Below, in pieces: positions 1 to 64,000 of a stretch of 64,000 nucleotides of DNA. The DNA lies in assembly GCF_014203355.1 (NCBI RefSeq), contig NZ_JACHIR010000001.1, forward strand, positions 8,000,038 through 8,064,037, in the 5' to 3' direction. Under the pieces are notes generated by a model. The model had not been told where the DNA came from and made no database searches. It saw nothing but the letters and a program-made list of their open reading frames with translations. The stretch's first letter is position 1. Each line of letters starts with the position of its first letter. The DNA comes from Kutzneria kofuensis. GTDB taxonomy: Bacteria; Actinomycetota; Actinomycetes; Mycobacteriales; Pseudonocardiaceae. The position numbers and the translations under genes were made by a program.

Positions 1-667
1 GCTGCTGCTGGCTGAAGTTGCAGTTGGGGTAGTCGTACATCGACGCGGACATGCAGGTGCCGTCGGTGGAGGAGGCGTCCGGCAGGCCGAAGGCGTGCCC
101 CAGCTCGTGCACCATGCCGCCGTACCAGCGGTTCATCGGCCCGTTGACGCCGGCGGCCCCGTCCGCGTCGTGCTTGGGCATCAGCACCCAGCCGCCGCCT
201 CCGCCGCCGCCCGCGCCGGGGCCCTCGGCGCTGACCTCGCCGACGTTCAGCCAGCGACTGTCCGGCGCGCCGAGGCCGAGCTTGCGCCGCAGCTCGGCCT
301 GCATGTTGAACACCGACCACCAGTACCGGTCGCCGCCGTTGGCGGTGTTCTCGTACCAGCTCCTGGTGTGGTCGCCGGTGACGACCTCGACCACCGGGCT
401 GTTCAGCGTGAACGTCTTGCCGAGCTGCTTCTGGTAGAACCGCTGCGCCTCGGCCATCACGCCGGCGATGCCGTTGGGATAGCGCTGGTCGTAGGGCACG
501 TCGGACGGGCGGAGCCAGAACACGCGCACCGTCTTGGTCGGCGGGGTGTGCGGGGTCGCGGCGCCGCCCGGCGCGGCGGTCAGCAGGCCGGTGGCGAGCA
601 CGGCCGCCAGCACGGGGGCGGCCCGGGCGAGCCGTCGTCGAAACGGCCGGATCGGGGCAGGGCGCAT
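1..667 (-). CDS. Secreted zinc metalloprotease-like protein, 3' end beyond window
   Basis: The reading frame starts at the ATG at 667 and stays open to base 1, giving 222 residues; the C-terminus lies outside the window. Residues 1-37 form a signal peptide (Arg-rich start, then a hydrophobic Ala/Leu/Val stretch ending near AAPGGAA). The mature part has a Gly-rich loop (about 151-159) and a HELGH motif at residues 187-191. In metallopeptidases the two His ligate zinc and the Glu is catalytic, and a following Cys-containing segment fits a secreted enzyme. The overall family was not recognised, so substrate and clan are unknown. An upstream ATG at 680 is in another frame. The gene is divergent from the GH62 gene and shares the 668-991 intergenic region. 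Confidence 0.75.
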   Translation of the reverse strand, partial: MRPAPIRPFRRRLARAAPVLAAVLATGLLTAAPGGAATPHTPPTKTVRVFWLRPSDVPYDQRYPNGIAGVMAEAQRFYQKQLGKTFTLNSPVVEVVTGDHTRSWYENTANGGDRYWWSVFNMQAELRRKLGLGAPDSRWLNVGEVSAEGPGAGGGGGGGWVLMPKHDADGAAGVNGPMNRWYGGMVHELGHAFGLPDASSTDGTCMSASMYDYPNCNFSQQQ

Positions 668-845
668 CGTCGGGCCTCATATCCTCGTCGCAGCGGCAGG
701 GGACGACCGGCCGCCTTCGGCGAGACCGCCGAACGGCACGATTTTGTCAACGGTGAAGAAAGCCGACCGAAAGGCGTCCGGTCCTTCGGACTTTAGGGGC
801 GGGTCGGAAGCGCTGTCAACGGAGCTGGTCGGGTGAACGGAGTAT

Positions 846-918
846 CGAAAATTTGTTTCGAAGGAACCGAGCTTGACTCGGCTGGGCGGCTACTCCTATC
901 GTGCGAAAAGCCATTTCG
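846..918 (+). promoter_or_regulatory. GH62-GH115 promoter flanked by two CGAAA-N5-TTTCG operators
   Basis: Two dyads with identical arms and spacing occur at 846-860 and 904-918 (CGAAA, five bases, TTTCG). Between them is a sigma-70-like promoter: TTGACT at 873-878, an 18-base spacer and TATCGT at 897-902. Transcription would begin near 909, inside the second dyad. This is a classic repressor arrangement, one site just upstream of -35 and one over the start point. Xylan repressors of the LacI family in Streptomyces use CGAA/TTCG half-sites, so a LacI regulator is likely, but which one is unknown. The rest of the 668-991 gap shows only isolated CGAAA/TTTCG half-sites and no gene. Confidence 0.6.
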
Positions 919-991
919 ACACCGTGATCAACAGAACATTTTCGATGACGACGTCAGGTCGACTCCGTCCTCTCCGCCAGGAGGTCGTTTC

Positions 992-2056
992 ATGCCAGCA
1001 GGCTCCCCGCCGCGCCGGTGGCCTCGCGTTCTCGTCGCGGCGGTCGTGGCGGTGGCCGCCGTCTGCGCCACCACGTCGAGCGCCGCGGCGGTGACGCTGC
1101 CCGGCAGCTTCCGGTGGAACTCCGGCGGCGTGGTCATCAGCCCGCGGTCGGACTCGAGTCACAGCCTGGTGTCCATCAAGGACCCGAGCGTCGTCCGCTA
1201 CAACAACCGCTGGTACGTGTACGCCTCCACGGTCAACAGCGCCGGCAAGTACAGCATGGCCACCGTGAACTTCACCGACTGGTCGCAGGCCGCGTCGGCG
1301 CCGACGTACCACCTGGACACCAACCCGAACATCGGCAGCCGGTACGCGGCCGCGCCGCAGCTGTTCTACTTCGCCCCGCAGCACAAGTGGTACCTGGTCT
1401 ACCAGACCGGCCCGCCCTCGTTCTCCACCGCGAGCGACCCCGGCCGCCCGGACACCTGGTCGGCGCCGCAGCACTTCTTCGCCGCCGAACCGCCGATCGT
1501 CACCCAGAACAAGGGAAGTCACGGCTGGATCGACTTCTGGGTGATCTGCGACTCGGCCAACTGCTACCTGTTCTTCTCCGACGACAACGGGCATCTCTAC
1601 CGCTCGCGCACCTCGGTGGCGAACTTCCCCGACGGCTTCACCGACACCACCATCGTGCTGCAGGACAGCAACAAGTTCCACCTGTTCGAAGCGTCCAACG
1701 TGTACAAGCTCAAGGGGCAGAACGGCTACCTGCTGCTGGTGGAGGCGATCGGCTCGGACGGGCGCCGGTACTTCCGCTCGTGGACGGCCGGCCGGCTGGA
1801 CGGCGCCTGGACACCGCTGGCCGACACCGAGTCCAACCCGTTCGCCCGCGCCGACAACGTGACCTTTACCGGCCCGGCGTGGACGAAGGACTTCAGCCAC
1901 GGCGAGATGATCCGTGACGGCTACGACCAGACCCTGACCATCGACCCGTGCCACCTGCAGTACCTCTACCAGGGCAAGGATCCGTCCGCGTCCGGTCCGT
2001 ACACCTACCTGCCGTGGCGGCTGGGGCTGCTCACGCAGACCGGCTCCAGCTGCTGA
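992..2056 (+). CDS. Secreted GH62 alpha-L-arabinofuranosidase
   Basis: This is a 354-residue exoenzyme of glycoside hydrolase family 62, which releases arabinose side chains from arabinoxylan. The start is the ATG at 992, with AGGAGG at 979-984 at good spacing; longer upstream frames add no homology. Residues 1-34 form a signal peptide (twin Arg, Ala/Val core). The mature protein is a five-bladed propeller type with the family hallmarks: KDPSVV (general-base Asp, about residue 64), GWIDFW (pKa-modulating Asp) and HLFEASNVYK (general-acid Glu). There is no carbohydrate-binding module; the catalytic domain fills the mature chain. It is 16 bases upstream of the GH115 gene and surely co-transcribed. 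Together they strip arabinose and methylglucuronate from glucuronoarabinoxylan. Confidence 0.93.
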   Translation: MPAGSPPRRWPRVLVAAVVAVAAVCATTSSAAAVTLPGSFRWNSGGVVISPRSDSSHSLVSIKDPSVVRYNNRWYVYASTVNSAGKYSMATVNFTDWSQAASAPTYHLDTNPNIGSRYAAAPQLFYFAPQHKWYLVYQTGPPSFSTASDPGRPDTWSAPQHFFAAEPPIVTQNKGSHGWIDFWVICDSANCYLFFSDDNGHLYRSRTSVANFPDGFTDTTIVLQDSNKFHLFEASNVYKLKGQNGYLLLVEAIGSDGRRYFRSWTAGRLDGAWTPLADTESNPFARADNVTFTGPAWTKDFSHGEMIRDGYDQTLTIDPCHLQYLYQGKDPSASGPYTYLPWRLGLLTQTGSSC

Positions 2057-2072
2057 TTCCCGGAGGACGACG

Positions 2073-5000
2073 ATGACCTCTTCGGCCGAACTGGCCAGAC
2101 GGAACTTCCTGCGCCTGATGGGGGTTCTCGCCGCCGGAGCGGCGACCGCGCGGGCCGGGACGGCGTTCGCCGCGCCGAGTTATGTGTCCGACCGGGCCGA
2201 CACGGGCAGTTTCCCTTTGGTGGCGGGGAAGAAGGCCACCGCGCTGGTGGTCAGCGCCGCCGATCACCCGGGCGTGGTGCGCGTCGCCGGGGACCTGCAG
2301 GCGGACATCGAGCGGGTCACCGGGATCCGGCCGGCCCTGCACGTCGACGAGGTCCCCCAGGCGGCGCAGGTGGTGTTGATCGGGTCGATCGATCGCAGTC
2401 CGCTGGTGCACGATCTGGTGTCCGCCGGTCGGCTTGACGTGTCCGGGATCGCCGGCAAGTGGGAGACCTCGCTGACCGAGGTCGTGGCCAACCCCCGGCC
2501 CGGGGTGGCCCGGGCCCTGGTGATCACCGGCAGCGACCAGCGGGGCACGATCTTCGGCGCCTACGACATCTCGCGCCTGATCGGCGTCTCACCGTGGTAC
2601 TGGTGGGACGACGTCCCGGTGGCGCACCAGGACGAACTGCACGTGCAGGCCGGGCGGCACAGCCTCGGCACGCCGTTCGTGAAGTACCGGGGGCTGTTCA
2701 TCAACGACGAGAACCCGGCGCTGGGCACGTGGGCGCCGGCGTTCTTCGGTCCCGGGCTGGCGCCGGGGCACGCCGACGGCTTCAACCACAAGTTCTACGA
2801 GAAGGTCTTCGAGACCATGCTGCGGCTGCGGGCGAACTACCTGTGGCCGGCGGTGTGGGGCCGGGCCTTCGCCGAGGACGATCCCGTCAACCACGCGACC
2901 GCCACCCGGTACGGCGTCGTCATGGGCACCTCGCACGAGGCGCCGATGTTGCGGGGCATCGAGGAGTGGAACCGGCACGCGGTGGCCGCGGTGCGCGACG
3001 CGGACGGCAAGATCGTGAAGCCGGGACACGACGCGTACGGCGGCACGGGGGAGTGGAGCTACCGCCGCAACCCGGACGCGCTGAGGGCGTACTGGACCGA
3101 CGGCATCCGGCGCATGGTCGACCAGAACATCGAAGGCGTGGTCACGGTCGGGATGCGCGGCAACGGCGACACCGCGCTGCCCGACGGCGACAGCAAGGAC
3201 CTGATGCAGGAGATCATCGCCGCGCAGCGCGCGATCCTGGCCCAGGAGACCGGAAAGGATCCGGCGACCACACCGCAGGTGTGGACGCTCTACAAGGAGG
3301 TCCTGCGGTACTGGCAGCAGGGACTGCGGCCGCCGGACGACGTCACCGTGGTGTTCCCCGACGACAACTGGGGGAACATGTGCAAGCTGCCCGACCCCAC
3401 GCTGCCGCCCCGGGCCGGCGGTTACGGCCTGTACTACCACTTCGACTACGTCGGCGCCGCCCGCTGCTACAAGTGGGTGGACACGGCCCTGATCGCCAAC
3501 GTCTGGGAGCAGCTCAACCAGGCCGCCACGTACGGCATCGACCGGCTGTGGGTGGCCAACGTCGGCGACATGAAGGGCAACGAGCTGCCGCTGCAGTTCT
3601 TCCTCGACTACGCCTGGAACCCGTTCCCGGCCGAGCAGTTGACCGCGTGGGAGCAGCAGTACGCCCGGCAGAGCTTCGGCGAGCGGAACGCGGCCGCCGT
3701 CGCCGGGGTCCTGCACACCTACGGCCGGCTGCAGTCCCGCCGCAAGCCGGAGCTGCTCAACCGCAGGATCAGCATCACCCCGGGCAAGGACCCGGCCACC
3801 GACCGGTCCGCGATCGTCTACGACGACCAGGCCAGCCCCTTCAGCCTGACCGACTACCAGGAGCTGGACCGGGTCACCGCCGAGTGGCGGCAGCTGGCCG
3901 ACCGCGCCGACAAGGTCGGACGCCAGCTGCCGGCCGCCTGTCAGGACGCCTTCTTCGAGCTCGTGGGCTACGAGGTCGCGGCGAGCGCGAACCTGTATGC
4001 GTTGCGGCAGGCCGAGTTCACCAACATCCTCTACGCGGCCCAGGGCCGGGCCTCGGCCGACGACCTGGCGACCACGGCCGAGGCCCGGTTCAACGACGAT
4101 CTCGCGCTGGCCGACCGGTTCAACACCAAGGTCGCCGGTGGGAAGTGGAAGGGGTTCCAGACCCAGCCGCACATCGACTACGGCGACGTGGCCCGCTACG
4201 GCACGGACGCGTCCTGGCAGCAGCCGCAGCTCAACAACGCGGCCATCCCGGACGTGATCTTCCCTGCTGTCCGTCGGGTCACCCTGGCGGCCGGTGCGGA
4301 GCTCGGTGTGGCGATAGACGGCTCGGACCGCTGGTGGCCGGCCGAACCGACCGGCCCGGTGCTGCCCGAGTTCAGCCCGTTCCAGTCACAGCCGGCGCAG
4401 TACATCGACGTGTTCAACCGCGGCAGTGCGGCCTTCGACTACACGATCACGCCCGGCGTGCCGTGGCTTCAGGCGCAGCCGGCGCGGGGACGGGTCGACA
4501 AGCAGGTCCGCGCGACGCTGCGGGTCGACTGGTCGAAGGCCCCCAAGGGGACGACTCAGGTGCCGATCGTGGTCAGCGGCGCCGGTCGCACCGTGACCGT
4601 CCAGGCCGTCGTCGCCAACCGATCGCTTCCTTCGGGATGGCGCAACGGTTTCGTGGAGGCCAACGGCTACGTGTCCATGGAGGCCGAGCACTTCACCGCC
4701 AGCGCGGGCACAGCGGCGGTGTCGTGGCGGCGCATCCCGGACCTCGGCCGCACCGGTGCGGGGATGAAACCCTTCCCCGTCACGGCCGCCTCCCAACAGC
4801 CGGGGCAGGGCCCGCGGCTGGAGTACCGGATGACGCTGTTCACCGCGGGAACCGTTACGGTGTGGGCCTTCCTGTCGCCGCGCAGCAACGTGCTGGCGTC
4901 GCCGGGCCTGCGCTACGCGGTGTCGTTCGACGACGCGCAGCCACAGGTGGTCGACATCATCAAGGCGACCGGCGCCGACTCCACCGCGATGAACCGGCAG

Positions 5001-5186
5001 TGGGAGTGGACCATCTCCGACAACGTCAACCGCACCGCCACCCGGCACACCATCGCCGGCCCCGGCACGCACGTGCTGAAGTTCTGGATGGTCGACCCGA
5101 CAGTGGTGCTGCAGAAGCTCGTCGTGGACACCGGCGGCCTGCGGCCGAGCTACCTCGGCCCGCCCGAGAGCCGCCGAATTCCGTAA
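2073..5186 (+). CDS. Secreted GH115 xylan alpha-1,2-(4-O-methyl)glucuronidase
   Basis: The 1037-residue protein has the size and motif order of glycoside hydrolase family 115, which removes (methyl)glucuronic acid from xylan, including internal substitutions. The start is supported by GGAGG ten bases upstream. RRNFLRLMG near residues 10-18 is a twin-arginine signal, so it is exported folded by Tat. Family blocks include GDIQA-like segments near the N-terminus, GMRGNGDTALPDG, FPDDNWGNMCKLP, YYHFDYVG and LWVANVGDMKGNELP. The C-terminal 300 residues form beta-rich domains, including a part starting VSMEAEHFTASAGTA that resembles the fifth domain seen in many GH115 enzymes. It is followed at once by a strong terminator. 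Confidence 0.93.
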   Translation: MTSSAELARRNFLRLMGVLAAGAATARAGTAFAAPSYVSDRADTGSFPLVAGKKATALVVSAADHPGVVRVAGDLQADIERVTGIRPALHVDEVPQAAQVVLIGSIDRSPLVHDLVSAGRLDVSGIAGKWETSLTEVVANPRPGVARALVITGSDQRGTIFGAYDISRLIGVSPWYWWDDVPVAHQDELHVQAGRHSLGTPFVKYRGLFINDENPALGTWAPAFFGPGLAPGHADGFNHKFYEKVFETMLRLRANYLWPAVWGRAFAEDDPVNHATATRYGVVMGTSHEAPMLRGIEEWNRHAVAAVRDADGKIVKPGHDAYGGTGEWSYRRNPDALRAYWTDGIRRMVDQNIEGVVTVGMRGNGDTALPDGDSKDLMQEIIAAQRAILAQETGKDPATTPQVWTLYKEVLRYWQQGLRPPDDVTVVFPDDNWGNMCKLPDPTLPPRAGGYGLYYHFDYVGAARCYKWVDTALIANVWEQLNQAATYGIDRLWVANVGDMKGNELPLQFFLDYAWNPFPAEQLTAWEQQYARQSFGERNAAAVAGVLHTYGRLQSRRKPELLNRRISITPGKDPATDRSAIVYDDQASPFSLTDYQELDRVTAEWRQLADRADKVGRQLPAACQDAFFELVGYEVAASANLYALRQAEFTNILYAAQGRASADDLATTAEARFNDDLALADRFNTKVAGGKWKGFQTQPHIDYGDVARYGTDASWQQPQLNNAAIPDVIFPAVRRVTLAAGAELGVAIDGSDRWWPAEPTGPVLPEFSPFQSQPAQYIDVFNRGSAAFDYTITPGVPWLQAQPARGRVDKQVRATLRVDWSKAPKGTTQVPIVVSGAGRTVTVQAVVANRSLPSGWRNGFVEANGYVSMEAEHFTASAGTAAVSWRRIPDLGRTGAGMKPFPVTAASQQPGQGPRLEYRMTLFTAGTVTVWAFLSPRSNVLASPGLRYAVSFDDAQPQVVDIIKATGADSTAMNRQWEWTISDNVNRTATRHTIAGPGTHVLKFWMVDPTVVLQKLVVDTGGLRPSYLGPPESRRIP

Positions 5187-5195
5187 GGCACAAGG

Positions 5196-5228
5196 AAACG
5201 CCCCTTCCCCGTCGGGGAAGGGGCGTTT
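5196..5228. terminator. Bidirectional intrinsic terminator
   Basis: A perfect 15-bp stem (5196-5210 with 5214-5228) closes on a 3-base GTC loop, starting ten bases after the GH115 stop. The arms begin AAACG and end CGTTT, so each strand ends in a short T run. It separates the GH62-GH115 operon from the convergent SGNH gene. Confidence 0.9.
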
Positions 5229-5264
5229 CGTCGTGGGCTCAGCTCGCGACTGGCCTCTGTGGGG

Positions 5265-5278
5265 GGTAAGCGCTTTCC
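5265..5278. promoter_or_regulatory. LacI-type operator-like palindrome between convergent genes
   Basis: GGTAAGCGCTTTCC is a near-perfect dyad centred on GCGC, the usual centre of LacI-family operators. It resembles the operators at 23713 and 26518 (GGAAT[A/G]CGTTTTCC). It lies between the terminator and the 3' end of the SGNH gene rather than at a promoter, so its role is unclear; it may be an auxiliary looping site or a chance match. Confidence 0.4.
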
Positions 5279-5294
5279 CGACTCCGCATGCCGC

Positions 5295-6596
5295 TCACCG
5301 GAACAGTGAGAGGGGGACGGCCCGCCCGAGTGCCTGGTAGCCGACCGGGTTCAGGTGCAGGTGGTCGCCGGTGTCGTACGCCGGCAGCAACTGCCTCGGA
5401 TTGGCCGGGTCGCGGGCGACGCGGTCGAAGTCGATCACACTGTCGAACCTGCCGCTGGTGCGGATCCACGTGTTGACGCTCTGCCGGGCGGCCTCCCGGT
5501 ACCCGTCCGGGTCGTCGTAGGAATTGCCGCCGAAGGGGGTGATCGTCGCGCCGTAGACCCGGATGCCGTGGGCATGGGCACGGGTGACCATCTGCTGGTA
5601 GGCCATGATGAGGTTCTGGACGACCTGGTGCTGGGTGGTCGGGTCCGGCGTGGCGGTGCCGATGTCGTTGACGCCCTCGAACACCATCGACCAGTTGATG
5701 CCGCTCTGGGCCAGCACATCGCGGTCGAACCGGCCGAGGGCGTTGGGACCGAGGCCGTCGTGCAGCACGCGGTTTCCGCCGGCCGCCTGGTTGAGCACCG
5801 AGATGTCCCTGGTGTCCCGGCCCGCCTGCAGCCGTGCGATCAGCGCGTCCGGCCACCGGTCGTTGCCGTTTGTCGTCGAGCCCCGGCCGTCGGTGATCGA
5901 GTCGCCCACGATGGCGACGCCCGCACTGCGCGTGGTGGACAACAGTTCGACCGCGCTGAGGAAGTACCAGTGGTCGACCGGGGTCGCGCCGGAAAGGTCG
6001 GCATCGTCGAGGTGGTTGCCCGCGAGGAGGTACGAAGTGGTGCGGGAACCGGGATGCGAGGTGATGTTCGTGGACGCCTGTCCGGTGGCCAGGTAGAGCG
6101 TGACGGTCAGGTTCGACTGCGCCGTAACGGAAAGGTCGACCGGGTCCGAGACCGCCAGCGCCCCGACCGGTATCGTCACCGAGGGCTGGCCGTCGAAGGT
6201 GACCGTCCGCGAGGTGCCCGGCGCGATCGCGCTCACGCCGGCCTTCCCGTCGGCCGGAAGCGCCACCGAGACCGCGGTGATGGGCAGGTCTGCGCCGCCG
6301 AATGCGTTGGACAGCTGCAACCTGAGCTGTCGTCCGGCGGTTGAGACGTGGACCGTTTGTCGCACCGTGCTGTTCGCCAGTACCAGGTTCGGCTGTGTGA
6401 ACGGCGCCGGCGGCATGTTGGCCGGCTCGGTGAGCTGCGGCATCGCGGTCCAGGTGTCGACCCAGTGCGTCGCGGAGGCAGTGGACTGGGAGGCAGCGGA
6501 CTGCGTGGGGGCTGGCGGCAGGGAGAAGGCTGCGGCGGCGAGACAGATCACCGCGGCGGCGACGAGAGGAACCGGCCACCACAATGGTTTTCTCAT
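5295..6596 (-). CDS. Secreted SGNH/GDSL hydrolase, probable carbohydrate esterase
   Basis: The 433-residue protein has an N-terminal signal peptide or membrane anchor (residues 1-27), then an N-terminal beta-rich domain and an SGNH hydrolase domain from about residue 225. Block I is GDSITDGRG (nucleophile Ser near 233), block III is GVNDIG (Asn near 310) and the C-terminal Asp/His pair is in TGDHLHLNP. The two-domain layout with ITSHPGSRTTSY is typical of actinobacterial secreted GDSL enzymes next to glycosidase genes. The likely substrate is an ester on a plant polysaccharide, such as acetyl groups on xylan or pectin; this is inferred from the GH62/GH115 neighbours and not proven. It is convergent with that operon. 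No strong ribosome-binding site precedes the ATG. Confidence 0.85.
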   Translation of the reverse strand: MRKPLWWPVPLVAAAVICLAAAAFSLPPAPTQSAASQSTASATHWVDTWTAMPQLTEPANMPPAPFTQPNLVLANSTVRQTVHVSTAGRQLRLQLSNAFGGADLPITAVSVALPADGKAGVSAIAPGTSRTVTFDGQPSVTIPVGALAVSDPVDLSVTAQSNLTVTLYLATGQASTNITSHPGSRTTSYLLAGNHLDDADLSGATPVDHWYFLSAVELLSTTRSAGVAIVGDSITDGRGSTTNGNDRWPDALIARLQAGRDTRDISVLNQAAGGNRVLHDGLGPNALGRFDRDVLAQSGINWSMVFEGVNDIGTATPDPTTQHQVVQNLIMAYQQMVTRAHAHGIRVYGATITPFGGNSYDDPDGYREAARQSVNTWIRTSGRFDSVIDFDRVARDPANPRQLLPAYDTGDHLHLNPVGYQALGRAVPLSLFR

Positions 6597-6762
6597 GGCG
6601 TCAGCCTGCCGCAGGAGACCGCTGCTGACCAGACTCCACTCAGGTCAGCGCGTGACCGTGCAGCCCGTAACCGAAACGCCGGCTCTGACCGTCCACATGC
6701 GACCACGCCCCGCACTTCACACCGGTGAAGCCACTTCCGTCGCGGTATGGTTCCATGGACGC

Positions 6763-7398
6763 GTGGGGGAGCAGCCGCTACGTCGCCGGTGGCCCAGACG
6801 GGCCCTGCGGATCGGGCTCGCCGTCCTCGTTCTGGCCGTCGTGCTGACGGGTGCGAGTGTGACGTGGGCGTACACCGCCTCCGCCGGACACCGGTACGAC
6901 GTCGCCGACGCGCCCGCCGCCCCGGTGGCGATCGTGCTCGGCGCGGAGGTCGGGACCCCTTTCCTCCGCGGCAGGCTGGACGTGACGGTTCAACTGGTCG
7001 CGACGGGCAAGGTGCGGTCGGTGTTGGTGTCCGGCAATGCCGCGGGCAGTTCCGGTGACGAGACCACGACGATGACCTCGTACCTCGTCTCGAGAGGCGT
7101 CTCCCCGACCAAGATCGTCGTCGATCCGTACGGCTTGGACACGTACGACACCTGCGCGCGGGCAGTGCGGGTGTTCGCCGTCCGCCGCGCGCTGGTGGTG
7201 ACGCAGCCGTATCACCTGCCGAGGACGGTGGCGCTGTGCCGCAGCCTGGGAATGGACGCGGACGGCGTGAACGCGACGTGTGACTGTGGATTCCTCATCC
7301 TGCTCAAGAACCAGGTGCGGGAGTGGCTGGCCAGTGTCCTCGCCCTCAAGGACGCGATCTGGCACCGTGCGCCCGCTGTCGTGTCCCCGCCGATGTGA
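6763..7398 (+). CDS. SanA/YdcF (DUF218) family membrane-anchored protein
   Basis: The protein has about 211 residues. The frame is open far upstream, but homology to the family begins just after the GTG at 6763, which leaves a basic N-terminus (RRRWPRR) and one membrane helix (about residues 15-38). The outer domain has the DUF218 hallmarks: IVLGAEV near the start, VLVSGNAAG and TYDTCARA in the middle, and LVVTQPYHLPR followed by GMDADGV near the end. Members such as E. coli SanA affect envelope barrier function and vancomycin exclusion at high temperature; the reaction is unknown. No clear ribosome-binding site is seen, so translation may be leaderless or weak. It is divergent from the SGNH gene and convergent with the MFS gene. 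Confidence 0.8.
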   Translation: MGEQPLRRRWPRRALRIGLAVLVLAVVLTGASVTWAYTASAGHRYDVADAPAAPVAIVLGAEVGTPFLRGRLDVTVQLVATGKVRSVLVSGNAAGSSGDETTTMTSYLVSRGVSPTKIVVDPYGLDTYDTCARAVRVFAVRRALVVTQPYHLPRTVALCRSLGMDADGVNATCDCGFLILLKNQVREWLASVLALKDAIWHRAPAVVSPPM

Positions 7399-7413
7399 AT
7401 CCCCTGTGCCGGC

Positions 7414-8682
7414 TCACCTCGTGTCGGCCGTGCCGACGTGGTCCGGTTCGGAGGCGCGGACGGCGTGACCGCGGAGTCCGGCGGCCGCCGGCGGCACGAG
7501 CGCGATGGTCAACAGGGCCGAGACCAGCAGGCCGCCCTGCGTGCCGACGCCCTGCACGAGCGGGCCGCCGAGGGCGAGGCCGATGGGTGCGGCCAGGGTC
7601 GAGCCGGCGGTCCACAGGGTGAGCACCGGCTGCTGCTCGTCCGGCGCGAGCACGGCCTGCACGGCCGTGTAGACCACGGGGGTGAAGGGTGCGTAGATCA
7701 GCCCGCCGACGAAGAGCACGACGACGGCGTAGGGCACCGACGGCGCGATGGTCAGCAGCAGCACCACGGCCGCCCACCCGGCGATGATCGAGACCAGGAG
7801 TTTCCGCTCGGGCAGCTTCCGGAGCAGGCCGGTCAGCATCGCGCCGATCAGCGCGCCCACGCCGAACCCGGTCCAGATCAGGCCCAGCGACAGGCCGTCA
7901 CCCCGCAGCGGCCCGCGCACCAGCAGCGGCAGCGCGATCTCCACCGGCATGTAGAACAGGTTGAAACCGAACACCACCACCAGCAGCCGGGCGGTGAGTG
8001 GGATGCGGCGCAGGATCCGCAGGCCGGACGCGGGAATGGTCTCGCCGTCGACCGAGCCGGTGGTCGGTGGTCTGATGACGACGGCCGCCGCCAGCAGGAG
8101 GATCAGGCTGGCGCCGTCCACGAGCAGGGCGATGCCCGGATTGCGGACGGCGGCCAGGATCCCGCCGACCAGCGGGCCGATCGCGTACGTCGCGAGACTC
8201 GTGCTGGTGCCGAGGAGTCCGTTGGCCGCCAACCGGCCTTCCGGCGGCACCATCGCCGTCACCACGAGGCGGCGGGCGCTCATGCCGACCATCCGGAAGA
8301 CCGAGGCGACCAGCAGCCCGCAGACCAGCACCGGCAGCGTGATCGCGTCCGCCATGGCCAGCAGTCCCAGCCCGGCGAGCAGGCCGCCGCGCAGGACGCA
8401 GTCCGCGATGATCGATGCCCGCGGCGGGATGCGCAGCCTGGTGAGCCCGATGGTGAAGGCCAGGACCGTGGCCAGCACGTACGGAGCCGCCTCGACCGCG
8501 GAGATCGCCAGCGGCGCCGGCACGTCGCCGTGGATGCGCAGGGTGAGCAGCGGCAACGCCGTGATGATCGCGCCGTCACCGACGTTGGTCACCGCGTCGC
8601 CGGCCAGCAGCGCGCTGACCTTGCCGTCGCGCAACACCCGCCAGTACGACCAGGTCCGGTTCTCCTCCACCACGCTGATCAT
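7414..8682 (-). CDS. MFS transporter, multidrug/siderophore exporter type
   Basis: This is a 422-residue major facilitator superfamily protein with about twelve hydrophobic helices. The first, after a short cytoplasmic start, contains VTNVGDGAIITALPLL, the typical N-terminal half signature of the MFS_3/enterobactin-exporter (EntS-like) group. A central hydrophilic loop (about residues 205-225) separates the two six-helix halves. The start ATG at 8682 has a GGAGG ribosome-binding site (CTGGAGGTTCAACA). Longer upstream frames lack membrane character. It is divergent from the small membrane protein at 8761. The substrate cannot be told from the sequence. Confidence 0.85.
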   Translation of the reverse strand: MISVVEENRTWSYWRVLRDGKVSALLAGDAVTNVGDGAIITALPLLTLRIHGDVPAPLAISAVEAAPYVLATVLAFTIGLTRLRIPPRASIIADCVLRGGLLAGLGLLAMADAITLPVLVCGLLVASVFRMVGMSARRLVVTAMVPPEGRLAANGLLGTSTSLATYAIGPLVGGILAAVRNPGIALLVDGASLILLLAAAVVIRPPTTGSVDGETIPASGLRILRRIPLTARLLVVVFGFNLFYMPVEIALPLLVRGPLRGDGLSLGLIWTGFGVGALIGAMLTGLLRKLPERKLLVSIIAGWAAVVLLLTIAPSVPYAVVVLFVGGLIYAPFTPVVYTAVQAVLAPDEQQPVLTLWTAGSTLAAPIGLALGGPLVQGVGTQGGLLVSALLTIALVPPAAAGLRGHAVRASEPDHVGTADTR

Positions 8683-8760
8683 TGTTGAACCTCCAGCAGA
8701 GTAGAAGTCCAGTGCCCGGGTCACCGGTAGGGTCGCCGGGTGCAGCGGGAGAACGTCCTG

Positions 8761-9108
8761 ATGAGGGTCGGCTGGATCTGCCTGGCTGTGGTCAGCGTCG
8801 GCATCCTCGCCTTCGGCGCCGTCGTGTTGGTGACGCCGCCGAGCGGGGACAGCCCGCTCTACCGCGCTGACGGCCTGGCCTCGGTCGGCCTGGGCGGGTT
8901 CGGGCTGCTGCTCGCCGTGATCCCGTTCCGTCGGCGGGAACGTTGGGCCTGGTCGGCGCTGTGGTTCTACCCGCCGTTCTGGCTGGCTCACCTGGTGTTC
9001 GGCCTGCCGCCCGGCACCGACCACGTGCACCAGGTCGTGTTCGTCGTGCTTTCGCTGGCCGGCTTGCTGCTGCCGGTCCGACAGTTCTTCCCGGTCGGCG
9101 CGCGGTGA
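8761..9108 (+). CDS. Small four-helix membrane protein
   Basis: The protein has about 115 residues from the ATG at 8761 (GGGAG lies ten bases upstream); a GTG at 8740 in frame would add seven residues. Four hydrophobic helices are visible: residues 3-24, about 40-57, 67-88 and 93-110. Short charged loops separate them, including a basic RRRERW turn. No family was recognised. The stop overlaps the start of mntP (GTGA), so the two are translationally coupled, suggesting a role linked to metal efflux or simply shared expression. Confidence 0.7.
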   Translation: MRVGWICLAVVSVGILAFGAVVLVTPPSGDSPLYRADGLASVGLGGFGLLLAVIPFRRRERWAWSALWFYPPFWLAHLVFGLPPGTDHVHQVVFVVLSLAGLLLPVRQFFPVGAR

Positions 9109-9656
9109 CCGAGGCGCTGGCGCTGCTCGGGTTCGTGCTGCCACTCGGGCTGGACTCGTTCGCCGTCGCCGCGGCGGTCGGCGCCGCCGGGACGCTGCCC
9201 GCGCGGGTCCGGTGGCGGATCACCGCGTTGTTCGTGGTGTTCGAGGCCGGGATGCCGCTGGTCGGGCTCGCGCTTGGTGCGCCGGTGGCGCGGGCGATCG
9301 GTCCGGTCGCCAACTACGTGGTGGTCGCGGTCGGCCTGTGGATGTTGCTGCACGACGAGGACGACGAGGAGGAGAAGGCCGAACGGCTGGTGACCGCCCG
9401 CGGTGCCGCGCTGCTCGGCCTCGGCGTGAGTATCAGCCTGGACGAACTGGCCATCGGCTTCGGCCTGGGCCTCACCCACCTGCCGCTGCTGCCGGTGATC
9501 GTCGGCATCGCCGCGCAGGCGTTCATCGCCACCCAGCTCGGGCTGTGGCTGGGCGCCCACGTCGCCGAGCGATTCCGGGAAGCCGCTGAGCGCCTCGCCG
9601 GCATCGTGCTGGTCGTGATGGGCGTCGTGCTCGCCGTCGAGCAACTCATCGGGTGA
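9105..9656 (+). CDS. mntP: MntP-family putative manganese efflux pump
   Basis: This 183-residue protein (DUF204/MntP) has six predicted helices. MntP exports Mn2+ from the cytoplasm. The two repeated motifs that carry essential aspartates are present: LGLDSFAVA near the N-terminus and SISLDELAIGFG in the second half. An acidic cytoplasmic loop rich in Asp/Glu (DEDDEEEK) sits between the repeats. The GTG start overlaps the stop of the preceding membrane-protein gene. No Mn-riboswitch-like leader is seen, as expected for a second gene in an operon. Its 3' end nearly touches the convergent oxidoreductase gene. Confidence 0.85.
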   Translation: MTEALALLGFVLPLGLDSFAVAAAVGAAGTLPARVRWRITALFVVFEAGMPLVGLALGAPVARAIGPVANYVVVAVGLWMLLHDEDDEEEKAERLVTARGAALLGLGVSISLDELAIGFGLGLTHLPLLPVIVGIAAQAFIATQLGLWLGAHVAERFREAAERLAGIVLVVMGVVLAVEQLIG

Positions 9657-9663
9657 CAGCCGA

Positions 9664-10617
9664 TCAGGCCACGAGCAGGACGACCTTTCCCGTGGTGCGG
9701 CGGGCGATGAGATCGGCGAAGGCGCGGTCGGCGTCGGACAGGGGGTAGCGGGAGCCGGTGATGGGGCGCAGCCGGCCCTGGGCGGTGAGGCTCAGCAGCT
9801 CGCTGAGGGGCTCGCGGTAGGCCAACGGCAGGGCGAGGGCGGGGCGGAGCCAGAAGCCGGCCACGGAGACGTTGCGTTCGGCGAGCCGGCCGGGGTCGAT
9901 GGACGGCCGGCCCTGGTGCGCCGCGTCGCCGTAGCTGACCAGGCGGCCGAACTGGGCGAGCGCCTCCAGCCCGGCGGTGATCGCGGCCCCGCCGTTGGCG
10001 TCCAGAACGACGTCGACGCCTTGGCCGCCGTTGGCCTGGCGGATCCGCTCGGCGTAACCGGCCGGGTCGCTGTCGACGGCGGCGTCGGCGCCGAGTTCGA
10101 GGGCGAGGCGTCGTTTGTCCGAAGTGGACGCTGCGGCGATCACCCGGCCGGCGCCGAACTCGCGGGCCAGCTGGATCGCGAGCGAGCCGACGCCGCCCGC
10201 GGCGGCGTTGACGGCCACCGACTCGCCGCCTCGGAGGCGGGCGGAGCCGCGGAGCAGGTGCCAGGCGGTCAGGCCCTGCACGAGCAGGGCGAGCGCCTGC
10301 TCGTCGGTGACGCCGTCGGGGACGTCCACGGCCGCGTCGGCCGGGATCAGCGCCTGCTCGGCGAAACCGCCGCCGTCGAAGGACAATCCGACCACGCGAC
10401 GACCGTCGGCGGTCCGGCCGACCACCTCGGAACCGGGGATGAACGGCAGGTCGACGGCGACGGAGTAGGTGCCGGCGATCCGTGAGACATCGGCGTAGTT
10501 GACGCCGGCGGCGGTGACGGCCACCAGCAGATGGCCGTCGCCCGGGACAGGGTCGTCCACCTCGGTCACGTCGAGGGTCTCGGGTCCGCCGTGCCGCGTG
10601 ATCTGGATCGCCCGCAT
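9664..10617 (-). CDS. Quinone oxidoreductase-like MDR-family dehydrogenase
   Basis: The 317-residue protein belongs to the zinc-independent quinone oxidoreductase branch of the medium-chain dehydrogenase/reductases. The N-terminal GroES-like domain has GVNYADVSRIAG, where the zinc-ligand Cys of alcohol dehydrogenases is absent. The Rossmann domain has AAAGGVGSLAIQLA (NADPH-binding AxxGxxG) near residue 140. The C-terminus RRTTGKVVLLV is typical of the group. It would reduce quinones or alpha,beta-unsaturated carbonyls with NADPH. The start is the ATG at 10617 opening MRAIQITRHGG; the much longer upstream frame is not coding. It is divergent from the STAS gene. Confidence 0.9.
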   Translation of the reverse strand: MRAIQITRHGGPETLDVTEVDDPVPGDGHLLVAVTAAGVNYADVSRIAGTYSVAVDLPFIPGSEVVGRTADGRRVVGLSFDGGGFAEQALIPADAAVDVPDGVTDEQALALLVQGLTAWHLLRGSARLRGGESVAVNAAAGGVGSLAIQLAREFGAGRVIAAASTSDKRRLALELGADAAVDSDPAGYAERIRQANGGQGVDVVLDANGGAAITAGLEALAQFGRLVSYGDAAHQGRPSIDPGRLAERNVSVAGFWLRPALALPLAYREPLSELLSLTAQGRLRPITGSRYPLSDADRAFADLIARRTTGKVVLLVA

Positions 10618-10716
10618 GTCATCAGACGGTAGGCGGGACCCGTGCGCTCCACTGTGACGTCCACATGCCGGGACCGGGTCGACGCCGCCACTGCTCGGCC
10701 AGCAGCTCGTACGACG

Positions 10717-10742
10717 GGTTTGAGCATCGGCCCGGTTGGGTA
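10717..10742 (+). promoter_or_regulatory. SigF/SigB-type stress promoter
   Basis: GGTTT at 10717-10721, a 16-base spacer and GGGTA at 10738-10742 match the actinobacterial general-stress consensus GGTTT-N15-17-GGGTA exactly. It faces the STAS antagonist gene 104 bases downstream. A stress-sigma promoter in front of an anti-sigma-factor antagonist is functionally consistent. Confidence 0.7.
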
Positions 10743-10845
10743 ACCGCTCATGTTCAGCAAAAACGATCCCGGGGAGCTGGCTTAGGACGGGTTCGAGCAC
10801 CGAGTGCTCGCTTTGGGTTGCCCCTCGCCAACGTAGGGAGCCCGC

Positions 10846-11220
10846 ATGCGTGACCACTCGCGTCTGCCTCGGTGTTGGTCCCCGCCGCTGCGGGTCACGG
10901 TCGAGCACCGCGGCCGAATGTGCCTCGTGCGTGTGTCCGGCGAGGTGGACGCGTTCAGCGCCAATCAGCTCGCGCAGCCGATCTGGCGCGAGCTGGCCGA
11001 ACTGCCGGACGTTCTGGTGCTCGATCTCCTGCACGTGACGTTCTTCGGCGCGGCCGGCGTGCGGCTCGCACTCCAGATCCGGCAGGCCGCCGAGAACGTC
11101 GAGGCCGACCTCCGCCTGCTGGGGACCGAAACCATTGTGCGGCCACTCGAACTCACCGGCCTCGGCCGGCTGTTCCGTGTGCACGCCACGCTTGCGGAGG
11201 CCGCCGCCGCGCTCGGATGA
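10846..11220 (+). CDS. STAS-domain anti-sigma factor antagonist
   Basis: This 124-residue protein is essentially one STAS domain (about residues 14-120). Proteins of this type bind anti-sigma kinases and so release a sigma factor. The domain has VRVSGEVDAFSANQL (strand-helix start), VLVLDLLHVTFFGAAGVRLAL (split here across the core) and GLGRLF near the end. The residue normally phosphorylated, a Ser/Thr in the D-S-x-G position, is replaced by Ala in FFGAAG, so it probably cannot be inactivated by phosphorylation. It sits alone behind the SigF-type promoter at 10717, which suggests positive feedback in a stress circuit. The partner kinase is not adjacent. Confidence 0.85.
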   Translation: MRDHSRLPRCWSPPLRVTVEHRGRMCLVRVSGEVDAFSANQLAQPIWRELAELPDVLVLDLLHVTFFGAAGVRLALQIRQAAENVEADLRLLGTETIVRPLELTGLGRLFRVHATLAEAAAALG

Positions 11221-11281
11221 GATCGCGCGCGGCGAGGCGCGGTCGGTTCTGCCGTGCCGCGCTTCGCCAAACGTCGAGCTC

Positions 11282-11776
11282 CTATCGTTGACCGTGCCCG
11301 CGGGCTGGTCCGCTCGGCGGACCGCCATGCGTGCCGCCGCCGTGGGTGCCCGGGTCCGGCGGACCGTGCTCGTGGGTGTCGCGCTCGCAGTGCCCGGGCG
11401 CCGGGACCTTTCCGTCGCATCGCGCCGGTCGGTCTTCGGATGAGCGCGTGGAGAACACTGGTGGGTCGACCGGGTGGGATTCCGCCGCTGGAGTGGTGGC
11501 GGCGGGCGTGGTCGCAACGGCCACCTCCCGAGGCGGTGGAATCGCACCTGCGGACGGGTGACCGGCGGCGTCCGAGGATGACAGCCGCACCGACGTCGAG
11601 GTCCCGGGTGCCGGTGGGGCGACGGTCTTCGCCGAACAGGAGAAGTAGCAATCATCGGCTGGTGGGACGACCGTGAGCGGGACGACGATTCCGGCGACCA
11701 TCAGCGCGAGACCGCCGACTCCGGCGGCCCACGAGACGGCGGTCGTGCGACCGTTGCTGCGGCCCCGCTCGGTCAT
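11282..11776 (-). CDS. Membrane-anchored Pro/Thr-rich hypothetical protein
   Basis: This hypothetical 164-residue protein has a basic N-terminus and one membrane helix (about residues 15-36, GVGGLALMVAGIVVPLTVV). A short Cys pair (CYFSC) follows. The rest is a long, disordered Pro/Thr/Ser-rich tail that ends in a His/Gly/Pro-rich stretch (HEHGPPDPGTHGGGTHGG). The ATG at 11776 has GAGGA eight bases upstream and a TATACT promoter behind it, which together support a real gene despite the low-complexity sequence. The His/Gly tail could bind metal or be a cell-wall spacer. No homologous family was recognised. Confidence 0.55.
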   Translation of the reverse strand: MTERGRSNGRTTAVSWAAGVGGLALMVAGIVVPLTVVPPADDCYFSCSAKTVAPPAPGTSTSVRLSSSDAAGHPSAGAIPPPREVAVATTPAATTPAAESHPVDPPVFSTRSSEDRPARCDGKVPAPGHCERDTHEHGPPDPGTHGGGTHGGPPSGPARGHGQR

Positions 11777-11815
11777 ACGAGTGATCCTCACGTACGCTGA
11801 CAACGGTGACACCGG

Positions 11816-11844
11816 AGTATACGAAGCCCAATCGGCGCCCGGAA
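11816..11844 (-). promoter_or_regulatory. Sigma-70-type promoter of the Pro/Thr-rich protein
   Basis: On the minus strand TATACT (11821-11816) is preceded by a 17-base spacer and TTCCGG (11844-11839). The -10 box matches the consensus at five of six positions; the -35 box is weak. The predicted leader is about 35 bases. Confidence 0.45.
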
Positions 11845-11934
11845 CCGACGCCTGCGTGAATCGCGCATCGTGACGACCGCTCGCGCTGTGTCGATGTCGG
11901 CTCCATGCCGCCGAAAGGACGCGGCCGGTGCTGC

Positions 11935-12975
11935 CTACTGGCCGCGGTGTCGGGACCGGTCGGCGCGCGGGAAGTCGGCTTGCACGCGTTCCTCCTGGTG
12001 GTAGGTGCGCTCCTTGGCATAGGCGTCGTAAGCACGCTGATCGGCCTCGGTGTCGGGCGAGTCGCGCAGGCCACGGGGATGCAGGCGTTCGGTCAGCACG
12101 ACGTTGAGCTGGGCGCCCGCCAGCGTGATCAGGCTCTGCAGGTAGAACCACCACAGGATGGTGATCACGGTGGCGAAGTGACCGTAGGTGCTCTGCGCGT
12201 TGTGCAGATAGCGGCTGATGATCAGCGAGGACAGCGACTGCAGGACCCAGAACAGCACGCCGGACAGCACCGCGCCGGGCAGCACCTGCCGGGTGGTGAT
12301 CTTCCGGTTGGTCAGGATCCGGAAGGCCGCGACGAACAGGCCGACGTCCAGCGCGATCGCCACCGCGTACCCGGCCACGCGCCCCGTCCAGCCCAGGTCG
12401 ATGCCGGTCGACTGGCCGGAGACGAACCCGGTGACCAGTGTGCTGACCACCAGACCGAGCCCGACGGTGGCCAACACGCCCAGCGCGCGCAGCAGCTGCG
12501 AGAACAGGCCGGGCCGTTTGACGTAGGGGATCTCCCACACGGCGTTGAACGCGACCTCGACCGTGCGCACCACCGCCAGGCCGCTCCACAACGCGTTGAC
12601 CAACCCGACGATCAGCGCCCACCAGGAGCCGCTCAGCCCGTGCATCGCCGAGGTGTCCACCAACGGGATCATGCTCGCGACGTGTTCGAGCACCGTGGCC
12701 TTGATGCCGGTGGGCAGCAGGAAACCGAGCAGGGTCACGAACACCAACAACAGCGGGAAGAGCGAGAAGAACGCCCAGAAGGCGATCATGCTGGCCAGCC
12801 TGGTCGACTGGTCCTCGGCGAATTTCCGGGCCACCGCGACCGCGATCGCCACCGGCTTGTGCCGCTGCTGGAACTGGTCGATCTGGTCAACCGCCTCCTG
12901 CACGGGACCGGTGCCGCGAGTGTCGGGCGGCGCGCCGCGGGAGTGGGTTCCGGGGTTGTCGTTGTTCTCGCGCAT
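11935..12975 (-). CDS. YihY/BrkB-family integral membrane protein
   Basis: The protein has about 346 residues with a cytoplasmic N-terminal tail, six helices and a charged C-terminal tail of about 60 residues. The YihY/UPF0761 signatures are DQSTRLASMIAFWAFFSLFP in the first helix, VVRTVEVAFNAVWEIP after the third, LPGAVLSG and VITILWWFYLQSLITLAGAQ near the last. The family is widespread and once misnamed ribonuclease BN; its function is unknown. The ATG at 12975 has GGGAG eight bases upstream and is preferred over the ATG at 13005. A weak SigF-like box (GGTT-N15-GGGCA, 13052-13029 on the minus strand) lies upstream and would suit a stress-responsive envelope protein. Confidence 0.85.
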   Translation of the reverse strand: MRENNDNPGTHSRGAPPDTRGTGPVQEAVDQIDQFQQRHKPVAIAVAVARKFAEDQSTRLASMIAFWAFFSLFPLLLVFVTLLGFLLPTGIKATVLEHVASMIPLVDTSAMHGLSGSWWALIVGLVNALWSGLAVVRTVEVAFNAVWEIPYVKRPGLFSQLLRALGVLATVGLGLVVSTLVTGFVSGQSTGIDLGWTGRVAGYAVAIALDVGLFVAAFRILTNRKITTRQVLPGAVLSGVLFWVLQSLSSLIISRYLHNAQSTYGHFATVITILWWFYLQSLITLAGAQLNVVLTERLHPRGLRDSPDTEADQRAYDAYAKERTYHQEERVQADFPRADRSRHRGQ

Positions 12976-13154
12976 GGCGGGCTCCCGGGTCGGGCCAGGG
13001 TTCATGACCGCTTACAGGTGCTCGCGGGTGCCCGTCGAGCCGACGGCGAACCTGCGTCCGCGGTGGGCATGCGCGCCATTGGCGTCGATTGGCCGGCGTT
13101 TCCGGCGGCGACAGCACACGATCTCATCGGACGCGCCACCGCCGGGCGCAGTTG

Positions 13155-13904
13155 TCACCGGTCGAGGCGATCGCCGGCCAGGGCGCGGCTGGCCATCGCG
13201 AAGACGGTGGGGCTCAGTTCCGGATCATCCTGGTCCGGCACCCACCGGCCGTTCCTGGTGCGGGCGGCCAACGCGTAGGCGCAGGCCCGTAGGACGTCGA
13301 AATCGGATCGGGAGCCGGGCTTGCTGAGTAACGCGTGAACGAGACCGGGTAACGCGAGCAGCGGGTACGCCGGGTCGTCGGCGGCGAGCAGTGGCGGTTG
13401 GCCTTCCGCTGTGGTCGGCAGGACGACCGGAACGCCGCCGCCCAGGGGATCGATCACGGCGTCGGAGCGGTGGGTGATGCGGCGCAGCGGGTAGCTCAGG
13501 GCGTCGGTGGGTTCCCAGGACACGATGTCGCCCACGCCGATGGCCAGCAGCAGCGGACACAGCGTCGGGATCGCCGTCGACTCGACGATGACCACGCGTG
13601 CCGACGCCGGCGGCCGGCCGGTCCTGGCCAGCAGCACGAGCAGCCGGCCGGCGAGCCCGACGGCGGTCATCTCCTCGCGGGTGAGGCACGGGATGGCCGC
13701 TCTCGCCGTGAACTCGGCCTTCAGTTGGCGGGCGCGGATCTGGTCCAGCCCGCCGAGGTACACGGCGTCCACGCCGCGCGGCCGTGGCGTGAACAGCAGT
13801 GCGACCGACTCCGGCACGATCTTCAGGCCCGGGAGCTCGTCGGGCAGGTCGGTGTCGCCGTCGCCGATGACGGCCAGACGCAGCGGGCGTCGCATCGCTG
13901 TCAC
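13155..13904 (-). CDS. Uncharacterised protein, possible Rossmann/malic-enzyme-like fold
   Basis: The protein has about 249 residues from a GTG at 13904 whose GTGA overlaps the stop of the preceding 69-aa gene, so the two are coupled. An internal ATG at 13895 would remove three residues. It lacks a signal peptide or membrane helix. The middle (about residues 95-150) alternates hydrophobic strands and helices in a way that loosely recalls the NAD-binding part of malic enzymes (VVIVESTAIPTLCP, then IGVGDIVSWEP). The likeness is too weak to assign function. The N-terminus opens with an Asp-rich segment, GDGDTDLPDELPG. The pair sits downstream of an ArsR regulator gene and is preceded by an operator-like sequence shared with that gene's own promoter. 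Confidence 0.65.
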   Translation of the reverse strand: MTAMRRPLRLAVIGDGDTDLPDELPGLKIVPESVALLFTPRPRGVDAVYLGGLDQIRARQLKAEFTARAAIPCLTREEMTAVGLAGRLLVLLARTGRPPASARVVIVESTAIPTLCPLLLAIGVGDIVSWEPTDALSYPLRRITHRSDAVIDPLGGGVPVVLPTTAEGQPPLLAADDPAYPLLALPGLVHALLSKPGSRSDFDVLRACAYALAARTRNGRWVPDQDDPELSPTVFAMASRALAGDRLDR

Positions 13905-14110
13905 CCGTTCCCGTCCGGCAGTGTGGCGAGAATGTCCGACTCCACCCACCCGCTCATGTCCACGCCGTGTCGTCGGGCGACGGCGAGCAGGTCGACGAGC
14001 CGGCCGGAGAACAGCTGCTCACGGTAGCCGTCACCCACCCGCCTGGCCTGGCGGATGTCGGCCTGAACGTCCTGGACGCGGTCGTGCAGCGTGGCCACGA
14101 ACTCACCCAT
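13901..14110 (-). CDS. Small helical hypothetical protein, first gene of ArsR-linked pair
   Basis: This 69-residue soluble protein is predicted to be mostly helical, with a heptad-like start (VATLHDRVQDVQADIRQARR). The family was not recognised. The ATG at 14110 has a GGAG-rich upstream region (CTGGAGGGACGG on the coding strand), a good ribosome-binding site. Its stop overlaps the GTG of the next gene. The promoter region upstream holds the 14153-14174 operator-like sequence, which implies control by the neighbouring ArsR protein. Confidence 0.65.
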   Translation of the reverse strand: MGEFVATLHDRVQDVQADIRQARRVGDGYREQLFSGRLVDLLAVARRHGVDMSGWVESDILATLPDGNG

Positions 14111-14152
14111 CGGACTCCGTCCCTCCAGCGGCTGCCCACATTATGCTCTGCG

Positions 14153-14174
14153 CAATTGAAGATTATTGCAACTC
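14153..14174. promoter_or_regulatory. Putative ArsR operator upstream of the 13901-14110 pair
   Basis: This 22-bp AT-rich sequence begins CAATTG and ends GCAACTC. It is identical at 17 of 22 positions, without gaps and in the same orientation, to 14701-14722 upstream of the arsR-type gene. Shared sequence in two AT-rich promoter regions of GC-rich DNA points to one binding protein. It lies 43 bases before the start codon at 14110. Confidence 0.6.
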
Positions 14175-14251
14175 TTTGACACCGTACTGTGGCGACGATC
14201 TCCCGTTGCGGCGCGTAGCCGCGCAAGGGAGCGTGCGCGGGGCGTCGCGGC

Positions 14252-14620
14252 TCAGTCGGCCCGCACTTCCGTGGCCGCGCCGGGCACGGCGGTGCGGAGG
14301 TCTTCCAGCAGCTCGATCTGCCCCGCCAGCACCCCGGTCAGGATCGACCGGGCCACCGCGAGCAACTCGGCCACCTGCGGACTGGTCAGCGAGTAGTAGA
14401 CGTTCGAGCCTTCCTTGCGGCTGGTCACCAGGCCGGCCCGGCGCAGCACCGCCAGCTGCTGTGACAGGTTGGCGGCCTCGATGCCGACCTCGGGCAGCAT
14501 CTCGGCGACCGCGTGCTCGCGCTGGCTGAGCAGCTCCAGCACCCTGATCCGCGCCGGATGCCCCAACGTCTTGAAGAACTCGGCCTTCAGCTGGTACAGC
14601 GGCCTGCTCACGCCGACCAC
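14252..14620 (-). CDS. ArsR-family winged-helix repressor
   Basis: This 122-residue ArsR/SmtB-type regulator carries the winged-helix domain in residues 8-95. It starts with FFKTLGHPARIRVLELL, the recognition helix is in EAANLSQQLAVLRRAGLV, and the wing is SRKEGSNVYYSL. No ELCVCDL metal motif is present, so it is probably not an As/Cd/Zn sensor of the standard type. The C-terminal helix (about 95-115) should form the dimer. The GTG start at 14620 has GAGGGCGGG upstream; a GTG three codons later is possible. Two copies of a 22-bp sequence flank the gene, one in its own promoter and one in front of the next operon, which suggests autorepression plus control of the 13901-14110 pair. Confidence 0.88.
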   Translation of the reverse strand: MVGVSRPLYQLKAEFFKTLGHPARIRVLELLSQREHAVAEMLPEVGIEAANLSQQLAVLRRAGLVTSRKEGSNVYYSLTSPQVAELLAVARSILTGVLAGQIELLEDLRTAVPGAATEVRAD

Positions 14621-14700
14621 CCCGCCCTCGTCGTCATGTCATGATCCTCTCCTGTCCCGCCGCCGGAGGATCGACCGCGCCCAGCCTTTCGCAGGATCAA

Positions 14701-14722
14701 CAATTGCAGAATTTAGCAAGTC
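14701..14722. promoter_or_regulatory. Putative ArsR autoregulatory operator
   Basis: This is the second copy of the 22-bp AT-rich sequence (17/22 identical to 14153-14174), 80 bases upstream of the ArsR start codon. The conserved parts are CAATTG, an internal AGA and GCAA..TC. The rest of the 14723-14982 gap shows nothing recognisable. Confidence 0.6.
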
Positions 14723-14982
14723 TTCGCGGCGAGGGGGACTCTCCACGCGGCTGGCGTCGCGCGGATCTCATCCGGCCCGCTGGCCGGCGCCATGGCCGAG
14801 GTGAACGGTGGCCGGCGAGCGACCGGACCGACAGCGCCGGTAGACCTCGACGTGTCCAGCTCGCGTCGTTGTCGCGGGACCGCAAGACGCTGCCGTCCGC
14901 GCGCGCCGGCGCAGGTCCCCGGCAGCAGCTCGTACGTGGGGAGAGCGACCCGCGCCGGTCGCATGTGTCCTCTGTGGAACAA

Positions 14983-15024
14983 GGACGGGCGGCAGTGCCT
15001 GGGGGTGTGCACCACCGCCCGTCC
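14983..15024 (-). terminator. Hairpin terminator after the sigma/anti-sigma operon
   Basis: A perfect 10-bp GC-rich stem (14983-14992 with 15015-15024) encloses a 22-base loop that can itself pair GTGC with GCAC. It lies about 57 bases downstream of the anti-sigma stop on the minus strand. No clear T run follows, as is common in actinobacterial terminators. Confidence 0.5.
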
Positions 15025-15080
15025 GGTAGCGACGCCGGGAGGGAGGCCCTGGCGCCGCGAACCCTTGGGGGAACGGACGA

Positions 15081-15866
15081 TCAGTGACCGGGATGCGTGG
15101 TCGGCGGGCCCGTGGCGTGGTTCGGGCCCGGATCGGGATGGCTGGTGGCGGGGCCGTTCCCGTTGTGCCCCTGGGCACCGTGGTTCCCGTCGGTGGTGGC
15201 CGGCGGGACGACCGTGGTGGTGCCGCCGGCCGGTCCCCGTTTGCTGGCAAGCAGTTCGGCGCAGTAGGCGTCGACCTTGTCCCTGCCGCCGGCCTCGGTG
15301 ACCAGCGCCGTGAACCCCGGGCTGTCCAAGGCTTTGCCGTGCTCCGAGCCCGCACCGGCGGTGTAGGCGTTGCACAGGCCGGCCAGGGAGGGAGCCGGCG
15401 ACGGGGCTTGCGGCGACGGGGATGAGCCGTGATCACCACTGCCACCGGCGCCGGTCAAGGGGTCGGTCGAGGACGGGTTCGTCGAGGTGCTGGGAGTGCC
15501 GGAGTGGGCGGGCGCGACCGGCGGGTTCCCGCTCAAAGGGGTTGGCAGATAACCAGTTGCGGCGGCCGTCGCGACGCCGCCGACAACCACCGCCACGGCG
15601 GCGGCGACGGCCGCGATCCTGGCGGTGCGCAGCCTCGCCAGCAGGGTCTTGAGTATCGACGGTCTCCGGGACGGAGATGCGGGCTCGAGACGAGCGGCGC
15701 GGAACGCCGCAACAGCGGCCTGCTCACCGGCCAGCTCGCCGTCACGGGCGGGGGCGGCCGCGGCGGCAAGCAGGTCGGTCAGCGGACGTGCGCCGACGAC
15801 CGGGGCACCGTTGAGCATCTGCTCGGTGGTGCGCCGGTCGAGGCGGCGGCGGGGGTGCGTGCTCAT
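15081..15866 (-). CDS. Membrane anti-sigma-like partner of the ECF sigma factor
   Basis: This 261-residue single-pass protein has three parts. A cytoplasmic part of about 90 residues carries an EQMLNGAP segment and an Ala-rich helix region. A membrane helix follows at about 82-108 (IAAVAAAVAVVVGGVATAAA). The outer part is Pro/Ser/Thr-rich and contains a Cys pair (LCNAY and DAYCAELLAS) and a His/Gly/Pro tail. The ATG overlaps the stop of the ECF sigma gene (ATGA), the normal arrangement for a sigma factor and its regulator. The cytoplasmic part lacks a recognisable zinc-binding HxxxCxxC anti-sigma motif, so the mode of sigma binding is not obvious. The outer domain may sense envelope state. 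The role is inferred from gene position. Confidence 0.7.
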   Translation of the reverse strand: MSTHPRRRLDRRTTEQMLNGAPVVGARPLTDLLAAAAAPARDGELAGEQAAVAAFRAARLEPASPSRRPSILKTLLARLRTARIAAVAAAVAVVVGGVATAAATGYLPTPLSGNPPVAPAHSGTPSTSTNPSSTDPLTGAGGSGDHGSSPSPQAPSPAPSLAGLCNAYTAGAGSEHGKALDSPGFTALVTEAGGRDKVDAYCAELLASKRGPAGGTTTVVPPATTDGNHGAQGHNGNGPATSHPDPGPNHATGPPTTHPGH

Positions 15867-16543
15867 CTCACCTCCTTCAGCGTCGGCGTGGCCATTTGTG
15901 TCACACCACCCGCTGACCTGCGGGTTTTCCCGTCCTCGTCCTCGGCGTCGAGGAGCTCGGCGAGCTTGCGCAGCCCCCGGTGGGCCGCGGTGCGCACGGC
16001 TCCGGCGCGCTTGCCGAGCACGCGGGCCGCCCGGGTGGCGTCCAGCCCCATGACCGCTCGCAGCAGGACGGCTTCGGCCTGGTCACGGGGCAGCGTCGCG
16101 ATCAACGCCAGCGCCGCGTCGGTCCCGATCGCGTCCACAGCGGACTCGGCGGTGTCCTCGCGCGCGGGCACCTCGGCCAGCTGGTCGTCCTGCGCCGAGC
16201 CGGCCGGACGTCTTCGCTGGTGGCGCAGGTGATCCAGGGCTCGGTTCCGGGCGATGGTCGCGGCCCAGCCGCGGAATCCGTCCAGGTCGCCCCGGAAGGT
16301 CGCCAGGTCCCGCGCGATGTGCAGCCACGCTTCCGACGCGACGTCCTCGGCGTCGTCGGCGACCAGAACACGCAGGTAGCGCAGCAGGTTCGGCTGGACC
16401 GCGCGGTACAGCACCCGAAACGCGTCCTCGTCACCGCTCTCGCACGCGGCGCGCAACGCCACCGACGGATCTGGCGTCTCCGCAGCCGCCGACACCAGCG
16501 CCTCACCACCTTCACCCAGCCGCCTCGACAACCGCGACATCAT
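15863..16543 (-). CDS. ECF (group 4) RNA polymerase sigma factor
   Basis: This 226-residue protein has sigma region 2 at about 40-105 (DAFRVLYRAVQPNLLRYLRV, then DDAEDVASEAWLHIAR and FRGWAATIARNRALDHLR) and region 4 at about 145-195 (IATLPRDQAEAVLLRAVMGL, ARVLGKRAGAVRTAAHRGL). The linker is Pro/Asp-rich. The C-terminal tail (about 196-226) is longer than usual. It directs RNA polymerase to a small stress or envelope regulon. It is coupled to the downstream membrane partner gene. The ATG at 16543 is followed by a second ATG; either could serve. The divergent LAxTG surface-protein gene is a possible target. Confidence 0.9.
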   Translation of the reverse strand: MMSRLSRRLGEGGEALVSAAAETPDPSVALRAACESGDEDAFRVLYRAVQPNLLRYLRVLVADDAEDVASEAWLHIARDLATFRGDLDGFRGWAATIARNRALDHLRHQRRRPAGSAQDDQLAEVPAREDTAESAVDAIGTDAALALIATLPRDQAEAVLLRAVMGLDATRAARVLGKRAGAVRTAAHRGLRKLAELLDAEDEDGKTRRSAGGVTQMATPTLKEVR

Positions 16544-16701
16544 GGTGCACGTCGGTGCCGTTACGGAACCCCTTGGCGGCCGGTCGAGCGTAGGCTCCGT
16601 CGCTCGCGGCGACTAACAAAAAGCTAACGACACTGTCCATTGCGGAGCTAACGGCGCATGATGCCGCGGCAACGCCATCACGCTGCCTCCTGGAGTCCAC
16701 C

Positions 16702-17415
16702 ATGGTCAAGTCCGGTCTGTTCAGAACCATCACCGCGGTGCTGCTCACCGCCGGCGCCGCGCTCGCGGCGTCGGGTGTGGCGGCCGCGGCGACGGACACC
16801 CCGCCGTCGTCGGGGGACGACCGGGCGGTCGTCTACTCGGGCAACGCCGTCACCTGCGACCAGGCGCACCTCCCTGGCGGCATCGTCCAGGTCACGTCCA
16901 CTGTGGACGCCACGAACACCTACATCACCGTGACCGGTGTCCCCGGCGGCGTCACCGTCACCGGCATCGTGGTGAAGGGCAGCGACGGGTTCAACGTGTA
17001 CCTGCCCGGCAAGCTCGGCGCGCTGCCGTGGAGCAACCTGCACTCCCCGATCGCCGGCAACAGCGGCAAGCCCGCGACGATCAGCCACTGGTTCGCCTGC
17101 GGCACCGAGACGACGTCGTCGACCAGCAAGACGACCAGTTCCACCAGCAAGACGAGCACCACCAGCACTACCAGTAAGACAAGCACCACCAGCAACACCA
17201 CCACGACCGCGCCGGGCTCGTCGACCACCACCACGACGACCGTGACCACCACGACGGCCGCCGGCGTCGCCACGACGACCACCACGTCCGCCGGCACGGC
17301 GCCGCTCGCCTTCACCGGCTTCAGCGGTGGCTGGTTGGTCATCATCGCCGCCGCGCTGCTGCTCGGCGGGGCCGCGTTGATCGCGATCCCGAAGCTGCGC
17401 GCCCGGCGACGCTAG
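16702..17415 (+). CDS. Thr-rich LAxTG surface protein, class E sortase substrate
   Basis: The protein has 237 residues. Residues 1-29 are a signal peptide. A small beta-rich domain (about 35-135) contains two Cys (AVTCDQ and WFACG) that could form a disulfide. A Ser/Thr/Lys low-complexity stalk (about 138-198) has repeated TSSTSKT-like units. The end is a sorting signal: LAFTG near 205, a hydrophobic helix (LVIIAAALLLGGAALIAI) and a basic tail (KLRARRR). LAxTG is the motif cut by actinobacterial class E sortases, so the protein should be wall-linked. No sortase gene is in the window. The ATG at 16702 follows a CTGGAG-type site. It is divergent from the ECF sigma gene. Confidence 0.85.
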   Translation: MVKSGLFRTITAVLLTAGAALAASGVAAAATDTPPSSGDDRAVVYSGNAVTCDQAHLPGGIVQVTSTVDATNTYITVTGVPGGVTVTGIVVKGSDGFNVYLPGKLGALPWSNLHSPIAGNSGKPATISHWFACGTETTSSTSKTTSSTSKTSTTSTTSKTSTTSNTTTTAPGSSTTTTTTVTTTTAAGVATTTTTSAGTAPLAFTGFSGGWLVIIAAALLLGGAALIAIPKLRARRR

Positions 17416-17432
17416 CCGATCCGGGGCGGGCG

Positions 17433-17458
17433 CCAGCGGCGTCGAGCCACGCCGCTGG
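17433..17458 (+). terminator. Terminator of the LAxTG gene
   Basis: A perfect 10-bp stem (17433-17442 with 17449-17458) with a six-base CGAGCC loop begins 18 bases after the stop codon. Confidence 0.65.
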
Positions 17459-17574
17459 GCCTGCCCTGGAATGCCCGAACCGTTGACCGTCTACTTCGGA
17501 ATCATCATCGCCGCCGGGCGTCGTCGTCGATGGCGTCTGCGAGATTCAGCCCGCGTTCGAGTCCCGGCCATCGG

Positions 17575-17617
17575 CCGTCACACTGGGACTATCGTCCACA
17601 GTGGACTCTTGTGACGG
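17575..17617. repeat. Nested inverted repeats in a gene-free gap
   Basis: The gap 17459-17768 between two convergent genes has no gene. It holds an 8-bp inverted repeat (17575-17582 with 17610-17617, arms CCGTCACA/TGTGACGG). Inside this is GTCCACAGTGGAC at 17594-17606, a 13-base dyad whose word recurs elsewhere in the window. It may act as a terminator for the minus-strand lectin gene. Its role is not established. Confidence 0.45.
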
Positions 17618-17768
17618 TGGCTTCCCGACCGTGTCGAACGATCGCCGGCGCGAGATCCCCTCGACCGCGTCCGGATCGCGCAGGGTGGCTGGCAAGTTCA
17701 GTTCCACGGTGAATCGCTGCCGTGCCAGGGAATTCGGATCATCGCGCGGTGAGTCGCGGCTGCGACGA

Positions 17769-18518
17769 CTAGCCGAGCGTCCACCGTTGGTTGCTGCGGC
17801 CGTTGCAGGTCCACAGCTGGACCAAAGCGCCGTCGGCGGTGCTCGCCCCGGTGACGTCGAGGCACAGTCCCGACTGGACGCCGCTGATGGAGCCGTCGGC
17901 GTTGAAGCGCCACCGCTGGTTGGCCTGGCCGTTGCAGTTCCAGATGATCACCTTGGTGCCGGGATCGGTGCCCTGGCCGTAGGCGTCGAGGCAGACCGTG
18001 CCGTCGTACACCGTCAGTTCGCCCGCGGAGCTGCGGGTGAAGATCTGGTTCGCACCCCCGGAGCAGGAGCGGATCTGCAGCTGCGTGCCGGGCGTGGTGG
18101 TGGAGTTCGGCACGTCCAGGCACTTGCCCGCACCGACCGCGTGCAGCTGTTTGCCGCCGGACCGTGGAGCCGTCGTCGTGGTCGCCGCCGGCGGGTGCGG
18201 GGCCGAGGACGGGGGAGTCGTCGTGGTGGTGACCGGCTGAGCCGGTGGCAAGGCCGACGTGGTGGCCGGCGGTGCCACGGCCGCGAACGTGGTGCTGGGC
18301 GCGGCGGTGGCGGTGGCGATGGTCGAGGACGACACGGCGGTCGGAATCCGCCAGTCCGTCGACGGCATCGGCTCGGCCACCGGCTCCGGCGGCGGCGAAC
18401 TGGTCGCCAGGAAGATCAGCACCGAGCCGACCAGCGCGCCGGTCGTCGCGATCCACACCATCAATCCGTCGACGCGCGGTCTCTCGCGGCGTCTCGGACG
18501 ATGCTCGAAGGGCTCCAT
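17769..18518 (-). CDS. Membrane-anchored ricin-type lectin (CBM13) protein
   Basis: The protein has about 249 residues. A basic cytoplasmic start (PRRRERPR) leads to one membrane helix (about 21-39, VWIATTGALVGSVLIFLAT). A Pro/Thr/Ser stalk (about 40-120) follows, and then a ricin-B beta-trefoil (about 122-249) with three QxW repeats: GGANQIFTR, GQANQRWRF and GRSNQRWTLG. Each follows a CLDV/CLDAYG sugar-binding segment. Such domains bind galactose, xylose or arabinose residues. There is no catalytic domain, so it is a cell-surface lectin or sensor. The ATG at 18518 is preferred over a GTG at 18554 because the extra residues are not conserved in kind; neither has a strong ribosome-binding site. 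Confidence 0.85.
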   Translation of the reverse strand: MEPFEHRPRRRERPRVDGLMVWIATTGALVGSVLIFLATSSPPPEPVAEPMPSTDWRIPTAVSSSTIATATAAPSTTFAAVAPPATTSALPPAQPVTTTTTPPSSAPHPPAATTTTAPRSGGKQLHAVGAGKCLDVPNSTTTPGTQLQIRSCSGGANQIFTRSSAGELTVYDGTVCLDAYGQGTDPGTKVIIWNCNGQANQRWRFNADGSISGVQSGLCLDVTGASTADGALVQLWTCNGRSNQRWTLG

Positions 18519-18590
18519 AGCGCGGGCAGCATACGCGGCCGGATTCCCGCCCACTGTGCCGGATTTGGGCCGCGAACGTCAGAGTTGACC

Positions 18591-18617
18591 CTACGTAGTC
18601 GAATTCGACGAATTCGA
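18591..18617. promoter_or_regulatory. Cluster of palindromes upstream of the lectin gene
   Basis: CTACGTAG (18591-18598) is directly followed by two head-to-tail copies of CGAATTCGA (18600-18608 and 18609-18617), the first lying inside the perfect palindrome TCGAATTCGA. Such AT-containing dyads stand out in this GC-rich DNA. They lie about 75 bases before the lectin gene start and just after the response regulator gene, so they could be a regulator-binding site for the lectin promoter. Confidence 0.45.
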
Positions 18618-18627
18618 CGGTGGTCGG

Positions 18628-19320
18628 TCACCGTGGTTGCGTGCCGTCAGTCCGGACCAGGCCGGTCTGGTAGGCCAGCACGACCAGTTGCGCACGGTCG
18701 CGGGCGTCCACTTTGGCCATCGCGCGGTTGATGTGCGTCTTGACGGTCAACGGGCTCAGCATCAGCAGTGCGGCGATCTCGTCCGTGGACAGCCCGGTGG
18801 CCACCAGCGCGGTGATCTCGAGCTCCCGCTCGGTCAGGACCGCGAGCCGATCCGGATCGGCGGCGCGCGCGGTCCCGGGCTGGCGGAGGAAATGGTTGAT
18901 CAGCTTGCTCGTCGCGGTCGGCGACAGCAGCCGGTCGCCCCGCGCCACCACGCGGATCGCGGCGAGCAGCTCGCCGGGTTCGGTGTCCTTGCCGAGAAAG
19001 CCGCTGGCGCCCACGCGCAACGCCTCGAAGACGTACTCGTCGATCTCGAACAGCGTCAGGATCAGCACCCGGACCGGCGCGAGATCCCGGTCGGCGGCGA
19101 TCTGGCGGGTCGCGGCCAGACCGTCGCCGTCGGGCATGCGGATGTCCATCAGCAGCACGTCGGGCCGGGCGCACCGGGCCAGTTCCACGGCCTGCCGCCC
19201 GGTTCCGGCCTCGCCGACCACCTCCATGTCGTCCTCGGCGTCCACCAGCATGCGGAAGCCGACCCGCAGCAGCGCCTGGTCGTCGGCCAGTGCTACCCGG
19301 ATCCGCGCGGCATCGGCCAC
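18628..19320 (-). CDS. NarL/LuxR-type response regulator
   Basis: This 230-residue protein has a receiver domain (about 7-125) with acidic pocket ADDQ, phosphoacceptor Asp near 59 in LLMDIRMPDGDG, Thr in LILTLFEID and Lys in GFLGKDTEP. The LuxR-type HTH (about 160-220) has LTERELEITALVATGLSTDE and LSPLTVKTHINRAMAKVDAR. It is three bases downstream of the sensor kinase gene and must be co-transcribed with it. Genes of this class regulate nearby exported or membrane proteins; the lectin gene directly downstream and the secreted propeller protein upstream are candidates. The signal is unknown. Confidence 0.92.
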   Translation of the reverse strand: MADAARIRVALADDQALLRVGFRMLVDAEDDMEVVGEAGTGRQAVELARCARPDVLLMDIRMPDGDGLAATRQIAADRDLAPVRVLILTLFEIDEYVFEALRVGASGFLGKDTEPGELLAAIRVVARGDRLLSPTATSKLINHFLRQPGTARAADPDRLAVLTERELEITALVATGLSTDEIAALLMLSPLTVKTHINRAMAKVDARDRAQLVVLAYQTGLVRTDGTQPR

Positions 19321-19323
19321 AGC

Positions 19324-20466
19324 TCATCCCTCCTCGGGCAGCGGCAGCACGGCCGTCACCCGGAATCCGCCGTCCGGCCGCGGTCCGAGCACCACTCGGC
19401 CGCCCACGGCCGCGGCGCGTTCGATCATGCCTCGGGTTCCGTTGCCCGTCGTCCCCGCCGGCGCGCCCACGCCGTCGTCGTCGACCGCGATGCACAGCTC
19501 GGCCTGCCGGTAGTCCACGCACAGCCGGGCCGAGCCGGTCCGGGCGTGTCTGCGCACATTGGTCAGCGCCTCCTGGATGATCCGGTAGGCCGCGGCGTCC
19601 ACCACCGCGGGGAGCGGTCGCGGCGATCCGACCGTGGTCAGCTCGACCGACAACCCGGCAACACCCAGGGCGTCGGTCAACTCCGCCAACCGCGCCAGCC
19701 CGGCGACCGGTTCGACCGGGGCGGCGGGGTCGCCCGGATGGCGGAGCATCTCGATGGTGACGGCCAATTCGTCCAGTGCCGCCCGGCTGGCGGCCCGGAC
19801 GTGTCCCAGCGCGGTCTCGGCCTGCTCGGGGCGACGGGCCAGCAGGTGCGCGGCCACGCCGGCGTGCACGTGGATCAGGGCGAGTTGGTGGGAGACAACG
19901 TCGTGCAGGTCCCGCGCGAGGCGCACGCGTTCCTCGGCCACGCGGCGGCCGGCTTCCCGTTCCCGGTCGTGTTCGGCGTGCCGGGCCCGATCCTCGACGG
20001 CGGCGAGGTAGGCCCGTTGCTGGCGCGCTGCGTCCCCGGCCGCGACGGCGGCCGCCACTATGGCCAACTCCAGCAGGGGGACGCCCTCCCCCAGCAGCGT
20101 GCCGCCGATCCCGACGGTCACGAATGTGGCGACGCCGGTGGTGAGGGCGGCGCGGCGGGGGAGGGCGGCCGTCAGGGTGTAGACGGTGGCGGTCAGCGCG
20201 GTGGTGGTCGTCCAGTGCGGTCCGGAGCCGGTCAGCTGGGCCAGGAACGCGGCCACGGCGACCGTGACCGCGGCGGCGGGCCACTGCCGGCGGAAGGCCA
20301 CCGCCAGGCCGGCGGCTGCCAGCACTGTCACCTCCCAGACCCGATGTGGTCCGGACAGACCGTCGGGCAACAACATCAGGCCGACAATGCACACGCCGAC
20401 CGCGAGCACCGCGTCCAGGACTTGCCACCGCGACCACCTGGCGTAGCCGGCAAACAGCGTGCGCAC
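19324..20466 (-). CDS. HisKA_3-type sensor histidine kinase
   Basis: This 380-residue kinase has an N-terminal membrane part of four to five helices (about 15-145) with almost no extracellular domain, so it may sense a membrane event. A short coiled region (RARHAEHDREREAGRR) follows. The HisKA_3 dimerisation helix has phosphoacceptor His near 188 in RDLHDVVSHQLA. The HATPase domain (about 275-380) has the N box IIQEALTNVRRHA and the G box VDDDGVGAP. It phosphorylates the adjacent NarL-type regulator. A short spacer of about 200 bases upstream separates it from the divergent secreted protein gene. Confidence 0.9.
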   Translation of the reverse strand: MRTLFAGYARWSRWQVLDAVLAVGVCIVGLMLLPDGLSGPHRVWEVTVLAAAGLAVAFRRQWPAAAVTVAVAAFLAQLTGSGPHWTTTTALTATVYTLTAALPRRAALTTGVATFVTVGIGGTLLGEGVPLLELAIVAAAVAAGDAARQQRAYLAAVEDRARHAEHDREREAGRRVAEERVRLARDLHDVVSHQLALIHVHAGVAAHLLARRPEQAETALGHVRAASRAALDELAVTIEMLRHPGDPAAPVEPVAGLARLAELTDALGVAGLSVELTTVGSPRPLPAVVDAAAYRIIQEALTNVRRHARTGSARLCVDYRQAELCIAVDDDGVGAPAGTTGNGTRGMIERAAAVGGRVVLGPRPDGGFRVTAVLPLPEEG

Positions 20467-20668
20467 GACACGACTGTAGAGCCTTCCGCCGCCGTGGTGC
20501 CGCTGAGCTCCCCGGGTACTGCCAGCGCAGTACGCCGTCCGCGATTACCGCGCCGGCAGTACCGGTCGACCCTGCCGTGGGTGGATGCGCCCGCGTGTGG
20601 TGCCGGGCCAAGGTGATGCCGTGCACGGTCGCCGTCGCGAATGCGTGCCACAACCCGAGGAGGATTCT

Positions 20669-22546
20669 GTGTTGAGTCGCTTGCTGCGAGCGCGCGGCCG
20701 GACGGGGAGGGCGGTGGCGTTGTTCGTCCTCGTTCTGTGCGGTGTGGTGGGAACGACCGGCGTCGTGCCGACGGCCCCGTCCCACGCAGCCACCGCCACG
20801 GCGACGCCGGTTCGAGAACTCCCGGTTCCGCCCACGGCTCCGTCGGCAGCGGCGGGATCGTGCACCCGAGCGGTGAACCCACACGGCACCGGCTGCCTGT
20901 CGGCCGCGCGAACCTCGGTCGGTTCGCCGGGATTCTTCTGGGACCCGCACTACGTGCTGCTCGGAGTGACCTTCGCCGGCGCTCCGGCCGCGCCCGACCC
21001 GGCCAGCGTCTACAGTGGACAGCAAGTGCTGCTGGAGAAGACCGACGGCACCACCTTCCCCAACGGTGACGCGTGGAAGTGCATCACCTGCGGGGTGCCG
21101 GCGGCCAACGAACAGGGTGTCGACACCACCAGCTTCACCTATCCGCCGCCGCACGCCTTTCCCGGGGACCGTCGGGTCCTGGTCGGCAACGGCGTGCTGG
21201 ACTGCGGCCCGTACCAGGTGTCCGATGCCCGCTGCACTCCGGGGAACACGCGCATCTATCCGATCGAACTGGGCGGCAAACCGCTGGGCGGCGCCATCGG
21301 CGGCGGACTCACCCGCGAGTGGCGGCTCAATCCCGACGGCGTGCACCTGGGATGGAACACGGAGGTCCCGGCCGGCGACTTCTTCGACGAGTTCGGCTCG
21401 ATGGGCCGGCTGGTCTTCGACCAGGCCGGCCGGCGCTACGACCTGACCGACGTCAGCCTGCTGTTCAACCGGGCGCCCGACTACCAGCCGTACGTCGTCC
21501 GGCCCGGCAACGTGCTGACGTTCAACCCGGCCGGGATGGTCGGCGAGTTCCGCGGCTGGAGCGCCGACGGGCGGTCAGCCCTGGGCATACAGTCCTACGA
21601 GTCCGACAGCATCGACGCCTGGGAAACCTCGCTGGCCACCGGCGAATCGCGCCCGCTGACCCGGCACGCCGAGTACACCGACCCGATGTTCGCCTCGCCC
21701 GACGGCCGGTGGCTGATCGCCGAGGAGGTGCTGGACTCCGGCCGCCTGCACTTCATCTCCGGCATGCCCGGCATCCCGCCCGTCACGGACCAGTTGCCGT
21801 CCACGGCCTACGTCTCGGGCATCCGCAACAACGGCGAACGCCGGTTCTTCCTGCCCTACCTGGTCAATGCCGCGACCGGCGCGAGCGCGCAGGTCAACCC
21901 CGGCGCCGACCCGAACTGGAACGCCGGCGCCGACCCCGTCTGGCTCGCCGACAGCTCCGCGGTGGTGTGGGCCGAGAACCTGGTCACCGCGCCGGACTGC
22001 GGCGGCGCCCATCCGCTGCCGTGTCCGGTGTCCACCGAGCCGGGCGGACGCCACAGCCGGGTCATGATCGCGCGATTCCCGGCCCTGCCGGCGAGCACGC
22101 CGGTCCCGCCGGCGCCCGTGTCCGACGCGGTGCCGTGGGGCACGCCCTACACCGTGGGGCAACCGTTCCCGACGCGACCTCACCTGCCCGCGGGCACGTA
22201 CTCGTTGCCCGGCGCCGTGTGCGGGACGGCGACGGTCGTGATCACTACCGACGACACGGACGCACTGATCACCCGTATCGAGGTCGGCTACACGGGCTTC
22301 GACAACGACGGCAGCGACATCATCAACGGCACCGAGAGCATCGCGCGGGACTCCGACTCCGCGATCAGCGCCGTGACCTGGCACGAGAACCTCACGCTGA
22401 CCGGCAGGCACACCGGGGCGAAGGTGACCAGTCCGGACGGCCTGACCCTGTCGCCACAGGTGATGGACAGCGACTTCCAGGCCACCGGCACCATGACCAC
22501 CACCATCGACGGCCAGGTATACACCCAACCCGGCAACGGCGACTGA
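20669..22546 (+). CDS. Secreted WD40/TolB-like beta-propeller protein
   Basis: The protein has about 625 residues. The GTG at 20669 has GAGGAGG at 20657-20663. Residues 1-37 form a signal peptide (RLLRARGRTG, then a hydrophobic run ending SHAA). A Cys pair occurs early (SCTRAV, TGCLS) and a second in CITCG. The middle is built of short strands with repeated SADG, SPDGRW and PDW-type turns (for example WSADGRS, ASPDGRW, NPGADPNW), as in TolB/PD40 propellers. The last 120 residues are a separate beta domain. No catalytic motif was recognised, so binding or sensing of a surface or substrate molecule is the likeliest role. It is divergent from the two-component system genes. Confidence 0.7.
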   Translation: MLSRLLRARGRTGRAVALFVLVLCGVVGTTGVVPTAPSHAATATATPVRELPVPPTAPSAAAGSCTRAVNPHGTGCLSAARTSVGSPGFFWDPHYVLLGVTFAGAPAAPDPASVYSGQQVLLEKTDGTTFPNGDAWKCITCGVPAANEQGVDTTSFTYPPPHAFPGDRRVLVGNGVLDCGPYQVSDARCTPGNTRIYPIELGGKPLGGAIGGGLTREWRLNPDGVHLGWNTEVPAGDFFDEFGSMGRLVFDQAGRRYDLTDVSLLFNRAPDYQPYVVRPGNVLTFNPAGMVGEFRGWSADGRSALGIQSYESDSIDAWETSLATGESRPLTRHAEYTDPMFASPDGRWLIAEEVLDSGRLHFISGMPGIPPVTDQLPSTAYVSGIRNNGERRFFLPYLVNAATGASAQVNPGADPNWNAGADPVWLADSSAVVWAENLVTAPDCGGAHPLPCPVSTEPGGRHSRVMIARFPALPASTPVPPAPVSDAVPWGTPYTVGQPFPTRPHLPAGTYSLPGAVCGTATVVITTDDTDALITRIEVGYTGFDNDGSDIINGTESIARDSDSAISAVTWHENLTLTGRHTGAKVTSPDGLTLSPQVMDSDFQATGTMTTTIDGQVYTQPGNGD

Positions 22547-22598
22547 CCCCGTCGCCCTGCACTGGCGAAGGCGGGCTCACCGCCCCGGTGATTGTCCA

Positions 22599-23651
22599 CT
22601 AAGGACTAATAACGGGCTCGCCCGTGCGTCGAGGGGTGCTGTCCCGCAGGACGACGTTCGTCGGCAGCCACACGACCTCGCCCTCGCCGCCTGCGGCCAG
22701 GGCGAGGTCGATCGCGTGCAGGCCCATGGCCCGCATGGGCACCTGGACGGTGGTCAGCGCCGGGTGCACGTCGGTGGCGGCGCTGATGTCGTCGAAGCCC
22801 GCGACGGCCAGATCGTGCCCGGGCACCAGGTTCGCGTCGCGCAGCGCTCGCATGGCACCTATCGCCATCACGTCGTTGACCGCGAACGCCAGTTCGACGT
22901 CGTCCGGGCCACGGTCGAGCAGGGTGGTCATGGCGGCGTGGCCGCCGTCCTCGGTGAAGTCGGCTTCGACCACGAACCGGTCGGCCACCGTGATCCCGGT
23001 GCGGGCGAGGCCGGCGACGAACCCCTCGAGGCGGTCACGGGAGGTGCGAAGGACGTCCGGCCCGCGCAGCACGGCGAAGCGCCGGTACCCGTGGGCGACC
23101 AGCGCGGCCGCGAGGTCCTCGGCGGCTTTGCGGTTGTCGATCGTGACGGTGCCGTACGGCAGGCCCGGCTGGCTCACCACGGCCACGCGCCCGCCCGCGG
23201 CCTCGTACGCGCGCAGTTCCTCGGCCAGGGCCTCCTGATCCTCGCCGATCCGGCTGCCGGCGAGAATGATCGCGTGTGGCCGGTGGCCCCGCAGTGTCGA
23301 GACGATCTCCAGCTCCCGGTCCGGCGACCGGTCGGTGACGGCCATGGTCACGGTCAGGCCGGCGGCCTCGGCGCCCTCGACGGCCCCGGCGGCGATGGCG
23401 GAGAAGTACGGGTCGGCGATGTCGTGCACGATCAGGGCGACCATCTTCGTCGACCCCCTGGCGGTGGCCTGCGCCGACAGGTTCGGCGTGTACCCGAGCT
23501 TCGCGGCCGCCCGCAGCACGGAAGCGAGCTTGTCCGCGCTGACGTTGCGGGTGCTGCCGTTGAGCGCACGCGACGCCGTGGCCGGGGAGACGCCGGCCTC
23601 GGCTGCGACATCCCGCAGGGTGGGGGAGGAGCCGGTGCGCTGCTCGGTCAT
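22599..23651 (-). CDS. LacI-family sugar-responsive repressor
   Basis: This 350-residue LacI/GalR protein has an N-terminal HTH at about 10-38 (TLRDVAAEAGVSPATASRAL) and a hinge near 50-60 (AKLGYTPNLSAQATARG). The periplasmic-binding-like effector domain follows, with ALIVHDIADPYFSAIAAG and FAVNDVMAIGAMRAL. The start is the ATG at 23651; upstream extension is not conserved in type. It is divergent from the parallel beta-helix gene across a 110-base gap that holds a near-palindromic operator. The same operator recurs at the importer promoter (26518), so this protein probably represses its own gene, the beta-helix gene and the importer operon. Confidence 0.92.
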   Translation of the reverse strand: MTEQRTGSSPTLRDVAAEAGVSPATASRALNGSTRNVSADKLASVLRAAAKLGYTPNLSAQATARGSTKMVALIVHDIADPYFSAIAAGAVEGAEAAGLTVTMAVTDRSPDRELEIVSTLRGHRPHAIILAGSRIGEDQEALAEELRAYEAAGGRVAVVSQPGLPYGTVTIDNRKAAEDLAAALVAHGYRRFAVLRGPDVLRTSRDRLEGFVAGLARTGITVADRFVVEADFTEDGGHAAMTTLLDRGPDDVELAFAVNDVMAIGAMRALRDANLVPGHDLAVAGFDDISAATDVHPALTTVQVPMRAMGLHAIDLALAAGGEGEVVWLPTNVVLRDSTPRRTGEPVISP

Positions 23652-23712
23652 GACGGGACGAACTCGTTTCACTCGATCCGCGCGGTTCTTGTGGAAGTCG
23701 ACGATAGGTGGT

Positions 23713-23726
23713 GGAATACGTTTTCC
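23713..23726. promoter_or_regulatory. LacI operator between divergent genes
   Basis: GGAATACGTTTTCC is a near-perfect dyad with an ACGT centre. It differs at one position from 26518-26531 (GGAATGCGTTTTCC). It sits in the intergenic region of the LacI gene and the beta-helix protein gene, 36 bases before the latter's start. Confidence 0.7.
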
Positions 23727-23761
23727 GACAGTGGCCCCCACGATGAGGTGAGGAGCACCAC

Positions 23762-25432
23762 GTGTTACGCGTCTTCAGGCAAGCTGGCCCCGGATTGCTC
23801 GCGGCGGCAGTGCTCGTCGCCTCGGCACAGGTCGTTCTCGCCGCACCGGCCGACGGCGTCACGGCCGGGGTGAGTTACTACGTGGATGCCTCGCAGGGCG
23901 ACGACAACGCTTCCGGTGTGGACAGCACGCACGCGTGGCGCAGCCTCGCGCGGGTCAACCGGGCGACCTTCCACCCCGGGGACCAGATCCTGTTGCGGGC
24001 CGGCGGCCGGTGGAGCGGCCAGCTGTGGCCGAAGGGCTCCGGCGCGTCGGGTGCGCCCGTCACCATCGACCGGTACGGCGACGGCGCGAACCCCCGGATC
24101 GACGGCGGTGGCCTGGTCGACGACACCGTGCGCCTGTCCGACCAGGAGTTCTGGACGGTCCGGCACCTGGAGGTGACCAACCAGGCGCCCGCGACGGGCA
24201 CGCCGGGGGCGAACCTCAAGGACCTGCGAGGCATCCACGTCACCGGTGACAACGGCCGGCAGCTGCACGGCTTCGTCGTCGACGGCGTCAACGTCCACGA
24301 CGTCACCGGCGAGGTGAACTGGATCGGTGGCAGCACATCGGACGACGCGTCCGGAATCCACTTCAAGACGGGCTGGGACCGGTCGAAGCGGACCGGCGGC
24401 ATCGTCTTCGACACCACGGTGGCGAACGTCGGCGCGCCCACGGCGACGCCGACGGTGCTCGACGACGTCACCATCCAGAACTCGGTCATCGTCAACACGT
24501 CGTTCGCCGGCATCTCGATCAAGCAGTACACCGGTGACGGCCCCGGCGCGGTGGCCACCGGCTGGGGGACCCGCACGAGCCCGACCGACGCCAGGTTCAC
24601 CCCGCACAACAACGTGGTCATCCGGGGCAACTACATCAGCCAGGCGGGCACCGCCTACGGGTGCAACGGTGTGTACGTCACCGACGTCCGGCACGCGGTC
24701 GTCGAGCACAACGTCATCTACCGGGCCGGCACGTCCGGCATCGAGACCTACTTCGCCGACGATGTGACCATCCAGTCCAACGAGGTCGCCGAGACCACCC
24801 AGAAGGCGAAGGGCGCGGACTCCAACGGCATCGACGCCGACAAGGGCACCACCAAGGTCGTCGTCCAGTACAACTGGTCCCACGGCAACGGCGACGGCAT
24901 CCTGCTGTGCCAGTTCTCGTTCGGTGACGTCGTGCTGCGCTACAACGCGATCGCGGGCAACACCAGGTACCAGGTCTACCTGCACTCCGACAAGGCCGCC
25001 AGGGCCAAGGTGCACAACAACACGATCTACGACGACCGCAGCAAGTACGCGATCTACGGCTACGGCACGTCCCTCACCTCGTCGTACGACATCACGGACA
25101 ACATCATCTACTCCAAGGTGGCCGGGGCGTCCCTCACCACCAGTTCGACGGTCCGCTACGACAACAACCTGTACGGCGGCGCTTCCCTGCCGGTGCCCTC
25201 CGGTGACACGCACGCCGTCCGCGCGGATCCGCAGTTCACGGGGTCGCCGGACTGGACGGTGGGCACGCCGGACGCCGGGCCGCGGCTCACCGGGGCGTAC
25301 GGTCTGCGGGTCCGTTCCGGCTCTCCTGCCATCAACAGGGGAGTCGCGATCAGCGACAACGGTGGCCGTGACTACGCGGGAACACCGCTGTACAACGGGA
25401 AGCCGGACATCGGCGCGTTCGAAGTGGGGTAG
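23762..25432 (+). CDS. Secreted right-handed parallel beta-helix protein (PbH1), putative polysaccharide lyase/hydrolase
   Basis: This 556-residue exported protein starts at GTG 23762, after AGGAG at 23750. The signal peptide runs to about residue 28 (VLVASAQVVLAAPA). The mature chain starts YYVDASQGDDNASG, a common lead-in of secreted parallel beta-helix enzymes. It then shows many PbH1-type rungs such as VTIQNSVIVNTSFAGI, VVIRGNYISQAG and VVEHNVIYRAGTSGIE. The C-terminus has the SPAINRGVA and PDIGAFE closing motif typical of these proteins. Pectate lyases, alginate lyases and several glycosidases share the fold. The catalytic residues cannot be placed, so the substrate is unknown; the operon suggests a plant or algal polysaccharide. 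It is two bases upstream of the second LacI gene. Confidence 0.8.
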   Translation: MLRVFRQAGPGLLAAAVLVASAQVVLAAPADGVTAGVSYYVDASQGDDNASGVDSTHAWRSLARVNRATFHPGDQILLRAGGRWSGQLWPKGSGASGAPVTIDRYGDGANPRIDGGGLVDDTVRLSDQEFWTVRHLEVTNQAPATGTPGANLKDLRGIHVTGDNGRQLHGFVVDGVNVHDVTGEVNWIGGSTSDDASGIHFKTGWDRSKRTGGIVFDTTVANVGAPTATPTVLDDVTIQNSVIVNTSFAGISIKQYTGDGPGAVATGWGTRTSPTDARFTPHNNVVIRGNYISQAGTAYGCNGVYVTDVRHAVVEHNVIYRAGTSGIETYFADDVTIQSNEVAETTQKAKGADSNGIDADKGTTKVVVQYNWSHGNGDGILLCQFSFGDVVLRYNAIAGNTRYQVYLHSDKAARAKVHNNTIYDDRSKYAIYGYGTSLTSSYDITDNIIYSKVAGASLTTSSTVRYDNNLYGGASLPVPSGDTHAVRADPQFTGSPDWTVGTPDAGPRLTGAYGLRVRSGSPAINRGVAISDNGGRDYAGTPLYNGKPDIGAFEVG

Positions 25433-25434
25433 CG

Positions 25435-26478
25435 ATGCCGCATCCGGCACGGGACACCGTGACGCTGCACGACGTGGCGGCCGCCGCGGGAGTGTCGCTC
25501 GCGACCGCGTCACGCGTGCTGGGGGGCAGTTCCCGGACCGTCGCGCCGGAGTTCAGGGAGCGTGTCCTGACCGCGGCCGAGCGGCTGCGCTACACGGCGG
25601 ACGCGTCGGCGCGGGCGATGCGGGGAATGAGTGACTCGCTGGCCCTCGTGGCCGACGATCTCACCACGCCGTCGATGGCCATCGTGGTGTCCGCGATGGA
25701 GCGGGCGGCCAGCACCACCGGCACGTTCGTCACCGTCTCGGCGACCCGCGGCGATCCCGAACGCCAGCTGGAGACCATCCGCCGCGTTCGGGCGCTGCGA
25801 CCGCGGGCGCTGGTGCTCACCTCCGGCCGGGTCGACGCCGACGCCCTGTCCGGCCGGCTGCTCGCGGAGCTGCGCGCCTACGAGCTCGACGGGGGACGGG
25901 TGGTGATCGTCGGCGACACCGACCTGCCGTTCCATTCGGTCGGTTTCGACAATCGCCAGGCCGCTCGGCGACTCGGCCACTTCGTGGCCGAGTCGGGGCA
26001 CCGGCGGGTCGCGATCATCGCGGGCGCTCGCGGCCAGGCCGCCCCCGAGACCCGGACCGCCGGGTTCGTCGACGGCCTTCGGGCCGGCGGCGTCGCCGCG
26101 GCCGACGTCCGGATCGTGCACTGCGCGGTGAGCCGGGAGGGCGGATTCGAGGCTGTGCAACGGCTTGTCGCCGAAGGGTTGCGGGACACCGATGCCGTCC
26201 TGGCGGTCAACGACCTGCTCGCCGTGGGCGCGCTCCGCGCCCTGCGCGAGGCCGGGGTGGCCGTGCCGGACGACGTGTCGCTGACCGGCTTCGACGACAT
26301 CGGGCTGGCGGTCAACGTGACGCCGAGGCTCACCACGGTGGCGCTGCCGCTCGCGTACGTCGGGACCGAGGCGATCCGGCTCGCGCTCGGCGAACCCGGC
26401 GCGGTCACCCACGTGACCGTCGAAGGGCGTCTGGTGGTTCGCGACAGCACCGGACAGCGAGCTGTCGAAGCCGGTTGA
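25435..26478 (+). CDS. Second LacI-family repressor
   Basis: This 347-residue LacI/GalR protein has HTH residues about 8-36 (TVTLHDVAAAAGVSLATASR), hinge ERLRYTADASARAMRG and an effector domain with LALVADDLTTPSMAI and VLAVNDLLAVGALRAL. Its start is two bases after the stop of the beta-helix gene, so the two are coupled. The importer operon begins 77 bases downstream behind its own promoter. Having two LacI genes flanking one secreted enzyme and sharing one operator type is unusual; they may be paralogues with different inducers, or one may act on targets elsewhere. Which of the two binds the 14-bp sites cannot be told. Confidence 0.92.
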   Translation: MPHPARDTVTLHDVAAAAGVSLATASRVLGGSSRTVAPEFRERVLTAAERLRYTADASARAMRGMSDSLALVADDLTTPSMAIVVSAMERAASTTGTFVTVSATRGDPERQLETIRRVRALRPRALVLTSGRVDADALSGRLLAELRAYELDGGRVVIVGDTDLPFHSVGFDNRQAARRLGHFVAESGHRRVAIIAGARGQAAPETRTAGFVDGLRAGGVAAADVRIVHCAVSREGGFEAVQRLVAEGLRDTDAVLAVNDLLAVGALRALREAGVAVPDDVSLTGFDDIGLAVNVTPRLTTVALPLAYVGTEAIRLALGEPGAVTHVTVEGRLVVRDSTGQRAVEAG

Positions 26479-26485
26479 TGCGCTC

Positions 26486-26531
26486 TTGACGGTGTGGGTG
26501 TTGCCGGCCACACTCCTGGAATGCGTTTTCC
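26486..26531 (+). promoter_or_regulatory. Importer-operon promoter with LacI operator over the start point
   Basis: TTGACG (26486-26491) and CACACT (26509-26514) are 17 bases apart. The dyad GGAATGCGTTTTCC (26518-26531) covers the predicted start of transcription near 26521. The arrangement fits repression by one of the two adjacent LacI proteins. The -10 box is weak. Confidence 0.6.
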
Positions 26532-26555
26532 GAGTCTCGCAGAAGAGGGGGCGGC

Positions 26556-27479
26556 ATGAGCACCCTCGGCGAACTCAGGGCGTTGCGCCGGCGCGGCGCG
26601 CGGTCCACGAAGCGCGACAACAAGGCCGCCTTCTGGTTCCTGCTGCCCTGGTTCGCCGGACTGCTGTTCATCACCCTCGGGCCGATCGCGGCGTCGTTCG
26701 GTCTCGGCTTCACCAAGTACAACCTGATCCAGCCGCCCCGGTTCATCGGGCTGGGCAACTTCGCCCGGATCCTCACCGACGAGCGGCTGCACAACGCGCT
26801 GGGCGTGACCTTCACCTACGTCCTGGTGTCCGTGCCCCTGCAGCTGGCGTGCGCGCTCGGCGTCGCCATGCTGCTGGACCGGGGCATGCGCGGGCTGGCC
26901 TTCTACCGCTCGGCGTTCTACCTGCCGTCGCTGCTCGGCACGAGTGTGGCGATCGCGGTGCTGTGGCGGCAGATCTTCGGCACCGAGGGGCTGGTCAACC
27001 AGCTGCTCGGCCTGGTGGGCATCACCGGGCAGGGGTGGATCTCCGACCCGAGTTCCGCGCTGTCCACGCTCATCGTGCTCAACGTGTGGACGTTCGGCGC
27101 GCCGATGGTCATCTTCCTGGCCGGCCTGCGGCAGATCCCCACGGTCTACTACGAGGCCGCGGCCATCGACGGCGCCGGCCGGTGGACCAGGTTCCGGCGG
27201 ATCACGCTGCCGCTGCTGTCCCCGATCATCTTCTTCAACCTGGTGCTGCAGGTGATCCACGCGTTCCAGTCGTTCACCCAGGCCTTCGTGGTGTCCGGCG
27301 GCACCGGTGGCCCGGCCGACTCCACCATGGTCTACACGCTGTACCTGTACCAGCAGGGCTTCGGGCGCTTCGACATGGGCTACGCCTCGGCGCTGGCCTG
27401 GTTCCTGCTGCTGATCATCGCCGGAATCACCGGAATCAACTTCTGGGCGGCCAAGCACTGGGTGTTCTATGACGACTGA
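26556..27479 (+). CDS. Sugar ABC importer permease (MalF/UgpA type)
   Basis: This 307-residue integral membrane subunit of a CUT1-family carbohydrate importer has six helices. A basic start (RALRRRGARSTKRDN) leads to helix one (FWFLLPWFAGLLFITLGPIA). The EAA loop that contacts the ATPase is YYEAAAIDGAGRWTRFRRIT near residue 200. The ribosome-binding site is AGAGGGGG before the ATG. It overlaps the second permease gene by 11 bases. No ATPase gene is present; CUT1 importers of actinomycetes often use the shared MsiK ATPase. Confidence 0.93.
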   Translation: MSTLGELRALRRRGARSTKRDNKAAFWFLLPWFAGLLFITLGPIAASFGLGFTKYNLIQPPRFIGLGNFARILTDERLHNALGVTFTYVLVSVPLQLACALGVAMLLDRGMRGLAFYRSAFYLPSLLGTSVAIAVLWRQIFGTEGLVNQLLGLVGITGQGWISDPSSALSTLIVLNVWTFGAPMVIFLAGLRQIPTVYYEAAAIDGAGRWTRFRRITLPLLSPIIFFNLVLQVIHAFQSFTQAFVVSGGTGGPADSTMVYTLYLYQQGFGRFDMGYASALAWFLLLIIAGITGINFWAAKHWVFYDD

Positions 27480-28380
27480 CATCAGCAGCCCGCCGGCGAC
27501 CGTTGTCCCGCCGTCGCGGCGGGAGCGGCCGCGGGCGCGTCGGCCGACCGTCCGAAGTGTCCTGCGGACCGCCGCCCGGCACGTCGGCCTGACGCTGTTC
27601 GCGGTGGTCATGCTGTACCCGGTGTTGTGGATGGTCGTCAGCTCGCTGCGGCCGAACGACGAGATCTTCCGCAGTCCCGGCCTCGCGCTGGACCACCTGC
27701 GGATCCAGAACTACGCCGACGGCTGGACCGCGCTGGCGTCGCCGTTCGGGCACTACCTGGTCAACTCGGCGATCGTCGTGCTCGGCTGCATCGTCGGCAA
27801 CCTGGTGTCGTGCTCCATGGCGGCCTACGCCTTCGCGCGCCTGGAGTTCACCGGAAAGCGCTGGTGGTTCGGCATCATGCTGGGCACCATCATGCTGCCG
27901 ATCCACGTGATCATCGTGCCGCAGTACATCCTGTTCTCGCAGCTGGGCTGGGTGAACACGTACCTGCCGCTGATCGTCCCCAAGCTGCTGGCCACCGACG
28001 CGTTCTTCGTCTTCCTGATGGTGCAGTTCATCCGCGGCCTGCCGCGCGAGCTGGACGAGGCGGCGCGCATCGACGGCTGCGGCCACCCCCGGATCTTCCT
28101 GCGCGTCATCCTGCCGCTGATGAAGCCGGCGCTGGCCACCACGACGATCTTCACGTTCATCTGGACCTGGAACGACTTCTTCAGCCAGCTGATCTACCTG
28201 ACGGACCCGGACAAGTACACCGTTCCCGTCGCCCTGCGCTCGTTCGTCGACGCCACCGCGACCACCTCGTGGGGCTCGCTGTTCGCGATGAGCGTGCTGT
28301 CGCTGCTCCCGATCTTCCTGGCTTTCCTCGTCGGACAGCGCTACCTCGTCCGGGGGATCGCCACGACCGGGGGCAGGTAG
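27469..28380 (+). CDS. Sugar ABC importer permease (MalG/UgpE type)
   Basis: This is the 303-residue partner permease. It has a long basic N-terminal tail (PPSRRERPRARRPTVRS), helix one (LFAVVMLYPVLWMVVSSL), the UgpE/MalG-type segment IMLGTIMLPIHVIIVPQY and the EAA loop ELDEAARIDGCGHPRIFLRV. It is co-translated with the preceding permease, as the reading frames overlap. It forms the translocation pore with it. The last helix is followed by a short RYLVRGIATTGG tail. Confidence 0.93.
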   Translation: MTTDISSPPATVVPPSRRERPRARRPTVRSVLRTAARHVGLTLFAVVMLYPVLWMVVSSLRPNDEIFRSPGLALDHLRIQNYADGWTALASPFGHYLVNSAIVVLGCIVGNLVSCSMAAYAFARLEFTGKRWWFGIMLGTIMLPIHVIIVPQYILFSQLGWVNTYLPLIVPKLLATDAFFVFLMVQFIRGLPRELDEAARIDGCGHPRIFLRVILPLMKPALATTTIFTFIWTWNDFFSQLIYLTDPDKYTVPVALRSFVDATATTSWGSLFAMSVLSLLPIFLAFLVGQRYLVRGIATTGGR

Positions 28381-28401
28381 CCCCGGAAAGGAACCAAGGC
28401 C

Positions 28402-29706
28402 ATGCGCTCGAGACACGTCCACCGCGTCGCCTGGGCGGTCCTGCTGACGGTGATCGCGTCCCTGCTGGTCGCCTGCTCGTCCGGACCGGGCGGGGACGAC
28501 GAGCTGTCGGCCGGGCCGGTGACGCTGCGCTTCACCTGGTGGGGCGCCGACGACCGGCACAAGCGGACCCAGCAGGTGATCGACCTGTTCCAGAAGAAGC
28601 ACCCGAACATCACCGTGCGCGGGGAGTTCAAGGACTGGAACAGCTACTGGGACAGCCTCGCCACCACCGTCGCGGCCAACGACGCCCCGGACGTCATCCA
28701 GATGGACGAGCTCTATCTCGCTTCGTACGCCCAGCGCGGCGCGCTGCTGGACCTCAACACCGAGAAGAAGTACCTGAACACCGGCGACTTCGACGCCAAG
28801 GCACTGGCCACCGGCGCCGTCGACGGCCAGCAGTACGGGCTGCCCGTCGGGTTGGGCTCGTACGCGCTGGTGGCCAACACGGACCTGCTGGCCAAGTACA
28901 ACATCCCGCTTCCCGACGACAACACCTGGTCGTGGGACGATCTGAAGAAGATCGGGGAGCAGGTGTCGAAGGCCGGCGGCGGCTCGGTGTGGGGTGTGCA
29001 GTCCCCGGGCTTCAGTGACACCGGCGGCCTGCAGATCTGGGCCCGCCAGGCGGGCGGGTCGCTGTTCGACGACAAGGGCAAGGTCACCATCCCGCCCGAC
29101 GCCCTCACCCGCTACTTCTCGTACATCCTCGACCTGGCCCGCGACGGCGCCGCGCCGCCGCCCTCGATCACCATCGAGAAGGCCGACGGCACTCTCAACC
29201 AGACGGCGGTCGCCACCAACACCGCCGCGTTCGGCCTGTGCTGGAACACCCAGCTGACCGCGCTGTCCGCGGCCAGCGGCCAGAAGCTGAAGCTGCTCAA
29301 GCTGCCCGGTGAGGCCAAGGCGCACGCCGAGTACTACAAGCCGTCGATGTTCTGGTCGGTCTCGGCCCGGTCCAAGCATCCGGCGGAAGCCGCGCTGCTG
29401 CTGGACTTCCTGGCCAACGACGCGGACGCGGCGAAGGTCATGCTGACCGACCGCGGCGTTCCGGCCAACCTGAAGATCCGCGCGGCCATCGACGGCAGCC
29501 TGACGGACACCGACAAGGCGGCGGCCGACTACCTGAACCGGATCACGGTCAGCGACCCGCCCCGGGTCACCCCCAACGGCGCGAGCACCATCGAGACGAT
29601 CCTCAAGCGGCACGTCGAGGACGTGTTGTTCGACCGGGCCAAGCCGGACCAGGCCGCCAAGGCGTTCATCACCGAGCTGCAGGCCGATGTCGACGCGGCC
29701 AGGTAG
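28402..29706 (+). CDS. Sugar-binding lipoprotein of the ABC importer
   Basis: This 434-residue extracellular solute-binding protein of family 1 has a type II signal with lipobox LLVAC (lipidated Cys 25), then a short flexible linker. The binding domain starts TLRFTWWGADDRHKRTQQVI, the standard opening of CUT1 binding proteins, and includes PDVIQMDELYLASYAQRG. Ligands of this branch are usually oligosaccharides. The ribosome-binding site AAAGGAA precedes the ATG. It follows the permeases by 21 bases and precedes the oxidoreductase gene, so substrate capture and the first catabolic step are expressed together. Confidence 0.92.
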   Translation: MRSRHVHRVAWAVLLTVIASLLVACSSGPGGDDELSAGPVTLRFTWWGADDRHKRTQQVIDLFQKKHPNITVRGEFKDWNSYWDSLATTVAANDAPDVIQMDELYLASYAQRGALLDLNTEKKYLNTGDFDAKALATGAVDGQQYGLPVGLGSYALVANTDLLAKYNIPLPDDNTWSWDDLKKIGEQVSKAGGGSVWGVQSPGFSDTGGLQIWARQAGGSLFDDKGKVTIPPDALTRYFSYILDLARDGAAPPPSITIEKADGTLNQTAVATNTAAFGLCWNTQLTALSAASGQKLKLLKLPGEAKAHAEYYKPSMFWSVSARSKHPAEAALLLDFLANDADAAKVMLTDRGVPANLKIRAAIDGSLTDTDKAAADYLNRITVSDPPRVTPNGASTIETILKRHVEDVLFDRAKPDQAAKAFITELQADVDAAR

Positions 29707-29731
29707 CTCCCCATCGGACGGAAGGAGCGCC

Positions 29732-30838
29732 ATGCCGGCGCGGACCCACCGCACCGCGATCGTCGGGACCGGGGCGATCGCGAACGCCCACGCGGCGGCC
29801 GTGCGTGCGGCCGGCGATCGGGCAGACCTGGTCGCGGTCGTGGACATCGACCGCGACCGTGCCCGCGCGTTCGCCGACGAGCACGGTGTGCCCGGCGTCT
29901 ACCCCAGCCTGACCGCGCTGCTGGCGGAAGAGGCCGTGGACCTGGTGCACCTGTGCACCCCGCCGCGGCAGCACGCGCCACTGGCGATCGAGTGCCTGGA
30001 CGCGGGGGTAACCGTGCTGGTGGAGAAGCCACCGGCGCTGTCCCTGGCCGAGATGGACGAACTGGTGGCGGCGGAGCGCCGGTCCAACGCCCACGTGGCC
30101 ACCGTCTTCCAGCACCGCTTCGGATCGGCCGCTGTGCGGCTGCGCCGGTTGACCGCGGCCGAACAGCTGGGCCGGCCGCTGCTGGCCACCTGCGCCACGC
30201 TGTGGTACCGGGACGACGACTACTTCGCCGTGCCGTGGCGGGGATCGTGGGACAGCGAGGGTGGCGGACCCACGATGGGGCACGGCATCCACCAGTTCGA
30301 CCTGCTGCTGTCCGTGCTCGGTCCGTGGACGGAGGTCCGCGCGCTGGCCGCGCGGCAGGCCCGTGCCGTGCGGACCGAGGACGTGTCGATGGCGCTGGTG
30401 ACCTTCGCGAGCGGGGCGGTCGCCACGGTCGTCAACTCCGTGGTCTCACCGAGGCAGACCTCCGCGTTGAGGTTCGACTACGAGCGCGCCACGGTGGAGG
30501 TGGAACACCTGTACGGGTACACGGAAGCGGACTGGACGGTGACCCCGGTGGAGGGCCACGAGGACGTCCTGTCGGGGTGGGCCGACGCCGAGCCGAGCCC
30601 GCCCAGCGGCCACCAATGGCAGATCCGGGCGGTTCTCGACGCGCTCGACCGCGGCGATCCGCCCCCGGTGACGTGTGCGGACGCGCGGAACACCATGGAG
30701 TTCATCGCCGCGCTCTACGCGTCCGCCTTCACCGGCCAGCCGGTCTATTGTGGACAGATCACCCCGGACAACCCGTTCTACCGGCGGATGGACGGGACGG
30801 GGGCGCCATGGGCGGACGTCATGGAGGCAGGCCGATGA
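29732..30838 (+). CDS. Gfo/Idh/MocA-family NAD(P)-dependent dehydrogenase
   Basis: This 368-residue protein starts at ATG 29732 (GGAAGGAG upstream). The N-terminal Rossmann domain has GTGAIANAHAAAV, Asp-rich VVDIDRDRARAFA (NAD preference) and the EKPPALSLAEM motif (catalytic-site Lys) near residue 100. The C-terminal alpha/beta domain has GGGPTMGHGIHQFDLL with the conserved His region. Such enzymes oxidise or epimerise sugars, inositols or sugar acids. In importer operons they usually act first on the internalised sugar. The stop overlaps the ATG of the next gene. Confidence 0.92.
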   Translation: MPARTHRTAIVGTGAIANAHAAAVRAAGDRADLVAVVDIDRDRARAFADEHGVPGVYPSLTALLAEEAVDLVHLCTPPRQHAPLAIECLDAGVTVLVEKPPALSLAEMDELVAAERRSNAHVATVFQHRFGSAAVRLRRLTAAEQLGRPLLATCATLWYRDDDYFAVPWRGSWDSEGGGPTMGHGIHQFDLLLSVLGPWTEVRALAARQARAVRTEDVSMALVTFASGAVATVVNSVVSPRQTSALRFDYERATVEVEHLYGYTEADWTVTPVEGHEDVLSGWADAEPSPPSGHQWQIRAVLDALDRGDPPPVTCADARNTMEFIAALYASAFTGQPVYCGQITPDNPFYRRMDGTGAPWADVMEAGR

Positions 30839-31722
30839 AGCCGACGATCGTCCAGGCCGCCGACTTCCTGGCCGTGTGCGCCGGGGATGTGGAGATCTTC
30901 CGCTACGTGTGCCGGCCGGAGGTGTCGCCGTTCGAGGGGCCGAAGCCCTACCTGCACCCGGTGCGGACACTGGCGGGCGATGTCGTGACGGCCTATCGGC
31001 CGCATGACCACCGGTGGCACAAGGGAATCCAGATGACCGCCACGGACGTGTCCGGGCAGAACTTCTGGGGTGGCGTGACCTACGTGCGCGACCAGGGTTA
31101 CGTCGAACTGCCGAACGTCGGCACCATGCGGCACCAGGATCTCGTCGTCGCCGACACGCCGTCGGACCGCGCCGGCTTCACGGAAAGGCTGGCTTGGCAC
31201 ACCCAGGCCGGCGAGCACTGGGTGGACGAGGTGCGGGAGTTCACCGTCCAGGACATCGACGGCGAGTCGTGGGCGCTGCGGTTCACCACCGAGCTGACGA
31301 ACGTGCGCGGCGAGCCGCTGGTCTTCGGCAGCCCGACGACCAGCGGGCGGGAACTGGCCGGCTACACCGGGCTGTTCTGGCGCGGGCCGAGGGCGTTCAC
31401 CGACGGCGAGATCATCGCGGCGGACGGCCAGGGCGGCCCGGAGATGATGGGCCAAGAAGCGGCGTGGCTGGCCTATGTCGGGCACCACGACGAGGTGGAC
31501 CGCTCGTCCACCCTGGTGTTCATCGACCATCCCGACAACGGGGTCACGCGGTGGTTCGTGCGCGACACCCCCTTCCCGGCGGTGAACCCCTCGTTCGCCT
31601 TCTTCGACAAGCTCGACCTCGCGGCGGGGGAGCGCCTGCGGCTGCGTTACCGCCTCGTCGTCGCGGACGGCGCGTGGGACCGCGCCCGCATCGAGTCCTA
31701 TGTGGAGGATCATCCGTGGTGA
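30835..31722 (+). CDS. PmoA-like (DUF6807) family protein
   Basis: This 295-residue cytosolic protein belongs to a family labelled PmoA-like after a misleading methane-oxygenase annotation; no membrane helices occur, so it is not a monooxygenase subunit. The conserved His-rich motif RPHDHRWHKGIQ at about 44-55, with FWGGVTY, is the family hallmark. Later segments include GSPTTSGRELAGYTGLFWRG and VFIDHPDN. Members occur next to Gfo/Idh/MocA dehydrogenases and sugar importers, but the reaction is not known; a sugar-modifying or binding role with a metal at the His cluster is plausible. ATGA overlaps the preceding stop and its own stop overlaps the following cupin gene. Confidence 0.8.
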   Translation: MKPTIVQAADFLAVCAGDVEIFRYVCRPEVSPFEGPKPYLHPVRTLAGDVVTAYRPHDHRWHKGIQMTATDVSGQNFWGGVTYVRDQGYVELPNVGTMRHQDLVVADTPSDRAGFTERLAWHTQAGEHWVDEVREFTVQDIDGESWALRFTTELTNVRGEPLVFGSPTTSGRELAGYTGLFWRGPRAFTDGEIIAADGQGGPEMMGQEAAWLAYVGHHDEVDRSSTLVFIDHPDNGVTRWFVRDTPFPAVNPSFAFFDKLDLAAGERLRLRYRLVVADGAWDRARIESYVEDHPW

Positions 31723-32450
31723 CGCCGTTGCCGGGCGCGGTCGGTGTGTCGGGGCTGCAGGTCTACGACTGGCCGACGCCGGACGGGGTGTGCGGTGGAT
31801 CGCCGCACGTCCACCTGACCTGTGCCGAGTGCTACGTGGTCGTCGACGGCGTCGGCCGGGTGCAGACGCTGACCCGTCGCGGCTTCGCCGAGACGCCGCT
31901 GCGCGCCGGGACGGTGGCCTGGTTCACGCCGGGCACGATCCACCGCCTGGTCAACCAGAACGGCTTGCGGATCGTGGTGATCATGCAGAACAGCGGCCTG
32001 CCGGAAGCCGGTGACGCGGTGTTCACGTTCCCGGCCGAGACGCTCGCGGACCCGAGTGCGTACGCCGAAGCCGCGTCACTGGCCGGCCGCGACGGCGTGG
32101 ACGCCGGTGAGCAGGCCGCCCGGCGGCGGCGCGACCTCGCGATCGAGGGATTCATCGCACTGCGCAAGCGGATCGACGCGGGGGACCACGGTGCGCTCAC
32201 CGAGTTCTACCGGGCGGCTGTCCGGTTGAAACATGGCTCGTTCGCCGACTGGGAACAGCGCTGGTGGGCCGGTGCGCTGGCTGCGGCGCACGAAACGGGA
32301 CAGCACCTGACCAGGCTGGGCGACGGGGACCTCACCCACCTCACCGAGGCCGACATCCATGTCCTGGACCCACCGGCCGCGCAGCGACTCGGCATGTGCG
32401 GCCGCCTCGACGTCTACGATCCCTCGTCCGGAACGTCCCCGCACGACTGA
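31716..32450 (+). CDS. Cupin-domain protein, last gene of the importer operon
   Basis: The protein has about 244 residues. GTG 31716 or the adjacent GTG at 31719 is the start, with GGAGG at 31704. The N-terminal half is a cupin barrel: GSPHVHLTCAECYVVVDG supplies a His-His-Glu-type set and RAGTVAWFTPGTIHRLVNQN supplies the second motif with a His. The C-terminal half (about 130-244) is helical and not recognised. Cupins of this layout bind sugars or catalyse isomerisation or epimerisation; the exact reaction is not known. It overlaps the PmoA-like gene and is followed by the terminator. Confidence 0.8.
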   Translation: MVTPLPGAVGVSGLQVYDWPTPDGVCGGSPHVHLTCAECYVVVDGVGRVQTLTRRGFAETPLRAGTVAWFTPGTIHRLVNQNGLRIVVIMQNSGLPEAGDAVFTFPAETLADPSAYAEAASLAGRDGVDAGEQAARRRRDLAIEGFIALRKRIDAGDHGALTEFYRAAVRLKHGSFADWEQRWWAGALAAAHETGQHLTRLGDGDLTHLTEADIHVLDPPAAQRLGMCGRLDVYDPSSGTSPHD

Positions 32451-32468
32451 GGTTCCGCCGGCTGTCGG

Positions 32469-32510
32469 CCCGTCGGGGTGGTGTCCGATCCCGGACACCA
32501 CCCCGACGGG
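32469..32510. terminator. Strong bidirectional terminator
   Basis: A perfect 19-bp stem (32469-32487 with 32492-32510) has an ATCC loop. It lies between the end of the importer operon (+) and the end of the GH5 gene (-), insulating both. Confidence 0.92.
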
Positions 32511-32517
32511 GCCGGGA

Positions 32518-33531
32518 TTACCGCAGGCCCCAGGCCAGGGCGACGCGGCTCGCGCCGCTGGCGTTGGTGACGCTCAGGGACAGCGCGGTGCCGCTGCCGT
32601 GCAGCGCGGTGAGCGAGTAGGTGTCGCCGGTGCGCAGGCCCGGCCAGTACACCGAACCCATGTGCAGCTCACGCAGCCGGGTCGTCACCGACTGGATGTA
32701 GGCGATCTCGTTGGAGCCGTCGACCGGCCCGTTGTAGTTCAGCCCGGTGGTCATGCTCGCGCCGAACTCGTCCAGGATCGTGCGGTACGCGCAGGTCCCG
32801 AGGCGCTGGTCGAAGTCGGCGACCCACTGCTTCGGGTCGGTCCACGTGCTGTGCCAGAAGCCGTAGAAGTGCAGCGCGAGACGGGTGCCGTTGAGCCGGT
32901 TGTCCGCGCACACCGGCTTGACGTCGTCGGCGTAGCCGGTGCCGTCGACGATCACCCGCGAGCGCGGGACGTTCGGGTGGGCCGACAGCCAGGAGGCGAC
33001 GATGCCGGTCCACTCCTGGCTGGTGTAGCCGAACGGCTCGTTCATCGGCTCGAAGTACACGTGGCCGTTGCTCGCGTACCTCGCCGTGATGCGCTGCCAC
33101 ATCGCGGTGAACGCGGCCGTGTCGTCGATCCGGCCGTCCTTGGCGTTCGGCGCCTCCCAGTAGCCCAGGATCACCTTGAAGCCCTTGGCGGTGGCCGCGT
33201 CGACGGCGCCGGTGTAGGAGTTCCAGAACCGGCCGTTCACGGTGGCCGGGTTCACCGGTAGTCGCACGGTGTTGGCCCCGAGCTCGGCCTGGAACTGGCC
33301 GATCACGGCACTGGCCTTGGCATAGGTGGTGGCGTAGCTGTCCGCTGTGGACAGACCGGACGGCACGACCTCGTCGGAGGCGTAGTTGTCGCGCGGATCG
33401 GCCCAGTTCACGCCGCGGAACTGGCTGATGGTGGCGGCGTCGGCGGCCGGGGCGGTGACGGCGGCCAGGCCCGCCACGCCCACGGCGCAGCAGACCGCCG
33501 CGACGAGCTTGCGGATGGGCGAAGAGTTCAT
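32518..33531 (-). CDS. Secreted GH5-family glycosidase
   Basis: The protein has 337 residues from ATG 33531, preceded by AGGAG. Residues 1-33 are the signal peptide (AAVTAPAADAA). The single catalytic domain has QFRGVNWADPRDN at the start, acid/base Glu 165 in FEPMNEPFG and nucleophile Glu 255 in TILDEFGA, as in clan GH-A family 5. The ending GSVYWPGLRTGDTYSLT with a short beta tail is shared with the GH5-lectin protein at 44908, so the two are paralogues. The subfamily and substrate are not certain; genes for a GH35 beta-galactosidase and an importer in the same operon suggest a galactose-substituted glucan or mannan. It starts 11 bases after the GH35 gene. Confidence 0.88.
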   Translation of the reverse strand: MNSSPIRKLVAAVCCAVGVAGLAAVTAPAADAATISQFRGVNWADPRDNYASDEVVPSGLSTADSYATTYAKASAVIGQFQAELGANTVRLPVNPATVNGRFWNSYTGAVDAATAKGFKVILGYWEAPNAKDGRIDDTAAFTAMWQRITARYASNGHVYFEPMNEPFGYTSQEWTGIVASWLSAHPNVPRSRVIVDGTGYADDVKPVCADNRLNGTRLALHFYGFWHSTWTDPKQWVADFDQRLGTCAYRTILDEFGASMTTGLNYNGPVDGSNEIAYIQSVTTRLRELHMGSVYWPGLRTGDTYSLTALHGSGTALSLSVTNASGASRVALAWGLR

Positions 33532-33542
33532 CGTTGATCTCC

Positions 33543-35294
33543 TCAGGCTTCGGTGTGGCCGAGCAGCGCGTGCGGTGCGCAGCGGACCACGGGGTCGGGC
33601 ATCGTGTCGAGTTCGAGCACGACGACGTCGTTGGCGCCGGCCCGGACCACGGGGGCGGGCACGTAGAGCGTTCGCTGCGGGCCGCGGCGCCAGTAGCGGC
33701 CGAGCAGGAACCCGTTGATCCACACCAGTCCCTTGCCCCAGACCGCGGTGTCGAGGAACAGGTCCGTCGACTCGGTGACCGTGAGCCGGCCCCGCACGAG
33801 CACAGGGCCGGCGAGCGGCCCGTTGGCCTCGGCGCCGTCGGTTGTCCCGCGATACCGGTCCGGCAGCGTGGCAGTGTCGATCGGCCGCACCTCCCAGTCG
33901 GTCAGCATCCGGCCGTGCAGGTGGACGCCGCCGATGACGCCCTTGGGCTCGCCGATCCGGGGCCCGTAGTCGACGCGACCGAGGTCTTCGATCAGCAGCG
34001 TCAACTCACCGGCGGTCAGGGGCAGCGCGATAGCCTGGTCGTGGTGCTCGCGCAGGAGTGTGCCGAGCCGCACGCCGTCGAGGAAAACCGTGACACGGTC
34101 CCGGATCTCGCCGAAGACGAGCACTCCCGGGCCCTCGCCGTCGATCCGGGTGCGGGCCAGCGCCAGCTGCGGAATCGGTGCGAGGTCGTCGAAAGCGGGC
34201 AGTTGGTCGTGTGTCTCCCACGCGCCCGGGGTTTCCAGCAGCGAGATCGGTTCGTGCAGGGAGGTGGACGGGGTCGGCAGGGGCCGCGCGGGTGGCGGCA
34301 CGCTGTCGGGAACCTTGTGGTAGCGCGCGATGACGTCCCGGAACGCGTGGTACTTCGCGGTCGGGTTGCCGGCCTCGTCCAGCGGCGCGTCGTAGTCGTA
34401 GGACGTGACGATCGGCTGGTAGGTGCCCTTGTCGTTGGCGCCGTTGGTGAGGCCGAAGTTGGTGCCGCCGTGGAACATGTAGATGTTGACCGACGCCCCG
34501 GCCGCCAGCAGCGCGTCCAGTTCCGCCGCGGACTCCTCGACGGAGGTCGTGTGGTGGTGCGCGCCCCAGTGGTCGAACCAGCCGCACCAGAACTCGCTGC
34601 ACATGAGCGGGCCGGTCGGCTGCTGGGCGCGCAGGACGGCCAGCCGCTCGGCGGCGCGAGACCCGAACGACGCCGTGCGGTGCAGCCCGTCGATGCTGCC
34701 GGCCGCCAGCATGTCGTCCAGCGGCTGGTCCACTGTGGTCAGTGGCACCGTGATGCCCGCCGCGCGGGTGTGCCGGGTGAGTTCGGCCAGGTAGCGCTGG
34801 TCGCTGCCGTACGCCCCGTACTCGTTCTCGATCTGGACCAGCAGGACCGGGCCGCCCCGGTCGACCTGATGCGGCACGACCACGCGGTACACCTGGTCCA
34901 GGTACTCGCGAACGGCGTCGAGGTACCTGGGCTCGTAGGCGCGGACGCCGACGTCGGGATCGCGGAGCAGCCACGTCGGCAACCCGCCGTTGTCCCACTC
35001 GGCGCAGATGTACGGGCCCGGCCGCACGATGGCGTGCATGCCCGCCTCGGCGACCAGCCGGAGGAACCGGTCCAGGTCCAGCCCGCCGTCGAGGTCGAAC
35101 GTGCCGCGTTCGGGCGCGTGGGCGTTCCACGGCACGTACGTCTCGACGGTGTTCAGACCCATCCGGCGGGCCTTGTCGATCCGGTCCGCCCACAGGTCCG
35201 GGTGCACCCGGAAGTAGTGCAGCGCACCGGAGAGGATCCGGAACGGCCGGCCGTCGAGCAGGAAGTCGGCGTCGCCGATCGCGAACTCGGCCAT
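33543..35294 (-). CDS. Intracellular GH35 beta-galactosidase
   Basis: This 583-residue protein starts with MAEFAIGDADFLLDGRP and has no signal peptide, so it acts in the cytoplasm. GH35 motifs are ETYVPWNAHAP, RPGPYICAEWDNGGLP, QIENEYG (acid/base Glu, about 158) and SEFWCGWFDHWG (nucleophile Glu, about 234). The YMFHGGTNFG motif follows. The C-terminal beta-rich domains (about 400-583) contain GVWVNG-like KGLVWINGFLLGRYW, a jelly-roll typical of the family. The enzyme would release galactose from oligosaccharides brought in by the co-transcribed importer. The start has an AGGCAC-type leader only; the gene is 46 bases from the binding-protein gene. Confidence 0.94.
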   Translation of the reverse strand: MAEFAIGDADFLLDGRPFRILSGALHYFRVHPDLWADRIDKARRMGLNTVETYVPWNAHAPERGTFDLDGGLDLDRFLRLVAEAGMHAIVRPGPYICAEWDNGGLPTWLLRDPDVGVRAYEPRYLDAVREYLDQVYRVVVPHQVDRGGPVLLVQIENEYGAYGSDQRYLAELTRHTRAAGITVPLTTVDQPLDDMLAAGSIDGLHRTASFGSRAAERLAVLRAQQPTGPLMCSEFWCGWFDHWGAHHHTTSVEESAAELDALLAAGASVNIYMFHGGTNFGLTNGANDKGTYQPIVTSYDYDAPLDEAGNPTAKYHAFRDVIARYHKVPDSVPPPARPLPTPSTSLHEPISLLETPGAWETHDQLPAFDDLAPIPQLALARTRIDGEGPGVLVFGEIRDRVTVFLDGVRLGTLLREHHDQAIALPLTAGELTLLIEDLGRVDYGPRIGEPKGVIGGVHLHGRMLTDWEVRPIDTATLPDRYRGTTDGAEANGPLAGPVLVRGRLTVTESTDLFLDTAVWGKGLVWINGFLLGRYWRRGPQRTLYVPAPVVRAGANDVVVLELDTMPDPVVRCAPHALLGHTEA

Positions 35295-35340
35295 GCGTGG
35301 TCGTGCCTCCAGGTCGCGGAGCTGTTCGAGTGGGGCCAGG

Positions 35341-36672
35341 TCAGCCCGCGCTGACGGTGAAGCCCTGCTGGTTGCCGTAGTCGACGAGCGCGGACTGCCA
35401 CGCCTTCAGGCCGCCCTCGATGGGCGTGCCGTTGAGGTAGGACTTGCCGACGGTGTCGTTGTAGATGCTGTTGGCGTAGAGCTGGTAGGGCAGGTAGCTC
35501 CAGCCCTTGGCCACCGCGCCGCTGGCCGCGGTGAGCACCTGGTTGATCTTCTGGCCGCCGAAGTACGGGTCGGTGGCGTCCAGGAACGCCGGCGCGTTCA
35601 AATCGGCGGTGGTGGAGGGGAAGCCGCCGCTGGCGATGAAGGACTTGATGCCGTTGCCGTGGTTGAGCCAGCGCACGAACGCCGCGGCCAGCGTCGGGTT
35701 CTGGCTCTGCTTGAGCACCGACTGGGCGCTGCCGCCGTTCTCCGCGCTGACCGGCTGGCCGTCGTAGGTCGGCATCGGCGCGACCGCCCACTTGCCGCTG
35801 CCCGCCGCCACCGAGGACTTGAACACGCCGGGCATCCATGCGCCGGTGACCAGGGTGGCGATCGTGCCGTCACCGAGCTCGCGGTACCAGTCGTCGCTCC
35901 AGCCCTTGACCGTGGACAGCAGCTTGCCCTGGACCAGCTGGTCCCAGACCTTGGTCCACTTCTGCGCGCCGGCGTCGTTCAGGTTGATCTTGACGTTGCG
36001 ACCGTCTGTGCTGAACGGGTGGCCGCCCGCCTGCCAGATCATGCTCGTGGTGAAGCCGGCGTCGCCGTTGTCGGAGGTGATGAACTTGGTCGGGTCGGCG
36101 GCGTGCAGCTTCTTGGCCGCGTCCAGGTACTCGTCCCAGGTCTTCGGCACGGCAATGCCGTACTTGTCGAAGTCCTCCTTGTTGTAGAACAGCGCCATCG
36201 GGCCGGAGTCCTGCGGCAGCCCGTACAGTCCGCTGCCGACGTTGACGCTGGTCCAGGTGGAGGGGGTGTAGTCCTTCTGGAACGTGCCGAAGCCGTACTG
36301 GTTGAGATCGACCAGCGAACCGGGCAGCGCGAACTGCGGCAGCGCCTGGTACTCGATCTGGGCGACGTCCGGACCACCGGAGCCGGCCTTCACCGCGTTC
36401 TGCAGCTTGGTGTACTCGTCGTTGCCGGTGCCGGCGTTGACCAGGTTGACCTTGACGTTCGGGTACTCCTGCTCGAAGGCGGCGACCTGCGCCTTGGCCG
36501 ACGGGGTCCAGGTCCAGTAGGTGATCGTGCCGCCGGCCTTGAGCGCGGCGTCGACGGAGTCCTGGGTGCCGTTGGCCTTGGCGGCGTCCTGGCCGGGCGA
36601 GCCGCACGCGGTGGCGAGCGCGGCGGCCAGGGCCAGTGCGGCGACTGCTCTGTGGCGGCGGAGTGGTGCCAT
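35341..36672 (-). CDS. Sugar-binding lipoprotein of the second importer
   Basis: This 443-residue extracellular solute-binding protein starts at ATG 36672 (AAGGAAACTCCG leader). The lipobox is LATAC with Cys 23. The N-terminal lobe begins TITYWTWTPSAKAQVAAFEQ, typical of CUT1 proteins, and VAQIEYQALPQFA forms the core. Aromatic residues (WTWT, WSDDW, WMPG) likely line an oligosaccharide site. It is co-transcribed after two permeases and before GH35 and GH5. The operon's LacI repressor is divergent. Confidence 0.93.
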   Translation of the reverse strand: MAPLRRHRAVAALALAAALATACGSPGQDAAKANGTQDSVDAALKAGGTITYWTWTPSAKAQVAAFEQEYPNVKVNLVNAGTGNDEYTKLQNAVKAGSGGPDVAQIEYQALPQFALPGSLVDLNQYGFGTFQKDYTPSTWTSVNVGSGLYGLPQDSGPMALFYNKEDFDKYGIAVPKTWDEYLDAAKKLHAADPTKFITSDNGDAGFTTSMIWQAGGHPFSTDGRNVKINLNDAGAQKWTKVWDQLVQGKLLSTVKGWSDDWYRELGDGTIATLVTGAWMPGVFKSSVAAGSGKWAVAPMPTYDGQPVSAENGGSAQSVLKQSQNPTLAAAFVRWLNHGNGIKSFIASGGFPSTTADLNAPAFLDATDPYFGGQKINQVLTAASGAVAKGWSYLPYQLYANSIYNDTVGKSYLNGTPIEGGLKAWQSALVDYGNQQGFTVSAG

Positions 36673-36701
36673 CGGAGTTTCCTTCGCGACGTGGTGACGG
36701 G

Positions 36702-37574
36702 TTACTGCTTGACGCTTCCCGCGGTCAGACCGGACTGCCAGAACCGTTGCAGGAAAAGGAAAGCGATCACGAGCGGGATGATGGTGAGCAGCGAACCGGT
36801 GATCACCAGGTGGTAGATCGGCTGCGCCCCGGCGCCGATCGCCTGCGCGCTCCACTGGTTGAGCCCGACCGTGAGCGGGAACCAGTTCGGGTCGCTGAGC
36901 ATGATCAGCGGAAGGAAGTAGTTGTTCCAGGTGGACACCACCGCGAACAGCGCCACCGTCACGATGCCGGGGACCAGCTGCCGCAGCGTCACCGCGAGGA
37001 AGATACGGATCTCGCCGGCGCCGTCGATGCGGGCCGCCTCCATCATCTCGTCCGGGATCGCGTCGGTGGCGTACACCCAGATCAGGTAGAGGCCGAACGG
37101 GCTGATCAGGGACGGGATGATCACCGCCAGCGGCGTGTCGGTCAGCCCGAGCCGGCTGAACAACAGGAAGGTCGGCACCGCCAGCGCGGTGGCGGGCACC
37201 GCGATCGCGCCGAGCACCACGGCGAACACCGCCTGCCGACCGCGGAACCGGTACTTGGCCAGGCCGTAGCCGGCCGCCGTGGCCAGGATCGTCGCGCCGC
37301 CCGCGCCGACCACGACGTAGAGCAGGGTGTTGCCCAGCCAGCGCAGGAAGACCCCGTTGTCGTAGGTGAACGTCTGGCGGATGTTGTCGAACAGGGCGAA
37401 GACGCCGCCGAAGGACAGTCCGGGCGTGGACAGCAGGTCGGGCTGGGTCTTGGTGGCGCTGATCACCAGCCACACCAACGGAATCAGCGTGTAGAGGAGG
37501 TAGAGCGACATCACCGCGGTCAGCGTGCGGGAGCGGCGCGGTCGCAGCACCGAGATCGAGCTCGCCACCGTCAC
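36702..37574 (-). CDS. Sugar ABC importer permease (MalG type), second importer
   Basis: This 290-residue permease has the GTG start at 37574 overlapping the stop of the upstream permease (GTGA). It carries six helices, an N-terminal basic segment (RPRRSRTL), AIAVPATALAVPTFLLFSRL and the EAA loop EMMEAARIDGAGEIRIFLAV. It forms the importer pore with the other permease. No ATPase gene is nearby. Confidence 0.92.
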   Translation of the reverse strand: MTVASSISVLRPRRSRTLTAVMSLYLLYTLIPLVWLVISATKTQPDLLSTPGLSFGGVFALFDNIRQTFTYDNGVFLRWLGNTLLYVVVGAGGATILATAAGYGLAKYRFRGRQAVFAVVLGAIAVPATALAVPTFLLFSRLGLTDTPLAVIIPSLISPFGLYLIWVYATDAIPDEMMEAARIDGAGEIRIFLAVTLRQLVPGIVTVALFAVVSTWNNYFLPLIMLSDPNWFPLTVGLNQWSAQAIGAGAQPIYHLVITGSLLTIIPLVIAFLFLQRFWQSGLTAGSVKQ

Positions 37575-38488
37575 ATCTCCTTCCGCTTGCCGCGCAGCTG
37601 CACGGCGTAGGCGATCACCGCAGTGATCACGCCCATGACGATGGCGACCGTGGCCGAGTAGTTGTACTGCTGGCCGCTGAAGGACAGGTAGTAGGCGTAC
37701 ATGTTCGGCGTGTAGTTGGTGGTGATCACGTTGGGCACCAGCACGCGGAGGATGTTCGGCTCGTTGAACAGCTGGAAGCTGCCGATGATCGAGAAGATGG
37801 TCGCGACCACGATCGCCCCGCGGACCGCCGGGAGCTTGACGCTGACGATCGTGCGCAGCGCGCCGGCGCCGTCGATGGCGGCGGCCTCGATCTGGTCCGG
37901 CGGCACGACCTTGAGCGCCGAGTAGAAGATCAGCATGTTGTAGCCGACGAACTCCCAGGTGACGATGTTGCCGATGGACGTGAGCGCCCAGTTGCCGGAC
38001 AGCGGTTCCACCACGTCCCGGCCGAGCAGGTGGTTCAGGTCGGCGGCCAGCCCGAAGTGGTCGCCGTAGATGAAGCCCCACATCAGGACGGCGACCACGC
38101 CGGGCACCGCGTACGGCAGGAAGATCACGATCCGGAAGAAGCCGGCGGCGTGCAGGCGGGCGCTGTCGATGGCGAACGCCGCGACCAGGGCCAGCAGCAG
38201 CATGATCGGCACCTGCACGGCCAGGAAGAGCAGCACGCGCAGGAAGGCTTCCCAGAACTTGGCGTCGCCCAGCGCCTGGGTGTAGTTGCCGAGCCCGACG
38301 AACACCGTGCCGCCGAAGAAGGCCTGGTCGCGGAAGAGGCTCAGCCCGAAGGCGTAGACCAGCGGGGCCAGGAAGGTCAGCGCGAAGACCACCGCGAACG
38401 GCGCGACGAACAGCCAGCCGCGTCGGTGGTGACGCTGGGTGTGGGCCCGGCTGGCGCGCGGCGACGGGGGGTTCGCCGTGGACGTCAT
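37571..38488 (-). CDS. Sugar ABC importer permease (MalF type), second importer
   Basis: This 305-residue permease is the first gene of the minus-strand operon, starting after GGAGGGACG. It has a basic cytoplasmic start (RAHTQRHHRRG), six helices and the EAA motif IEAAAIDGAGALRTIVSVKL. The upstream intergenic region to the divergent LacI gene holds a perfect 15-bp inverted repeat. It pairs with the MalG-type subunit. Confidence 0.93.
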   Translation of the reverse strand: MTSTANPPSPRASRAHTQRHHRRGWLFVAPFAVVFALTFLAPLVYAFGLSLFRDQAFFGGTVFVGLGNYTQALGDAKFWEAFLRVLLFLAVQVPIMLLLALVAAFAIDSARLHAAGFFRIVIFLPYAVPGVVAVLMWGFIYGDHFGLAADLNHLLGRDVVEPLSGNWALTSIGNIVTWEFVGYNMLIFYSALKVVPPDQIEAAAIDGAGALRTIVSVKLPAVRGAIVVATIFSIIGSFQLFNEPNILRVLVPNVITTNYTPNMYAYYLSFSGQQYNYSATVAIVMGVITAVIAYAVQLRGKRKEM

Positions 38489-38529
38489 CGTCCCTCCGGT
38501 TCCGATGCCGAATCGTCGAGTCGGCGTGA

Positions 38530-38579
38530 ATGTTTACGTCAACATGGGTGCCGGGAGGCTAACTTGTTGACGTAAACAT
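38530..38579. promoter_or_regulatory. Twin LacI operators as a perfect 15-bp inverted repeat
   Basis: ATGTTTACGTCAACA at 38530-38544 is repeated in inverted form at 38565-38579, with 20 bases between. Each arm is itself a near-palindrome (TGTT-K-ACGT-M-AACA), so these are two LacI operators about 34 bp centre to centre. They lie between the divergent LacI and importer genes and should repress both. A TTGACG hexamer inside each operator may serve as a -35 element, so binding would hide the promoter. Confidence 0.82.
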
Positions 38580-38606
38580 GTCCATAGGTGCAACCGAGGA
38601 GACAGC

Positions 38607-39635
38607 GTGCGGCAGAGTCCGGGGCGGGGCGGCGGGCGCGGGCCGTCAATGGCCGACGTGGCGCGCGAGGCCGGGGTGTCCGGGCAGACCGTGTCGCGGG
38701 TGGCCAACGGCCGGTCCAACGTGGACGCCGACACCCGCGAGCGGGTGCTCGCCGCGATGCGGCGGGTCGGCTACCGGCCCAACAGCGCCGCCCGCGCCCT
38801 GCGCAACGGGCGGTTTCGCAGCATCGGCGTGATCATCTCGTCGCTGTCCACCTTCGGCAACAGCCGCACCCTGGACGCCATCGCCGCCGCCGTGGTCGAC
38901 CACGACTTCTCCATCGTGCTGATGACCGTGCCGCGATCCACGCAGGGCGAGGTCACCGGGGCGTTCAGCCGGCTCAACGAGCAGGCCGTGGACGGCGTGA
39001 TCATCCTGATCGAGCAGCATCAGCTGGACCGGAGCGAGATCGAGGTGCCGCAGGGGCTGCCCGTCGTCGTGATCGACTCCAACGCGCGGTACCCCTCGCC
39101 GGTGATCGACACCGACCAGGCCGAGGGGGCCGCCTCCGCCACCCGGCACCTGCTGGAGCTCGGGCACGCCACCGTGTGGCACATCGCCGGGCCGCCCCAG
39201 TCCTATGCGGCCGAGCGCCGGCTCCGGTCGTGGCAGGCGGTCCTGGAGGCGGCCGGCCGGACCGTGCCGCCCGTCCTCGTCGGCGACTGGTCCGCCGCGT
39301 CCGGCTACGAGCACGGCCGCCGGCTGGCCGCCGACCCCTCCGTCACCGCCGTCTTCGCCGCCAACGACCAGATGGCGCTGGGTCTCGTCCGCGCCCTGCA
39401 CGAGGCCGGCCGCGACGTGCCCGGCGACGTCAGCGTCGTCGGGTTCGACGACATGGACGAAGCCGCCCACTTCTGGCCGCCGCTCACCACCGTGCGCCAG
39501 TCCTTCGACGCCGTCGGCCGCCACGCCGTCGCCGCCCTCGTCAGCGAGATCGCCGACGGCCGTCGGGAGTCCACCCTGATCCACGTCCCGACCGAACTCG
39601 TCGTCCGCGCCAGCACCGCACCCCCGCCGAAGTAG
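38607..39635 (+). CDS. LacI-family repressor of the GH35/GH5 importer operon
   Basis: The protein has 342 residues from GTG 38607, with GAGGAG upstream. The HTH is at about 15-42 (SMADVAREAGVSGQTVSRVA), the hinge is at YRPNSAARALRNGR, and the effector domain has IGVIISSLSTFGNSRTL and FAANDQMALGLVRAL. It is divergent from the importer operon, with the twin operator between, so it should repress both. The likely inducer is an oligosaccharide or galactoside cleaved by the operon's enzymes. It is convergent with the acetoacetate decarboxylase-like gene with only 14 bases between, so readthrough is possible. Confidence 0.93.
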   Translation: MRQSPGRGGGRGPSMADVAREAGVSGQTVSRVANGRSNVDADTRERVLAAMRRVGYRPNSAARALRNGRFRSIGVIISSLSTFGNSRTLDAIAAAVVDHDFSIVLMTVPRSTQGEVTGAFSRLNEQAVDGVIILIEQHQLDRSEIEVPQGLPVVVIDSNARYPSPVIDTDQAEGAASATRHLLELGHATVWHIAGPPQSYAAERRLRSWQAVLEAAGRTVPPVLVGDWSAASGYEHGRRLAADPSVTAVFAANDQMALGLVRALHEAGRDVPGDVSVVGFDDMDEAAHFWPPLTTVRQSFDAVGRHAVAALVSEIADGRRESTLIHVPTELVVRASTAPPPK

Positions 39636-39649
39636 CGGGGTCGGCGGGG

Positions 39650-40585
39650 TCAGCCCGCGTCCGGTCCGGTGAGCATCTTCAGCGTGGTCACCGTGTACGA
39701 CAGCGAACCGCGGAAACCGGCGCCGGTGCGCACGATCGTCAGGTCGGCCAGCTCCTCGCCGGGTGCGGCGAAGAAGTTCAGGGTGCTGGTGCCCGTCCAG
39801 TTGTTGCCGACCACCGGAGTGTCCAGAACGGACTGGGTCAGCTCGTGCACGTCGGGGTTGTCGTACTGGCCGGCGATCAGGCGCGGGAAGTGCCGCAGGT
39901 TCACGATCGGTCGGCCCAGCGCCGGCAGCGTCGAGGACGGCGACTGGAGGGTGATCTGCGCTTCGGCGAGCCGGCGCCCGGCGGCCGACAGGCTGGCGCC
40001 GAACTGGCCGCCCGGGCCGACGACCGGCGATGCCTGGCCCGGCACGGAGAACGCCCTCGTCTGCCGGATGGCGCCCAGCTTCTTCGGGAAGCCCTGGAAC
40101 CAGCCCCTGGCCAGCGCCGCGTCGTTGTCCACCCAGATGAACGGGCACCACGCCACCGGCCGGCCCTGGAACTGGGCGTCCAGCAGCACCAGGAACTCGG
40201 AGTACTGGCTGCGCACCGGATCCAGGTATTCCTGGTGGGAACCGGAGAACTGCCAGTCGATGAACAACGCGTAGGCGTGGCCGGACGTGTTCGGGTCCGG
40301 CGTCAGGCCGGCGGGCAGCGCGGCCTCGGCGGCCGTGGGCGTCGTCCAGAACTCGACGCCGACCACGTCACCCGCGTAGTGCCACGGCGGCTCGGACACG
40401 ATGTTCGCGGTGCCCTTGGCGCTGAGCGGCAGGCTGTAGCCGAGCAGCTTCTCCGTGGGTTGCGTGGTGGTCGCCGGATCGGCCGCCGCCGGCGACACGA
40501 CCGCGGCCGTGGTGACCGCCGCGATGCCGCCGGCGATCAGGCTCCGTCTGCCGATCTCGCCCCGGCCCGTGTTCGCGTCGGACAT
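39650..40585 (-). CDS. Tat-exported acetoacetate decarboxylase-family protein
   Basis: The 311-residue protein has a Tat-like signal: [19 protein letters not shown] near residues 12-32. The rest is an acetoacetate decarboxylase-type beta-barrel. The key signature is [13 protein letters not shown] near 165, where a Lys of the KK pair can form the Schiff base. ADC proteins are normally cytosolic; family members with altered function (for example aldolase-dehydratases) exist, and an exported form suggests another role. The ATG has AAGGAGG upstream. It is not linked in operon to its neighbours. Confidence 0.8.
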
Positions 40586-40920
40586 GCGTTCCTCCTTGCG
40601 TGGATGGGATTTCGCGATACGCCGAAGCTACCGGCGATCACGGCCGGTCCCAGCGCCCGACGATCAAGACTGCGGTCACCGTTGCCCGAAAGGTCGAGGA
40701 GCAAGTTCACCGCGGCCCGCTCAACTGTCCTTTGTGGACCAACGTGTCATGTTGGCTCCGATTTGGTGGTGTCGGCTGCCCGAAAGGACGCACCCCTGTC
40801 CGGATGGGCGCAGCTGATGAGGACTTTCGCCGTGAGGCGAGCGTGTTCGGCGAACAAGAGAGATCATTCCGCAGGCTTCGTGACGGGCAAGGGCTGGTCC
40901 GTGGCCAGGGCGGTCATGCT
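40586..40920. other. Gene-free stretch before the lectin remnant
   Basis: No supported gene is seen here. TGCCCGAAAGG occurs at 40681-40691 and again near 40780, a short repeat of unknown meaning. Open frames on both strands lack codon bias or known motifs. The 40780-40920 part may hold more decayed coding sequence of the lectin remnant. Confidence 0.5.
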
Positions 40921-41212
40921 CCAATGGAGTACGGCCTGCGCTTCACCACCCTCGTCCGGGACACCAGCGATGGCACCTGCGGCACTTCGTGGCCGCGACC
41001 GGTGGCTACCGGATCGTCAACGCCCGGTCCGGGCTCGCGCTCACCGACGGCGGCTCGATCACGCAGATGCCGTCCGGCGACGAAGCCGAGCAGGTCTGGT
41101 CGCTCGTCCCGCACGGTAGCCGGGACCTGGTCAGGAACGTGGGCACCGGGCGGTTCCTGACGAGATCGACACGCCGGACCAGTACTGGACGGTCCGTCGG
41201 ATCAACAACTGA
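40921..41212 (+). pseudogene. Frameshifted ricin-type lectin remnant
   Basis: One reading frame gives GGYRIVNARSGLALTDGGS, followed by GDEAEQVWSLVPHG and VRNVGTGRFLT, which is a recognisable beta-trefoil (ricin B) repeat series. After GRFLT the likeness continues in another frame as EIDTPDQYWTVRRINN before the TGA at 41210-41212. At the 5' side HQRWHLRHFVAA lies in the main frame, but no clear start or signal peptide is present, and an open ATG at 40921 is in a different frame. At least one frameshift, and a lost 5' part, make this a decayed lectin or the tail of a former glycosidase-lectin gene. Two intact ricin-lectin genes are in the window. Confidence 0.7.
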
Positions 41213-41286
41213 GCATTGTGGCGGCGGCGCGGACGGGCGCCGCCCGCCGTGGGGAAGCTGAGTAGAACCACCGATGCCCGGCCCGC

Positions 41287-41314
41287 TGTCCTGCGGCGAG
41301 GATTCCGCAGGACA
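41287..41314 (+). promoter_or_regulatory. Hairpin directly upstream of a ribosome-binding site
   Basis: A perfect 10-bp inverted repeat (41287-41296 with 41305-41314) with an 8-base loop ends two bases before GGGAGG of the next gene. It could be a terminator for upstream transcription, an operator or an mRNA structure affecting translation. Confidence 0.45.
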
Positions 41315-41326
41315 TCGGGAGGTCAT

Positions 41327-41665
41327 ATGTCCAACGAGGACGGGCGTGGCGGCGTGACGGTGAGATCGGCGGAGACGAGTTGGCGGGTGGCGGGGTTGTG
41401 CGCCGGGTTGGCGCTGGCGGAGGCCCTGTTCTTCACGTTCCTGGGGCACTTTCGGCATCCCCGCCCGCTGTGGGACTACGGGATGCCCTGGGTGCTGGCG
41501 CCCGCCGTTCCCGTGCCGGGAGCCCTGCTGGGCCTGCTCACCGGTCTGCGCCGCCCGGCCGGCGGCCGGGTCCTCGCCACCGTCTACGGCGCGTTCCTGG
41601 CCGGCGTCGTCCTGGCCGCCGCCTGCGGCGGGGTGATGCTGCTCGACCTCATGATGTCGGACTAG
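41327..41665 (+). CDS. Small three-helix membrane protein
   Basis: This 112-residue protein has ATG 41327 with GGGAGG at 41316-41322. Three hydrophobic helices are seen at about 20-41 (VAGLCAGLALAEALFFTFLG), 54-76 and 84-106. They are separated by short loops with conserved-looking His/Arg/Pro (FRHPRPLWDYG). No family is recognised. A hairpin precedes and a convergent terminator follows, so it is monocistronic. Confidence 0.65.
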   Translation: MSNEDGRGGVTVRSAETSWRVAGLCAGLALAEALFFTFLGHFRHPRPLWDYGMPWVLAPAVPVPGALLGLLTGLRRPAGGRVLATVYGAFLAGVVLAAACGGVMLLDLMMSD

Positions 41666-41742
41666 GCGCCTCGGCGATCCGATGGCGGGAACGAGTGACT
41701 CCGACCATCGCGGCCTCCGTATGACGTAGCGGACAGGGCAGG

Positions 41743-41772
41743 GGCCGGGAATCCTGCACCAGATTCCCGGCC
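41743..41772. terminator. Convergent terminator
   Basis: An 11-bp perfect stem (41743-41753 with 41762-41772) has an 8-base loop. It sits between the small membrane protein gene (+) and the glycosidase-tail gene (-). Confidence 0.8.
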
Positions 41773-41808
41773 CTGTTCCGTCGACCGCGGCTCAGCCGGA
41801 TCGACGAG

Positions 41809-42642
41809 TCACGACAGCGAGATGACGGCGTTGTGGTCGCCGCCGGGCGTGACGCTGACGGTGAACAGGTGAGTCGTCGAGTTGTAGGACACCGCGCCGG
41901 CGGTCCCGTCGGTCGCGGTCACCTTCGGCGCCGACGGGGCGTAGCCGTGCAGGGTGACCGAGTGCTCGCCGGCCGCGAACGTGACGGTGGCGTGCACCGT
42001 GCCGTTGTCCGACAGCTGCGAGACTCGCTTGCCGCCCAGCGACACGAACTTGCCGGCGTCACCGAGGAAGGCGATGCCGGACTGGCCGACCGGCGCGACC
42101 ACGTAGTACGAGCCGGAGCTGACCGTGTCGGTGAACGTGCCGCCGGCCGGCACGACCTTGCCGGCGCCGGTGAAGTAGTTGTACACGTACGCGCCGCCGC
42201 CCACGCCGAGGCTGTTCGGGCTGAAGCTGACCGACTGGGAGCCGTTGTTGCGGGCGTAGGCGAAGACGTAGCCGTCGCGCAGGCCATTGTGGTCGGTGTA
42301 GGTGCCGGCCACCATCGGCGCGCTCGAGTTCTGCGCGACCGCCGGGTACACGGAGTCCAGCGGCACCAGCGAGGCGTCCGGCTTGACGATCACGCCGTCC
42401 CCGCGCACCGTCTTGGCCAGGTTCGAGACGCTCTCCTTGCCGATCGCGTCGCCCACGCCGACCATGCCGCCGGACAGCGTGGACAGCACGAGGTTGTTGG
42501 TCTCGGTGCTCATGAACACGTCGCTCCACGGCCATTCACCCAGCGCGCTGGCCATCCGCGAGTCGAACAGGAACGTGTCCCACTTGCTCCGGTCGAAGCG
42601 GTCAGCGCTGACCCTCCCCAAGGAGACGTGGAACTTCTTCAC
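41809..42642 (-). pseudogene. Glycosidase-like C-terminal fragment without N-terminal part
   Basis: The frame has 277 residues from a GTG at 42642. The sequence starts abruptly within a folded domain (VKKFHVSLGRVSADRFD) and has no signal peptide, although the tail is beta-rich like secreted enzymes. The part STETNNLVLSTLSGGMVGVG followed by GVIVKPDASLVPLDSVY resembles the end of a catalytic barrel of alpha-galactosidase-like (melibiase-type) glycosidases; this match is weak. The last 130 residues are beta-sandwich domains. A full-length enzyme should have several hundred residues upstream, but the RidA gene begins 90 bases away. Truncation is likely, although a functional short form cannot be ruled out. 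No good ribosome-binding site precedes the GTG. Confidence 0.6.
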
Positions 42643-42732
42643 CCAGTTCTGCCCGGGTAGGCTCGTCGAACGCCGTCTTGGTGGTGGCCACCGATGACGC
42701 CCGGCGGCGGTGGTGGCCAGCTTTGGTCTTTG

Positions 42733-43212
42733 TCAGGCGAACGCCACCTCGGCCTCGATCTCGACGGGCAGCGCGAACGGCAGCTCGGCCACGCCGATCG
42801 CCGAACGGGCGTGGCTGCCGGCCTCCGGGCCCCACAAGCGCAGGATCAGGTGGGAGAAACCGTTGACCACCGCGGGCGTCGCGGTGAAGCCGGGAGCCGC
42901 GTTCACCATGCCGAAAACGCGCAGCCATGCGGTGATTCGATCCAGATCACCCAGTTCCCGGCGCAGGCTCGACAGGATCGCCAGGCCGGTCGACTTCGCC
43001 GCTTCGTAGGCCTGCTCCTGGCTGACCTGGTCACCGACCTTGCCGAACGGGCCGGCGAGCGTGCCCTCCGGGGTCAGCGGCCCGTGCCCGGACACGAAGG
43101 CACGGCCACCGTGCACGCGTACCTGGGGAAACGGCAGGTCCACGTCCTTCGGCGGACGCATGGGCTCCGGGAGGGTGAGACCGAGTTCGGCCAGTCTGGC
43201 TTCGATGCGCAT
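42733..43212 (-). CDS. RidA/YjgF-family protein
   Basis: This 159-residue protein, from the ATG at 43212 (AGGA nine bases upstream), opens MRIEARLAELGL as usual for actinobacterial long RidA-like proteins. An ATG at 43230 that overlaps the upstream stop (ATGA) is an alternative and shows translational coupling. The trimer-forming barrel has VSGHGPL, LRVFGMVNAAPGF and a C-terminal HARSAIGVAELP with the conserved Arg and Glu of the family. RidA proteins hydrolyse reactive enamines/imines; members with changed sites act in other pathways. It is co-transcribed with the SnoaL-like gene upstream. Confidence 0.88.
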   Translation of the reverse strand: MRIEARLAELGLTLPEPMRPPKDVDLPFPQVRVHGGRAFVSGHGPLTPEGTLAGPFGKVGDQVSQEQAYEAAKSTGLAILSSLRRELGDLDRITAWLRVFGMVNAAPGFTATPAVVNGFSHLILRLWGPEAGSHARSAIGVAELPFALPVEIEAEVAFA

Positions 43213-43226
43213 GGTCGGAGATCCTG

Positions 43227-43835
43227 TCATGCCAGCCAGGCCGCGCCGTCGCGGTAGAGCCGTTCCACCGCCTCCCCGGTGAGTCCGGGCAGCCCGTTCC
43301 GCACCTCGTAGCCGGCCTCGGTCTGGACGTAGGCCAGATGCCGATAGCCCTCGGGGAAACGGGCGAGCCGCTGCGCGTCGAGTTCGATCCGCGCCCCGGG
43401 GTTTACCGGCGTCATGCGATCGATCTCGTAGATCAGCCTCCGTCGCACGATGCGCCACTGATCGTCCTCGCGCCCGAAGAAGTCGTAGAACCGCCCCGTG
43501 CACACGACGTCGGCCGGCACACCGTGGACGGTCGCGCGCTGAGTGATCGTCATCTTGGTCTGGGCGATGGCGCGGTCGCCGGCCACGTCGACGGAGCTGC
43601 CACCGAGGAAGTGCAGGATGCGGACGCCGGCCTCGAACCCCTTCGCGGAGGCGGCGATGAAGTCGGCCGCGCTGCCGTGGAACCACGTCGCGGTCATCTG
43701 CCCGTCCCGGTGCCACACGGTCGCGAACCTGGTCCAGTCCCCGGCATCCCGCCAGACCGCCCAGTTCTCGATCACGGTGCGGATTTCCCGGACGTCGTCC
43801 CGGACGGCTGGTGCCGTCGGCTGGGTCGTCGTCAT
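43227..43835 (-). CDS. SnoaL/NTF2-like protein
   Basis: The protein has 202 residues from ATG 43835, with GGAGGG upstream. The NTF2-like cone (about 10-145) has REIRTVIENWAVWRDAGDWT, TWFHGSAADFI and CTGRFYDFFGREDDQWRIVR. These match SnoaL_4-type domains, whose pockets bind small ligands; some act as cyclases, dehydratases or hydrolases. The C-terminal 55 residues form an extra segment (YRHLAYVQTEAGYEVRNGL). It is coupled to the RidA-like gene, so both probably act on one small molecule. The substrate is unknown. Confidence 0.8.
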   Translation of the reverse strand: MTTTQPTAPAVRDDVREIRTVIENWAVWRDAGDWTRFATVWHRDGQMTATWFHGSAADFIAASAKGFEAGVRILHFLGGSSVDVAGDRAIAQTKMTITQRATVHGVPADVVCTGRFYDFFGREDDQWRIVRRRLIYEIDRMTPVNPGARIELDAQRLARFPEGYRHLAYVQTEAGYEVRNGLPGLTGEAVERLYRDGAAWLA

Positions 43836-43867
43836 GTCGTCTCCCTCCACCCGGCGCTCCCGGGGCG

Positions 43868-43897
43868 AGGCTAGATGGCGGCGTGCGGCGATCCCAA
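43868..43897 (-). promoter_or_regulatory. Possible promoter of the SnoaL-RidA operon
   Basis: On the minus strand TTGGGA (43897-43892) and TAGCCT (43873-43868) are 18 bases apart. The match to consensus is moderate; the leader would be about 30 bases. Confidence 0.35.
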
Positions 43898-44243
43898 GGC
43901 TCAACCGCCGCTGAGTGGCAGCCACATGGGGCTACTGCCGACAGGCGCACAGAGGAATCACCGAGGTCGGGCGCCGCCTCCGGCAGGCTCCGGGCCGTCA
44001 GGTCCAGACGGCATCCGGCGGCCTGCTCGACGGTGGTTCGCCGCCGGCTTCAGCGAACGCATCGGCGGATGGACCCCGGACGGCGATCGGGACCGTCGTC
44101 CGGGGCATTCCGCGTGTACCCGCGTCGGGGCCCACTACGCCGTGCGCAAGCACATAGTTTGAGTAAGCATCAGTTGTGCTGGGAAACAATTGGCTGGCCC
44201 GGTCCGAGCAGCCGGCGTTTCGGCCGCACCACCCGCGCATGGC
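43898..44243. other. Gene-free stretch with an AT-rich pocket
   Basis: No supported gene lies here. The DNA at about 44145-44200 is unusually AT-rich (for example ACATAGTTTGAGTAAGC). Neither strand shows a convincing start, ribosome-binding site or motif. It separates the SnoaL promoter from the terminator of the SPW gene. Confidence 0.5.
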
Positions 44244-44275
44244 TGGTTCGGGCACCGCGTCCGGTGCCCGAACCA
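44244..44275 (-). terminator. Terminator of the SPW-repeat gene
   Basis: A perfect 14-bp stem (44244-44257 with 44262-44275) closes on CGTC, 18 bases beyond the stop of the minus-strand SPW gene. Confidence 0.85.
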
Positions 44276-44292
44276 TCTCGTAGGACCAGCCG

Positions 44293-44742
44293 TCAGCGAG
44301 TGGCGCGGCGGCTCGTCGAGGTGGACATCAACATGGCTGCGGCGGCCGCGCTGAGCACGGTGATCACGCCGCCGGTGACGACGTTGTTCCAGACGACAGC
44401 AACCGTGTCCGGACCGATGACCCACGGCGTGATGATCTGCCACACGCCGATGGCGGCCATCGCCCAGCTGAGCCGGAACATCCGGGTGGGAGCCGCGGTC
44501 AGCCCGCACGCCAGCACCGCGACAGCGAGGCCGATGATCAGGTTGTCGATGGCGAGGCGTGGATACGCTGCCCCGAAGCCCACCACCCATGGGGAGATGG
44601 CGGTGTACAGACCCGCGAGCAGGATCAGCCCGTCAACGGCCACCGCGGGCGGGCCGCCGAGGACGCGTGCGTACCGGTCGCGCATCTCGGACATGTCCGG
44701 GTGGTTGGTGAAGTCGACTGTGGGCCGAGAGATGTCGGCCAT
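44293..44742 (-). CDS. SPW-repeat integral membrane protein
   Basis: This 149-residue protein has two SPW repeats, each a pair of helices with the motif YTAISPWVVGF (about 44-54) and WQIITPWVIG (about 100-109). The N-terminal 30 residues are cytoplasmic and start MADISRPTVDFTNHPDM. The basic C-terminus is TSTSRRATR. Function is unknown; the repeats occur in actinobacterial and rhizobial membrane proteins. The ATG has AAGGAGAGGAGG upstream, a strong site. A SigF-type promoter precedes it, which suggests stress induction. Confidence 0.85.
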   Translation of the reverse strand: MADISRPTVDFTNHPDMSEMRDRYARVLGGPPAVAVDGLILLAGLYTAISPWVVGFGAAYPRLAIDNLIIGLAVAVLACGLTAAPTRMFRLSWAMAAIGVWQIITPWVIGPDTVAVVWNNVVTGGVITVLSAAAAAMLMSTSTSRRATR

Positions 44743-44793
44743 GAGACGGCCTCCTCTCCTTCAGATCGGCTGAGATCGCTGACGGACCTCGAC

Positions 44794-44817
44794 TACCCGA
44801 CCCGCATGGCGATAACC
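44794..44817 (-). promoter_or_regulatory. SigF/SigB-type promoter of the SPW gene
   Basis: On the minus strand GGTT (44817-44814), a 15-base spacer and GGGTA (44798-44794) match the general-stress consensus. The start codon is about 50 bases downstream. Confidence 0.6.
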
Positions 44818-44907
44818 GATGACCGGCTGACTCCTGGGTCACAGTTTGATAGAGCAACTGTTGCATAGGGGTACGATTGGTGTGTTGCGCCGTCGCGTTG
44901 TGACGGG

Positions 44908-46335
44908 TCAGCCCGCGGCGGTTATCCGCCACTGCTGGTTGGTGCTGGCGCTGTCGCCCCACTGGCCGAGGGCGACGCCGTCGCCGGTGCGTCCCATGCC
45001 GTCGATGAACTTGCCGGTGGCGCGGTTCTTGATCCGCACGTTGTTGGCGTCGGTCAGCACCGTCCACTGTTGACTGGTGCTGTTGGTGTCGGCGTACTGG
45101 CCCACCGCGGCGCCGTCGGAGGTGCGGCCTTCGCCGTCCAGGTAGAGGCCGGTGGCGCGGTTCTTGATGCGCACGTAGTTCCCGTCGTTCTCGACGGTCC
45201 ACTGCTGTTCGAGGCGGCTTGCGCTGCCGCTCCACTCACCGGCGTCGGATCCGCTGGACGTGCGGCCCACGCCGTCGATGTACTGACCCGTGGCGGCGTT
45301 GACGATCCGCACGTAGGTGCCGCCGCCGTTCCCGATTCCCCATGCGTACTGGAGTCGCGCCAGTCCGGTCGGGTTCACCAGCGACAGCTGGATGTTCGCC
45401 CCGCTTCCGCTCCTGGTGGTGAGGCTGTACCAGTCCCCGTCACGCAGGCCGGGCCAGTACACGCTGCCCATGCCGAGGCTGCGGAGTTCGCTGCTGACGC
45501 CCCGGATGTAGTCGGCGAAGAACGAGCCGCTCGGGATGCTGTAGTCGATGGTGTCGTAGTGGACGCCGTTCTTGCTGCCCGGTCCCATCGGGCCGCCCCA
45601 TTCGGTGGCGACGGTGCGGCTGGCGTACCCGCCGATGTAGCTGGCGATGTGGTTGGCCCACTCGGTTTCGCTCTCGTAGCCGGCGAAGAACGAGTAGTCG
45701 TGCACGGCCAGCAGGGTGTTGTCGAGGCGGTGGTCGTTGCCGACGGCGGCGGCGTTCTGGGCGTAGCCGGTGCCGTCGAGGATCACCCGGCCGCGCGGCA
45801 CCGCGGGGTATCGGGTCAGCCAGTCGTTGTACAGGTTGTCGAGGGCGGCGGCGCTGTAGCTGTACGGCTCGTTGATGACCTCGAAGTAGGCGTTGGGGTT
45901 GCTGCCGTACTTCGCGACGACCTTGTCCCACATCTGGTTGAACCCGGTGATGCTGGACGGCTTGCCGCCGGTGTAGGCCCAGTACGCCAGGATGACTTTG
46001 CCCTTGCTCAGCGCCGTGTCGATCGCCCCGGTGTAGGTTCCCCAGTAGCCGGCCACGGTCGGCTCGTTGATCGGCATCCGGACCGTGTCGGCGCCGGTGA
46101 TGGAGTACATCTGCCCGACCACCCGGTCGGCCACGGTGGCGGCCGAGGAGTAGGTGTCGGAGGCGCCGAGCCCGGACACGTAGAGCACGCCGTTGACGAA
46201 GTTGTCCCGCTGGTCCGCCCAGTTCACGCCCCGGAACTGGCTGGTGGACGCGTGCGCCTGGTGTTGGCCGACGATCAGCGTTCCCCCGGCGAGCACGAAC
46301 ACCGCCAGTAGCCGCAGCAGGGTCAACGATCGCAT
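44908..46335 (-). CDS. Secreted GH5 glycosidase with triple ricin-type lectin tail
   Basis: This 475-residue enzyme has signal peptide 1-29 (LLAVFVLAGGTLIVG) and a GH5 catalytic domain (about 33-335) with QFRGVNWADQRDN, acid/base Glu 156 in FEVINEPYS and nucleophile Glu 245 in VATEWGGP. The C-terminal beta-trefoil (about 338-475) has three very similar repeats of about 46 residues, each with VRI(V/K)NxATG, a GRTS/GRTG segment and a closing QQW. The repeat likeness is much higher than in most trefoils. The catalytic part is paralogous to the GH5 enzyme at 32518. The ribosome-binding site is GGAGG before the ATG. It is likely an endo-acting plant cell-wall enzyme, subfamily unknown. Confidence 0.9.
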   Translation of the reverse strand: MRSLTLLRLLAVFVLAGGTLIVGQHQAHASTSQFRGVNWADQRDNFVNGVLYVSGLGASDTYSSAATVADRVVGQMYSITGADTVRMPINEPTVAGYWGTYTGAIDTALSKGKVILAYWAYTGGKPSSITGFNQMWDKVVAKYGSNPNAYFEVINEPYSYSAAALDNLYNDWLTRYPAVPRGRVILDGTGYAQNAAAVGNDHRLDNTLLAVHDYSFFAGYESETEWANHIASYIGGYASRTVATEWGGPMGPGSKNGVHYDTIDYSIPSGSFFADYIRGVSSELRSLGMGSVYWPGLRDGDWYSLTTRSGSGANIQLSLVNPTGLARLQYAWGIGNGGGTYVRIVNAATGQYIDGVGRTSSGSDAGEWSGSASRLEQQWTVENDGNYVRIKNRATGLYLDGEGRTSDGAAVGQYADTNSTSQQWTVLTDANNVRIKNRATGKFIDGMGRTGDGVALGQWGDSASTNQQWRITAAG

Positions 46336-46556
46336 CGGTCAGCCTCCAGGAATGCCAGTGCCGTGCACCGACGGCGCGGTGGTCCGCGCGGACCGTAACA
46401 GGGGCGAGCCGTTCCCCACCCGCGAAGGCGAACGGCCCGTCGATCGTCTCTGCCTCGGATGCGGCCGGTATTCGCACGTCCACCAGGGCACAAGCGCCTC
46501 CGCTCGGCGCGGGTGAGTCCTCCCCGGCGGCCTGAAAGTTCCAGAAACCGGAGCGG

Positions 46557-47537
46557 CTAGGGCACCATGACAAGCTTCCCGGCGGCTTCGTTGTTCTCCA
46601 TGTACCGGTGGGCCGCGACGATGTCGGCCAGGCCGACGACTCGGTCGAGGTTGGGTCGATAGGCGCCGGCCTCGACCTCGCGGACGACCCGTTGCAGGCT
46701 GGCCGCGCCCACGCTGCCTTTGACGGTGTCGCTGTGGAACGCCGTGAGTTTGGTGCCGGACGGAATCATCGCTATCGGTTCGAGGTTCGGGATCAGCCAG
46801 CCGCTGAGCGAGCCCGCCACGCACACCGTCCCGCCGCGACGGACCAGCCGGAGTGAGTCCACCGCCGTGCTCGCCCCGACGAGATCCAGGACGTAGTCCG
46901 GCCCGTCGGGCCAGATCGAGTGGATGCTCGCTGCCAGCGCTCCGTCGGTGTCGAGGAGTGCGTGGTCGGCGCCGGCAGCGGTCAGCGTGTCGATCTTGTC
47001 CGGTCGGCGGGTCGTGGCCGCGGTCTCGACGCCGTGAGCGGACGCGATCGACGCGGCGGCCATCCCCACCGACGAGGTACCGCCGCGGATCAGCAACCGC
47101 CCCCGCACGGCCCCCAACGCGTCCAACGCGCCCTGCGCGGTCAGGTACGTCTCGGGTAGCGCGGCCATGACGTCCCAGGGCAACGTGGTCGCGATCGGCA
47201 TCAACAGCGAGTTCGGCAACAACGCGTACTCCGCGTAGCCGCCGTCGAACTCCCGGCCCATCTCGCCCATCACCGCCGCGACGGTGGTTCCCTCCGGCAA
47301 CCGGGGATCGGTCGAGACCGCCACGATGCCAACGCATTCGATGCCGAGCACACGCGGGAACGCCACGTTCGGGGAATGCCCCTGCCGGGTCCTCAGCTCC
47401 GACCGGTTCAGGCCCGCGCCCTTCACCCGCACCAGGCTCCAGCCCTCCCGAACCGCCGGCACCGGCAGCTCCCGGAGCTCCAGCACCTCCGGGCCACCAG
47501 CCCGCACACAGACCGCCGCTCGCATCGTCGTACTCAT
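46557..47537 (-). CDS. NADPH:quinone reductase-like MDR oxidoreductase
   Basis: This 326-residue protein starts at ATG 47537 with MSTTMRAAVCVRAGGPEVLE. GroES domain motifs are KGAGLNRSELRTRQG and LGIECVG; zinc ligands are absent. The Rossmann part has IRGGTSSVGMAAASIA near 150, and YVLDLVGAS follows. It is divergent from an AraC-type regulator gene across only 54 bases, so that regulator probably controls it in response to a reactive small molecule. It shares the family with the gene at 9664 but is not close in sequence. Confidence 0.88.
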   Translation of the reverse strand: MSTTMRAAVCVRAGGPEVLELRELPVPAVREGWSLVRVKGAGLNRSELRTRQGHSPNVAFPRVLGIECVGIVAVSTDPRLPEGTTVAAVMGEMGREFDGGYAEYALLPNSLLMPIATTLPWDVMAALPETYLTAQGALDALGAVRGRLLIRGGTSSVGMAAASIASAHGVETAATTRRPDKIDTLTAAGADHALLDTDGALAASIHSIWPDGPDYVLDLVGASTAVDSLRLVRRGGTVCVAGSLSGWLIPNLEPIAMIPSGTKLTAFHSDTVKGSVGAASLQRVVREVEAGAYRPNLDRVVGLADIVAAHRYMENNEAAGKLVMVP

Positions 47538-47591
47538 GCCTGCACTGTCGCCCGAACGCGATGTGGCCGGCCACCGGTAGAATGCCAAGTT

Positions 47592-48401
47592 ATGCCCATT
47601 GGCCGCCAACCTGCCCGGTCCGCTGTGACATCACAGCTCTGGCCGTCCGGGGGAGCGCACCTGTGGCCGTCGGGGGGAACAAGCCCGGCGCAGTCCCATC
47701 AGCGTGGACACCTGGTGTACGCGGCCAGCGGGGTCCTGTCGGTGCACACCGAACGGGGCACGTCGATCGTGCCCGCCAACCGGGTCGCCTGGACCCCGCC
47801 CGGGTTCACGCACCAGCACCGCGCGCACGGCGACACCGACATGCGCATCGTGTTCCTGCCGCCGTCCCTGGCGCGGCTCATACCCGGCCGTCCGGCCGTG
47901 TTCACCGCCTCCGGCCTCGCCCGCGAAGTCCTGCTCACGCTCACGGGCCCACGCAACTACGACTCCGCTGCCCGCCCCTTCGACCGCGCCGCGCGTGCCC
48001 GCCTCCGTCGTGTCCTCGTCGACGAGCTCCACGAGGCACCCGAGCAGCCTCTGCAGCTGCCGGAACCCCACGACGACCGGTTGCGCGCCGTTGCCCGGAT
48101 GCTGCGCGCGAGTCCCGCCGACAACAGCTCACTGGCCGAACTCGGGCGGACGATCGGAGCCAGCGCCCGCACCCTCAGCCGACTGTTCCACAACGAACTC
48201 GGCATGACCTTCTACGAGTGGCGCACCCAGCTGCGCGTCTGTCACGCGCTCGTCCTGCTCGCCGACGGCCACGACACGACGCAGGTCGCCCACGCCTGTG
48301 GCTGGGCGAACCCCAGCCACTTCATCACGGCCTTCACCAAGCTCGTCGGCACCACACCCGGCCGTCATCGATCGCGGAACACGACTGTCCGCGACACCTG
48401 A
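47592..48401 (+). CDS. AraC/XylS-family regulator
   Basis: The protein has 269 residues from ATG 47592. The N-terminal cupin domain (about 20-110) has GHLVYAASGVLSV and RVAWTPPGFTHQH with His residues that could bind metal or ligand. Two C-terminal HTH motifs (about 170-265) are SLAELGRTIGASARTLSRLF and TQVAHACGWANPSHFITAF, followed by GTTPGRHR. It is divergent from the quinone oxidoreductase gene with a 54-base shared promoter, which contains a TAGAAT -10-like box just before this start. It probably activates that gene. Confidence 0.92.
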   Translation: MPIGRQPARSAVTSQLWPSGGAHLWPSGGTSPAQSHQRGHLVYAASGVLSVHTERGTSIVPANRVAWTPPGFTHQHRAHGDTDMRIVFLPPSLARLIPGRPAVFTASGLAREVLLTLTGPRNYDSAARPFDRAARARLRRVLVDELHEAPEQPLQLPEPHDDRLRAVARMLRASPADNSSLAELGRTIGASARTLSRLFHNELGMTFYEWRTQLRVCHALVLLADGHDTTQVAHACGWANPSHFITAFTKLVGTTPGRHRSRNTTVRDT

Positions 48402-48506
48402 TCACGAGATCGGGCACCTGGTGGCAGTGCCTCGTGGTCGCGGCAATGCCGCGGTGCCGCCGATGACTACGCCCGGCGGCACCGCGGTCCTGCTTCGGTC
48501 AGGTGG

Positions 48507-50966
48507 TCAGCACCCTAGAAGGGAACACGCCACCGCCGAGGAGTCGTTGGTCCTCGATGGCGGGGTTCCGGCCGGTGAGTTGGTGGGTGTGTACGTGGCC
48601 GACGCCGTGTTGGTGAAGGGCAGCAACGATATGAGCAACGACGTCGAACAGTAGATCTGTTTGCTCTGTCCTGCCGCCAGATCGAACGTGCCCGCGGCGG
48701 ACCGGCACGACGGCGCGGCGTTGTCGTTGATCGTGACGCCGGTGATGTCGGTCGGACCGGTGTCGGTCACGGTGATCCGCCAGTGCGGGTTGGCCAGCAG
48801 CAGGCCGAGCAGGCCCGGCGTCGCGTGTTTCGCCCATGGTCCCGGGCCGCCGGGTTGGCAGTTGTCGTCGTGGACCGATACGCAGATCTCCTTGTTGACC
48901 GTCACTGTCGGCTGGCAGGCCGGCCCCGGCGCGACGGGCAGGCTCACGGTGTTGGAGGTGAGCGCGCCGGTGGCGTCATTGCCGGTCGCGGTGTCGGACA
49001 CCGCCGTCGCGGTGCAGGTCGTCGAGACCGTGGTCTTGAAACAGACCTGCGGCGCGTCGCCGACGAACGCCACCACCAGGTGCGGCTGGTTGCCACCGGT
49101 GAAGTCGTTGCTGTTGTTCAGCACGAGGTGCGCGGACACGGTGATGCTGGGATGCGCGGCCGGTGAGATCCCCGACAGGTCCAGGGTGCCGTCCGGGGCG
49201 AACGTGGGATGGGCGATCACGGGGCCGCCTGTGTCGCTGACGTCCGCGGTCGACGCGGTCAGGTCGACGTTGGCGAGGTTCATGTTCTCCAGGCGGGCGT
49301 TGGTGTAGCTGTGGATGTGGCCGGTGCCGCCGTCGCAGTAGAACGCCGACGGCGTCAGCGTGACGTCCGCTCCGCTGTGGATGCACGGCGAACTCGACGT
49401 GGTGGGGTCCTCGGAGAACAGGATGCCGGCGTCGCCGAGGCCGAACAGGCAGCGAGTGGTCTGGTCGAACGCATAGCCGTAGTCCCGGGTGACTCCACCG
49501 TTGGCACTGGGATGCGTTGCCGGCAACGGGAAACCCGCGCACGCGGCTGCAGCGGTCCAGTCGTAGCAGACGGTGTCACCCGTGCTCGACCCGCCCCAGG
49601 TTCCGGTGTAGCTACGCAGATGGCCGTCCGAGCCGACGGCCGTCTCCGGGTTGAAGACCAGCTGGTTGGTCAGGGAGTTGAACACGGTCGGCGCGGCCAG
49701 TGGGGCGCCACTCACGGTGAAACAGGTCGATATCGACGTGGGATTGCCGGTCGTCGTCGCGCACGCGCCGACGGCATTGCTCGCGGTGTCGTATGCGGTG
49801 TAGGCGTTGTACGTGGAGTTGCCGGCCGGCGCGATGGCGTGTGGCGTGGCCCAGCCGGCGCAGGCCGTCGCGGTGGCCGGATCGAAGCAGCCGAGCACCG
49901 GCGCCCCGCCCGACGGCGAGGACGACGCGAACACCTTGCCGGCGGCGATGGCCATCGACCCCAGGTAGTTGGCGCCGGGCGAGTTGTTGTTGGCCGGCAC
50001 GATCGCGGCGTACGGCTGGCCGGGACACGGCGACTGGGAGGCGATGGTCAGGCACAGCACCTGGCCGTTGCTCCCGACGCCGTAGAGGTTGCCGCCGGTG
50101 GCGACCAGGCCGGCGAGGCCGTACGCGCCGCCGGAACCGGTGGTGACGAGCGGGAAGTATCCGCAGTTGGCCCGCGCGCCGAGGTCGAGGCACCCGACCC
50201 CCACCGAGGAGGCGGTGACGGCGGCGTAGTACACCACGCCGGGCCGGCCCGGGTCCTGGACGTACTGCGGGGTCAGCGTGCTGGCGATGTCACCGGTGGA
50301 ACCGGAGCCGAACGGTCCGGGCGCGGTGTTGACCGGCCGTGGCCACGGGCCACCGGCGCACGGCGCGCCGGCCGTGAGGTCGGTGCAGACCAGCTTGGGC
50401 GCCGCCGCGACCAGGTGGTGGTACATGTTCCACGCCTCGACCGTGCCGTTGGGCTGGCGGAAGATGATCGGCGAGTAGCCGTCTCCGCCGGTCGCGGTCG
50501 CGGTCGGCTTCACCGGCGCGAGCAGGATGTTCGCCAGGTTGGTGCCGCCGGACCGGGCGCCGGGATTGGTCGCCCGCACCGACACGGTTGCCGCGCCCGG
50601 GTCGGTGGTCTGGTAGTTCGTGCCGTCGGTCGACCAGGACGGTGTCCAGCCCGGCGGCACCTGGAGCGAGCCCGGCACGTACGTCTGTGTGGTCCCCGCG
50701 CCGGCGATCGGATCGGTGATGGTCGCCGCGGAGGGACCGTCCGGGCCGTTGTTGGCGTAGCTGAGCACCCAGTTGACGGTGTCCGCGTGGTTGACCGGGT
50801 TCGCGCCGGGACTGGTCACGTCCTGAGCGCTTTTGGTCAGCACGGACGTCGCCGCGGGTGCGGCGGTGACGGGAGCCGACACGCCGGCTGCCACCGCGGC
50901 GAACGCGATGCCGATCGCCAACGTCGAGCGTAGGTATCGCACAGTTCTCCCATGTCTTCGATGCAT
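48507..50966 (-). CDS. Large secreted protein with DUF11-like repeats
   Basis: The protein has 819 residues from ATG 50966 (GGGAGAGC before it). The signal peptide is about 1-37 (LAIGIAFAAVAAGVSAP). The first part (about 38-125) resembles a DUF11-type surface domain (NWVLSYANNGPDGPSAATIT). The middle, about 130-560, is a repetitive beta-propeller-like part with many CxxxxACAGxP-type Cys segments, for example LVCTDLTAGAPCAGGPW, LGCFDPATATACAGW and VCYDWTAAAACAGFPL. Two more beta-sandwich DUF11 domains follow. It ends Ala-Cys-Ser-Leu-Leu-Gly-Cys. There is no anchor. The repeated Cys pairs would form disulfides. Function is unknown; adhesion or matrix structure is possible. Confidence 0.75.
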   Translation of the reverse strand: MHRRHGRTVRYLRSTLAIGIAFAAVAAGVSAPVTAAPAATSVLTKSAQDVTSPGANPVNHADTVNWVLSYANNGPDGPSAATITDPIAGAGTTQTYVPGSLQVPPGWTPSWSTDGTNYQTTDPGAATVSVRATNPGARSGGTNLANILLAPVKPTATATGGDGYSPIIFRQPNGTVEAWNMYHHLVAAAPKLVCTDLTAGAPCAGGPWPRPVNTAPGPFGSGSTGDIASTLTPQYVQDPGRPGVVYYAAVTASSVGVGCLDLGARANCGYFPLVTTGSGGAYGLAGLVATGGNLYGVGSNGQVLCLTIASQSPCPGQPYAAIVPANNNSPGANYLGSMAIAAGKVFASSSPSGGAPVLGCFDPATATACAGWATPHAIAPAGNSTYNAYTAYDTASNAVGACATTTGNPTSISTCFTVSGAPLAAPTVFNSLTNQLVFNPETAVGSDGHLRSYTGTWGGSSTGDTVCYDWTAAAACAGFPLPATHPSANGGVTRDYGYAFDQTTRCLFGLGDAGILFSEDPTTSSSPCIHSGADVTLTPSAFYCDGGTGHIHSYTNARLENMNLANVDLTASTADVSDTGGPVIAHPTFAPDGTLDLSGISPAAHPSITVSAHLVLNNSNDFTGGNQPHLVVAFVGDAPQVCFKTTVSTTCTATAVSDTATGNDATGALTSNTVSLPVAPGPACQPTVTVNKEICVSVHDDNCQPGGPGPWAKHATPGLLGLLLANPHWRITVTDTGPTDITGVTINDNAAPSCRSAAGTFDLAAGQSKQIYCSTSLLISLLPFTNTASATYTPTNSPAGTPPSRTNDSSAVACSLLGC

Positions 50967-51021
50967 GCTCTCCCTCGCCCCAAATGGACTCGGCGCGGAA
51001 ATGTCCGCGCCTGCGAATGCG

Positions 51022-51050
51022 AGCCTAGGAAGAGGGCCGCGGCCGGACAA
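51022..51050 (-). promoter_or_regulatory. Promoter of the DUF11-like protein gene
   Basis: On the minus strand TTGTCC (51050-51045), a 17-base spacer and TAGGCT (51027-51022) form a sigma-70-type promoter about 56 bases before the start codon. Confidence 0.5.
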
Positions 51051-51406
51051 TGAGGGTCGCCGGGACGCCAGCGCCGGGGCTCTATCCGCGCAAGGGGTCA
51101 CCGGGTCGGCGGCACTCTGGGCACCGGTTCGTGCCGGCGCGGCTGGGCGGAATGGGTCATCCGATGGTCCGATCGATTTCCGGTGAACCTTCACGAACTC
51201 GCCCGGTGACAGTCACCGAAATGGTCCGCTCGAGTGATACGCCGCGCATCCATCGAACAGGCCAACCCTTCCGGGTTTCGAAAAGTGTGCACCCCTCGGC
51301 GCACGCTGGCCGCGAATACCCGGAGCTCTTCTGCTTTGGCCGCACTGCGGTCACGGGGAACCGGCGCTGGTTGTCGCCGGACCCCACCAGCAGCGTCGTC
51401 GGAGTC
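51051..51406. other. Gene-free stretch
   Basis: No supported gene lies here; short open frames lack start signals. A TTTCGAAA word occurs near 51278. It lies downstream of the FAD oxidase gene and upstream of the DUF11-protein promoter. Confidence 0.5.
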
Positions 51407-52840
51407 TCACCTGTCGGGTTCGGCCTGTTCGGCCGGCCGGATGTTCTGGTTGACGTGGAACAGGTTGTCCGGGTCGTAGCGGCGCTTGATCCGGGCGAGC
51501 CGGTCGTAGTTGCCGCGGTAGGACGCCCTGACCCGGTCCTGTCCCTCGTCCATCAGGAAGTTGACGTACGCGCCGCCGGCCGAGGTGGGGTGCAGCTCCT
51601 GCCAGTAGTCCCGAGCCCACCGGGAGATGACGTCGGCGTTGGCCGGGTCCGGGTCGACGCCCACGATGACCCCGGCCCAGCCGCCGCCCCGGTAGGCGAA
51701 GGCGGTCGCGTCGTCCGGCACGCGGCCGGCCGCGCCGTCGACGGGGTAGAGGTGCATGGTGGAGTGGCCGGTCGGCAGCCGCGCGCCGTACTTGAGGTGC
51801 ACGTCGATCGCGGCGTCGGAGATCTCGTCGAAGAAGTCCGCCCGCCAGTACCACTGCAGCCCGGCCGGGTAGAGGCCGTCGAACGCGCTCTGCAGCACGG
51901 TGAACGGCATGGCATGCAGGCCGACCAGCAACGGCGAACCGTAGGTCGTGATCGGCTCGAGTGTCTCGTCGGAGCGGGCGTGCGGCCCGGTGTAGCACCA
52001 GACGACGGCACAAGCCTTGCGGCCCCAGAGCTCCTCGGGGAACGGTGCGGCAGGCGGGACCGTGAGCAGCGCGAAGAAGCCGTTGAGCTCCTCCGGCAGC
52101 GACGGCAGCAGATCTCGGTACCAGCGCATCACTTCGGCGGTGTCGGCGAGGTCGTAGAGCACGGGACCGCCGATGACCACACCGTCGTCACCGATGTCGT
52201 GGCAGCGGAAGGTGAACGACGTGACGACGCCGAAGTTCCCGCCGCCGCCTCGCAGGGCCCAGAACAGGTCGCTGTGGGCGTTCTCGCTGGCCGTCACGAA
52301 CGTGCCGTCGGCGAGCACCACGTCCGCGGCGAGAAGATTGTCGATCGTGAGGCCGAAGCGCCGGGAGAGGTAGCCGATGCCGCCGCCGAGCGTCAGTCCG
52401 CCGACACCGGTGGACGCGAGGAAGCCGGAGGGAGTCGCCATGCCGAACCCGACGGTCGCGTGGTCGACGTCGCCCCAGGTGCAGCCGGCGTCGGCACGGA
52501 CGGTGTGGTTCCGGGGGTCGACCGTGGTGCTGCGCAACAGGGAAAGGTCGATGACCAGGGCGTCATCCCACACCCCGAGGCCGGCGGCGTTGTGGCCGCC
52601 ACCTCGCACGGCGATCTCGAGGCCGTGTGCACGGCCGAAACGCACACAGGCGATGACGTCGACGGTGTCCCGACAGCGGGCGACGGCCGCGGGCCGCTTG
52701 TCGATCATGCCGTTGTAGACGGCACGTGCCTTGTCGTATCCGGCATCGCCCGGGGTGACGAGCTCGCCGCGCAGGGCGGCGGCCAGGTCTGCGAATGGCG
52801 TGTCGCCGACGTCGGCTGATGTGGCCGGTGTGGTCGTCAT
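51407..52840 (-). CDS. Berberine-bridge-type FAD-linked oxidoreductase
   Basis: The 477-residue protein has an FAD-binding PCMH domain with VRGGGHNAAGLGV near 79-90; His 83 is the site of covalent 8-alpha-histidyl FAD linkage in this family. GGLTLGGGIGYLSRRFGLT marks the second flavin region, where the Cys of bicovalent members is absent. The C-terminal BBE motif is YDPDNLFHVNQNI. No signal peptide is seen, so it is cytosolic. Members oxidise alcohols, sugars or alkaloids with oxygen. The ATG is at 52840. The 295-base gap upstream holds only the palindrome GTTTCGAAAC (53086-53095). Confidence 0.92.
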   Translation of the reverse strand: MTTTPATSADVGDTPFADLAAALRGELVTPGDAGYDKARAVYNGMIDKRPAAVARCRDTVDVIACVRFGRAHGLEIAVRGGGHNAAGLGVWDDALVIDLSLLRSTTVDPRNHTVRADAGCTWGDVDHATVGFGMATPSGFLASTGVGGLTLGGGIGYLSRRFGLTIDNLLAADVVLADGTFVTASENAHSDLFWALRGGGGNFGVVTSFTFRCHDIGDDGVVIGGPVLYDLADTAEVMRWYRDLLPSLPEELNGFFALLTVPPAAPFPEELWGRKACAVVWCYTGPHARSDETLEPITTYGSPLLVGLHAMPFTVLQSAFDGLYPAGLQWYWRADFFDEISDAAIDVHLKYGARLPTGHSTMHLYPVDGAAGRVPDDATAFAYRGGGWAGVIVGVDPDPANADVISRWARDYWQELHPTSAGGAYVNFLMDEGQDRVRASYRGNYDRLARIKRRYDPDNLFHVNQNIRPAEQAEPDR

Positions 52841-53135
52841 CCGCGATCTCCGGAGAACGCCGCTGAATGGTCAGGCCGGCTCATTCGCACCCCTTACTTC
52901 CACGCGGGAAGAAGTGGCCAGGTTACCGTCCAGGGCCTGTACGCGGGAGGTGGCAGGTGGCGAGTCCGCGCCAATGACGGAAATCGGCGACTGTGCAGCA
53001 CCACGCCACGTCATTCGGCACATTCCCGCCGGTCCTGCCCCGTCTCTCGCGCCGCATGAACGAAGTCGGCGTGGGCAATGAAGTCGTTTCGAAACCCCAT
53101 GAACTGCCGGGCGACTTCGAGAGCCTTTCAGGCCG

Positions 53136-53738
53136 CTACGGCAGCGCGGTCGCGAAATCGTCGGCCATCAGCCAGGAGAACCCGCCCGGTGACCAGAAAC
53201 CGACGAACGCGGTGTAGGTGACCGGGCCGGGGTGGATGAGGTCGTCCGGCGTGCAGCGGGAGGCGAAGCGAACGGACAGCTGCTGGTACCCGTTGCTCAG
53301 CGGACCGAACTTGGTCTCCTTGTACGGCGTCACGGAGGGGTAGGCTCGCACGCCGAAGTAGCCCGCGGTGACGTTGCTCGACGTCCACACGAAGGCGCTC
53401 AGGTCGAGCGTGCGGCACGTGGGCACGACGATGTTCTGGGTCAACGCGTTCCACTGCGTCGTGCTCCGCGCCTCGATGTACGCGTCGTTGGCCATGCTGT
53501 GGGCGATACCGGCGTTGCGGTCCACCCCCTTGGTGTCCGGCCCCTCGGTGCACCAGTTCGGCACCGCCGTGCCGTCGGGCGCCGCCTCGAAGCTGGCGTT
53601 CGGCATGTACATCATCCAGCCGTCGCAGCTGGCCGGCGGTGTCGAGGCGCTGCTCGCCGACGCGGTGGCGCCGCCGGCGAGCAGCGCGCTGACGGCCGCG
53701 ACCACGGCCCAGCCAAGGAATGTCCCGGAAAACCTCAT
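53136..53738 (-). CDS. Secreted small beta-rich hypothetical protein
   Basis: The protein has 200 residues from ATG 53738 after a GGGGG site. The signal peptide is about 1-29 (VVAAVSALLAGGATASA). The mature part, with MYMPNASFEAAPDG and later TCRTLDLSAFVWTSSN, has the strand pattern of a carbohydrate-binding-module-like jelly roll (NxSFE.. opening as in CBM4/9 domains). It holds four Cys (SCDGW, NWCTE, PTCRTL, SRCTPDD) that can form two disulfides. There is no catalytic domain. A ligand-binding or protective role is possible; identity is not certain. Confidence 0.7.
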   Translation of the reverse strand: MRFSGTFLGWAVVAAVSALLAGGATASASSASTPPASCDGWMMYMPNASFEAAPDGTAVPNWCTEGPDTKGVDRNAGIAHSMANDAYIEARSTTQWNALTQNIVVPTCRTLDLSAFVWTSSNVTAGYFGVRAYPSVTPYKETKFGPLSNGYQQLSVRFASRCTPDDLIHPGPVTYTAFVGFWSPGGFSWLMADDFATALP

Positions 53739-53880
53739 GGTGACCCCCTGTTGTCACGTGTGAGAACCCCTGTCCGACCGGTGTGACGGCTGACGCCGCC
53801 GGCCGGGTGACGACCAGTGTCCGAGCGGTGGTCAAGGTGGTATCAAAGTCGGTCCTGGCGCAGCGGCCGGAGGGGGCGGC

Positions 53881-56820
53881 ATGCTCGACGTGCTACGCGG
53901 ACGGCTCTCCGTCGTGGTCGCGGCCGCCGGATACGGCAAGACGACGGCGGTCGCCCGGTGGCTGCGCGACACGGGCGAGAACGTGCTGGTGGTCGACGAC
54001 GTGCACCGGGACGGCCCACCGGACACGGCGGGCGACGCCGACCGGTTGGTGCTGATCTCGCGCCGGCCGATTCCGGTGGTCACCCTGCTTCGCTACGACC
54101 TGGGCGCGCCGGTGGAGATCGGGCCGCGGCGGCTGGCCCTGTCGCCGCAGCAGGTGGCGGCCCTGCTGACGAGTCAGTACGGCGTCGACGATCCGGGCCT
54201 GGCCGCCGAGTTGCACCGGCTCACCGCCGGATGGCCCGCACTGGTGCAACTCGGCGGCGCCAGGCTGGCCTCGGAGGGAACGGCCGAGCCGCTCGCCGAC
54301 CTGCTGGCGGCGCCGAACACCCCGCTGTACGACTACGTCCGCGGCGAAGTGCTCGACGACCTTCCCCCGGACGCGCTGGAACTTCTCGTGCACATCGCGG
54401 AACTGGGCTCCATCTCGATGGAGCTCGCGGCCGGGATCGGCCAGGACCGCCTGGCTCCGCACCTGGCGCTGCTGGCCCGGCTCGGTCTGCTGCAGCCGCC
54501 GGTCGTCAGCCGGGACTGGTACGAACCGGTGCCGGTGGTGGCCGCGATCGTCCGCGCCGGCCACCCGATGCCGCCGACCCGGCGCAAGGCGGTCGTCGCG
54601 CTGGCCGCCGAGTGGCACACCGACCATGGCCGGACCGCCGACGCGCTCCGCCTGGCGCTCGCCGCTGCCGACCACACCCGCTGCGCCCACCTGCTGCGTG
54701 AGTACGGCGGCCAGTTGCTGGCCGCGGGCGCCGCGAGCAGCATTGTCGCGGCGGCCCGGGCCCTGCCCGAACGGCTGCGGGACGACGCCGTCGAACTGGT
54801 CCACGCCGATGCGCTGCAGGCGACCGGGGACACCACGGGAGCGTTGGCGGTCTACTCACGGCTGGCCGGCGACTCGCGGCAACTGCCGCCCGGACTCGCC
54901 TGGCGTTACGGCGCGGCGGTCTACCTGTGGGGTGATCCGAACGACGCGCTCGCCGTGCTGCGCCGTGGCCGGCTGGACGACGGCGCGCAGTCGGACAACG
55001 CGTTGCTGCTGGCGTGGACCTCGGCCGCGCACTGGCTCGCCGGGGACGAGGCGAGGTGCGCCGAACTTGCCGGTCGCGCCTACGAAACCGCGTGCACCAC
55101 GGGCGACAGCCGCGCACTCGCCACCGCACACGTCGCACTGGCGTTGTGCGCCCACCTCACCGGCGACCCGATCGGGCTGCGCGCGCACTACGGCCAGGCG
55201 CTGGAGCTGGCCGAGGCGGCCGGCGACACGGTGCAGGTGCTGCGGATCCGCGTGAACCTCGCGGCCGGGCTGGAGCAGGAGGGCCGCCTGACCGAGGCGC
55301 TCGCGGTGCTCGCTCCCGCCGTCGAGCTGGCCGCGTCCGGCGGCTACGACGGCTCGCTCGCCCTGGCGCTGGCGAACCAGGGCAAGCTGCTGCACCACCT
55401 GGGCCGGCTCGACGACGCGGTGGCGAGCTACCAGCGCGCGGTGCGGACGTACCAGCGGATGCACTCGATGAAGGTGGCCTACCCGCTCACCGGGCTCGGT
55501 GACATCCACCGGCTGCGCGGGCAGCCGGCGCAAGCCAAGGCGGCGTACACGGAGGCACTGCGCGCCGCCACCGAGGACGGCCACAACCGCCAGGGCATGG
55601 TCCCCGCGCTGGCCGGCCTGGCGCGGGTCGTCGCGGAGACCGATCCGGGCCAGGCCGCCGAATTCGCCAACCGCGCCATGGACCACGCGCACGGCCACTG
55701 GGTGACGACCGCACTGGTGGCCCGCGCCTGGGCGGCGTGGCAGGTGGGCGCGGGCGCCGACGCGCGCAAGGACGCGCAGGCCGCCATCGACGCCGCGGCC
55801 CTGCACCGGGACCGCAGCGGGATGGCGTGGGCACTGGAGGTCGAAGCGGCCGCCACCGACGAGCCCGCGGCGGCCGTGAAGCTGTTGCGGGAGGCCCTGT
55901 CGATCTGGCGGGACTCGGAGGCGTGGCTGGAGGCGGACCGGATCCGGGTGGCGCTCGGCCGGATCGGCGGTGACGACGGCGACCTGCGGCTCAACGGCCG
56001 GCTGGCCGAGTCCCGGCTGGCCGCCGCCGGTGTGCCGGCCGCGGCGCCGGTGCGCCCCGGCTCACCCGGCCGGGTCGAGGTCCGCGTGCTCGGCGGTTTC
56101 ACCGTGCTCGTCGACGGCCAACCGCTGCCGCCGCGGGCGTGGCAGTCCAGAAAGGCACGTGACCTGCTGCGGGTGCTGATCGCCCGGCGCGGCAGTCCCG
56201 TCTCCCGCGACGAACTCGCCGACCTGTTGTGGGGGCCGGTCGCACGCGACGAGCGCCAGAAGGTGGCGCACCGGCTGGCGGTGGCGCTGTCCACGCTGCG
56301 CGGCGTGCTCGATCCCGACCGGCGGGCGCCGCCGGACCACTTCGTCCTGGCCAGCCACAAGGACATCGCGGTCGACCTCGGCCGGCTCACGGTCGACGTC
56401 GAGGACCTGTTCGCCCAGGCCCGGTACGGGGCGCGGCTGCGGGAACAGGGTGCGCCGGCCGACGCCTGGTCGGTGCTGACCGCCGCGGACCGGGCCTACA
56501 GCGGCGAGGTCTTCGCCGACGACCCGTATCCGGACTGGGCCCGGCCGCTGCGCGAGGAGGCACGCGCCACACACCTGCGCGTGCTGCGGATGCTGGTCGA
56601 GCTGGCCCAGCGGGCCGGCGAGGTCGACGAGGTCGTGTGCCACCTGCTGCGCATCCTGTCGGTGGATCCCTACGACGAGCAGGCGCACCGGGACCTGGTC
56701 GCGAACCTCGCCGAGGCGGGCCGGCACGGCGAGGCGTCGCGGGCGTTCCAGCGCTACTCCGAGGCGATGGTGGAGATCGGCGTGCCGGTGCGGGAGGTGT
56801 CCGGCTTCGCGGCGCGGTGA
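53881..56820 (+). CDS. Large STAND-ATPase/TPR regulator with C-terminal BTAD
   Basis: This 979-residue protein starts after GGAGGGGG. The N-terminal NTPase (about 8-230) has Walker A AAAGYGKTT (Lys 20) and Walker B VLVVDDVH. The middle (about 260-690) is a long array of TPR-type helices (for example ALALANQGKLLHHLGRLDDA and AYTEALRAATEDG). The C-terminus has a winged-helix domain (about 725-810, VEVRVLGGFTVLVDGQPLPP) and a BTAD domain (about 820-970, ending YDEQAHRDLVANLAEAG). In AfsR/SARP regulators the DNA-binding and BTAD domains come first; here the order is reversed. Such proteins activate secondary-metabolite or sugar genes on ligand and ATP binding. The target is unknown; the next secreted gene is convergent. 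Confidence 0.88.
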   Translation: MLDVLRGRLSVVVAAAGYGKTTAVARWLRDTGENVLVVDDVHRDGPPDTAGDADRLVLISRRPIPVVTLLRYDLGAPVEIGPRRLALSPQQVAALLTSQYGVDDPGLAAELHRLTAGWPALVQLGGARLASEGTAEPLADLLAAPNTPLYDYVRGEVLDDLPPDALELLVHIAELGSISMELAAGIGQDRLAPHLALLARLGLLQPPVVSRDWYEPVPVVAAIVRAGHPMPPTRRKAVVALAAEWHTDHGRTADALRLALAAADHTRCAHLLREYGGQLLAAGAASSIVAAARALPERLRDDAVELVHADALQATGDTTGALAVYSRLAGDSRQLPPGLAWRYGAAVYLWGDPNDALAVLRRGRLDDGAQSDNALLLAWTSAAHWLAGDEARCAELAGRAYETACTTGDSRALATAHVALALCAHLTGDPIGLRAHYGQALELAEAAGDTVQVLRIRVNLAAGLEQEGRLTEALAVLAPAVELAASGGYDGSLALALANQGKLLHHLGRLDDAVASYQRAVRTYQRMHSMKVAYPLTGLGDIHRLRGQPAQAKAAYTEALRAATEDGHNRQGMVPALAGLARVVAETDPGQAAEFANRAMDHAHGHWVTTALVARAWAAWQVGAGADARKDAQAAIDAAALHRDRSGMAWALEVEAAATDEPAAAVKLLREALSIWRDSEAWLEADRIRVALGRIGGDDGDLRLNGRLAESRLAAAGVPAAAPVRPGSPGRVEVRVLGGFTVLVDGQPLPPRAWQSRKARDLLRVLIARRGSPVSRDELADLLWGPVARDERQKVAHRLAVALSTLRGVLDPDRRAPPDHFVLASHKDIAVDLGRLTVDVEDLFAQARYGARLREQGAPADAWSVLTAADRAYSGEVFADDPYPDWARPLREEARATHLRVLRMLVELAQRAGEVDEVVCHLLRILSVDPYDEQAHRDLVANLAEAGRHGEASRAFQRYSEAMVEIGVPVREVSGFAAR

Positions 56821-56858
56821 CCGGTGGGACGCCGGGGATTCCCGACGCCCCACCGGTC
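56819..56858. terminator. Bidirectional terminator
   Basis: An 18-bp stem with two mismatches (56819-56836 with 56841-56858) and a GATT loop overlaps the stop of the regulator gene and lies before the end of the convergent gene. Confidence 0.75.
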
Positions 56859-56864
56859 GCGGGC

Positions 56865-57479
56865 TCACCACCAGACGTTGATCGAGCTGGTGATGTTGTC
56901 GAACCCGTACGTCGACATGTTGAACCGCCAGTTGCTGCCGCCCCACATGCTCAGCCACCCGCCGCCGAAGTTCGGGTCGGCGTAGAAGGTGGCGTTGCCG
57001 TTCATCAGCGCCGAGGAGATCACGTCGTTCCAGTTGCCGGCGCAGCCGAACAGCCCACAGCCGCGCAGGACGGCGGTCAGGTTGTTCACGCTCCAGCCCG
57101 ACTGGATGGCCTGCGAGTCGTCGTGGCCCTCGTCACCGGAGTAGATGACGATGGACTGCCCCGCCGACATCGGCGTCGCAACCGCGTCGCGGCGCGCGAC
57201 CTCCGCCTTGGCCTCGCTCTCGTTCGTGTAGCCCACCAGCAGGTCCGGCGTCCGCTGGTCGACGAAAAGGTAGAGCGGCCTGCCGTCGAACCGGCTGATC
57301 TCCTTCGGGGCCAGCCGAACCCCGTCGATCAGCAGCGGCACCTTGGGCACCGGCCGCGCGTGCACCGGGCCCACCGGCACATTCCCCACCGGCGCGTTCC
57401 CCGCCGACGCGGGAGCCGCCGCCACGCCGAGCAGCACGCCCATCGCCGCAATCAGCAGAGCCACCGTCCGTTTCACCAT
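56865..57479 (-). CDS. Secreted beta/gamma-crystallin-like protein
   Basis: The protein has 204 residues; ATG 57479 follows GAGG with a five-base spacer. The signal peptide is about 1-27 (LLIAAMGVLLGVAAAPASA). A Pro/Val-rich linker (PVGNVPVGPVHARPVPKVP) leads to a middle part with SIVIYSGDEGHDDSQ. The C-terminal 60 residues (NATFYADPNFGGGWLSMW, then NMSTYGFDNITSSINVW) have the strand and Gly pattern of a crystallin/SMPI fold, as in peptidase inhibitor I36 proteins. Three Cys occur in GCGLFGC. The role may be protease inhibition or wall stability; this is an inference. Confidence 0.75.
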   Translation of the reverse strand: MVKRTVALLIAAMGVLLGVAAAPASAGNAPVGNVPVGPVHARPVPKVPLLIDGVRLAPKEISRFDGRPLYLFVDQRTPDLLVGYTNESEAKAEVARRDAVATPMSAGQSIVIYSGDEGHDDSQAIQSGWSVNNLTAVLRGCGLFGCAGNWNDVISSALMNGNATFYADPNFGGGWLSMWGGSNWRFNMSTYGFDNITSSINVWW

Positions 57480-57703
57480 CACTGCCTCACTTCGATCGTT
57501 TCCACCCTCACCGCGAGGGCGACCGAAGACTCCCGGCCGACCGTCAACGTCGGGTCAGCGTGAAATCAGGACGTGAACCAGCATGCGTGGAGCCGACCGT
57601 GATCACGGCCGCGCCGGGCACCCGGCTGCTCGGACATGTCGGCCACGTCGCCGACGACCTCTGGTGGCGGTACCGTGGGGCCCGACAGTCGGGAGGTGCC
57701 ATC

Positions 57704-58063
57704 GTGACGCCACGGCGCGATGCCGAGGCATCGACGTCCCGCGACTGCGACGTTCCGGCGCTGCGCGTGGAAGCGCTGCCCGACCAGGTGGGGGTACGCG
57801 TGGCCGGCGAGGTCGACGCGACTGTTCGAGACAGCTGGCACGCGACGCTGGCGCCGCTGGTGGATGTCGACGGCGACATCCACCTGGACCTGTCCGCGCT
57901 GACGTTCATCGATGTCCGAGGCGTGGCCGAACTGGTCGAACTGGCGCACGGTCTGGGAGAGGAGCGGCAGATGGTCCTGCACCAGCCGCCGCGCGTACTA
58001 CGGCAGGTGATGGACGTGTTGTGGCCCGACGCCCCGCGATTGGTCATGGTGGCTGCGCCATGA
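57704..58063 (+). CDS. STAS-domain protein, partner of the MEDS-HATPase gene
   Basis: The protein has 119 residues from GTG 57704 with GGGAGG just upstream; an earlier in-frame ATG has no ribosome-binding site. One STAS domain fills it, with VRVAGEVDATVRDSW and HLDLSALTFIDVRGVAEL. The Ser normally phosphorylated in the D-S-x-G site is Val (IDVRG). The stop overlaps the ATG of the following MEDS-HATPase gene, so they are made in equal amounts and probably bind each other. Phosphorylation control is unlikely; the pair may act as a signalling switch through direct binding. Confidence 0.85.
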   Translation: MTPRRDAEASTSRDCDVPALRVEALPDQVGVRVAGEVDATVRDSWHATLAPLVDVDGDIHLDLSALTFIDVRGVAELVELAHGLGEERQMVLHQPPRVLRQVMDVLWPDAPRLVMVAAP

Positions 58064-59001
58064 CGACCGCGACCACGGCGGCGAAGACCGACCCGTTCGA
58101 CCACCCGGCGTTGTTCTACCGCGACGAGCACGAGTACCTGGCCGGCACCCTGCCGTTCATCACCGAGGGACTCGCCGCCGGCGCGCCCGTGGCGGTCGCC
58201 GTGCCCACCGCCAACCTCGCGCTGCTGCGCGAGGAGCTGGGCCGGGACGCCGAGCACGTGCGGATGCTGGACATGACCGAGGTCGGCCGCAACCCGGGAC
58301 GGATCATCCCGGGCGTGCTGCGCGCGTTCGCCGATGCTCATCCCGGCCGGCACGTGCGGATCATCGGCGAGCCCATCTGGGCGCACCGCTCCGAGACCGA
58401 GTACCCGGCCTGTGCCCAGCACGAAGCGTTGATCAACCACGCATTCACCGGGCACACGGCGACGATCCTGTGCCCCTACGACGTCGCCGCGCTCGACCCG
58501 CTGGTCGTGGCCGACGCGGCCAGGACCCATCCGGTGCTGGTGGACCGCACAGGTCGACGCGACAGCGACCAGTACGCTCCCGACGCGGTCGTCGCCGACT
58601 ACAACCGGCCACTGGCCACGCCCCCGAACGCCGTCACGTTCACGGCCACCGCCACGGACCTCGCGCGGCTGCGCCGCTGGGCCTCCGCGACGGCCGGCGC
58701 GCTCGGCCTGTCCGAAGGTCGTGCCGGGGACCTCCTGCTCGCCGTCACCGAGCTGGCCACCAACAGCATCGAACACGCGGGCAGCAGCGCCACCGTGATG
58801 CTGGGTGTCGACGGCAGCGACCTGGTGTGCCAGGTCCACGACACCGGCCATATCACCGACCCGCTGGTCGGACGCAGGCCCGAGGCCGCGGGTCAGCGCC
58901 GTGGGCGTGGCCTGCTGATGGTCAACCACCTCGCCGACCTGGTCCGACTGCACACGACCCCGCGGGGGACGAGTATCGAGGCCCGGTTCGTCCTCACCTG
59001 A
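58060..59001 (+). CDS. MEDS-domain/HATPase anti-sigma-type regulator
   Basis: This 313-residue cytosolic protein has an N-terminal MEDS domain (about 15-180), seen in DcmR-type sensory proteins, with HPALFYRDEHEYLAGTLPFI and ILCPYDVAALDP. The C-terminal HATPase_c_2 domain (about 200-313) has N box LLLAVTELATNSIEHA and G boxes VHDTGHI and GRGLLMVNHLAD. Serine-kinase anti-sigma factors (RsbW-like) carry this ATPase. The MEDS domain may sense a small molecule. ATGA overlap with the STAS gene marks a two-gene partner-switching unit. The sigma factor it controls is not adjacent. Confidence 0.88.
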   Translation: MTTATTAAKTDPFDHPALFYRDEHEYLAGTLPFITEGLAAGAPVAVAVPTANLALLREELGRDAEHVRMLDMTEVGRNPGRIIPGVLRAFADAHPGRHVRIIGEPIWAHRSETEYPACAQHEALINHAFTGHTATILCPYDVAALDPLVVADAARTHPVLVDRTGRRDSDQYAPDAVVADYNRPLATPPNAVTFTATATDLARLRRWASATAGALGLSEGRAGDLLLAVTELATNSIEHAGSSATVMLGVDGSDLVCQVHDTGHITDPLVGRRPEAAGQRRGRGLLMVNHLADLVRLHTTPRGTSIEARFVLT

Positions 59002-59202
59002 GCGAGTGGGCGGCGTGGGTGACCGTCCAGCTGGCCAGCCCATCAGCGGAGGGCGTGCCGGGAGCGGCGGTGCAGACGGTCAGGGTCGCCCGACCCTCCC
59101 CATCGGGCGAACCGGTCTGCCCCCACGTTGTCATCCACGGCCACCGTCGCCGCGGCGGAATTCGGTAGGGTCGGAGCCGGAGACCGGAATCGGCGGGGGA
59201 CC

Positions 59203-60237
59203 ATGCGAAAGCTCGGGCTGAGATCGTGCTGCGTCGTCGTGCTGGCAGCGTCGGTGTTCCCGCTGCTGGTGCCGGCCGCGAGTGCCGGCGCCGACGATGC
59301 GCCGACGACGGTGGCGGGCCTGGTCGGCCGGTACGTCGATCTGAGCCGTCAAGCCGAGCGGGTCAACGAGCAGCTGCTCAAGGCCCAGGAGCAGGCGACC
59401 GCCTTGCGGCAGCAGGCCGTGGCGGCCGATGCCGCCTTCCGGGCGGCCGACGACAGTTGGAAGCAGGCGGTGCGGCAGGCCGAGCAGTTGGTGGCTGACC
59501 GTAGGGAACGGGCGGCGCTGCTCAGGACGATGGTGCCGGCCAACAGCGTGGCCGCGGTGCTGAACAGCGGCAGCCAGGACGAGTTCGCGTCGGCCTCGAT
59601 CCTCGCCGGCCTGGTGCACGATGCCGACGACGCCGTGCAGGCGGCGACGGCGCAGACCCTGGCCCAGACGTCCCAGGCACGAGAGGCGGCCGAGCGGCAG
59701 CAGGCCGCGGCGGAGAAGGCGGCCGCGGCTGCGACCGCGACCGAGAACCAGGTCAGCGCGCAGCGTGCGGACCTGGACAAGCGGGTCGCCCAGGTTCGGG
59801 CGGCGTTGAACGCCTTGCCGCCCGACGCTGTCTCCCTGATGCAGGGCGGCACCGTGGCCCCGAGCGTGACGGTGCCGCCGGGAGCGGTGGGCACGGCGCT
59901 GCGGTTCGCTCTGGCCCAGCTGGGCAAGCCGTACGAGTGGGGCGGCACGGGGCCGTTCGCGTACGACTGTTCGGGCCTGGTCCAGGCCGCGTACGGCGCC
60001 GCCGGCGTGCGGTTGCCGCGGGTCGCCGCCGACCAGGCGCTGGTCGGGCAGCGGGTCGCACGGGCCGACGTCCGGGCGGGTGACCTGCTGTACTTCTATC
60101 AGCCGGTCCAACACGTGGCGCTGGCCCTCGACCACAACCAGGCGATCCAGGCGGCCACCTTCGGGGAGCCGGTCAAGATCAGCCCGATCGACTCGATCGG
60201 CCCGATCGCGGTGATCCGCCGGCTCGTGACGAACTGA
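59203..60237 (+). CDS. Secreted NlpC/P60 peptidoglycan endopeptidase
   Basis: The protein has 344 residues from ATG 59203 (GGGGGA upstream). The signal peptide is about 1-29 (VVVLAASVFPLLVP). A long coiled-coil part (about 35-205, rich in Ala/Gln/Glu/Arg) resembles RipA-type and other D,L-endopeptidases with autoinhibitory coiled coils. The NlpC/P60 domain (about 225-344) has GKPYEWGGTGPFAYDCSGLV (Cys 256) and VQHVALALD (His 304). It cleaves peptide bridges in peptidoglycan for growth or separation. It is monocistronic; the gap 59002-59202 shows no other gene. Confidence 0.92.
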   Translation: MRKLGLRSCCVVVLAASVFPLLVPAASAGADDAPTTVAGLVGRYVDLSRQAERVNEQLLKAQEQATALRQQAVAADAAFRAADDSWKQAVRQAEQLVADRRERAALLRTMVPANSVAAVLNSGSQDEFASASILAGLVHDADDAVQAATAQTLAQTSQAREAAERQQAAAEKAAAAATATENQVSAQRADLDKRVAQVRAALNALPPDAVSLMQGGTVAPSVTVPPGAVGTALRFALAQLGKPYEWGGTGPFAYDCSGLVQAAYGAAGVRLPRVAADQALVGQRVARADVRAGDLLYFYQPVQHVALALDHNQAIQAATFGEPVKISPIDSIGPIAVIRRLVTN

Positions 60238-60339
60238 GCGGACCGGCCGCACACTTCCGGCCCGTTCGGCGGCCCGACGGCGACCAGCACCGGCTACGCG
60301 GCCAAGGAGTGCCGGTCACGATCATGCGGCGGTGATCGT

Positions 60340-60882
60340 TCAACCGCGCCGGTGAGCGCTCAGGCCGTCGAGGATCAGGGCGAGCATCGACGGCGATCGG
60401 TCTTCCGGCCCCGAGGCGGCCCGCCAGAGGGCGCCGGTGAGCTGGAGGAAGTCACGGGGGTCGGCGTCGTCGCGGATGGTGCCGTCGTGTTTGCCCGCGT
60501 CGAGCAGCTGCGTGATGGCGGCGATGACCGGGCCGTAGGTCTGCTCGGTGATCGCTTGATGCGCACCGGGGCTGAGCGCGTCGCCGAGACCGTGCTTCTG
60601 CCGCATGGCGGCCACCAGGTCGACGGTCCACCGCCGAAGCGCCTCCAGCGGCGGCAGCGTCGCCAGCAGTTCCGGGACGGACTCGATGAGCCGGTCGACT
60701 TCGTGCTGGTAGATGGCCAGGACGAGAGCCTCTCGGGTCGGGAAGTTGCGGTACAGGGTGCCGGGCCCGACGCCGGCACGCTGCGCGATCTGGTTCATCG
60801 AGACGTCACCGCCCCCGGCGAAGGCCTCGCGAGCGACCTGCAGGATGCGAGCCCGGTTTTCCCGAGCGTCCGAGCGAACCAT
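60340..60882 (-). CDS. TetR-family repressor
   Basis: This 180-residue protein has an HTH (about 8-55) with RARILQVAREAFAGGGDVSM and GVGPGTLYRNFPTREALV. The C-terminal ligand domain matches SBP/TetR_C-type regulators in actinomycetes. The gene is divergent from an aldo/keto reductase gene and shares a 73-base promoter that holds two palindromic sites. Ligands may be aldehydes or aromatic compounds reduced by the reductase; this is inferred. The ATG is at 60882. Confidence 0.92.
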   Translation of the reverse strand: MVRSDARENRARILQVAREAFAGGGDVSMNQIAQRAGVGPGTLYRNFPTREALVLAIYQHEVDRLIESVPELLATLPPLEALRRWTVDLVAAMRQKHGLGDALSPGAHQAITEQTYGPVIAAITQLLDAGKHDGTIRDDADPRDFLQLTGALWRAASGPEDRSPSMLALILDGLSAHRRG

Positions 60883-60900
60883 GTGCCGTCCTTGCTATCC

Positions 60901-60937
60901 GGAGACCTCTCCACTAACGTATGTGGAGACCTCTCCA
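60901..60937. promoter_or_regulatory. Twin TetR operators
   Basis: GGAGACCTCTCCA occurs at 60901-60913 and 60925-60937. Each is a dyad (GGAGA-CC-TCTCC). The centres are 24 bp apart, so two dimers could bind the same face. A CTCCAC/GTGGAG dyad bridges them. They lie between the divergent TetR and aldo/keto reductase genes, 19 bases before the latter's start. Confidence 0.8.
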
Positions 60938-60955
60938 GAACCATAGAGGAGCACC

Positions 60956-62005
60956 ATGCGCTACACCAAGCTCGGAACCACGGGTCTCGACGTCTCGCCG
61001 ATCGCGATCGGTGCGATGACCTACGGCGACCCCGACCGCGGCCACCCGGTCTGGTCACTGGCCGAGGACGCCAGTCGCCCGCTCGTCAAGCACGCTCTCG
61101 AGGCCGGCATCAACTTCTTCGACACCGCCAACATGTACTCCCACGGCTCCAGCGAGGAGATCCTGGGCCGTGCCCTCAAGGACTTCGCGAACCGGGACGA
61201 CGTCGTCATCGCCACCAAGCTGCGTCACCCGATGCGGCCGGGACCGAACGGGAAGGGCCTGTCCCGAAAGGCGATCATGACCGAAGTCGAGCACAGCCTG
61301 CGGCGGCTCGGGACCGACTACATCGATCTCTACCAGATTCACCGCAACGACAACGACACCCCGCTCGAGGAGACCCTCGAAGCCCTGCACGACCTGGTCA
61401 AGTCCGGGAAGGTCCGCTACCTCGGGGCCTCCTCCATGGCCGCCTGGGAGTTCGCCAAGGCCCTCCACCTGCAGAAGCAGCACGGCTGGGCCCGGTTCGT
61501 GTCGATGCAGAACCACTACAACCTGCTCGCCCGCGAGGAGGAGCGCGAGATGATCCCGCTGTGCCTCGACGAGGGAGTCGGCACGATCGTCTGGAGCCCG
61601 CTCGCCCGCGGCCGGCTGGCCCGCCCCTGGGACGCCGCGAAGTCGACAGCCCGGTCCGAAACGGATGGTGGCTACGCGGACCTGCTCTACACCCCGCTCA
61701 CCGCCGACAGCGACCACGCGATCATCGACGCCGTCGGCGCGATCGCCGAGGAGCGCGGCGCCACCCGAGCACAGGTCGCCCTGGCCTGGCTGCACAGCAA
61801 ACCCGTCGTGTCGGCACCGCTCGTCGGGGCCAACACGATCACCCAGATCGACGACGCGATCGCGTCGTTGGACATCGAGCTGACCGACGAGGAACTCGCC
61901 GCCGTCGAGCGGCCGTACACGCCTCGCCACGACTTCCAAGGCATCTCCGACGAAGCCGAGCTGCAACGGATCCGGGACCGGGTTCCGGGATACGCGAACG
62001 TCTAG
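60956..62005 (+). CDS. Aldo/keto reductase
   Basis: This 349-residue (alpha/beta)8-barrel NADPH enzyme has catalytic tetrad Asp 56 and Tyr 61 (FFDTANMYSHG), Lys 88 (VIATKLRH) and His 129 (YQIHRNDND). It ends with GISDEAELQRIRDRVPGYAN. The best-resembling branch is the Tas/YghZ-type AKR group, which reduces aldehydes. The ATG at 60956 follows AGAGGAG. It is repressed by the divergent TetR protein in all likelihood. It is followed after 65 bases by an SDR gene that is probably co-transcribed. Confidence 0.93.
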   Translation: MRYTKLGTTGLDVSPIAIGAMTYGDPDRGHPVWSLAEDASRPLVKHALEAGINFFDTANMYSHGSSEEILGRALKDFANRDDVVIATKLRHPMRPGPNGKGLSRKAIMTEVEHSLRRLGTDYIDLYQIHRNDNDTPLEETLEALHDLVKSGKVRYLGASSMAAWEFAKALHLQKQHGWARFVSMQNHYNLLAREEEREMIPLCLDEGVGTIVWSPLARGRLARPWDAAKSTARSETDGGYADLLYTPLTADSDHAIIDAVGAIAEERGATRAQVALAWLHSKPVVSAPLVGANTITQIDDAIASLDIELTDEELAAVERPYTPRHDFQGISDEAELQRIRDRVPGYANV

Positions 62006-62070
62006 GACCACCAGGCGTTTCCGATCGAACGACGACACGTTCTCCGCCCAAGTCATTGTGAGGATCATTC

Positions 62071-63093
62071 ATGACGGAAGTGCTGGTCACCGGCGGCTCG
62101 GGGTACATCGGCAGCTGGTGCGTGCTCGCGCTGCTGGCGCAAGGGCACACGGTACGCACCACGGTGCGAGACCTGAAGAAGGAGCCGACGCTGCGGGCGA
62201 CGCTCCGTGCCGGAGGGGCGCCCGAGGACGCGAAGCTGACCGTGCTGCCGGCGGACCTCCAGCAGGACACCGGCTGGCGCGAGGCGGTCGGGGGCTGCGA
62301 CTACGTGCTGCATGTCGCCTCGCCGACGCTCACCAGCCTGCCCCGCTACGACGACGAGATGGTCGTGCCCGCCCGGGACGGGGTGCTGCGCGTGCTGCGG
62401 GCCGCGCGCGAGGCCGGGGTGAAGCGGGTCGTGCTGACTTCGGCGTTCGGGGCGGTCGGGATGGGGCACCCCGAGAAGTCGCGGGTGTTCACCGAGGCCG
62501 ACTGGAGCAATGTCGACGGCGGGATCCCCCCGTACCAGAAGTCCAAGACGCTTTCGGAGAAGGCGGCGTGGGAATTCGTCGCCGAGCACGGTGGTGTCGA
62601 GCTGGCTGTCGTGAACCCCGTGGGTGTGCTCGGACCGGTCCTCGGCTCCGACTACTCGCCGTCGCTGGGGCTGGTGCAGCGGATGCTGGACGGTGAACTG
62701 CCCGCTCTGCCGAAGTTCGCGATGGGGTACGTGGACGTGCGCGACGTCGCGGACCTGCACCTGCGGGCGATGACCGATCCGGCCGCGGCGGGTGAGCGGT
62801 TCCTCGCGATCTCCGGGCACAGCCTGTGGACGCGTGAGATCGCGGCGATCCTGCGGGACCGCCTCGGCGACCGCGCGTCGAAGGTGCCCACGCGTGAACT
62901 GCCGGTGTGGACGGCGCGAGCCCTCGCCCGCGTCAACCCGGGACTGCGCATCCTGCGCCCACAGCTGGGCCGGAACTTCGACGCCACGTCGGAGAAGGCT
63001 CGGCGGGTGCTGGGCTGGTCTCCGCGGCCGATCGAGGACACCATCGCCGACACGGCGGAGAGCCTGCTCGCGCTGAAGGGGGCGACCGTCTGA
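62071..63093 (+). CDS. Extended SDR, dihydroflavonol-reductase-like epimerase/dehydratase family
   Basis: This 340-residue protein has TGGSGYIGSW (residues 7-16, NAD(P) motif), Ser 124 in VLTSAFGAVG, and Tyr 155/Lys 159 in YQKSK. The fold is that of plant-type dihydroflavonol reductases and bacterial homologues that reduce aldehydes or ketones. LGWSPRPIEDTI near the C-terminus is typical of extended SDRs. It sits after the aldo/keto reductase gene, so the TetR repressor probably controls both. Substrate is unknown. Confidence 0.9.
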   Translation: MTEVLVTGGSGYIGSWCVLALLAQGHTVRTTVRDLKKEPTLRATLRAGGAPEDAKLTVLPADLQQDTGWREAVGGCDYVLHVASPTLTSLPRYDDEMVVPARDGVLRVLRAAREAGVKRVVLTSAFGAVGMGHPEKSRVFTEADWSNVDGGIPPYQKSKTLSEKAAWEFVAEHGGVELAVVNPVGVLGPVLGSDYSPSLGLVQRMLDGELPALPKFAMGYVDVRDVADLHLRAMTDPAAAGERFLAISGHSLWTREIAAILRDRLGDRASKVPTRELPVWTARALARVNPGLRILRPQLGRNFDATSEKARRVLGWSPRPIEDTIADTAESLLALKGATV

Positions 63094-63187
63094 CGGCCGT
63101 CGGGGGACCAGTGCTCGCCCACTTGTGACGGATCGAGGACGTGGTGCGCCATCGTGGTGAATCCGATCTGACCAGGAGAGGAAGCCC

Positions 63188-64000
63188 GTGATTCACCACT
63201 GGAAGAAGACGCTTGCGATACTGGCGGTCGCCGCCCTGGCATCGGTGTCGCCGGGCACGGCGACGGCGGCGCCCACCGGGCTGACCCCGGCGAACTTCCG
63301 CCTGCAGCAAGGCTCCTACTCGGCCACGATCGCCGCGCTGGACAAGGTGCTGCCCACGGCCGGGTTCCCGGACGTGGTGGCGAGCGCGAACCGCACGGCG
63401 AAGCCCTGCTCGGCGCACGCTCCGGCCGCGGTGGAGGCGTTCTGCTGGCAGTCCGAGCCCGGCGCGGACGACGAGGGCGGGACCGACTGGTACCCGCAGG
63501 GCATCACCTCCAGCGCCGACGCCGACCCGTCCGGCGCCTACCAGGGGCAGACCGTGATCGCCGCCAGCTGGTACTGGCACGCCGGCGGCGTCGACCGCGG
63601 TGACCGGATCGCGTTCGTGGACTACTCGGACCCGGCCCATCCGGTGTACCGCCTGGTGCTGCTGGTGCTGCCGACGACGAACTCGGCCGGCAAGCCCGAC
63701 TTCAAACCCGTGACCAACAGCAGCGGGGACGCCGTGCACGCCGGCGGCATGTTCTGGTACGGCAACTACATCTACGTCGTGGACACCAGCGGCGGCCTGC
63801 GGGTCTTCGACCTGAACCACATCTGGTCGGTCGACACCGGCGGCGACGGGATCGGCCTCCAGTCCGACGGGTCCTACCAGGCCTTCGGCTACAAGTACGT
63901 GCTGCCGCAGGCCTTCACGTACAACGCCTCGACCGCCGGCGGCTACCCGGCGTTCCGGTTCTCCTCCACGGCCCTGGACCGCACCGGCGCCTCGGACACG
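63188..64000 (+). CDS. Secreted hypothetical protein, 3' end beyond window
   Basis: The frame starts at GTG 63188, after AGGAGAGGAAGCCC, and is open to the window end (271 residues). The signal peptide is about 1-27 (LAILAVAALASVSPGTATA). The mature part has two Cys (KPCSAH, AFCWQS) and Trp/Gly-rich beta segments such as GMFWYGNYIYVVDTSGGL and LRVFDLNHIWSVDTGGDG. These look like propeller blades of LVIVD or PQQ-like type. The family was not recognised. Confidence 0.65.
   Translation, partial: MIHHWKKTLAILAVAALASVSPGTATAAPTGLTPANFRLQQGSYSATIAALDKVLPTAGFPDVVASANRTAKPCSAHAPAAVEAFCWQSEPGADDEGGTDWYPQGITSSADADPSGAYQGQTVIAASWYWHAGGVDRGDRIAFVDYSDPAHPVYRLVLLVLPTTNSAGKPDFKPVTNSSGDAVHAGGMFWYGNYIYVVDTSGGLRVFDLNHIWSVDTGGDGIGLQSDGSYQAFGYKYVLPQAFTYNASTAGGYPAFRFSSTALDRTGASDT

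Follow-up and report, generated by a model that had tools for sequence, protein, structure and literature searches.

A conserved dehydrogenase–DUF6807–cupin triad in a sugar-importer operon of Kutzneria kofuensis and its possible role in redox-assisted cleavage of plant polysaccharide fragments

In this study, we found that a Gfo/Idh/MocA dehydrogenase, a DUF6807 protein and a cupin, encoded in a sugar-importer operon of the soil actinobacterium Kutzneria kofuensis, form a real conserved unit and not a chance arrangement. The window referred to below is the whole 64-kb stretch of DNA that was analysed. We believe that a plant polysaccharide is probably cut outside the cell, and that its fragments are imported and opened inside by these three enzymes with no ordinary glycosidase. 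The more specific reading, our best explanation, to which we give close to an even chance, is that LacI controls a system that takes up fragments of plant hemicellulose or pectin and cleaves them with redox assistance.

Gene content and operator-like sites

According to the list of open reading frames and a Pfam scan, the operon lies on the + strand and encodes a beta-helix protein, a LacI-family regulator, two permeases, a binding protein, the dehydrogenase, the DUF6807 protein and the cupin (Table 1). The original prediction of an importer operon without a recognisable intracellular glycosidase was borne out within the operon, whose proteins matched no glycosidase family in the Pfam scan and no ATPase family either. 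The qualification is a GH35 gene about 1 kb downstream, which adjoins binding-protein and permease genes of its own on the - strand; its product has no signal peptide obvious by eye. The overlapping frames predicted for the triad were also found, with 4 bases shared by the dehydrogenase and DUF6807 genes and 7 bases by the DUF6807 and cupin genes. There is no overlap between the frames of permease 2 and the binding protein.

Table 1. Genes and putative regulatory sites of the locus (positions in the window)
Feature	Position	Strand	Evidence or remark
Divergent LacI-family regulator bordering the locus	22599..23741, likely start 23651	-	family match
LacI-type operator-like palindrome GGAATACGTTTTCC	23713..23726	+	5′ of beta-helix gene
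Beta-helix protein, secreted, right-handed, GH136-like	23762..25432	+	Beta_helix 3e-12
LacI-family regulator	25435..26478	+	LacI family match
Promoter-like TTGACG-17-CACACT	26486..26514	+	by eye; directly 5′ of operator-like site
Second operator-like site GGAATGCGTTTTCC	26518..26531	+	5′ of first permease gene
ABC sugar permease 1	26556..27479	+	BPD_transp_1
ABC sugar permease 2	27469..28380	+	BPD_transp_1
Extracellular solute (sugar) binding protein	28402..29706	+	SBP_bac_1
Gfo/Idh/MocA dehydrogenase	29732..30838, ATG start 29732 (alternative 29687)	+	GFO_IDH_MocA 1.6e-28
DUF6807 protein, galactose-mutarotase-like supersandwich	30835..31722	+	DUF6807 3e-85
Metal-type cupin with helical C-terminal extension	31716..32450	+	weak Cupin_1/Cupin_2 scores
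GH35 gene	33543..35294	-	~1 kb downstream of operon

When up to two mismatches were allowed, the places of GGAATACGTTTTCC and GGAATGCGTTTTCC were the only ones in the window (3 matches counting both strands, compared with 0.22 expected). The operator-like sites of the locus are GGAATRCGTTTTCC sites. Of 14 relatives scanned, 11 had a site with at most two mismatches 5′ of the gene for the first permease (the exceptions were L061, L138 and L156), and so did all 10 relatives of a further set, in which L112, a copy of the window itself, is not counted; in L163 and L164, such a site likewise lies 5′ of the beta-helix gene. The beta-helix gene and the importer-triad transcript have a LacI-type operator-like site in common.

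The earlier reading of the beta-helix protein needs correction: it is GH136-like and has both catalytic aspartates, which favours a glycosidase over a lyase. The candidate residues Asp353 and Asp360, which align with the GH136 aspartate pair, were kept in 6/6 aligned homologues and, in a pairwise alignment, in the pTC2 homologue. A polysaccharide lyase was not favoured, as the best relatives are GH136 glycosidases. PMC7335108 gives D568/D575 as the acid/base and nucleophile of ErLnb136 and states that GH136 activity requires an associated GH136I domain or subunit. The GH136 lacto-N-biosidase (PDB 6kqs; PMC7335108) is similar in its beta-helix and in an aspartate pair seven residues apart, whereas the window protein has Tyr330 (in an inferred register) at the place of its substrate tryptophan, W548. 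The score against the NCBIfam equivalog LnbX, a GH136 lacto-N-biosidase, was 57.1 bits, far below the cut-off of 2500 bits. The gene was missing from the 9 loci nearest to the window by DUF6807 score and was found in 6 others; the beta-helix protein is accessory to the operon.

Conservation and properties of the triad

The DUF6807 gene was adjoined by the dehydrogenase gene in 74 of 80 relatives and by the cupin gene in 69 of 80, with loci cut by contig ends counted as misses. For 190 DUF6807 proteins drawn from overlapping genome samples, a dehydrogenase on the same strand and at most 3 genes away was found in 155, compared with 34 of 760 genes that lay over 6 genes away from any DUF6807 gene, and the two were directly adjacent in 147. 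The nonredundant figures were 26/39 for the dehydrogenase and 11/39 for the cupin, in a set that leaves out pTC2 and archaeal sequences. The original prediction, which had named a lack of such conservation as its own refutation, survived this comparison. DUF6807 was present in 63 of 150 genomes of the host's family (Pseudonocardiaceae). In a search centred within the phylum of the window, DUF6807 was seen outside the actinobacteria on an archaeal plasmid and in a Caldilineaceae metagenome bin (L222), and in the latter neither the dehydrogenase nor the cupin adjoined DUF6807.

The DUF6807 protein matched PF14100 with 286.5 bits (cut-off 27) over profile positions 4–269 of 270, and its RPHDHRWHKG motif occupies residues 55–64. 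The predicted structure is a galactose-mutarotase-like supersandwich (pLDDT 93.5). The label "PmoA-like" used earlier proved to be an annotation name ("PmoA family protein") only: the Pfam scan gave DUF6807 as the sole match at E 0.001 or better, and no methane/ammonia monooxygenase family. A relationship by sequence to PL26 was rejected, since profile comparison found nothing; the PL26 exo-rhamnogalacturonan lyase (PDB 5xqg) has the fold alone in common with DUF6807, with no detectable sequence relationship. In the literature searched, no reaction was assigned to DUF6807/PF14100, and the passages that mention it report no test. One of these passages places DUF6807 next to newly described beta-galactosidase genes (PMC5342196). 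In the other passages, it is the last number in a list or a methane gene label.

The dehydrogenase has the Rossmann and C-terminal domains, and E98, K99, P100, H187 and D190, which correspond to the EKP and H-x-x-D motifs of Gfo/Idh/MocA proteins, were invariant in 21 aligned rows. It resembles glycoside 3-dehydrogenases, and its named relatives include DgpA and the glucuronide-3-dehydrogenase P2B11 (PDB 8tdi); oxidation at C3 is suggested only by this likeness. The cupin matched its families weakly (Cupin_1, 23.6 bits, cut-off 22; Cupin_2, 27.0 bits, cut-off 27.2). Metal cupins carry the ligand motif HxH(x)4E ... H, and in 26 aligned rows H33, E38 and H76 were invariant and H31 nearly so. The protein resembles sugar ketoisomerases. 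A strict tie of the cupin to DUF6807 was ruled out, because the two were apart in 9 of the 43 genome places with full-length sequences. Three of these nine were genomes of one genus, in which the cupin stands alone, bordered by the genes that flank the whole triad in L123 and L128, and six were genomes of another, in which it lies in a gene run with another Gfo/Idh/MocA gene in 5 of the 6 loci.

Genomic company and candidate sugars

A GH30 xylanase-type gene occurred in 27 of 80 triad operons, and 16 of these 27 also held GH10/GH62-type genes (for these labels, one or two members were tested per cluster). In other triad operons, there is a PL11 gene, a gene for a homologue of rhamnose-glucuronate lyase or a GH115 gene; GH115 lies in the A. 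bullii operon and also in the window. GH3, GH2 and GH43 were found as well, and the company differs from locus to locus. It points to plant hemicellulose. The substrates first proposed (pectin, alginate and glucuronoxylan) fit in part: xylan enzymes are the most frequent company, pectin-type enzymes are present at some loci, and no alginate enzyme was found among the proteins scanned. The GH10, GH30, GH62, GH3, GH2 and GH43 genes, varying by locus, could also accompany a redox cassette that acts on neutral units (xylose, arabinose or galactose) instead of uronic acids. We consider this improbable, because the uronate-linked enzymes GH115, rhamnose-glucuronate lyase and PL11 recur, and because, of the three relatives of the dehydrogenase to which a substrate is assigned, one bears the name glucuronide dehydrogenase and another is a uronate dehydrogenase.

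In the xylan operons L174, L182 and L185, the inspected N-termini of the GH proteins look secreted, so the triad supplies the sole apparently cytosolic enzymes of the operon. The redox-assisted route of the original prediction is the best reading. A further-reaching proposal, which we find doubtful, is that DUF6807 is a keto-glycoside eliminase of a new class, built on the mutarotase fold, and that in actinobacteria without GH67 and GH115 the triad is an alternative alpha-glucuronidase, a three-enzyme system by which imported xylan fragments lose their (4-O-methyl)glucuronic acid. Neither GH67 nor GH115 was found in 24 of the 27 genomes with a GH30-type triad operon (genome completeness is not given for 64 genomes, including those of this count). 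In Streptomyces, GH67 or GH115 occurred in 0/14 genomes with a xylan-operon triad and in 17/26 with a lone triad, meaning that neither a transporter nor a cluster of sugar enzymes was recognised near DUF6807. The lone set excludes L193, L213, L237 and L239 (contig edge, no dehydrogenase, or metagenome bin); three of its 26 loci have no adjacent cupin (L226, L234 and L242), and five are less surely lone because their contigs are short (L205, L212, L215, L234 and L235). The 14 genomes form one clade of the DUF6807 tree, which slightly lowers the odds of both our best explanation and the alpha-glucuronidase proposal. In the host's family, GH67 and DUF6807 co-occur. For these two reasons, we rejected the view that the exclusion of GH67 proves an alpha-glucuronidase role in general.

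Proposed route and related systems

In the scheme that we propose, we infer every chemical step, the assignment of the proteins to the steps and the identity of the sugar. The secreted GH136-like enzyme (in relatives GH10/GH30/GH62, PL11 or GH115 instead) would free oligosaccharides, and the ABC importer would bring them into the cell. The dehydrogenase would oxidise the terminal sugar at C3, the D58-H59-x-W-H62 site of DUF6807 would catalyse elimination of the leaving group at C1, and the metal cupin would hydrate or tautomerise the keto-enol product. The dehydrogenase could then re-reduce the product, and the net reaction would be hydrolysis without a classical glycosidase. The sugar would most likely be glucuronic or 4-O-methylglucuronic acid. 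The known eliminases of the Lgd/OGE type are xylose-isomerase-like TIM barrels; the Pfam scan found no such family in the window operon, so DUF6807 would have to take the eliminase role.

The triad might instead serve a monosaccharide pathway, in which the beta-helix enzyme or GH115 frees the sugar outside the cell before its import, and no glycosidic bond is cut inside. DUF6807 would then act as a mutarotase or an epimerase and the cupin as an isomerase, and the dehydrogenase would be of the ordinary type for sugars or sugar acids. The mutarotase-like fold and the cupin's likeness to sugar isomerases agree with this, as do the GH115 of A. bullii and the window, which would free glucuronate outside, and the top curated matches of the permeases, which were mixed, all below cut-off, and included glycerol-phosphate and glucose importers. 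We nevertheless think it rather unlikely. Free glucuronate would need another source in the 24 genomes counted above, and the endo-acting xylanases of the GH30-type operons are expected to yield oligosaccharides. It could also be assumed that the dehydrogenase needs no partner for cleavage and is a GH109- or GH4-type NAD-dependent hydrolase, with oxidation, elimination, hydration and reduction in a single active site, while DUF6807 and the cupin process the freed sugar. NAD-dependent Gfo/Idh/MocA glycosidases do exist. The chance of this seems slim, because DUF6807 so often directly adjoins the dehydrogenase, and because the relative DgpA requires partner enzymes for cleavage, as stated in PMC10539306.

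Redox-assisted cleavage, our preferred reading, has parallels in known systems. P2B11 belongs to the same dehydrogenase family and catalyses the 3-oxidation of glucuronides. It reportedly belongs to a broad-specificity pathway, of which DUF6807 and this cupin are not known to be parts. The levoglucosan pathway LgdA-LgdB1-LgdB2-LgdC, as described in PMC7676230, is similar in that a dehydrogenase-led oxidation is followed by elimination and hydration by partners from the same cluster, whereas the partners in the window are DUF6807 and the cupin, the operon has no second dehydrogenase, and the setting is polysaccharide import. The DgpA/C-glycoside deglycosidases and the O-glycoside eliminase OGE likewise combine 3-oxidation with subsequent elimination, but in PMC10628242, which also mentions GH4 and GH109, the substrates are plant aglycone glycosides and the eliminases are other proteins. 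No paper on the dehydrogenase–DUF6807–cupin triad was found in the literature searched, most subscription journals being outside its scope.

DUF6807 carries the annotation name of an unrelated enzyme (PmoA), and its place in xylan operons, with a 3-dehydrogenase-like protein on one side and a ketoisomerase-like cupin on the other, provides a short list of candidate substrates. The triad could be the means by which some xylan-degrading actinobacteria that have neither GH67 nor GH115 complete the degradation.

The conserved triad and its losses

The Gfo/Idh/MocA dehydrogenase, the DUF6807 protein and the cupin form a unit. Among the 80 named loci, which are those nearest to the DUF6807 protein of the window, the gene directly upstream of DUF6807 was a dehydrogenase in 74 and the gene directly downstream was a cupin in 69. 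The original refuting condition, a triad that is not conserved as a unit, therefore does not hold. The six loci without an adjoining dehydrogenase include L213, which is cut by a contig end, and L211, which has a dehydrogenase fragment. The fetched loci hold 190 DUF6807 proteins; a same-strand dehydrogenase lay within three genes of 155 of them (adjoining in 147), compared with 34 of 760 control genes distant from DUF6807. Of the 39 nonredundant DUF6807 proteins, 26 had the dehydrogenase nearby. Dehydrogenase and DUF6807 are also found together in the archaeon Halomontanus rarus.

The cupin goes with one branch (near DUF6807 in 105/190 overall and 11/39 of the nonredundant set). A search of Pseudonocardiaceae that did not start from DUF6807 found the cupin in 43 of 150 genomes; when the places of both genes were compared by hand, 32 of 43 full-length cupin places were no more than 2 kb from a DUF6807 match, and a remnant accounts for one of these matches. 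In genome G082 (L274:5743-7848), only a 68-residue remnant of DUF6807 is left, flanked by a dehydrogenase and a cupin of normal length. In three genomes of one genus (L265-L267), the cupin stands alone, with the same genes on either side as the triad has in L123 and L128; therefore, loss of the dehydrogenase and DUF6807 can precede that of the cupin. In a second genus, six genomes (L268-L273) have a cupin of the same family away from DUF6807 and next to a LacI gene; a further Gfo/Idh/MocA gene and an ABC ATPase-type gene are also present in five of the six fetched loci. This neighbourhood hints that such dehydrogenases make the compounds on which the cupin acts. Plasmid pTC2 of Paenarthrobacter aurescens TC1 (L262), typed as conjugative, carries nearly the whole locus, with two LacI genes, importer, triad and beta-helix gene.

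The window operon and its operator-like sites

Gene calls, reading frames and a Pfam scan identified a genuine operon of eight genes. The dehydrogenase/DUF6807 and DUF6807/cupin reading frames overlap, as had been noted, and so do those of the two permeases. The Pfam scan found no cytosolic glycosidase in the operon, in agreement with the earlier claim that no recognisable intracellular one is encoded, and no importer ATPase. The surrounding genome (10.4 Mb, five contigs) has one more DUF6807 copy.

Features of the window and of the K. kofuensis genome
Feature	Position	Strand	Remark
GH62	833-2056		
GH115	2073-5186		
GDSL esterase	5295-6596		GH62/GH115/GDSL group (833-6596) about 17 kb upstream of triad locus
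Palindrome GGAATACGTTTTCC	23713-23726		immediately upstream of beta-helix gene
Triad operon	23762-32450	+	beta-helix protein, LacI regulator, two ABC sugar permeases, solute-binding protein, Gfo/Idh/MocA dehydrogenase, DUF6807, cupin
Palindrome GGAATGCGTTTTCC	26518-26531		immediately upstream of first permease gene
GH5-like protein 1	32518-33531		start similar to that of protein 2 (SQFRGVNWAD)
Separate sugar operon	33543-39635	-	GH35 (no obvious signal peptide), binding protein, two permeases; LacI gene (+) beyond it
GH5-like protein 2	44908-46335		ricin-type lectin repeats
Second DUF6807 copy	L003:6354-10287		run with another Gfo/Idh/MocA gene and a 665-residue protein without an assigned family; no cupin alongside
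PL26-type protein	G000:C2:150110-151153		elsewhere in own genome

The beta-helix protein has a signal peptide, read by eye, and its nearest solved structures are 7v6m (1.2e-23) and the lacto-N-biosidase 6kqs (6.5e-13). It scores far under the LnbX model cut-off. The acid/base and nucleophile of GH136 are given as D568 and D575 (PMC7335108). Asp353 and Asp360 of the beta-helix protein align with them, the chain numbering of the structure apparently being offset by two residues. Both residues are conserved in all six aligned rows (the window and five homologues) and in the pTC2 homologue (56% identity over 555 columns). Homologues occur in six other loci (L061, L138, L156, L163, L164 and pTC2); none was present in the nine loci nearest by DUF6807 score.

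The two palindromes were the sole places in the window at up to two mismatches, giving three matches when both strands were counted; 0.22 were expected, and three were reached in 0 of 100 shuffles. Both sites are present in Amycolatopsis bullii (L163) and Kibdelosporangium banguiense (L164). A site at this threshold precedes the first permease in 11 of 14 relatives scanned, including pTC2. The 10 further loci scanned, eight of them from named Lentzea and the others L124 and L117, all have it too; the window's own copy, L112, is not counted among them. No such site was found before the first permease at up to two mismatches in L061, L138 and L156, yet these loci carry a beta-helix homologue. 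Because the sites lie at both the beta-helix gene and the first permease, LacI-type regulation probably joins the beta-helix gene to the transcript of importer and triad as a single regulon in the close relatives.

Neighbouring enzymes and the alpha-glucuronidase question

The typical Streptomyces operon runs binding protein, permease, permease, GH30, GH10, dehydrogenase, DUF6807, cupin and GH62, an order that the annotation of Streptomyces sp. NBC_01001 also gives. The GH30 protein tested matched solved GH30 xylanases at 2.7e-96. A GH30 cluster is present in 27 of the 80 named operons and a GH10/GH62 cluster in 16, every one among those 27. By a crude hydrophobicity test on predicted starts, which gives rough figures, a hydrophobic N-terminus was found in 16/27 GH30 and 39/43 GH10/62 proteins, 11/124 dehydrogenases, 2/173 DUF6807 proteins and 0/107 cupins. 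The nine named Lentzea loci have GH2 nearby in six and PL11 in two, and one operon ends in an L-rhamnose-alpha-1,4-D-glucuronate lyase homologue and PL11. The A. bullii operon is without a cupin and runs on into GDSL esterases, GH115 and GH28, so that GH115 and GDSL genes sit inside the triad operon itself. The shared theme of this company is plant hemicellulose and pectin, and uronic-acid-related enzymes recur; such company is absent around at least 26 named loci.

Of 27 genomes with a GH30-type operon, one has GH67, two have GH115 and 24 have neither, the genomes being partly drafts of unstated completeness. Within Streptomyces, GH67/GH115 was found in 0 of 14 genomes with this operon versus 17 of the 26 whose triad is a lone one, with no recognised transporter or sugar-enzyme cluster around DUF6807 (Fisher p 3.8e-5). 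The 14 form one clade in the DUF6807 tree, and in Pseudonocardiaceae DUF6807 is also present in 12 of 16 GH67 genomes. Because of the single clade, the draft state of part of the genomes and this co-occurrence, the counts are suggestive only that the triad might stand in for an alpha-glucuronidase. In the K. kofuensis genome, no GH67 was found, and the single GH115 copy found is that of the window.

Possible chemistry of the triad

Glycosidic bonds can be cut by a known route in which C3 is oxidised and elimination, hydration and reduction follow (PMC7676230; PMC10628242). The parts of the triad suit such a redox route: its dehydrogenase comes from a fitting family, its DUF6807 protein has a sugar-C1-type fold and an invariant Asp-His-x-Trp-His site, and its cupin is of the keto-sugar type. 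The dehydrogenase would oxidise C3, and elimination, hydration and reduction would then cut the bond. With these parts, our preferred reading is that the triad cuts a glycosidic bond in this way, at a little short of even chances. The main rival, in which the triad is a pathway for converting monosaccharides, seems rather unlikely to us. If the triad does cut glycosidic bonds, its chemistry would be the one already known, and what would be new is the parts and the substrate setting.
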